The position numbers were made by a program, and so were the translations under genes. Source: a virus. From it: a stretch of DNA of 25,487 bases. Within the stretch, counting starts at the first letter, position 1, and every line of letters begins with the position of its first letter. The notes beneath the pieces are model-generated. The model worked only from the letters and a program-made list of their open reading frames with translations. It was not told the origin of the DNA and did not search any database. Location: positions 1 to 25,487 of IMG/VR virus record IMGVR_UViG_3300006922_000163; one strand, given 5' to 3'. Below, piece by piece: positions 1 through 25,487 of this stretch.

Positions 1-621
1 GCAGATGAATCTCTTACAGACATTGAACAAAACGTTGTTCGAGACAAGTTGAGACAAATTGATGAGCCTAATATCTACTTTGTAGAAAGGCCAGGCAATC
101 GCATGCAAATCTTTGAAGCGATCATGAATTTCTTAGAAGCTAATAAGGGTAGTAGAGTGGTAGTCTGTTTAGACCACACTCTTCTTGTAAGTCCTATGAG
201 TGGAGAGAATGAGATACAAAGTCTTGCTGAGTTAGGTAAGATGTTTATTCAGATGCGAAAAGAATATGGCATTATGGTCATCTTGCTTTCTCAGCTCAAT
301 GATAAGATTGAAGGCGAGCACAGACGTAATCCAGATTCTCCTGCTCTTCACTACCCAATGAAGACAGATATACATGGTAGCAAGCAGCTTTACCATGCAG
401 CAGATGTGGTCATGGTACTACACCAACCGCAACTACTAGGATTAGTAAACTATGGAAGAAACAACTTGCCTACTGCTGATTTAGTAGCCTTGCATTGCCT
501 CAAAAACAGACATGGTCAAGCAAGTATTGTTTTACTCAAAAACAAATTAAGACATGGCACATTCGAAGACTGGGACAACAGTGTCTCAAACCGTAACAGT
601 TCGCAACCCCAGTACGGTTAA
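1..621 (+). CDS. dnaB: DnaB-like replicative helicase, C-terminal part (5' end outside window)
   Basis: The reading frame is open from base 1 with no stop, so the gene starts upstream; 206 residues are visible. DnaB-family helicases are hexameric ATPases that unwind DNA at the phage replication fork. What shows it: a Walker B strand VVVCLD (visible residues 53-58), then the H3 motif LLSQLND (95-101), then the H4-like stretch ending AADVVMVLH (133-141) and KNRHGQ (168-173) before a final strand. The Walker A motif would lie to the left of the window. The C-terminal tail (about 195-206) is polar and probably disordered. The following gene overlaps its end by 68 bases. The next genes (ATPase, primase, resolvase) fit a replication operon. 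Another RecA-fold helicase or recombinase is possible but the H3/H4 layout favours DnaB. Confidence 0.8.
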   Translation, partial: ADESLTDIEQNVVRDKLRQIDEPNIYFVERPGNRMQIFEAIMNFLEANKGSRVVVCLDHTLLVSPMSGENEIQSLAELGKMFIQMRKEYGIMVILLSQLNDKIEGEHRRNPDSPALHYPMKTDIHGSKQLYHAADVVMVLHQPQLLGLVNYGRNNLPTADLVALHCLKNRHGQASIVLLKNKLRHGTFEDWDNSVSNRNSSQPQYG

Positions 622-916
622 AGAGATAGACGTAAACTATGGAGATGTCTTTATCCAATGTTTTACGTGGCAACTCCAGCCAAAAAAACACCTATCTCAG
701 TGCAACTACAAGGCAACTATAATTTTGCCTGATGCACATCTGTCATATTGGAGCAGCGCTGATGAGATTGAGTTCATCAAGCATAAAAGCTTCACTTTAG
801 GTGACCAAATGAAAAGGGTTGTCAACCAAGATCAGCTAGATTATCTGCGAAAACGTATCTTGACCAGCCTTAGAATGAACTTAGCAAATCTTGAAGCACA
901 TTGTAAATTATCATGA
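554..916 (+). CDS. Small protein of unknown function between helicase and Sak4-like ATPase
   Basis: A 120-residue protein that I do not recognise. It begins with ATG inside the helicase gene (68-base overlap) and its stop overlaps the next start as ATGA. No other ATG occurs before residue about 86, so either this long overlap is real or translation begins at a non-ATG codon nearer base 620. The protein is mixed in charge, with a beta-strand-like centre (residues 45-60) and a helical, basic C-terminus (about 80-118) containing two cysteines in the last third of the chain or near it. No signal peptide or membrane segment is visible. Position suggests an accessory replication factor, but that is only an inference from neighbours. 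Confidence 0.6.
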   Translation: MAHSKTGTTVSQTVTVRNPSTVKEIDVNYGDVFIQCFTWQLQPKKHLSQCNYKATIILPDAHLSYWSSADEIEFIKHKSFTLGDQMKRVVNQDQLDYLRKRILTSLRMNLANLEAHCKLS

Positions 917-1602
917 AAGTAGAACCTAAAATAACTGAAGCAGCACAAAGCCCACACAGGTTGTTCCTGTATGGCAAGCCAAAAACAGGCAAAACCACAA
1001 GTGTCTCTAAGCTACCTAGACACCTTATCATTGACACTGAAGTAAAGGGTGAATATGATGGAGAGTTAAAAGGTGGCACTAGCTACTGCGATGGTGCATA
1101 TAGTATTGTAGTTGATGGATTACCACGACTACGCGCTACCATGGAGTATGCTAAAGAACACCAGAGTGAAATTGACTTTGTTGTGTTAGATACGATTGAC
1201 CACATTGAACAATGGGTGACTGACGATATATGCGCTAGCCATAAAGTCAAACACATTGGCGACTTACCTCATGGTAAGGGCTGGTCTATGATGAAGACTA
1301 AGGTGATGCAAATCATCGAAGCCTTTGCGCGTATTAGCAAACACCTTATAGTCATTGGTCATCAAAAAGATGGTCACGGAGAAGGTGAAATCCAGGTGGA
1401 TCAAATCAACCTCACTGGTAAGCTGAAGACTCAAATGTGTTCAGTAATGGATGGCATCGGTAGAGTATATCGTGATGGGGATACCCTCATGGTAGACTTC
1501 CGAGGTGGCACAAACACCGATGCTGGAACTCGCTTACCTGCCTTAGCAGGAAAGTTTTGCCCCCTTGAATGGTCAACTATTTACCCAGATATGATTAAGT
1601 AA
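913..1602 (+). CDS. Sak4-like RecA-fold ATPase (phage recombination)
   Basis: This 229-residue protein is a P-loop NTPase of the short RecA-fold type found in phages (Sak4/AAA_24 group), which supports single-strand annealing recombination together with a single-strand-binding protein. Walker A is GKPKTGKT (residues 21-28); Walker B is FVVLD (89-93), followed by TIDHIEQW. A sensor-like strand HLIVIGHQKD follows near residue 145. A second half of short strands (about 160-225) fits the family's conserved tail. The length is normal for Sak4-like proteins and shorter than RecA. Its ATG overlaps the previous stop (ATGA) and its stop overlaps the next start (TAATG), so the three genes are translationally coupled. 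The gene after it looks like an SSB, the usual partner. The exact subfamily is inferred by motif layout. Confidence 0.75.
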   Translation: MKVEPKITEAAQSPHRLFLYGKPKTGKTTSVSKLPRHLIIDTEVKGEYDGELKGGTSYCDGAYSIVVDGLPRLRATMEYAKEHQSEIDFVVLDTIDHIEQWVTDDICASHKVKHIGDLPHGKGWSMMKTKVMQIIEAFARISKHLIVIGHQKDGHGEGEIQVDQINLTGKLKTQMCSVMDGIGRVYRDGDTLMVDFRGGTNTDAGTRLPALAGKFCPLEWSTIYPDMIK

Positions 1603-2219
1603 TGTACGGATTCGACGAAAAAACACCAGAAGCAGGAGGCAGTAACAGACTGCCCGCAGGTATTAATGAAAATGTCTTTCTAAGGGACATTCTGTTTGAA
1701 CCCTTGAAGCCTGACAGCAATGACAATGTCATTCAGTTCTTATTTAGTGACGCTAATGGCGCAACATTTAAGCACCTTGAGTGGCCTCTTGACTACAACA
1801 AGCTTGTGAACCTTGCTAAGGGTTGGAACAAGCCTCAAACAGAAGCTGAGAAATGGGCTAAGGAACAGTTTACCGAACAAGGTCAACGTGTGCAGCACAT
1901 CTTAGCATCGTTCATCCCTAAAGACAAGTGTGTCTTTAAGGCAGATAGCTTTGATCAGTTTGCTGCAGGCATCATCAAGCTGTTGGGCAATCAACATACT
2001 GATAAGCCTGTGCGGTTGAAGATTGTATACAAGAAGAACAGCCAGTATACTTCTTTTCCTAAGAAAGCATACAAGGCTTTCATCCAACCAATGTCTGAGC
2101 CTAACCGCTTGCGCATTGACCCTAAGTACGATATTGTAGATGCTCCTGAACCTGACCAGGAGGATTCATTTACACCTAGTACGGAGTCTACTGGAGAACT
2201 ATCCGGTAAGTCCTGGTAA
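1602..2219 (+). CDS. Probable single-stranded-DNA-binding protein
   Basis: A 205-residue soluble protein whose likely role is coating single-stranded DNA during replication and annealing. Evidence is indirect: a compact beta-rich N-terminal two thirds (strands around residues 20-60 and 130-155, including LRLKIVYKK-like alternation near 135-143 and YTSFPKKAYKAF at about 148-159), then a C-terminal tail rich in Asp, Glu, Ser and Thr (about 175-205), ending in an aromatic residue. An acidic tail after an OB-like core is typical of phage SSBs and of the DUF669-type proteins found beside Sak4-like ATPases. Both ends overlap neighbours by one base (TAATG). I cannot confirm an OB fold by eye, so the function is inferred mainly from tail, size and place. 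Confidence 0.5.
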   Translation: MYGFDEKTPEAGGSNRLPAGINENVFLRDILFEPLKPDSNDNVIQFLFSDANGATFKHLEWPLDYNKLVNLAKGWNKPQTEAEKWAKEQFTEQGQRVQHILASFIPKDKCVFKADSFDQFAAGIIKLLGNQHTDKPVRLKIVYKKNSQYTSFPKKAYKAFIQPMSEPNRLRIDPKYDIVDAPEPDQEDSFTPSTESTGELSGKSW

Positions 2220-3265
2220 TGTATGAACTTGCACCAGATATCACAAGGGAGTATATCCTTAATAAGCTTTCTCAAGAGCAGATTATGGAGCGCTACCTTG
2301 GGTGCAAGATTCATTTGAAGAAAAGGTTTTGCTCTCCTTTGCGTGAAGACACCAACCCTAGTTGTGGGTTCTTTTACAATAAGGAGGGCGACCTGCTCTT
2401 CAATGATTTTGCAGGGTTCTTTACTGGAGGCTGCTTCAAGATTGTTATGCATATGCACAACTGCAGTTTCAGAGAAGCCCTGAATCTCATAGCCGAAGAC
2501 TTTGGATTGCTTACAGGTAATCCCGTACCTAAAGAAGAGCATGAAAAAGTAGTGGGTGGCAAGTCCCATACCATGATTGAAGTCAAAAGACGTTCATGGG
2601 ATGATCGCGACCGCAAATACTGGACACAATTTGGTATATCAAAAGCCACTCTAGAACTGTTTCATGTATCTCCAGTAAGCATAGTATGGGTCAATGGGAA
2701 AATCGTTTACGGCGATAAGACCAGCGATCCGGCTTATGCCTACAACTTTGGAGGAGGCAACTACAAAATTTATTTCCCTTTAAGAAGTGCGAATAGATTT
2801 ATGTGTAACTGCCAAGTAGTTCAAGGCAGTCATATATTCAGAGATTACCGCAAAGGAGTAGTCCTTACCAAGAGTCTAAAAGACGTCATGGTATTTCATG
2901 AACTTGGAATTACTGCTGTAGCTCCTCAGTCAGAAACAGTGTATCCTGACTCAAGTTACATGGAGGAGTTGATGTCACTGACCCCACAAATAGTAACGGT
3001 CTACGACTTTGATAGAGCTGGCGTTACAATGGCTAACTACATACGTAAACAATATGGTATCCCTGCATTGTTCTTTACCAACGGTCGTTTTGGAACTGAA
3101 AACTTTGGAGGCAAGGATATTAGTGACGTAATCAAATACCAAGGAAGAGCTTGGGTAAACCAAGTAGTATCTTCGGCATATGCCAACTATTGCAACGGTA
3201 ACAATACCTCAGTTCATCACTCACGTGAAGATGAGCAACCGGAGACGAGCAACTTACTACACTAG
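2219..3265 (+). CDS. DNA primase with zinc-binding N-terminus and TOPRIM domain
   Basis: A 348-residue primase-like protein that should make RNA primers for the helicase encoded upstream. The N-terminus resembles a CHC2-type zinc-binding domain: conserved FCSPLREDTNPS (residues 37-48) and the FNDFAGFFTGGCFKI segment (61-75), with cysteines at 29, 38, 49, 72 and 82. The C-terminal half carries a TOPRIM fold: a strand with TKSLKDVMVFHELG (217-230), then the metal-binding DxD motif in VYDFDRAG (261-268), then GGKDISDVI (298-306). The usual first glutamate of TOPRIM is not obvious; TKS occupies that place, as I recall for other phage primases of this style. It is shorter than cellular DnaG and lacks a visible helicase-binding tail. 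Stop codon is TAG. The resolvase gene starts inside its 3' end. Confidence 0.75.
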   Translation: MYELAPDITREYILNKLSQEQIMERYLGCKIHLKKRFCSPLREDTNPSCGFFYNKEGDLLFNDFAGFFTGGCFKIVMHMHNCSFREALNLIAEDFGLLTGNPVPKEEHEKVVGGKSHTMIEVKRRSWDDRDRKYWTQFGISKATLELFHVSPVSIVWVNGKIVYGDKTSDPAYAYNFGGGNYKIYFPLRSANRFMCNCQVVQGSHIFRDYRKGVVLTKSLKDVMVFHELGITAVAPQSETVYPDSSYMEELMSLTPQIVTVYDFDRAGVTMANYIRKQYGIPALFFTNGRFGTENFGGKDISDVIKYQGRAWVNQVVSSAYANYCNGNNTSVHHSREDEQPETSNLLH

Positions 3266-3764
3266 TAAAGATAAGATTCCAAAGAAGTACCAAGATCCAA
3301 CCTTCGGATATGACCGAAAGGGTAGGCTATGTACTAACGATGGACAGCCAATCATTCGTAACGCAAGGAGTGTAAACACCCCGCGTATGAAGAAGATTAA
3401 CGGTCAAGACTTCTATGCTGGTAACACAAGACCAGTCATGCGAGTCAAGATAGTTAATGCAATCAAGGATGCTTTCCGCCCTTACCTTAGGAAGGTTCGA
3501 AAGATTAAATCTTTTCCTGTTAAGCTACACTGTGAGTTTCACGACATGCCTGGTAGAGCAGATTGGGATTTAGACAACAAATGGATTTACTGTAAAGTGT
3601 TCCAAGACTTGTTGGTTCAAGAAGGAAAGTTGCCTGACGACAACATAAAATTTGTCAGTCAAGCTGCAGCCATGGAGTTTTATCCTGTTGAAAAAGAGGA
3701 AGATAGGAAGTTGGTTTTCCATATAGTAAGTGACGATAGAAATCACTATAGTTTTTATACATGA
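3231..3764 (+). CDS. rusA: RusA-like Holliday junction resolvase
   Basis: RusA enzymes cut four-way DNA junctions, as homodimers with acidic metal-binding residues, to resolve recombination and branched replication products. The signature is clear: ADWDLDNKWIYCKVFQDLL (residues 110-128), with aspartates 113 and 115 and lysine 117, and then the second acidic cluster GKLPDDNI (132-139, Asp 136/137). I chose the ATG at 3231 (177 residues, 35-base overlap with the primase). An in-frame ATG at 3180 would add 17 hydrophobic residues read from inside the primase gene. The N-terminal 70 residues are basic and polar and longer than in the E. coli protein, perhaps an additional DNA-binding arm. The stop overlaps the next start (ATGA). 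Confidence 0.85.
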   Translation: MSNRRRATYYTSKDKIPKKYQDPTFGYDRKGRLCTNDGQPIIRNARSVNTPRMKKINGQDFYAGNTRPVMRVKIVNAIKDAFRPYLRKVRKIKSFPVKLHCEFHDMPGRADWDLDNKWIYCKVFQDLLVQEGKLPDDNIKFVSQAAAMEFYPVEKEEDRKLVFHIVSDDRNHYSFYT

Positions 3765-4213
3765 TTAATGTAACAGCACGAATTAAACAAGGACATTTAG
3801 AAGTCCACCAAGAAGCAGAATGGGCAGAAGAGCTTAACAAGCTCAATGGTCGCACAGTAGAGATACTGGTAAGGCCAATCAATTTGCGCAGCCAAAAACA
3901 GAACAAGTACTATTGGGGTACTCTTATCTATATGATTTGGAGTGACTTAGTAAGTAAGGGATGGCGAGCAGATGATTTAGACCCCCTGGACTACCAAGGG
4001 TCTTTAACTAAGAATCATGTACACGAGTACATGCGATACAAGTTTTTAGAAGCTGACGTATTTAACGCAGTAACAGAAGAAGTAGAGGGAACAGAATTCC
4101 GTTCTACTAAAGGATTGTCTACTACAGAGTTTATGACCTACGTAGAAGACATTAGAGAGTGGGCAGTAACAGCTCTGGATTTAGATATTCCAGACCCAAA
4201 TGAAATAGCATGA
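3761..4213 (+). CDS. ninB: NinB-like recombination protein
   Basis: A 150-residue protein resembling the lambda NinB/Orf family, which helps recombinases load on SSB-coated single-stranded DNA. Seen in sequence: a first strand-rich third ending LNGRTVEILVRP, then the basic-aromatic motif RSQKQNKYYWGTL (residues about 47-59), then a helical region, then FRSTKGLSTTEFMTYV (about 110-125) with a trailing helix and a short acidic, proline-containing end. The RSxxQNxxYW pattern followed by an ST-rich loop and helix is the arrangement I associate with NinB. Place supports it: RusA (Rap-like resolvase role) lies immediately upstream, and lambda's ninB and nin-region resolvase genes are also neighbours. 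ATGA overlaps at both ends. Assignment is by pattern, not by search. Confidence 0.6.
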   Translation: MINVTARIKQGHLEVHQEAEWAEELNKLNGRTVEILVRPINLRSQKQNKYYWGTLIYMIWSDLVSKGWRADDLDPLDYQGSLTKNHVHEYMRYKFLEADVFNAVTEEVEGTEFRSTKGLSTTEFMTYVEDIREWAVTALDLDIPDPNEIA

Positions 4214-4413
4214 GTAAGATAAAGAATTTCTTTCACGATCAAATCTCTGAGCAGCAGAAGCCTGACACAGAGTATGGAGTAACTAGTATGTTAACTGTCC
4301 AACGACTCACACAAGAGTATTTGGAGGACAAAATAAATGCCCAAGCATATATACTAGGTGTGATGCTCGAAGTAAAAAACTTTGAGAACATGCATACTCC
4401 TACAAAACCATGA
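4210..4413 (+). CDS. Small protein of unknown function preceding the amidoligase
   Basis: This 67-residue protein is unrecognised. It starts in an ATGA overlap with the NinB-like gene and ends in an ATGA overlap with the amidoligase gene, so it is very likely translated with both. The chain is polar in its first 25 residues, has an amphipathic helical stretch in the middle (about 28-58), and ends in a short Thr/Pro/Lys tail. There is no membrane segment and no cysteine. Because it directly precedes an enzyme that joins carboxylates to amines, it could be a substrate or a carrier for that enzyme, but nothing in its sequence proves this. It could equally be an unrelated replication-operon protein. 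Confidence 0.6.
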   Translation: MSKIKNFFHDQISEQQKPDTEYGVTSMLTVQRLTQEYLEDKINAQAYILGVMLEVKNFENMHTPTKP

Positions 4414-5360
4414 CTAGAGCTGAGGCTTTTGCAGAGCTACAAGCAGATGCTCCGCATGCACAAGGTTCTCTCTATAGCTATCACTCTGGTCCTTCAATAT
4501 GGGAATGTCGACCTACTACTCTATGGAGATTAGGCATTGAAGCAGAGAAAGAAGACTATGATGGTAAAGCAATATGCGAGCAATATCAAGGATATCAAGA
4601 GATGTACTTACCACACTCGTGGAGAGCTGAGCGAGATGGATCCTTACACTATGGTGGGTTTGAGCTAGTAAGCCCTATCTACGATTTATTTAGCCCTGAG
4701 ATACATAACCATATCTACAACCCTGTTTTAGGATTCTTATTGAACTCTGAAACAAGTATTCGTTGTGGTGGTCACATGACTATATCCAACCAAGGCAAAT
4801 CTGGATTAGAACTGTTTACGGCAATAGAACCTTTTGTTCCACTGCTCTATGCTCTCTTTCCTAAAAGAGCTAAGGTTCGCGGCTACGCAGCCTTTGTAGA
4901 CAAGGATATGGAGAAGAACAACAAGTACTGTGCATTTCATATCATGTCAGACAAAGTAGAGCTTAGGCTATTCTCAGGAATCAAGTCTCCAAAGCAATTG
5001 TCTTGGAGAATTAACCTATTGAGGATTATAGCTTTAGAGTCTTCTAAGTCTCCAATAACTGCAGATAGAATTTATGAGATGCTACTTGACCAGACTTCTA
5101 ATTTGCACAGACATCTAGCTAAAGTCTACACTAAAAAGTTGGGCGAAAAGATTATGCTAGTACATGCTTATACCAAAGCATACAAGAAAGAAGGAGTATT
5201 CACTTTTACTGAATATTCAAAAATCAAAGCGAAGGTGCCAAAGGGTGTCTTCGATGGGAGAGTACCTGTACTTCCCGCAAAGTCCGTAAGTAACTCTAAC
5301 AAACAACAACTGTCATTAGATGTGTGTGATTATATCGAAGAGAGTCCAAGGGAAGCTTGA
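4410..5360 (+). CDS. Amidoligase (carboxylate-amine ligase, glutamine-synthetase-like fold)
   Basis: A 316-residue member of the phage and bacterial amidoligase group related to glutamine synthetase and gamma-glutamylcysteine ligase, which use ATP to couple a carboxylate to an amine. The family landmarks occur in order: LGIEAEKE (residues 41-48, metal-binding glutamates), RDGSLHYGGFELVSP (75-89), RCGGHMTIS (118-126), and the strand VELRLFSGIKSP (183-194) followed by a long helix. After residue 200 the chain is helical and Lys-rich, with a polar tail. Its last 41 bases overlap the start of the next gene, which encodes glutamine amidotransferase plus gamma-glutamylcyclotransferase domains. Comparative genomics by Iyer, Aravind and colleagues linked such trios to peptide or small-molecule synthesis. 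The acceptor and donor here cannot be read from sequence. Confidence 0.8.
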   Translation: MTRAEAFAELQADAPHAQGSLYSYHSGPSIWECRPTTLWRLGIEAEKEDYDGKAICEQYQGYQEMYLPHSWRAERDGSLHYGGFELVSPIYDLFSPEIHNHIYNPVLGFLLNSETSIRCGGHMTISNQGKSGLELFTAIEPFVPLLYALFPKRAKVRGYAAFVDKDMEKNNKYCAFHIMSDKVELRLFSGIKSPKQLSWRINLLRIIALESSKSPITADRIYEMLLDQTSNLHRHLAKVYTKKLGEKIMLVHAYTKAYKKEGVFTFTEYSKIKAKVPKGVFDGRVPVLPAKSVSNSNKQQLSLDVCDYIEESPREA

Positions 5361-6288
5361 CTCAGAAATTGCTGCTAAGAGTATTCTGCTGAACCCTCAT
5401 GGGTTTGGCATACTCTTGACAGATTCTGGAGAAGTGTACAAAACAATGGACCCACAAGAAGCCTATGATTGGCTTCAAACTGAAAGACCTTATGTCTTCC
5501 ATGCCAGGTTAGCAACTGTTGGTCCAGTTAACATGGACAACACTCAACCTATCAAAATCAATGAGAGGTGTTGGCTGTTCCATAATGGTACAGTCCAAAC
5601 TCCTCGTAGTTGGGATACTTCTATGAGTGACAGCAGATTCGTGGCTGAAACGCTGCGTAGTATTTCAGGCCATAGTTGGAGAGATATCTTGAGTCTTACT
5701 GATTCTCGGTTCCTAACTTCTTTGAGTACTAAGCAAGGGGTTCGTACCAGTGTTACAGGTAAGTGGTTCAAGCGAAATGATATTTTCTTTAGCAAAGAGA
5801 ATGTGCTGAAAGGCGAGCTTGTAGCTGTGTATGGTACACTAAGACGGGGATATGGTAATAACCATTATCTAAACAACGCTCAGTATCTAGGTACAGGAAA
5901 GACCAAAGACAAACTCAGAATGATTTGCGAAGGCATTCCATTTGTCTTATCCGGAGACCATGAAGATGGTGATCATCTTAAGGTAGAAGTCTATCTTGTT
6001 CCTAAGGAGAGTATGCCTAACATAGATAGGCTAGAAAGCCATCCAGAATGGTACCAGCGAAAGAAGACTACTGTTTACTTAGATGGTAGTATACCTGTAG
6101 AATCTTGGCTGTATTTCAACGATCAGCATAGTCCTGAGAACCTTGCTTTTTACAATGATTTTGCAGACTACAAGCAGCCAGATCCGATTATGTCTTCTGA
6201 CAACTTCATGTTTGATGAACATGAAAACAAATACTTTGACCTAAATGCAGGTGAGTATGTAAACGACGCTCAAATCAAAATGTTTTGA
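5320..6288 (+). CDS. Fusion of class-II glutamine amidotransferase and gamma-glutamylcyclotransferase
   Basis: A 322-residue two-domain enzyme. The N-terminal domain (about 1-150) is a class-II glutamine amidotransferase: the nucleophile is Cys2, exposed once Met1 is removed; HAR (61-63) and HNG (88-90) are the substrate and oxyanion motifs, and SDS (103-105) follows. Such domains hydrolyse glutamine or gamma-glutamyl amides. The C-terminal domain (about 165-290) is a gamma-glutamylcyclotransferase/AIG2-like fold: VYGTLRRG (170-177) and the catalytic acid in IDRLESHPEWYQRK (235-248, Glu239). Such enzymes release gamma-glutamyl groups as 5-oxoproline. A negatively charged tail ends the chain. 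The start codon lies 41 bases inside the amidoligase gene, so coupled synthesis is expected. The next gene overlaps at its stop (TTGA). Both domains seem intact; their fusion in one chain is notable. Confidence 0.85.
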   Translation: MCVIISKRVQGKLDSEIAAKSILLNPHGFGILLTDSGEVYKTMDPQEAYDWLQTERPYVFHARLATVGPVNMDNTQPIKINERCWLFHNGTVQTPRSWDTSMSDSRFVAETLRSISGHSWRDILSLTDSRFLTSLSTKQGVRTSVTGKWFKRNDIFFSKENVLKGELVAVYGTLRRGYGNNHYLNNAQYLGTGKTKDKLRMICEGIPFVLSGDHEDGDHLKVEVYLVPKESMPNIDRLESHPEWYQRKKTTVYLDGSIPVESWLYFNDQHSPENLAFYNDFADYKQPDPIMSSDNFMFDEHENKYFDLNAGEYVNDAQIKMF

Positions 6289-6569
6289 GTAAGAAGAAGA
6301 AGGGAAGAGCACAAGTATTTCTTGTTACCTACCAAGCTGTATTTGTAGGTAGCGATACTTGGCATGGCACTGTTAGCGTCAGCGGTACTGATGATGAAAG
6401 CTCTACATCTATAGAAAAGAAAGCAAGAAATCAAATTCACTCTATCTTGAGGAACAGATTCAAACTAACTGTAGACGAAATGCCTGAAGGCACATACCTT
6501 AAAACCTCTGACAGAATTACTGCGGAGTTAGAAAACGGAACATATGATCCAACAGAATCAAAAGATTGA
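6285..6569 (+). CDS. Unknown small protein with TTG start
   Basis: A 94-residue protein that I do not recognise. The only start that uses the frame from its upstream overlap is TTG in TTGA, which overlaps the preceding stop; such coupled non-ATG starts are plausible because ribosomes terminate on the spot. The first residues are a lysine run (KKKKG), followed by beta-strand-like alternation (residues 10-35, including TYQAVFVGSDTWHGTVSV) and an amphipathic helix (about 43-60), and an acidic, Thr-rich end. There is no signal peptide. Size and strand-helix-strand make-up resemble small nucleic-acid-binding or adaptor proteins, but I can assign no function. It sits between the amidotransferase fusion and the nuclease. 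Confidence 0.55.
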   Translation: MSKKKKGRAQVFLVTYQAVFVGSDTWHGTVSVSGTDDESSTSIEKKARNQIHSILRNRFKLTVDEMPEGTYLKTSDRITAELENGTYDPTESKD

Positions 6570-7573
6570 TGGACTACTTTGATATACCTGCTATCAGTAA
6601 CAGCTCATTAAACTACATCGACCCTAATGCGGGAGGTAGTCCTAAGATGTTCAAGATGTACATGGATGGAAACCTGGAAAGTTACAGCTCTTCTGGATTC
6701 GAACTAGGTACTCTTGTTCATCAGCTCATCTTAGAGCCTGAAACTATCGACATGGAGCCTACAAATGTTCCAGGGCCGAAAGTGAAGGAGCTTATAGATA
6801 AGTTCATGAGCATGCTGAGTATGGACCATGCGGGGTTAGAGAATGAGTATTCGCTAGAAGATTTCTTCAACGAGTACAATGTAGAAGACTTGCTTATAGA
6901 TTTCTATAAAAGTCGTTCTCTCGAAAGCAAAATTAATACTCTGCTGAAAGAGGGGTCGTCGTACTGGTCAGACTTGTGTATGCTGAAGGACAAGACTCTG
7001 GTTAGTCCTGAGGTATTTCATCAAGTCCACAATTGCTACGATGGTATTCAATCTAATGACCTTGCTAACTTCTTACTCCTTGGAGGAGAAGATAGCGAGT
7101 TTACAGAAGCTCGTAATGAGATTGAAATTACTTGGAAAGAAGAATGGCATGTTGGATTAGATGAACCCCCAGTTCCTTTGAACATGAAGTCTAAGGTTGA
7201 CAGAGTGCTTATCAATGAAAATGATAAGTCTATTACTCTAGTCGATTTAAAGACTACTCGTACTCCGCTAGGTAGATTTCAAGAGACTCTTGAGAAATAC
7301 AACTACCACAGGCAGATGGCTTTCTACCAGTTTGCTCTGTCATATGCTTTTCCAGGATATACTTTAAAGAATGTATACATCGTTGCTGTACAGACTAATA
7401 AGCAATACCCCTGCGAAGTCTTTCATATTCATGACAGCTATCTAGAACTCGGATGGCATCAAGCATGTCAGTTGATTAACAGAATATGCTTGCATACTCA
7501 ATCAGGTAATTGGTCTAGAAGCCAAGAGAGTCTATTGGGTGGTGCTATAGAATTAGCTTTGGAAGATGAGTAA
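6569..7573 (+). CDS. RecE/Cas4-like PD-(D/E)XK exonuclease (PDDEXK_12 type)
   Basis: A 334-residue nuclease of the exonuclease VIII (RecE)-like phage group, which resects double-stranded ends to give single strands for annealing recombination. Visible landmarks: the early SNSSLNYI segment (residues 10-17) and FELGTLVHQLILEP (44-57, conserved helix with His51), then KSKVDRVL (207-214, Asp211) and LVDLKTT (224-230, Asp226 and Lys228), the PD-(D/E)XK core, and the trailing helix YHRQMAFYQFAL (246-257) with its conserved glutamine. I start at the ATG at 6569, which overlaps the previous stop in TGATG; a TTG one codon earlier is less likely. With the Sak4-like ATPase and SSB it completes a recombination set. 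The gene's last 8 bases overlap the next gene. Confidence 0.8.
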   Translation: MDYFDIPAISNSSLNYIDPNAGGSPKMFKMYMDGNLESYSSSGFELGTLVHQLILEPETIDMEPTNVPGPKVKELIDKFMSMLSMDHAGLENEYSLEDFFNEYNVEDLLIDFYKSRSLESKINTLLKEGSSYWSDLCMLKDKTLVSPEVFHQVHNCYDGIQSNDLANFLLLGGEDSEFTEARNEIEITWKEEWHVGLDEPPVPLNMKSKVDRVLINENDKSITLVDLKTTRTPLGRFQETLEKYNYHRQMAFYQFALSYAFPGYTLKNVYIVAVQTNKQYPCEVFHIHDSYLELGWHQACQLINRICLHTQSGNWSRSQESLLGGAIELALEDE

Positions 7574-8249
7574 CACATATGAGCATGTAGTCGGTCCTGG
7601 TTGGTCGGAACATCTGAACACAGAGTTCCAGTCTTCTTACATGAACAAGCTTCGAGATAAAATTGATATCTGTTACACCTTCAGTACAGTATTTCCTGAG
7701 CAAAAAAACATCTTTAGGGCTTATCGCAAAACTGATTTCGATAAGGTCAAAGTTTTGATCCTAGGACAAGACCCCTATCATGATGGAGCGGCTACAGGTT
7801 TAGCCTTTGATGTAGGTAGTAGCACTAAAATAAATCCGTCTTTGCGCAACATAAAGAAAGAGGTATACAATAGTGTTGGAGCAGAAATATCAGGTGGTAA
7901 TCTAGAACCCTGGGCTGACCAAGGAGTATTCCTATTGAATACTATTCTAACAGTAGACAAGGGTTCTCCTAAGTCACACGACGGTTATGGTTGGGAAAAA
8001 TTCATTGCAGCTACATTGAGCGCATTGAGTTTTAGAAAGGCAGAGTTACCTCTAGTAGTTATGCTTTGGGGTAAAGCTTCTCAAGTGTATGAGAAGTTCT
8101 TTACGATGCCTCACCATCTGATACTCAAAGCTCCTCATCCTGCCGCTGAAGCATATGCTGGTGGTAAGGCTGGTTACTTTGGATGTGATCATTTTAAAAA
8201 AGCTAATGATTGGCTTTCTAAACATGATACGACTACCATAGATTGGTAA
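7566..8249 (+). CDS. ung: Uracil-DNA glycosylase, family 1
   Basis: A 227-residue enzyme that removes uracil from DNA by cleaving the N-glycosidic bond. Family-1 landmarks: LILGQDPYHDGAATGLAF (residues 64-81, catalytic Asp69), WADQGVFLLNTILTV (116-130, Asn for uracil recognition), VVMLWGKASQ (164-173), and the catalytic His191 in APHP (189-192), then GYFGCDHF (203-210). The end TTTIDW matches the usual Ung terminus. Odd point: the loop after His-Pro, usually HPSPLSA with the leucine that is pushed into the DNA helix, reads HPAAEAYAGG and is about three residues longer, so the intercalating leucine is not at its usual place. The start overlaps the nuclease gene by 8 bases. A phage glycosylase here would clean replicated DNA or counter uracil misincorporation. 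Confidence 0.9.
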   Translation: MSNTYEHVVGPGWSEHLNTEFQSSYMNKLRDKIDICYTFSTVFPEQKNIFRAYRKTDFDKVKVLILGQDPYHDGAATGLAFDVGSSTKINPSLRNIKKEVYNSVGAEISGGNLEPWADQGVFLLNTILTVDKGSPKSHDGYGWEKFIAATLSALSFRKAELPLVVMLWGKASQVYEKFFTMPHHLILKAPHPAAEAYAGGKAGYFGCDHFKKANDWLSKHDTTTIDW

Positions 8250-8256
8250 TCGGGTA

Positions 8257-8342
8257 GGCTGAGTGGTGGAATTGGTAGACACGACAGACTTAAAATCTGT
8301 TGAGCCGAATGGTTCGTGCGGGTTCGAGTCCCGCCTCAGCTA
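8257..8342 (+). tRNA. tRNA-Leu (anticodon UAA)
   Basis: A complete class-II tRNA starting 7 bases after the ung stop. Acceptor GGCTGAG (8257-8263) pairs with CTCAGCT (8335-8341), the outer pair being G-T; discriminator A at 8342; CCA is not encoded. The D-arm has GTGGAATTGGTAGAC. The anticodon stem is ACAGA (8284-8288) with TCTGT (8296-8300) and the loop centre TAA at 8291-8293. A long variable arm GAGCC/GGTTC (about 8302-8315) marks leucine. The T-arm is GCGGG TTCGAGT CCCGC. It would be cut out of the operon transcript by tRNA processing enzymes, releasing the lipoprotein message downstream. It reads UUA codons, common in these AT-rich genes. Confidence 0.95.
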
Positions 8343-8357
8343 CAAAAACTTGAAACA

Positions 8358-8735
8358 ATGAGAATATTAGTTACGTTTATTTTTTTGGTACTACTATCGT
8401 CCTGCTCACTGCAGCACATAAACCGAGCGCCTTGCCCAGCTTATGTGGAGAACGCTGTGCCTGCAGGGACATATGATTACAATGGTCCTTATGAGTGTGG
8501 AGTTTGGTATGAAAACCGATACTGTTGGGTATGGTCCTCTACAAATAAAGACGATGCCTTAGATCTGTGGAACAGAATTACTGGCAGACCTATGTATTTT
8601 GAAATACAGGGTAGCTTTCGATATTCTGTAACAGCCAAGGACGGATTTAAATACTACTTTTGGAGATACGAATCTACAGAGTATATAGTTACTGCTGAGC
8701 GTCCTCGAAAAGACTGGAATACAGTACCCATATGA
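8358..8735 (+). CDS. Phage lipoprotein of unknown function
   Basis: A 125-residue predicted lipoprotein. After Met-Arg comes a hydrophobic signal (residues 3-13) ending in the lipobox LSSC with Cys16 as lipidation site. The mature part holds paired cysteines (25, 48, 57 or nearby) and many aromatic residues, with beta-strand-like stretches. I chose the ATG at 8358 (A-rich context, 15 bases after the tRNA). An earlier GTG lies inside the tRNA and would bury the signal peptide behind 14 residues, so it is rejected. It overlaps the next lipoprotein gene by ATGA. Such phage lipoproteins can act in superinfection exclusion, lysis or outer membrane modification; I cannot tell which. Confidence 0.75.
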   Translation: MRILVTFIFLVLLSSCSLQHINRAPCPAYVENAVPAGTYDYNGPYECGVWYENRYCWVWSSTNKDDALDLWNRITGRPMYFEIQGSFRYSVTAKDGFKYYFWRYESTEYIVTAERPRKDWNTVPI

Positions 8736-9025
8736 GCTTCAATAGACTGCTAGCATATACCTGTTTAGCCTTAATAGGGATTATGATTCTTGGGGCTTTG
8801 ATTGGATGTGAATGTGTCGATCAAAACTACAGGACTGCACCCTGTGATATTTACAAGATTGTAAACGATTCTACGTTAGAATTCGTAGAGCAGAGGTGGG
8901 TACAAGAAAATTGTGGATGCGATGATTTACTACAGAGGTTTGAGCTAATGTCACAAGATCCCTCTACGTGTATTATCTGTGAACACCCTTATGGTAAATG
9001 CCCTCTTTACAGCAGTTGCAACTAG
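8732..9025 (+). CDS. Cysteine-rich small lipoprotein or membrane protein
   Basis: A 97-residue protein with an N-terminal hydrophobic segment (residues 6-25) ending in the lipobox LIGC with Cys26. About ten cysteines occur, several in close pairs (CEC at 26-28, CGC near 61-63, CIICEHPYGKC near 78-89, SSC near 96), which suggests disulfides outside the cytoplasm or a metal site. No family is recognised. It starts in an ATGA overlap with the upstream lipoprotein, so the two are probably made together. It is the last protein gene on the plus strand, ends with TAG, and is followed after 13 bases by the terminator hairpin. An outer-membrane or periplasm-exposed partner of the first lipoprotein (as in two-component spanins) is conceivable but unproven. 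Confidence 0.7.
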   Translation: MSFNRLLAYTCLALIGIMILGALIGCECVDQNYRTAPCDIYKIVNDSTLEFVEQRWVQENCGCDDLLQRFELMSQDPSTCIICEHPYGKCPLYSSCN

Positions 9026-9038
9026 AGGATATATAAAT

Positions 9039-9070
9039 AAAAAAGAGAGCTTATTTCAGCTCTCTTTTTT
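9039..9070. terminator. Bidirectional rho-independent terminator at gene convergence
   Basis: A perfect palindromic hairpin: an A6 run, GAGAGCT, a six-base loop TATTTC, AGCTCTC, and a T6 run. Because both flanks are A/T runs it has the form of an intrinsic terminator on either strand. On the plus strand it ends the replication/lipoprotein operon; on the minus strand it would end the giant-gene operon after passing antisense to the tRNA at 9072-9144. Confidence 0.85.
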
Positions 9071-9071
9071 C

Positions 9072-9144
9072 GCGCTTGTAGCTCAGTGGTTAGAGCATCC
9101 GACTCATAATCGGCAGGTCGTAGGTTCAAGTCCTACCAGGCGCA
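9072..9144 (+). tRNA. tRNA with CAU anticodon (Met elongator or Ile2)
   Basis: Acceptor GCGCTTG (9072-9078) pairs with CAGGCGC (9137-9143); the discriminator is A (9144); CCA is not encoded. The D-arm is GCTCAGTGGTTAGAGC, the anticodon arm has CCGA and TCGG around loop CTCATAA, and the T-arm is GTAGG TTCAAGT CCTAC. The first anticodon-stem pair is a T-C mismatch. The D-loop and the C4-G69 pair resemble the bacterial isoleucine tRNA whose CAU is converted by lysidine synthetase to read AUA, at least as much as elongator methionine tRNA, so its amino acid is uncertain. It lies 1 base after the terminator hairpin and 1 base from the minus-strand stop at 9146. Confidence 0.92.
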
Positions 9145-9145
9145 C

Positions 9146-9316
9146 TTAATCTGTAGGTGTCTTACGACGATCAGGAATAATCGCACTTATCAGTGTATCA
9201 AGATATCCAAATATCTGATTGTCCTTCTCCGTTGGAGTTAAGTTCACAATAATCTTCAGAAATGCCAGCAGACCAATAATCAGTTCTGCAAGGTTCTCAG
9301 TAATAAAGTCTAACAT
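9146..9316 (-). CDS. Small single-membrane-segment phage protein
   Basis: A 56-residue protein, too short for most gene callers. Its start at 9316 follows the 42-residue gene by 23 bases. It has a short acidic N-terminus, one membrane segment (about 11-26, ELIIGLLAFLKIIVNL), then a conserved-looking polar part NLTPTEKDNQIFGYLDTLI and a basic end IPDRRK. I recall similar short proteins in marine and Bacteroidota phages, usually unannotated and sometimes suspected of holin-like roles. Its stop is 1 base from the tRNA on the other strand. The role is unknown; a membrane location is well supported. Confidence 0.65.
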   Translation of the reverse strand: MLDFITENLAELIIGLLAFLKIIVNLTPTEKDNQIFGYLDTLISAIIPDRRKTPTD

Positions 9317-9339
9317 AGTATAAATGTAAGTGATTAAAA

Positions 9340-9468
9340 TTAACGGCCTTGACCACGATACTGTTTCTGGTAGTTCTTACTACTCTTATTAGAACTCTGC
9401 TTAGTCTTTGCGGTAATCCCTGGACGCTTATTGCGTGAGGGTTGATAGTTGGAACTTTGGTTCTTCAT
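9340..9468 (-). CDS. 42-residue very basic, disordered protein
   Basis: The open frame continues upstream into the giant gene, but I start at the internal ATG at 9468, which lies 13 bases after the giant gene's stop and behind an A-run (GTAAAAAAAACATT), the A-rich context preferred by Bacteroidota ribosomes. The product is made of Ser, Asn, Gln, Lys and Arg, with no hydrophobic core (about 12 basic and no acidic residues). It ends RGQGR. Its charge fits binding to DNA or RNA in the virion, or packaging; no family is recognised. Starting further upstream would need a 99-residue protein overlapping the giant gene by about 170 bases. Confidence 0.5.
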   Translation of the reverse strand: MKNQSSNYQPSRNKRPGITAKTKQSSNKSSKNYQKQYRGQGR

Positions 9469-9481
9469 ATAATGTTTTTTT

Positions 9482-12400
9482 TTACTGTGGCTTTGTAGAG
9501 ATGTTGTACTCCATACGCTGCAATGCATTTCCAGCAGGGAATAACTTTCCTCCATGATGCAGCAGGCGTGACCTTCCTGCATATACACCTGTCGGAATAG
9601 TCGCGTCTCCTGCCATCGTCTGCATAGTAGCTTCTGCAAACTTAAACAAGTCTCCTAAAGTTTCCGTAGTAGGCATTCCTTTTGTGACTTCCTGATAGCT
9701 TCTAGGATTGTAGAAGTAACTAAGGTCATTCTTTAATCTATCTGCGATGTTCATCAAGAAAATGAGCATGCCCTTTGCATCGTCATCTTCTTCATCATCT
9801 AAAGCGACCTTAAAGAAAGCAGCCATCATCATTAAGGACATGTACTGATACAACTTAGCATATGCTTTTCGAGCATTCTCTTCAGTAACAGGGTTAGAGA
9901 AATCTAACTCCGCATGCCTACGGTATATAGGAATCAACATCTTAGGCAGCTGCGCAAACCATGCGCCTTTCTCTCCCCATATAGAGGGTATCATACCCTG
10001 CACTTCTCGCTCTAAATGCAAATCATAGATTTTACCTTGGGCTTCTTGAGCAAAACCTTCTGGAACCCAGCTCTTAAATTGCATAAGAGCCGGACCTAAC
10101 ATAGTCTGTTTCAAGGCAATAGGACTTTGAGGGTCGTAGTTGCCATGAATGTTCATGTTAATTTGGTTGATCTTATTGGTCAGCTTAGTCCATTCTTTTT
10201 CTCCTGGCTTAAAGCCTTCTGCTTGAATAACACCCTTACCATCCATTAACTCCCAAGCATTGCTCTCGCCAATTTTAGTCCCAAGCAAAGCAGCGATAGT
10301 AGCGTGACCATACGTGAAATACTCTGAGCTACGTTGCAGTTCATATACGCCAAAGGCTTTAACAATCTGATCAAACGTAGTCTCGTCGTCAAGCGGATCA
10401 TATCGAACCTCCGTAAAGTCTTTCAATACATCAAGACGCAGCATCATGTTCTGAATCTTCTTTGCTGTTTCTGTTTCAGACAACCCAGACCTAAGTGTAG
10501 CCGTATGCAAAGACATGTGGAGCATAGTTCTAAACGCCTTATCTGCATCACGCTCATCGAAGTCTGTTCTCCTAGCAGCGTGTTGATACACAGCCATCGA
10601 GCCAAAGATGTAGTTTGTGAATGCAGCAGGTACGTTCCAACCCATACCACGAGCTTGAGTAAACTTAGTTAGACCTCTGAGAACCTTTCCTAAATCAACT
10701 TTACTGCCTATAGCATTTATCTTGTCTATAACGGGGTCTACAATCTCAATATGCTGCTCCTCAGTTATCCGACCATTCTCTAATCTTTCATCTGCTTCTT
10801 TTATTATTTCTTCTAGCTCTTTCTTTTTTTGCTTTTCCTCAAGTGTACGAGCGCGTTTTGCACCTACTAAGTACTTCTCGTTCATCTGCTTAGATTGACC
10901 ATAAAACTCTCTAATGCTTGCGCTAGCCGCCTTCGTTATGTTTTGTCTAGCATCGCCACTCTCTCGTACATAAGCTAATCCTGTAAGCTTATTGATTCTC
11001 TTTTCTCCCTTACCATTCGTAACAGAGACTCCAACATTATTCAAAGTTGTTTCGGTAATCCTTACAATATCCTCTACCTCATTCTTTGCCTTATAAGTAG
11101 TTGCCATCATGGTAAACTTCTTATACACTTTGTCCATATTGAACTCTTGCTCTTTCAATTCAGTAAACCTCTTCATGAAGTGAACAGGTATGTCTCTTCG
11201 GAACTCTCCGGTTACAGGATCAATCAGCCGAGCCTCTAACTCTTCATCATTACTTGTAATACTTTCGACAAATCGACTGTGCTGTTTTAAGACTACTTGC
11301 TTAGGACTGATGCTATCCATAGCCATCTTCTTCCTGATAGCAGGTAAAAACAATCCCTGCTCTACAGCATGAATGTTTTCTGCGTAAGTGTCCAGCGGCA
11401 AGCTTGCCATCATCTCCTTAAACTGGGACCGCAAAAAGTTGTAGTACGCTAACGCATCATCTTCCCTTTGCAGATCTTCAAACCTTTCATCTAAGAACCC
11501 AGTCTCTTTACCCACTACTTTAGGTAGAGGCATATGATACAAAAATTGGTTTTTAGCATTAGCCGGACGCAGCTCTTTGCCACTAAAGTATTTATAGTGA
11601 GCAGCAGGACTGTTCAAGTTTACCCAAGCAATCTTCTGTGCTTTGCGACTTTCTTTAGCATCTTCGCCTGTCGTATTCATATCGATGACATCAAACGCTG
11701 CCACCTTAGCATCAGCATAACGATCCATCAACTTGTCCTGTCTAGCTAGAAGCTCTCTAGTACCAACCTTACCAAACTTCTTTTCCAACTGAAGCATGTA
11801 TGCTGGGTCGTCTTTGCGCGTAACCTCTCGAATGTCTAGGTTGTACAAACGCTCCACATCGATACGATCAGTATGTTCAGTAAGCCACTCGTAATAGTTC
11901 TTCCATCCAGACTCACTGTTTTCAGTAAGAGCCACTGTTCTACGCTTATGCTCTTCAAGACTCCACTTGCCGCTTACAGGACTGATAATTTTAGGAGTAG
12001 GTTTCCCGTCGGCGTCTAGCTCTACCAGTCCCTCCCAACCATGCTTCTTATAGTAGTCAGTTTTCTTAAACGCAGCACTCAGAATTTCATAAGCCTCAAC
12101 ACGCGTAGTATAGTCAGTCTTCTGACCGTCATATGCAACCTTAAGAATATCGTCTAAGAAAGAAAGCTCAATCCTACCTTGACGACCAGCAGACATCAAG
12201 TTGGCCTTGAGGAAATTGATAGCCTCCATAGTCTCAAAGCTGTCGTCCGTGATCTGATCTGCTGTAGGACTACCCGCATACAACTGCTTAGCGTACTTGC
12301 GTAATGCCTCACGAAGGATGTCTAAGTAGTCATCTTGCATCGCATTAGCACGACCCACCAAGTCCCTAACTTTTTCTCGGCTCTCACGGTTCAACTTAAC

Positions 12401-15400
12401 CTGTTTAGCAAACCTACTGTAAAACGCAAGAGCAGTCTGAGCACTGAGAATACTCGTCATGTAAGCCTTGTTAGGCATCTTACCTGCCATACGATACATA
12501 ACATTGTCGATGTCCTCAAGCTCTCGCTCAACCATCATCAACACAGACTTTGCGGTTACACTATCATCACTTAGTGCTTCTATGTCTGCCTTCTCTTTAG
12601 CTATCCTTCTATCTATACTTTTCAGCGCACTGTTGTTTCCTGCAAACTTTGCTCGTACAGCTTTAAACTCTTCCATACGAATCTTCTTATAAGCAATCAT
12701 AGAATCTACATTCCGAACGTCTCCCTCTTTACGAGGAGTAAACATTCTTTTTTTAGACTCTACTTTACTTTTTTCAGAATTAATAAAAGGTACCTTGGCA
12801 CCCAAAGACCTTGCTCTCTTGCTTATTACAGAAGCTCCTATAGCTGAGATTTCTGTAGCAGCATTAGCACCAAAGGTGAGGTTCATTGCTTCGAGCATAT
12901 CAGCTGCAAGCTGTAGGATTTTATTCCATACACTAGTACCTCTAGCTTTAGACAATCTCTCCCCAACCTTACTGTCAACTTTTGCTAGCTGCTCAGCAAA
13001 GCGAGCGTTGGACATCGTTTCCGATAGGAGTTCTTTTATATCTGTCAAGCCATAAAACTTGTCTTGATTCTCCTGCTGGGTAAAAAAGTTGTAGTCGCTT
13101 TGGGCATCTGCATCAAAATCAGACAGACTCTTCTTACGGAATTGTATATCCTTAAATACTCTAGTTCCTCTCAAGAACTTTTGGTATTCGCTAAACTTCA
13201 AACCCATTGCAGCTAGACCTTCTGCGCTTGTAAGCTTCCGCCGCAAAGTTTCAAGCTGCTGCACCTGCTGCTTCACACGCGGATCTTTACTAGTGACTGC
13301 CCACACAGTATATGCGTGAACCAGCTCATGAGTAAACTCTGCATCTGTAATATCCGCACGAACATCGATAGTATGCGTTTTAGAGTTGTACGTAGATGGC
13401 GCATTCATATTAGACAGAACACGTATCCGTACTTGCTTTTCTTTTGGAATCATAGACTCCATCAGCATAATCTTCTCTAAAACCGCGTTTAGCTTTGTCC
13501 CGTTACGATTTACAAAAGCTTCTACAGGACTTTCTTTTACAGGTACTACAACTCGAGTCCTAGGAGAAGCAGAGAAGAGACTGCCATCGCCATCATCGTC
13601 AAAATCCATATTATCATAGTCTGCAGCTTCAGTACCTGTAATTAATGAATCTGTAGTTTTGTCATCACCTTCAGTACCAAAAGCTTTTTCTACTGCGGGA
13701 TTGTCCTCAACAGTAGTTGTGCCATTAGTATCAGTACCACTTCCGAAAGGATCTCCGTCATCGAATTCTTCAGCGTCGTCAAAATCAGCCTCGGAGAAGC
13801 CTTCATTGTCACTGTAGTCTTCATTTTCTTCTGAGGGTTTTACGCGCTCTATTTCTATCTCAGAAGTAAATCCTGTAGAATTACCTTCTTCATCTTGCGC
13901 GTAGCTACTGTACTCTTTATGCAAGAAGTTGCCTTTGATGCCTTGTAACTGTATAGCCTCATAATAGTCCCATGGAACACCATCGACGAGTTCTGTGCGC
14001 AGCCATTTGCCTATTTCGTGAGGTCTGTTAGACTTTTTATCGCGGAAAAATCCAAAATTTAGAGTAGCATCCCTATCGCTCTGACTAGCCTCTGGACTAC
14101 CATTTTTGAATCCGATTTCAATAACCGTTCTTTCTGTAGGGTCTTCTTCCTGGGTACGCACTACATCTTGACCAAACTCTGGTGCGCGAGGAATCAAAGT
14201 GTGGTTATGCATTACAATTTGCCTATGCGCCTCAGTATTCCAAAACACACTGTCCTTGTCCACCGCATTCATTAACTCTTGCCGGATACCATTCTCTTCT
14301 AAGTACTCTGCTAAAACATACTTAGAGAAAGAGCGAGAACCCAAGCCCCCTCCAGTAACTAAAGAGTACAATACAACAGACTTTCCAAGCTCTCGCACTT
14401 GTTTTTCTTTGTGCGTAAGGAGATCGTGCATACCAGCCAAAATCTCTTGACTCGTAACATTAAGATTGCGATCCCCTGTAAACTCTACTGTATAGTATCC
14501 ATGAGCACTAGTATCTACGTTAAGTATAAGGTGCTTTAAAAAAGGATTCTTCTCTAGGCTAGGAAAATCTTTTTTAGCCTGAGTGATTTGTGACGCCAAG
14601 TTTGTGTCTGGATCGACGAGTAGGGAATTACGGATTTCTCGAGCATTCCTACTACCATCAATTTTTTCTGCCAGCCTAGCGAAGTGATACGACCGCAAGC
14701 CTCTAAGCCAGCTATGCATCTTTGTAACGCTTTGGGTTTGCTCCTGGAAGTAAGCTAAAGCAGTATCATACATACGGGTTCTATCCACATGCTCTTCGCT
14801 TAAACTAAAGACACCATCAGCCTTCAAGTTCATAACCAAATCAGCTAACTGCCCTGGATGGGTATTCTGCAAAATTTGAGTACGCAAGCGTTCCATTTCA
14901 GCTTGCTTGAAAGCATTCAAAGCTCCTTCACTTTCTTTATACTGCTTGCTCTTTGCTCCATATTTATTCTTTGCTTTCAGGCTAGCGTTAGCAAGAGTCA
15001 AAACTTTATTCCAATCTCCAAACGCGATTCCATTAGACTTAGCCATACTGTCTTCTCCAGGAAGATTCAACAAGCCATTCATTCCCCTAATAGGATAGTA
15101 GTAAACAGTAGTATCCTGAATCATCATGTTCAGCTCCTGTCTATGTGCTGGGAACACACTATCTCTACGCAAAGTGTCTGAGAATTTAGCTAAGCGCTTT
15201 CCTTGGTTAATCGTTTTCAAGAACAGCTCTAAAAGCCCCAACTCATAGACTTGACGCTCACGTTCTTCAAGTTCTTGGCCTTTGAAATCTGCAACCAACC
15301 ACTCTTTATTTACGGCGAAATTGACCTTATTTGATCTACGCCACTTAGTATATTCCTTGGATGCCTTAGAAATAGCAACTTCCAATTCCTTACCTTCTAA

Positions 15401-18400
15401 AGTGTCAAACTTTTCAGTAGAAAAGCCTTGAAGTATTTCTGTCCTTCTGATTTTTACTTCGTTAGACAAGTACTTAGGCAGCTCGAAGTAGTTGCCATTT
15501 GTCATAGCACTTCTAGACTTAGAAACCTCTACAACATTTTTGATTGCACTAGAGCTGACAATTAACTCTATTGTTTCTTGGTTGTATCCATGGTGAGTAA
15601 GCATACTCCACAACGGATAGGTCTCTCTAGAAATCCTGAGGTCTCCTAACAAGCCATTGTTTTGGTTGTCCAAAGCATGGTTCATCATGCGGTTGAACTG
15701 CTTAGTAACAGTACCGGCTTTTGTTTCTTTGTCCAGCAAGATAAAACTGTCGTCCAGTATTTCATCTTTACCAAGCTTAGCCCAAGCTGCTTTACTAATC
15801 GCTTGACCCTTGCGCATCAAGCTTTGACCCTTACTCTGACCAATCTCTACAACATCCATGTAGTTTCCTTGGGCCAAATAGATATCAAGCTGATTAGAAT
15901 TGATAACTGCATGAAGACTTCCTTGTACGGCAAATACACCTAGAGCTGTAGCTCCTGCACTTGCATCAGCAGTAGTAAAGTCATTGTAACTCACGCCCAT
16001 GGGATCTAAAATCAAATCCCCTTTTGCATTTACAATCTCAGCTAAGTCTTCTGCATAGCCATCGCCAATAGGCTCATGGATAATCTTACGGACTTTCTCA
16101 GACGTGTTTCGATGTGAGCTATGGTACACATCAATCTGAGTGTTTCGCGCCCGGCTGATAAGCTCTTCCAAAGCTTCCACATCCATAGCCTCTAAAGACT
16201 CATTTAAAAGCTCTTTATCAGTGTAGCTTTCCACTTCAGATTTGCTTAAGCTCGCCTTCTTAACAAGACGAGGCTTATCAACCTCAGTATCAGACAGCTC
16301 ATGGTCAAACATGAGCGTAAACAGTTTGTCAATATCGTAGTCTTGACCGATACGCCCAACCAATTCTTTAGGGACAATAATTCTATCGCCCACTTCAGGA
16401 CCAGAAAATCCTACAACACGGAAAGAAGAGCTAGAAGCTTTTGCCTGAGTAGGCAAACGATATCCAAATACATCTAAGAGCTGACTATCAATACGGTTGA
16501 TATCAATATTGCCATTTTCATCTTGGAACTTACCTAAGTCAGCCTTGAACTTCCAAGGTAAAATAATTTCATCGTAAGGTTTGGCCTTAGTGGTAGTTTC
16601 TAAAGAGTTGCCTTTCCATATAGGCTGACCTTCAGAGTTAGTCACCCATGAAATAGAGCTTTTCTGCGCTTTTGACAGCTCTTCAAAAGCATACCCTATC
16701 TCAGGAGCAATAGGTCCAGAGAAACCTAACGTGCGAGGTTTAATTACTTCTGACTCTACAATAGAGATAAGTAAGCTATCAATACGCTGAGCACTAGCAG
16801 TACCCCAGAGAGGAACTGAAAACACTTGAGTATCTGGGTCAAAGTGTAAGGCAGCCATTTCATTCATGCCGTAACCCCGATTAGCACCTTCCTCACGAAG
16901 ACGTGCTGCCATCTTAACCTTATACTCTGGAGTTCCTACACCGTACTTTTTGTAGAAGGCTACTTTTTTAGCCTGGTTTTCTATTCCTCGTGCGTTGTTA
17001 TAAATGACTTTCAGGTTTTTACCACGAAGCTTTCCATCTTTTCTAAAGGCTTTGAATACTCCATACTCATCAAAACCTGTTTCGTTTTGCAGGCCTACAT
17101 CAAAGAGTCTAGAGATTTGAGTACCGTGAACAGTCTCAAGTTTGGTTTTAACTGGAACTTGTTGCTGAATTTTGAAAGTACTACGGTCTTGATCGTAACG
17201 CTTGCCTGTCAGGTTTTCTGCTACATCCTCAATCTCTTCAACAGTAAACTTCCGGACACTACCATCATCCTCATAAATGTCGATAGCTGTGTTAGCTCGA
17301 CGTCCTACTTTATATGCACTTTCATGAGTAGCTCTACCGACATTGGTAGCAACCATGAAATCATACAAGTTCATTAAACTCGTGCCTTGTATATCGCTAG
17401 GCAGCAACACAAACTCAGCACTTTTAATATAGAAATGGTGCGTACCATGATCGCCTGCTGCTACAGGTTTTCCTGGACGGAAATATCCCATCTCTTCTTT
17501 TTCTAAAGTCTGACCACTTTCTGCTTTAGCTAAAAGACCGCTGAATTGTTTTCGGCTAATCTTACCTTCCGCTAACAAATTAAGCAGCCGCTCTCGTGGA
17601 GTAATGTACTCTGCGGCATCTGTAGTCTCTATGTTTAGATATGCGGATAGTTCTGAGTTTGGTAAAAGCTTTTTAAGTTCTGCAATGTTAGAAGCATCAG
17701 TCTTAAAATCTTTAATGAGAATTCTTTTGACTACAGTATTACCCATAGAATCTACTCCCGGAGTATTCGGGATATCCTCTTTAGTAATACTAGGGACTAC
17801 AGTACCTGGAGCGATCAATGCAGCAAGACGCTTCTGCATATTCTTTAGGGTCGAGTTGACATCCTTTTTCCAGTAGACGCCTACGTCTCCTGTAACTGCC
17901 TGCACTGTATGTGCACGTACAGCTCTAGACTCTGCCACAAACTTAGCGTGATATGCTAAGAACATTTGCTTTGCAGGAATATTGTTGTCTGCTTCTAAGC
18001 CTAAATGATTAGCTATAAACTCTTGGCTTGACTTGCCTGTAACATCTCCTTTAGCCAATAAGTGCGCCTTATTGAAGAACCTCAAAGTAGATATAGCTCC
18101 TTCTTGCCGAATCCTTGGTATCTCATTCCCTTCGGAATCTGTAAATACTGTACCGTCTGGACCAGTTTTCTCATACAAATCAAATATACCAGAGTGATGC
18201 ATTTGTGTTAAACCCTCCTGCATATCTCGATTCAAGGCTGCAGTAATAATTACTTCTGCATCTTTATGGAAAGCAGCTCTGTCGCCAGATCCTTTCATAC
18301 TACTGAGAGGATGCTTGTCAAGCAACACATTCAACTCAGGGAACATGATGATTTTATTTGCTTGTCTCTGCGCTTCAGTTGGAAGCTCGCTAAAGTTTTC

Positions 18401-21400
18401 CTCTTCAATATTGTTTATGCGAGTTAGCTCTTGATCTACCAGAGATTTGATATTGTCCTTGTAGTAGTTACGGGTATTTATAAAATGCTCTATACGCAAA
18501 TCTTGTATAGGCATATCTTTTTTAGATACCCCATTTAAAAGAATCCTATTGTTTACCTGTACAGATGCTGAAGCAACTTGTATAACAGGCATAGTTTCCT
18601 TATCAGCTATTGTAGGCAGCGTAAAGCGAGAAAGCATAATCTTCTTCCCGTTACGTTGTATGTAGGTATTATCGTTCCCATAAAGAATAAGCTGAGCTAG
18701 CTTTCGATCGCCAGGACTCATCTTCAACCATTCTCTAGGGTTCATGCTAGACCTTAGCTTACTGTGAGCGTCGTAGTAATCGACCTTCAGCTTACTTGCC
18801 ATCAACGCACTGTCTCCAGACATCTGATACAAAAGATTCTTCTGCAGATATACCGAAGCCTCTTCTATCTCTTCGTCAGTTAAGTTCTTGATTGACTTAA
18901 TCTTATCGCTCAAAAGCTTAGGCATAACATAGTGCCACCTAAGATTACCTGCAGCATCCTTACTCGTATTTTGAATCAAGTCATCACCTTGAGTCGCACT
19001 AAGCATAAAGAATTTCTTGAACTGCATCGTCTGAGGCAGCGACATAATATTTGTAGTCTTAGAAACCTGACCCGTAGCAACGCTACGCATTACATACCGC
19101 AAATGTCCAAAAGCACTGACAGGATCCATTTTGCTGTTTCCTATACCCAACTCAGCCTCGATATCTTCCATACCTGGCACTTCACTAGTAAATAAGTGCG
19201 CTGGAATAGTCATCTTTAGCTCACGCTCGAACAGTTGACTAATTAAGTCTGCTTTCGTTTTTGTAGAATCTTCAGTTTCTGTAATCGCATCAAGTTCAGC
19301 TACAAAAGACTGGAACTTCTTTTTATTTATTTCAGGAACGCCTTTCGTGTAGTTGTAGAACCCATTTGTCACAAGCTTAGATAAAAAGTTTTGAAGCGCA
19401 TGGACTCCCATGTTCCGCTCATTACTACTAAACAAGTAGACTGTACCAAAAGCACCCTGATTTATGTTGTGCTTTGTGCTCAGGTATGTAACAGCATCTT
19501 TAGATGCAAACACCACAAACTGCTGGCGCAGCTGAAGCATGGTGTTCAGCTTTTGATTGTAGAAAGGGTCTTTTACATCTAAAGTTTTAATGTCCATAGA
19601 CTTTAAGATGTCCTTTACATAAGGATACTGAGCTACTGACTTTTCTAATTTCTCCTTTACATCCCTGAAGTTAGGCTTGATGCCTGCTAACTCCTGATTC
19701 AGTATACCTGATATCGTATTGTGATCTATGTACTTACGAAGTCCTAAGAACGTTTTAGTGTTACTGTCTGTATGCGTATGACGTATTGCCATAAGCTGCC
19801 TACGCAGCAATACTCCTTGAGTAGCTTTCGGGTCTACAGTAAAACTGAACTTATCCTCGAACTCTTTCATAGAAAGATCTGCTCGGTCGTAGCTTTCCTC
19901 AGTTAAATCTGTGAGGCCATCATAAGCTTCAGAAAGTTCGTTTAAGTTTTGCGCTCCAAGCTTCAACAAACCATGTGTTCCTAGCACTAATCTTTGCGCT
20001 GCTAAAAAGAAGGCTTGGTCAAACATCAAACTGTACCCAACTTCTTTTTTACTGGTGCCTGCGTTAGAATTTTTAAGAAAAATCTGAATTTTCTTTTGGT
20101 CAGCCTCAGGTAACTGATTGAATACTTGTTTTATAGGACTCGGTCTTTTATTCGTTCCTATAAGCACCCGATAAACATTCCTTTTTAAACTGCCCAAAGT
20201 CATAGCCTGATTCCTACGTTTAGTAACAGAATGCACTTGTACTAAACGAGCAGCAAGACCCACAATAATATTGATAGCCTCTTCAGTTTCTTTAACTGTA
20301 AGACCTGACACACGCATATTCTTACCAGCCCTATCCATAGGACTAAGCTTAGCTTTAGATTCAGACCCCCTTGGCGAAAAAGAGATTGAATCCTCGTCAG
20401 TTGTCTCTGTTCGAGCAGAAGGGGAATAAAGACCACCGTCGTCGTCATCGTCAAAGTCTATGTCGTCATAAGCCGAACCACTGTCTTCATTACTACCTGT
20501 ATTAACCGAAGGGTCAATAGCTCCTCCCTGGAGTTCAGAATCATCATATTCTGTGTCTCCCTCTGTATCAGTATTGAAGAAACTGTCATCAGATGTAGAG
20601 CTAGGAGTAGATTCAGTATCTCCTTCCGTGTCTTGTTCTGAAGATGAAGATGGGATTGGGGCGATATCTGCACCTACAGGTACAATATTCATCTGCTTTA
20701 CTCGGTTAGCATATACTTTACGCTCACCCGTAATCGGATCTATAATTTCTAAAGGCCCACGGTCTCCTCGATTTGCTTTTCTTGTGTCGATATATGAACC
20801 AAACAGAAAGTTATTTGCAATAAACTCATAGGACTCTAAAGGCTCTACTTTCAATCCCTGAGCAGTAGTACCATCTTCATAAAGCGTACTTCCAAACTCT
20901 AACTGAGACATTACTTTCCCTGCACTTTTAAGCAGGCTACGTTGTTCTAACGTAGAAGAATGTCGAATACCACCAAGTAGCCTTAAAAAGTCTGACCGTC
21001 CTTCTTTTGAGGTAGTATCAGACTTCCAAGAACTTTTAACTCTATACGGCTTATTCTTCGCATCAACTCTTGGGTTGCCTTGGCCATCCAGCAGTAGCTG
21101 CATAGGATCTATACCAGCTTTATAGACTACAAGTTGAGCGCCCTTCTTATTGTTAGAAGGGAAGATTTGTATCTGATTTGTTTTGGCGTTCTTTTGACCT
21201 TCTCGTATTTCAGAGACATCTTTAAATGCATTTACTCCAGAAATAGAACGGATAACTTTATTAATCTGTTTGGCTAAATCAAAACCCTCTTGTCCAAAAT
21301 CTATATCGAAATGCTCTTCTAATTGGCGCACATTATGATCATACTCTTGATCGCTCATTTGGTGCTGTTCTTTAGTCTGAGCACCAGAAGCAATATTCAA

Positions 21401-24400
21401 AGTCTGCAATGCCCTAAGAATAAACCTAGAAGACGCAATGCCTATAGAGTTTCCTTTAATAGCAGCGAACGTAAGATTCTGAGTACGACTGTCTCGAACT
21501 ATTGCATAGTGAGAACCCGTCCGCAAGCCCGACCTAGTCTTTGTGTTTTCTGCTAAAAAGGTTTTAATCTCCTCATTACTAGAGTTAGAGATGTCTTTAC
21601 CTGTTAAAGCACTGAAGAAAGTTGTAGCGTTTTCAGAGTCTCGTACAGAATAAACAACTTCTATAAGTTGATTCTTAGGGTCAGTAAGGACATCACCTAC
21701 TATTTGTGGACCTCCCTTAATCTTTCCTTCTTTATCCAAGTAGTGCATCAGCACTCCACTGCCATAGGACTCAATCTCTAGAGAGAACGTATACCCCGCA
21801 TCAGAATTAGCTAGAGCTAAAGAACCTTCGCCAAAAACGTTTTCAAAGTTAGAAACACCAATAGACATAAGTTTATTGCCGCCAGGGAAAGTTGGAAGAT
21901 TCCCCTTTACACTTTCTACAACAATCTCAACCTCGTTTCCATTTATTTGAATAGCCCTAAATATTAACCCCTCACTTCCATTTAACGCTAAGTGCTTTTG
22001 AACATCTGTCACATCAGGCTTAAGCTTACCCTCTACTTCTATGTCTAACCACAGCTTTCCAGTAGAAGTGACATTTGATGGAGTAGCTTTATCTTCTGGC
22101 ACTACCTCTTTTTGAGGAGCAGGATCATTTTCTGAATTTGTACTAGTTTCTGTTTCAGAAGAAGGAGGAGGCTGAAATTTCTTGACGCTATCGTCTTCAG
22201 TTAACTTGCCGTCAGAACTTTCTTCTGCCTGCTCATAATCTTCTTCAGAAAACTCAGACCCTGAGTCGCTATCAGCTTCAGCAGCAGCTTCGGCTTCGGC
22301 TTTAGAATTGTCAGCATCATCGTAGTAGTTAGGGTCTTCGTTGATGCTCTCATCTATATCTTCTGTGATCACATCATCATCCTCATCTGTAACTTGAAAC
22401 TTTTCAGAATTTATATCTGAGGCGTTGTCTTCGTTATTTTCCGCACGTTTCTTAAGAGCTTTGTTTATCTCTGCGCCTGCAGTAATTACACCCTCAATAG
22501 AAGCTATGTAATTAGCCAAGCCACCATCTTCTAAAAGCTGATTGTGCAGCCTAATTAACGCAATGCGGTCTTCACTAAGCTCAAACAGACTAGCGACAAC
22601 GTCTTGAATCTCAGGCACATTCAACTCTGTGTCTACCAGAGAAATAGCATCCAAAGCTTCGTGCATGTCCACGAGAGCATTGATACGCGCTACCTGTTCG
22701 TCTCTATTAAAATTATATTCTCCCTCAATAGCTCCCCTAGACATAAAGGCTTGAGTTAGGCTTTCTTCTTGCTCTCTAAGACGTTCTAACTCTTGCTCAG
22801 CTTCTTGAGTTTCTTGTTGTCTAGCTGCAGCTTTCTCTGCATTAATATTCTTAATAATCTTACGCTCAAGCTTTGTCTGCAGACCTTTTTCGATTCTGCG
22901 AATTTTCTCACGTAAAGCAGACATCTTTTCGATGTCTTGCATACTGATATTTAAATAATGCTGTATGCGCTGACCGCTAAGAATAGTGTCTGCATTAAGA
23001 GTTTTAATATTGTCGGCCAACGTCTGGGCTAATTTCTTTTCGCGTACATCGTATGCTTCTATATTGTACAATGTGTTTGCAATAGCCGTGTTTACTTCGG
23101 GGTCGCGCCCGCGATAAATCTCCTGGCTTCGTTCAAAAGCTGTCTTTGCAGCCTTCATTTGGTTTTCGTAAGTCTCGTAGACTTCAATTTTCCGTGCCAA
23201 GACCTCCTGATCAGACATAGAGTCTCCATCTTTACCTAGCAACTGCCGGTAATCGTCCGCAGTCATGTCATCTAGGATAGACTTAGCTTCTACTAAAGCA
23301 TCATCATACCTGCCTGTAATAATTTTACTTGCTGCATGACTAAATATTTGGTTTTGCTCAATGTCTTTCATGCGCTTGAAGTCTCCAGCTAAAGCTGCAG
23401 CATCCATATCGCGTTGAAGACCATTCTGCACTACACTATTCTCTACTTCTGCGCGTAAAGTCTCAAGAACACCTCCGTCTTTTTCATGCAGATCTAAGAT
23501 GCGCTGCATCTTTTCATCTCTCTCTAAAATTCCTTTTCGAACATCTTGGTAACCGCCTAAAAGCCGTAGCTTATAAACGTCTTTTTTCCCATCTTGGCTT
23601 TTTACTTTAGCTGCCCAAGGTGCTCCCATTATACCTAAGAGCATACCAATACCTACCTCTTTAAGTCCTTCTTTTGTACCGTATGAACCTTGAAAGCCAA
23701 CGCTCAAGTTGTCCATAAAGTTGACAGTCTGAGTTTGGTTTTCTTCGTCGTACTTGTGCCGCAAGTAATCTTTTGTGCTTCGAGCAATTACACCTTGCAA
23801 ACCTTCCTCTACAACACCTTCATACGCACCCCTACGCAAAATAGCTGTACCACGAGCTAGCTTACCCATATTAGTAGCTTTACCAAAGCCCAAAGTATTC
23901 AAGTCAAATGACCCTCTACTTTCTATATACTTAGGTAGAGCAGATTTGTCAACTCCTAGCCTCCGCGCTAACCGTGTTTGTTGGGAGGTACTCATTTTAT
24001 TTACGTCCCTAAGACGTGTCCGAAACATTTGTCCCCGCATACGAGTACCAAATATTTTTGGAAACATCACCATATTACTGACTCCAACTAAAGCAAAGTT
24101 TGCCAAGAATGCCGCATTTGTATGAGGCTCATATTGCTCTCGTACAGCCTGTTCTTTTTCATCTGTAAATGATCCAGCACCGTACCGAGATTCGTACTCT
24201 CTACGCTCTTCTTCTACAGCTTCATTCAAGGTATGCCTAGCTTCCATAGAAGCCTCCATACCAGCTCCTGTAAACCACTGGCGAGCTACGCGACCATACG
24301 TATTGTAGCGCATCGCTTTATTTACCTGAGAAGATGCTGAGGTAATTCCTCCTGCAGCAGCTACTCTAGTAGCATCATCTCCTAAAGCACTAATTCCTCT

Positions 24401-25198
24401 CGCTACTTCATCTACATATTTACCGCTAATGACTCTGCGACCGCCATTAGCAATGTTTTTCATAATACGTGAACCCCTAGCAACTAAACCAGCTGTTGCT
24501 GCGGCTTGAATTCCTGCGGCGCCACCGCCTGTACCAACGGTAACTGCACTCAAAATTGCTTCTGTTGCAACAGCACCAACTAAGAAAGACAGACCTCCAA
24601 AAAGATCATTGAAAATAAAATTAGCTCCTTGTTTTATGCCTCCTTGGTCACCGCCTGTTTTTACTTCAAATGTCTTACCCCAATATTCCTCAGCACGATC
24701 AAGTGCATTGGTTACAGAGTTGTCGTAAAACTTAGAAAACTCTTGATTAGCAATTGCAGAACCCAATCCATAAAAAGTTCCGCCAATACCCTGACCTATA
24801 TTTAAAACAGTGTCTCCAGCAAATTGCACAGACCCGTTAAATATCTTCTCAAATACTCCTTGAGCTTCTTGAGATTTGTCATACAGACGTGCAGGGTCAT
24901 CAAAGGTCTCGCCTTGATCTAGACCGGTCACAAATGTGCGGTCCATCAAAGGGTCAAGATCCATTCCTAAATAACCATCTTGGTTATTCTGAATACGAAG
25001 ACGAAGATCTTTATCTAAATACCCTAAGTCAGAAAAATCAACTCCTTTAGCAACAACGTTTCCAGCTTGATACTCTTCCGCTCGAAGCTCTCGGTCAGTT
25101 TTTTGTACTGTACTAGGCTGACCTGTCAAAGCTTCATCAACTTCTTCCGGCTTTGCATTCGTCAGCGGAATAAGCTTGTCGTTTAAATTTTCCTCCAT
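9482..25198 (-). CDS. Giant multidomain virion protein with RNA polymerase and metallopeptidase domains
   Basis: A single frame of about 5,238 codons from the ATG at 25198, 4 bases after the upstream stop; an in-frame start at 25243 would overlap the previous gene. Residue numbers use the 25198 start. Parts in order: N-terminal region with a membrane-prone Gly/Ala segment (about 200-242), another hydrophobic stretch (about 517-533) and coiled coil (about 750-815); acidic linker 1 (921-1043); a domain (1044-1512); acidic linker 2 (1513-1621); a 2,165-residue segment with DYDID at 2953-2957, the DxDxD signature of double-psi beta-barrel RNA polymerases; acidic linker 3 (3785-3883); a zincin peptidase with HELVH at 3957-3961 and E4056/E4060; a helical C-terminal part with hydrophobic helices (about 5111-5155). 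The likely role is delivery with the DNA and early transcription, as for crAss-like virion RNA polymerase. Function of most of the chain is inferred from motifs. Confidence 0.85.
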   Translation of the reverse strand: MEENLNDKLIPLTNAKPEEVDEALTGQPSTVQKTDRELRAEEYQAGNVVAKGVDFSDLGYLDKDLRLRIQNNQDGYLGMDLDPLMDRTFVTGLDQGETFDDPARLYDKSQEAQGVFEKIFNGSVQFAGDTVLNIGQGIGGTFYGLGSAIANQEFSKFYDNSVTNALDRAEEYWGKTFEVKTGGDQGGIKQGANFIFNDLFGGLSFLVGAVATEAILSAVTVGTGGGAAGIQAAATAGLVARGSRIMKNIANGGRRVISGKYVDEVARGISALGDDATRVAAAGGITSASSQVNKAMRYNTYGRVARQWFTGAGMEASMEARHTLNEAVEEERREYESRYGAGSFTDEKEQAVREQYEPHTNAAFLANFALVGVSNMVMFPKIFGTRMRGQMFRTRLRDVNKMSTSQQTRLARRLGVDKSALPKYIESRGSFDLNTLGFGKATNMGKLARGTAILRRGAYEGVVEEGLQGVIARSTKDYLRHKYDEENQTQTVNFMDNLSVGFQGSYGTKEGLKEVGIGMLLGIMGAPWAAKVKSQDGKKDVYKLRLLGGYQDVRKGILERDEKMQRILDLHEKDGGVLETLRAEVENSVVQNGLQRDMDAAALAGDFKRMKDIEQNQIFSHAASKIITGRYDDALVEAKSILDDMTADDYRQLLGKDGDSMSDQEVLARKIEVYETYENQMKAAKTAFERSQEIYRGRDPEVNTAIANTLYNIEAYDVREKKLAQTLADNIKTLNADTILSGQRIQHYLNISMQDIEKMSALREKIRRIEKGLQTKLERKIIKNINAEKAAARQQETQEAEQELERLREQEESLTQAFMSRGAIEGEYNFNRDEQVARINALVDMHEALDAISLVDTELNVPEIQDVVASLFELSEDRIALIRLHNQLLEDGGLANYIASIEGVITAGAEINKALKKRAENNEDNASDINSEKFQVTDEDDDVITEDIDESINEDPNYYDDADNSKAEAEAAAEADSDSGSEFSEEDYEQAEESSDGKLTEDDSVKKFQPPPSSETETSTNSENDPAPQKEVVPEDKATPSNVTSTGKLWLDIEVEGKLKPDVTDVQKHLALNGSEGLIFRAIQINGNEVEIVVESVKGNLPTFPGGNKLMSIGVSNFENVFGEGSLALANSDAGYTFSLEIESYGSGVLMHYLDKEGKIKGGPQIVGDVLTDPKNQLIEVVYSVRDSENATTFFSALTGKDISNSSNEEIKTFLAENTKTRSGLRTGSHYAIVRDSRTQNLTFAAIKGNSIGIASSRFILRALQTLNIASGAQTKEQHQMSDQEYDHNVRQLEEHFDIDFGQEGFDLAKQINKVIRSISGVNAFKDVSEIREGQKNAKTNQIQIFPSNNKKGAQLVVYKAGIDPMQLLLDGQGNPRVDAKNKPYRVKSSWKSDTTSKEGRSDFLRLLGGIRHSSTLEQRSLLKSAGKVMSQLEFGSTLYEDGTTAQGLKVEPLESYEFIANNFLFGSYIDTRKANRGDRGPLEIIDPITGERKVYANRVKQMNIVPVGADIAPIPSSSSEQDTEGDTESTPSSTSDDSFFNTDTEGDTEYDDSELQGGAIDPSVNTGSNEDSGSAYDDIDFDDDDDGGLYSPSARTETTDEDSISFSPRGSESKAKLSPMDRAGKNMRVSGLTVKETEEAINIIVGLAARLVQVHSVTKRRNQAMTLGSLKRNVYRVLIGTNKRPSPIKQVFNQLPEADQKKIQIFLKNSNAGTSKKEVGYSLMFDQAFFLAAQRLVLGTHGLLKLGAQNLNELSEAYDGLTDLTEESYDRADLSMKEFEDKFSFTVDPKATQGVLLRRQLMAIRHTHTDSNTKTFLGLRKYIDHNTISGILNQELAGIKPNFRDVKEKLEKSVAQYPYVKDILKSMDIKTLDVKDPFYNQKLNTMLQLRQQFVVFASKDAVTYLSTKHNINQGAFGTVYLFSSNERNMGVHALQNFLSKLVTNGFYNYTKGVPEINKKKFQSFVAELDAITETEDSTKTKADLISQLFERELKMTIPAHLFTSEVPGMEDIEAELGIGNSKMDPVSAFGHLRYVMRSVATGQVSKTTNIMSLPQTMQFKKFFMLSATQGDDLIQNTSKDAAGNLRWHYVMPKLLSDKIKSIKNLTDEEIEEASVYLQKNLLYQMSGDSALMASKLKVDYYDAHSKLRSSMNPREWLKMSPGDRKLAQLILYGNDNTYIQRNGKKIMLSRFTLPTIADKETMPVIQVASASVQVNNRILLNGVSKKDMPIQDLRIEHFINTRNYYKDNIKSLVDQELTRINNIEEENFSELPTEAQRQANKIIMFPELNVLLDKHPLSSMKGSGDRAAFHKDAEVIITAALNRDMQEGLTQMHHSGIFDLYEKTGPDGTVFTDSEGNEIPRIRQEGAISTLRFFNKAHLLAKGDVTGKSSQEFIANHLGLEADNNIPAKQMFLAYHAKFVAESRAVRAHTVQAVTGDVGVYWKKDVNSTLKNMQKRLAALIAPGTVVPSITKEDIPNTPGVDSMGNTVVKRILIKDFKTDASNIAELKKLLPNSELSAYLNIETTDAAEYITPRERLLNLLAEGKISRKQFSGLLAKAESGQTLEKEEMGYFRPGKPVAAGDHGTHHFYIKSAEFVLLPSDIQGTSLMNLYDFMVATNVGRATHESAYKVGRRANTAIDIYEDDGSVRKFTVEEIEDVAENLTGKRYDQDRSTFKIQQQVPVKTKLETVHGTQISRLFDVGLQNETGFDEYGVFKAFRKDGKLRGKNLKVIYNNARGIENQAKKVAFYKKYGVGTPEYKVKMAARLREEGANRGYGMNEMAALHFDPDTQVFSVPLWGTASAQRIDSLLISIVESEVIKPRTLGFSGPIAPEIGYAFEELSKAQKSSISWVTNSEGQPIWKGNSLETTTKAKPYDEIILPWKFKADLGKFQDENGNIDINRIDSQLLDVFGYRLPTQAKASSSSFRVVGFSGPEVGDRIIVPKELVGRIGQDYDIDKLFTLMFDHELSDTEVDKPRLVKKASLSKSEVESYTDKELLNESLEAMDVEALEELISRARNTQIDVYHSSHRNTSEKVRKIIHEPIGDGYAEDLAEIVNAKGDLILDPMGVSYNDFTTADASAGATALGVFAVQGSLHAVINSNQLDIYLAQGNYMDVVEIGQSKGQSLMRKGQAISKAAWAKLGKDEILDDSFILLDKETKAGTVTKQFNRMMNHALDNQNNGLLGDLRISRETYPLWSMLTHHGYNQETIELIVSSSAIKNVVEVSKSRSAMTNGNYFELPKYLSNEVKIRRTEILQGFSTEKFDTLEGKELEVAISKASKEYTKWRRSNKVNFAVNKEWLVADFKGQELEERERQVYELGLLELFLKTINQGKRLAKFSDTLRRDSVFPAHRQELNMMIQDTTVYYYPIRGMNGLLNLPGEDSMAKSNGIAFGDWNKVLTLANASLKAKNKYGAKSKQYKESEGALNAFKQAEMERLRTQILQNTHPGQLADLVMNLKADGVFSLSEEHVDRTRMYDTALAYFQEQTQSVTKMHSWLRGLRSYHFARLAEKIDGSRNAREIRNSLLVDPDTNLASQITQAKKDFPSLEKNPFLKHLILNVDTSAHGYYTVEFTGDRNLNVTSQEILAGMHDLLTHKEKQVRELGKSVVLYSLVTGGGLGSRSFSKYVLAEYLEENGIRQELMNAVDKDSVFWNTEAHRQIVMHNHTLIPRAPEFGQDVVRTQEEDPTERTVIEIGFKNGSPEASQSDRDATLNFGFFRDKKSNRPHEIGKWLRTELVDGVPWDYYEAIQLQGIKGNFLHKEYSSYAQDEEGNSTGFTSEIEIERVKPSEENEDYSDNEGFSEADFDDAEEFDDGDPFGSGTDTNGTTTVEDNPAVEKAFGTEGDDKTTDSLITGTEAADYDNMDFDDDGDGSLFSASPRTRVVVPVKESPVEAFVNRNGTKLNAVLEKIMLMESMIPKEKQVRIRVLSNMNAPSTYNSKTHTIDVRADITDAEFTHELVHAYTVWAVTSKDPRVKQQVQQLETLRRKLTSAEGLAAMGLKFSEYQKFLRGTRVFKDIQFRKKSLSDFDADAQSDYNFFTQQENQDKFYGLTDIKELLSETMSNARFAEQLAKVDSKVGERLSKARGTSVWNKILQLAADMLEAMNLTFGANAATEISAIGASVISKRARSLGAKVPFINSEKSKVESKKRMFTPRKEGDVRNVDSMIAYKKIRMEEFKAVRAKFAGNNSALKSIDRRIAKEKADIEALSDDSVTAKSVLMMVERELEDIDNVMYRMAGKMPNKAYMTSILSAQTALAFYSRFAKQVKLNRESREKVRDLVGRANAMQDDYLDILREALRKYAKQLYAGSPTADQITDDSFETMEAINFLKANLMSAGRQGRIELSFLDDILKVAYDGQKTDYTTRVEAYEILSAAFKKTDYYKKHGWEGLVELDADGKPTPKIISPVSGKWSLEEHKRRTVALTENSESGWKNYYEWLTEHTDRIDVERLYNLDIREVTRKDDPAYMLQLEKKFGKVGTRELLARQDKLMDRYADAKVAAFDVIDMNTTGEDAKESRKAQKIAWVNLNSPAAHYKYFSGKELRPANAKNQFLYHMPLPKVVGKETGFLDERFEDLQREDDALAYYNFLRSQFKEMMASLPLDTYAENIHAVEQGLFLPAIRKKMAMDSISPKQVVLKQHSRFVESITSNDEELEARLIDPVTGEFRRDIPVHFMKRFTELKEQEFNMDKVYKKFTMMATTYKAKNEVEDIVRITETTLNNVGVSVTNGKGEKRINKLTGLAYVRESGDARQNITKAASASIREFYGQSKQMNEKYLVGAKRARTLEEKQKKKELEEIIKEADERLENGRITEEQHIEIVDPVIDKINAIGSKVDLGKVLRGLTKFTQARGMGWNVPAAFTNYIFGSMAVYQHAARRTDFDERDADKAFRTMLHMSLHTATLRSGLSETETAKKIQNMMLRLDVLKDFTEVRYDPLDDETTFDQIVKAFGVYELQRSSEYFTYGHATIAALLGTKIGESNAWELMDGKGVIQAEGFKPGEKEWTKLTNKINQINMNIHGNYDPQSPIALKQTMLGPALMQFKSWVPEGFAQEAQGKIYDLHLEREVQGMIPSIWGEKGAWFAQLPKMLIPIYRRHAELDFSNPVTEENARKAYAKLYQYMSLMMMAAFFKVALDDEEDDDAKGMLIFLMNIADRLKNDLSYFYNPRSYQEVTKGMPTTETLGDLFKFAEATMQTMAGDATIPTGVYAGRSRLLHHGGKLFPAGNALQRMEYNISTKPQ
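12970..13530 (-). other. Zincin metallopeptidase domain in the giant protein
   Basis: Residues about 3890-4075 contain FTHELVHAYT with the catalytic HExxH (His3957, Glu3958, His3961), and about 95 residues later KELLSETMSN with Glu4056 and Glu4060, the usual position of the third zinc ligand in the peptidases of phage polyvalent proteins. It follows acidic linker 3 directly. It could process this chain, other virion proteins or host proteins; the target is unknown. Confidence 0.7.
13550..13845 (-). other. Acidic disordered linker 3 of the giant protein
   Basis: Residues 3785-3883 hold both shared motifs: FSEADFDDAEEFDDG (3801-3815), related to linker 1, and YDNMDFDDDGDGSLFSASPR (3861-3880), related to linker 2. 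It separates the RNA polymerase-like segment from the metallopeptidase. Confidence 0.7.
13844..20341 (-). other. Virion RNA polymerase-like segment of the giant protein
   Basis: Residues about 1620-3785, bounded by acidic linkers 2 and 3. The core is GFSGPEVGDRIIVPKE (2925-2940) followed by RIGQDYDIDKLFTL (2949-2962); aspartates 2953, 2955 and 2957 match the metal-binding triad of the DxDxD loop in two-barrel RNA polymerases. Downstream come MNHALDNQNN and a block ending in an LTHHGYNQ-like helix, which I remember as conserved in the crAss-like giant proteins. The segment's length is close to my recollection of phi14:2 gp66 (about 2,200 residues). Confidence 0.65.
20335..20660 (-). other. Acidic disordered linker 2 of the giant protein
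   Basis: Residues 1513-1621 are Ser/Asp/Glu/Thr-rich. DTEGDTE occurs twice, 21 residues apart (about 1520-1550). Near its end lies YDDIDFDDDDDGGLYSPSAR (1577-1596), which is repeated in linker 3. It immediately precedes the RNA polymerase-like segment. Confidence 0.7.
22070..22438 (-). other. Acidic disordered linker 1 of the giant protein
   Basis: Residues 921-1043 are rich in Asp, Glu, Ser, Asn and Ala, with no hydrophobic core. It contains FSEEDYEQAEESSDG (983-997), which recurs in related form in linker 3, and then a proline-rich part (PPPSSETETS). It separates the coiled-coil N-terminus from the next folded domain. Confidence 0.7.
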
Positions 25199-25202
25199 GT
25201 GA

Positions 25203-25487
25203 TTAGTTTTGACCGGTAGCGTAAGTATAGTACAGCTTACCAATGATATTTCTCATCTCCGATTCACTCATTGCTTGAATAGGAATCTGTCGTCCATCTA
25301 AAATAGTTCGGACATTACGTCGACCTATCTTTGACTTCAAGTTGTACTTACCTTCATCTCTACCTTCTAAAATTCTTTCTACATATACTCCTGTAGGGCG
25401 ATTGTCATTGGTAGACAAGACTAACCCAGGAACATCGTGAAATTGATACTGATCAACCTCATCGATATTTTTCATCCAAGTACCTAA
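25203..25487 (-). CDS. Virion-side protein of unknown function (5' end may lie outside window)
   Basis: The frame is open to the right edge, so the start is either the ATG at 25475 (90 residues) or further upstream. The visible chain is mixed and soluble, with a short acidic beginning, a strand-like segment (PTGVYVERIL, about 27-36), a basic stretch (KSKIGRRNVRTI) and a helical end with YYTYATGQN. No family is recognised. Its stop lies 4 bases before the giant gene's start, so it belongs to the same transcript and probably to the virion module. Confidence 0.6.
   Translation of the reverse strand, partial: LGTWMKNIDEVDQYQFHDVPGLVLSTNDNRPTGVYVERILEGRDEGKYNLKSKIGRRNVRTILDGRQIPIQAMSESEMRNIIGKLYYTYATGQN

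Follow-up and report, generated by a model that had tools for sequence, protein, structure and literature searches.

A cysteine-free open reading frame of 5,238 residues that appears to join three cargo proteins of crAss-like phages

Cellulophaga phage phi14:2 (Steigviridae) encodes its virion RNA polymerase, gp66 (2180 aa), between two further large proteins, gp67 (1797 aa) and gp65 (1421 aa), in three genes whose products carry terminal cysteines flanking each joint. Related phages divide the same material differently. In Flavobacterium phage Fpv1 (Fipvunavirus) there are two genes, gp33 (4,401 aa) and gp34 (1,596 aa), split after a zincin, and in crAss002, CrAssphage LMMB (annotated with a two-part fusion) and other Intestiviridae the polymerase and C-terminal parts are fused together, with a separate upstream protein that itself has an HExxH motif and with cysteine at the joint. 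Polymerases of up to ~6,000 aa have been mentioned in print for crAss-like phages (PMC10136315), and a full three-part fusion was not mentioned in the literature searched, although one may still have been described in print. In virions of crAss001, three polymerase-related proteins are part of the cargo; the term 'cysteine' is missing from that study, and the disulfides it describes lie elsewhere, holding parts of the tail and of the portal vertex (PMC10172136).

Giant virion proteins that include a polymerase are also known from more distant phages. Coliphage N4 gp50 (3,500 aa) consists of an N-terminal domain, a low-complexity linker of ~100 residues, the polymerase, an HExxH domain and, in the same chain, a large helical C-terminal domain (PMC12633501), but its polymerase is T7-like and single-subunit (PMC5512222), not of the two-barrel kind. 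The tape-measure protein of Thermus phage P23-45 (5,002 aa) is likewise a giant virion protein carrying a polymerase (PMC10770324), although there the polymerase sits at the N end and is fused to the tape measure of a long tail.

The window analysed here, a linear virus record of 25,487 bases taken at full length, holds on its minus strand one open frame of 5,238 residues (ATG at 25198, TAA at 9484-9482) with a predicted mass of 587 kDa. An in-frame TTG at 25243 is an alternative start that would yield 5,253 aa, and the plus strand of the same stretch has stops throughout. The giant frame lies near the end of a minus-strand block, is followed by two small frames, and the block faces plus-strand genes. 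A first-pass annotation had described the uninterrupted frame correctly, leaving the strand unstated; its further remark that the product would be among the largest phage proteins was overstated, in that the protein is indeed long but ranks third among 95 polymerase-bearing frames (the best 80 of 490 relatives included), the longest of which has 5,646 residues. The features of the locus, in the order in which they are transcribed, are as follows.

25203..25487, minus strand: 3' end of an upstream gene in the same direction, 540 aa and without cysteine in a near-identical contig
9482..25198, minus strand: giant open reading frame, 5,238 aa, 587 kDa, zero cysteine
22499..24901, minus strand: N module, residues ~100-900, homologous to phi14:2 gp67 and phi17:2 gp39, with hydrophobic stretches at 194-221 and 362-382
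22004..22456, minus strand: acidic low-complexity linker 1, residues 915-1065, dN/dS 0.52
20318..20740, minus strand: acidic low-complexity linker 2, residues 1487-1627, dN/dS 0.79, at the boundary of N part and polymerase
13937..20317, minus strand: putative RNA polymerase module, residues 1628-3754, counterpart of phi14:2 gp66
14519..17761, minus strand: modelled polymerase core, residues 2480-3560, pLDDT 77.5, pTM 0.81, matching PDB entry 6vr4
16328..16342, minus strand: DYDID, residues 2953-2957, predicted DxDxD catalytic motif, its three Asp invariant in 56 aligned sequences
13556..13936, minus strand: acidic low-complexity linker 3, residues 3755-3881, dN/dS 0.53, at the boundary of polymerase and gp65-like part
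12629..13528, minus strand: zincin-like metallopeptidase module (putative), residues 3891-4190, dN/dS 0.05 (residues 3882-4200)
13316..13330, minus strand: HELVH, residues 3957-3961, with E4056 as candidate third ligand
10823..12565, minus strand: C module, first half, residues ~4212-4792, matching Fpv1 gp34 at E 8.9e-114 (profile, reference phages left out)
9497..10834, minus strand: C module, last half, residues ~4789-5234, matching the end of phi14:2 gp65 at E 6.5e-70 (profile)

Several other contigs carry the frame. L003 (99.9% identity; 80,916 bases; terminal repeat of 152 bases, 99.3% identical) holds it as two overlapping pieces across the contig ends, a start piece of residues 1-3887 and an end piece of residues 3838-5238, and the latter, the last 1,401 residues, differs from the window at 2 positions. 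L002, a contig 96.4% identical to the window, has the frame up to residue 4541, where one missing A produces a frameshift; substitutions between the two support coding, with a dN/dS of 0.19 over residues 1-4540 (own script) and of 0.05-0.19 for the modules. The nearest kin apart from these are L021, which at ~40% identity in the N and core parts has a single open frame of 5,008 aa, and L022, in which the frame is broken in linker 3; given the breaks in L002 and L022, read-through is not found in every copy. PHROG families matched in the near-identical contig include those of the terminase large subunit (TerL), the portal and the major head protein. Its TerL is closest, at 41% identity, to those of Flavobacterium Fpv-type phages, sisters of Fpv1, and the Fpv1 record does not assign that genus to Crassvirales; one trait given for Crassvirales is a structural block that includes IHF and genes 74/75 (PMC7886860).

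Sequence and predicted fold support the presence in the middle of the chain of a crAss-like virion RNA polymerase of the gp66 family. When the middle part was searched against the PDB by phmmer, the sole match at E up to 1 was 6vr4 (E 7.5e-18), the structure of phi14:2 gp66, and a profile of 56 sequences matched the same entry at E 4.5e-161 (positions 18-1136), the next matches having E 0.36 and worse. Among named phages the best-scoring polymerase matches are those of Fpv1 (27%, E 2e-30) and its sister phages. The model of the core retrieved 6vr4 by Foldseek (E 1.5e-32, the only match under E 0.001) and by VIA (Z 26.6, rmsd 3.3 A over 810 residues), followed in the latter by QDE-1 at Z ~16. 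A QDE-1-like two-barrel fold is supported at the level of the whole core; a T7-like fold is absent from the VIA list for the core model, an absence that by itself excludes nothing. The DYDID motif and the GDRIIVPKE preceding it, on which the initial reading of this region as an RNA polymerase had been built, were both located (GDRIIVPKE at 2937), the aspartates are invariant in alignments of 10 and of 56 sequences, and that reading is borne out by the profile match and the predicted fold (Z 26.6). Structure prediction around DYDID, which had been proposed as a check, turned up no rival fold and gave the 6vr4 match instead.

Downstream of the polymerase lies a candidate zincin-like metallopeptidase, recognised by its HExxH motif and a downstream glutamate and placed there already by the first-pass annotation; its peptidase activity is putative. 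HELVH is the only HExxH of the protein, and the predicted ligand set, H3957, E3958, H3961 and E4056, is kept across 35 aligned sequences (H in 32, E in 35, H in 35 and the downstream E in 32). The dN/dS of 0.05 is the lowest value obtained and is equalled in the stretch that follows. A zincin profile built with the reference phages left out matches phi14:2 gp65 and Fpv1 gp33, and against the PDB it finds an internal virion protein (9sfn, 2.4e-11), ejection protein gp48 (8vb2, 8.4e-7) and the N4 polymerase (1e-5). When only the part after HExxH is used, 9sfn (2.6e-6) and 8vb2 (6.5e-4) are still on top and N4 drops from the list, so that the sequence link to N4 rests on the HExxH helix and ~55 residues after it. 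In both the window protein and N4 gp50 the zincin directly follows the polymerase in the same chain. The tetrameric gp48, by name a PhiM1 protein, and the 9sfn protein have 1,263 and 1,337 aa and, in contrast to the window protein, no polymerase by name or size. Nineteen of the 35 zincin members match the Pfam SprT-like family weakly (best E 0.001), and for three pieces of the window protein, searches of Pfam and NCBIfam with the curated thresholds yielded no family. The C-module profile, besides the matches listed above, finds seven Intestiviridae polymerases, phi17:2 gp36 and others; profiles of both halves found nothing credible in the PDB.

The N module is related by profile, again with the reference phages left out, to gp67 (E 1.1e-30) and to phi17:2 gp39 (E 1.2e-102), as well as to proteins of csAssE-Sib, Dulem virus 41 and Kehishuvirus; the same profile has no match in Fpv1 or Intestiviridae and no credible match in the PDB, a further difference from N4 gp50, to which neither the N- nor the C-module profile gave a credible PDB sequence match. 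A structure model from 18 aligned sequences was poor (pLDDT 58.5, pTM 0.37). That the module may be an ejection part is suggested by its virion-protein homologues and its two hydrophobic stretches. Hydrophobic segments had been expected at both termini; a 19-residue hydropathy scan bears this out for the N part, with lesser peaks at residues 1641-1659 and 3081-3099, but not for the C-terminal third, where no peak exceeds 1.3. Acidic, weakly constrained linkers separate the constrained modules. Linkers 2 and 3 end in similar peptides (residues ~1580-1600 and ~3864-3884), and a main reading of this repeated peptide as a protease site was dropped because L021, whose frame is also uninterrupted, lacks it. 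In 28 proteins inspected by eye for [FY]S motifs that follow an acidic or disordered run, no shared pattern was seen outside the window.

By these homologies the window protein is a three-into-one fusion corresponding to gp67, gp66 and gp65 in the same order, sharing with phi14:2 its modules, polymerase core fold and DxDxD motif, and differing from it in being one gene that encodes no cysteine. The earlier suggestion of a fused form of two or three giant genes therefore holds, since module profiles built without any of the 14 reference-phage loci recover gp67, the gp65 zincin and the gp65 C part in that order. Gene layouts were read for 95 polymerase-bearing loci, among them the best 80 of 490 polymerase relatives in viral contigs (L021-L100), and a quick tree was made of 91 polymerase cores, four loci with under 75% of the core being left aside; layout frequencies thus describe a sample of sequences close to the window's polymerase. 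Where a contig end truncates a row, that row was left out for whichever state the cut hides, and L002 and L022 were omitted from tree counts as frameshifted copies. Full fusions account for 8 of 78 scorable rows in this sample and are scattered over the tree, requiring at least 6 changes; no cultured phage is known to have one. In the same sample, counting L071 as a ninth full fusion would give 8 changes (7 without L022). L071 was reassigned to the frames joining polymerase and C part (R-C) on the grounds that by BLAST it starts like the lone polymerase of L034 and rejoins it after ~1,050 residues; it was its M-S-C start that drew attention to it, and the reassignment is accordingly not independent of the cysteine rule set out below. 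The N part was recognised by profile in three of the eight (window, L021 and L033) and by length in the other five, just as 18 of the 58 late-core frames match the N profile and the rest are scored N-fused by length (best 80 of 490 included); two full fusions, L041 and L066, have no zincin match. Gene boundaries have changed repeatedly while the module order was kept.

A possible class with N and C parts and no polymerase, in phi17:2 and csAssE-Sib, is not used here, since a remote HHpred match to the phi14:2 polymerase has been reported there (PMC11054128). The polymerase profile matched neither of these two whole records while matching the other 3 of 5, and hhalign of six large phi17:2 proteins and the csAssE-Sib N protein gave no polymerase match, with phi14:2 gp66 as positive control and two further queries that were fragments only. 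A zincin search of the same two records, run with no positive control, was empty.

Changes of gene boundary are accompanied by changes in cysteine content, which the first-pass annotation had not foreseen. The window protein has no cysteine among its 5,238 residues, where ~31 would be expected at 0.6%, the rate of the other minus-strand genes of the near-identical contig, and the eight full fusions together (best 80 of 490 relatives included) have none in 40,404 residues. Separately encoded polymerases begin M-x-C in 25 of 28 cases (a cysteine in residues 2-6), and so do 62 of 63 C proteins, one of 58 fused N-polymerase (N-R) frames and none of 8 N proteins. If M-x-C starts and a cysteine-free fusion mean that meeting ends are linked, a cysteine is predicted at the C-end of the preceding chain. 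All eight lone N proteins have one in the last 10 residues, a single cysteine each and always within the last 4, and so do 46 of 47 N-R frames that have a separate C protein (45 of 45 without L022 and L002, whose end cysteines lie in the frameshifted tail). Lone polymerases (R) have cysteines at both ends in 17 of 18 cases; R-C frames have one at the start in 9 of 11 (8 of 10 without L071) and at the end in none of 11, and lone C proteins at the start in 54 of 55 and at the end in none of 55, C-ends of C proteins being counted in frames over 900 aa. The outer ends of the string lack cysteine altogether (0 of 63 and 0 of 74). In phi14:2 the ends that meet read …NTIC (gp67) and ACK… (gp66) at one joint, …QECK (gp66) and SCK… (gp65) at the other. 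All of these chain-end counts come from the sample that includes the best 80 of 490 polymerase relatives.

Rows not used to form the rule agree with it. Of 32 loci asked, four lacked a frame of 700 aa close enough upstream, and in the other 28 the large frame directly upstream of the polymerase ends with a cysteine; these are N proteins by position, only L040 and L084 matching the N profile, 11 being cut at the start and those of L067, L072, L078 and L081 probably including part of the polymerase. In MAG contigs, cysteine is found at the start of 9 of 11 polymerases, 4 of 4 C proteins and 0 of 4 N-R frames, and in the last 10 residues of all six N-R frames with a complete end, and for cr85_1 and PhiCrAssBcn18 the rule holds in all three proteins wherever an end is visible. 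Among other frames of at least 250 aa, the background is 11 of 156 for starts and 29 of 156 for ends. Such counts are of sequences, not of events, and tree-independent pairs are the fairer test: boundary and cysteine change together in 6 of 6 pairs at the C junction and in an average of 5.7 of 7 at the N junction, with no pair in the opposite direction (p 0.03 for the C junction and 0.03-0.06 for the N junction; quick tree). Exceptions are L077, at both ends, and L109, and L013 and L017 depart from the rule at the start by the first Met only, an M-S-C start lying further in; L071, if kept as a full fusion, would be the sole one of nine with an N-terminal cysteine, and with 3 more. Inner cysteines number 0 to 14 in some proteins, above all in R-C frames. 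The pattern suggests that in phages with split genes the chains are tied head to tail through their terminal cysteines, most likely as disulfides.

The frame probably encodes, as one polypeptide, the string of large internal cargo of a crAss-like phage related to Fipvunavirus, in the order N module, acidic linkers, two-barrel polymerase, zincin-like metallopeptidase and C module. The whole chain would be packed in the phage head and would exit through the tail N-end first and partly unfolded, as beads on a flexible string, refolding in the cell, where the polymerase would begin early transcription. To pass constrictions narrower than 50 A, cargo chains have to be partly unfolded (PMC10172136). 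Where the chains are separately encoded, they would be stapled head to tail into one ejectable string, probably by disulfides formed in the virion. Cysteines placed at the inner ends could link one chain to the next in the correct order, and the scarcity of inner cysteines would keep the string from tangling by wrong disulfides. The staple would hold the order of ejection through the tail. The cytoplasm is reducing, so that such disulfides would need to form late, and there the staple would open and release the polymerase. Gene fusion would replace the staple, and full fusions would need no cysteine. That crAss-like cargo in general is one covalent string, disulfide-tied when split and a cysteine-free polypeptide when fused, with a staple that opens in the cytoplasm, is a proposal to which we give slightly better than even odds.

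Other explanations can be offered both for the frame and for the cysteines. It is extremely improbable that the frame is an assembly chimera or a readthrough of separate genes: the frameshifts in L002 (residue 4541, in 96.4% identical DNA) and L022 (linker 3) are what such an explanation would draw on, but all junctions are in frame in the overlapping pieces of L003, those up to 4541 in L002 as well, L021 is a single frame, constraint runs on through the frame, and the cysteine pattern agrees with a true fusion. On the evidence of these copies, the giant frame is not an assembly chimera. A true full-length frame might still give separate products. Internal translation starts, for instance at Met1621 where the polymerase part begins, would yield them beside or instead of the full chain, and a Met does stand at this point in the window, L021 and L022; the modules upstream of Met1621 are nevertheless strongly constrained in the same frame, the Met is not followed by the cysteine that separate polymerases have in residues 2-6, and the eight full fusions are cysteine-free throughout, all of which makes this very unlikely. 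If the whole chain were cleaved at its acidic linkers as the virion matures, possibly by the zincin it contains, separate virion proteins would likewise be released. Zincins have been proposed to process multidomain proteins of this sort (Iyer et al. 2017, PMC5512222), and the intact H-E-H...E set, the strong constraint on the zincin and the stretch next to it, and the similar peptides closing linkers 2 and 3 would suit such a polyprotein. We regard it as unlikely, since the twin peptide is missing from L021, phages in which the genes are split to begin with have zincin matches too, and the cut products would lack the terminal cysteines of separately made chains.

For the cysteines themselves, a role as docking, metal-binding or packaging and targeting marks between neighbouring chains, with fusion removing the need to dock, is a possible though doubtful alternative to a covalent staple. 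What the data establish is the position and pairing of the cysteines. A profile built on the initial 60 residues of C proteins picks up 18 of the 28 lone-polymerase starts at E up to 1; more than the cysteine may therefore be shared. Against it, the residues around the terminal cysteine vary widely at both start and end while the cysteine is kept, the C-ends have by eye nothing obvious in common except the cysteine, and other cysteines are scarce in most of these proteins (none in 52 of 63 C proteins; a median of 1 in N-R frames). The covalent string remains the preferred reading.

The giant gene, odd at first sight, can thus serve to probe how phages get very large cargo through a narrow tail, with fused and split layouts serving as natural experiments in which module order is constant, boundaries move and cysteines follow the boundaries. 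N4, which has a like layout around an unrelated polymerase, points to the flanking modules as ejection gear. If the proposal is right, separately made virion proteins would be covalently linked, a prediction testable in cultured phi14:2 and crAss001.

The cysteine rule also flags possible further members of the string. One is phi17:2 gp38, a protein of 517 aa with a cysteine at both ends and none inside, which may be an unknown link.

Because each carries cysteine at either end and is placed after the N protein, the following two proteins are, from their sequences, candidates for an unrecognised middle link in the cargo string, the proposed head-to-tail series of ejected virion proteins:

L005:25528-27081, phi17:2 gp38
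L019:26411-28669, csAssE-Sib 752-aa protein

The polymerase core itself looks to be divided over two frames in four of the compared loci (L067, L072, L078 and L081), each of which has a cysteine at the end of the upstream frame and an M-A-C start on the downstream frame. One locus, L077, falls outside every class.

Two giant frames are broken. That of L002, the 96.4%-identical contig, is interrupted at residue 4541 by one missing base, and that of L022, among the nearest other relatives, is interrupted near 13,800 by a frame change within linker 3; L022 retains ends of the fused type. In the giant protein of the window, the peptides that terminate acidic linkers 2 and 3 resemble each other:

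20399-20461, minus strand, linker 2 end peptide, protein residues ~1580-1600
13547-13609, minus strand, linker 3 end peptide, protein residues ~3864-3884

The pattern common to both, D-F-D-D-D...L-[YF]-S...R-T, is lacking in the relative L021.

Among contigs of metagenome-assembled genomes (MAGs), giant frames are open only with TAG read as a residue in L113, L114, L121-L123 and L126, and only with TGA so read in L118. A 325-kb contig of a Bacillota MAG, L109, holds a polymerase relative within a 3,307-aa frame that has no terminal cysteine, and no C module was found in the stretch of the contig examined.

Other genes in and around the window are as follows:

L101:13293-16976, minus strand, 1,227-aa protein, one region of it endolysin-like
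5320-6288, plus strand, gamma-glutamyl cyclotransferase-domain protein
8257-8343, plus strand, tRNA-Leu(taa)
9072-9145, plus strand, tRNA-Met(cat)
9146-9316, minus strand, 56-aa frame
9340-9468, minus strand, 42-aa frame

The L101 protein contains no cysteine and is encoded upstream of the giant frame, at a distance of two genes. The cyclotransferase-domain protein also matches glutamine amidotransferase, more weakly. Both small frames lie directly downstream of the giant gene, and the first half of the 56-aa frame is, by eye, hydrophobic. When the window was compared with the phage collection by megablast, the sole match was the tRNA-Leu, at 90.5% to cr271_1.
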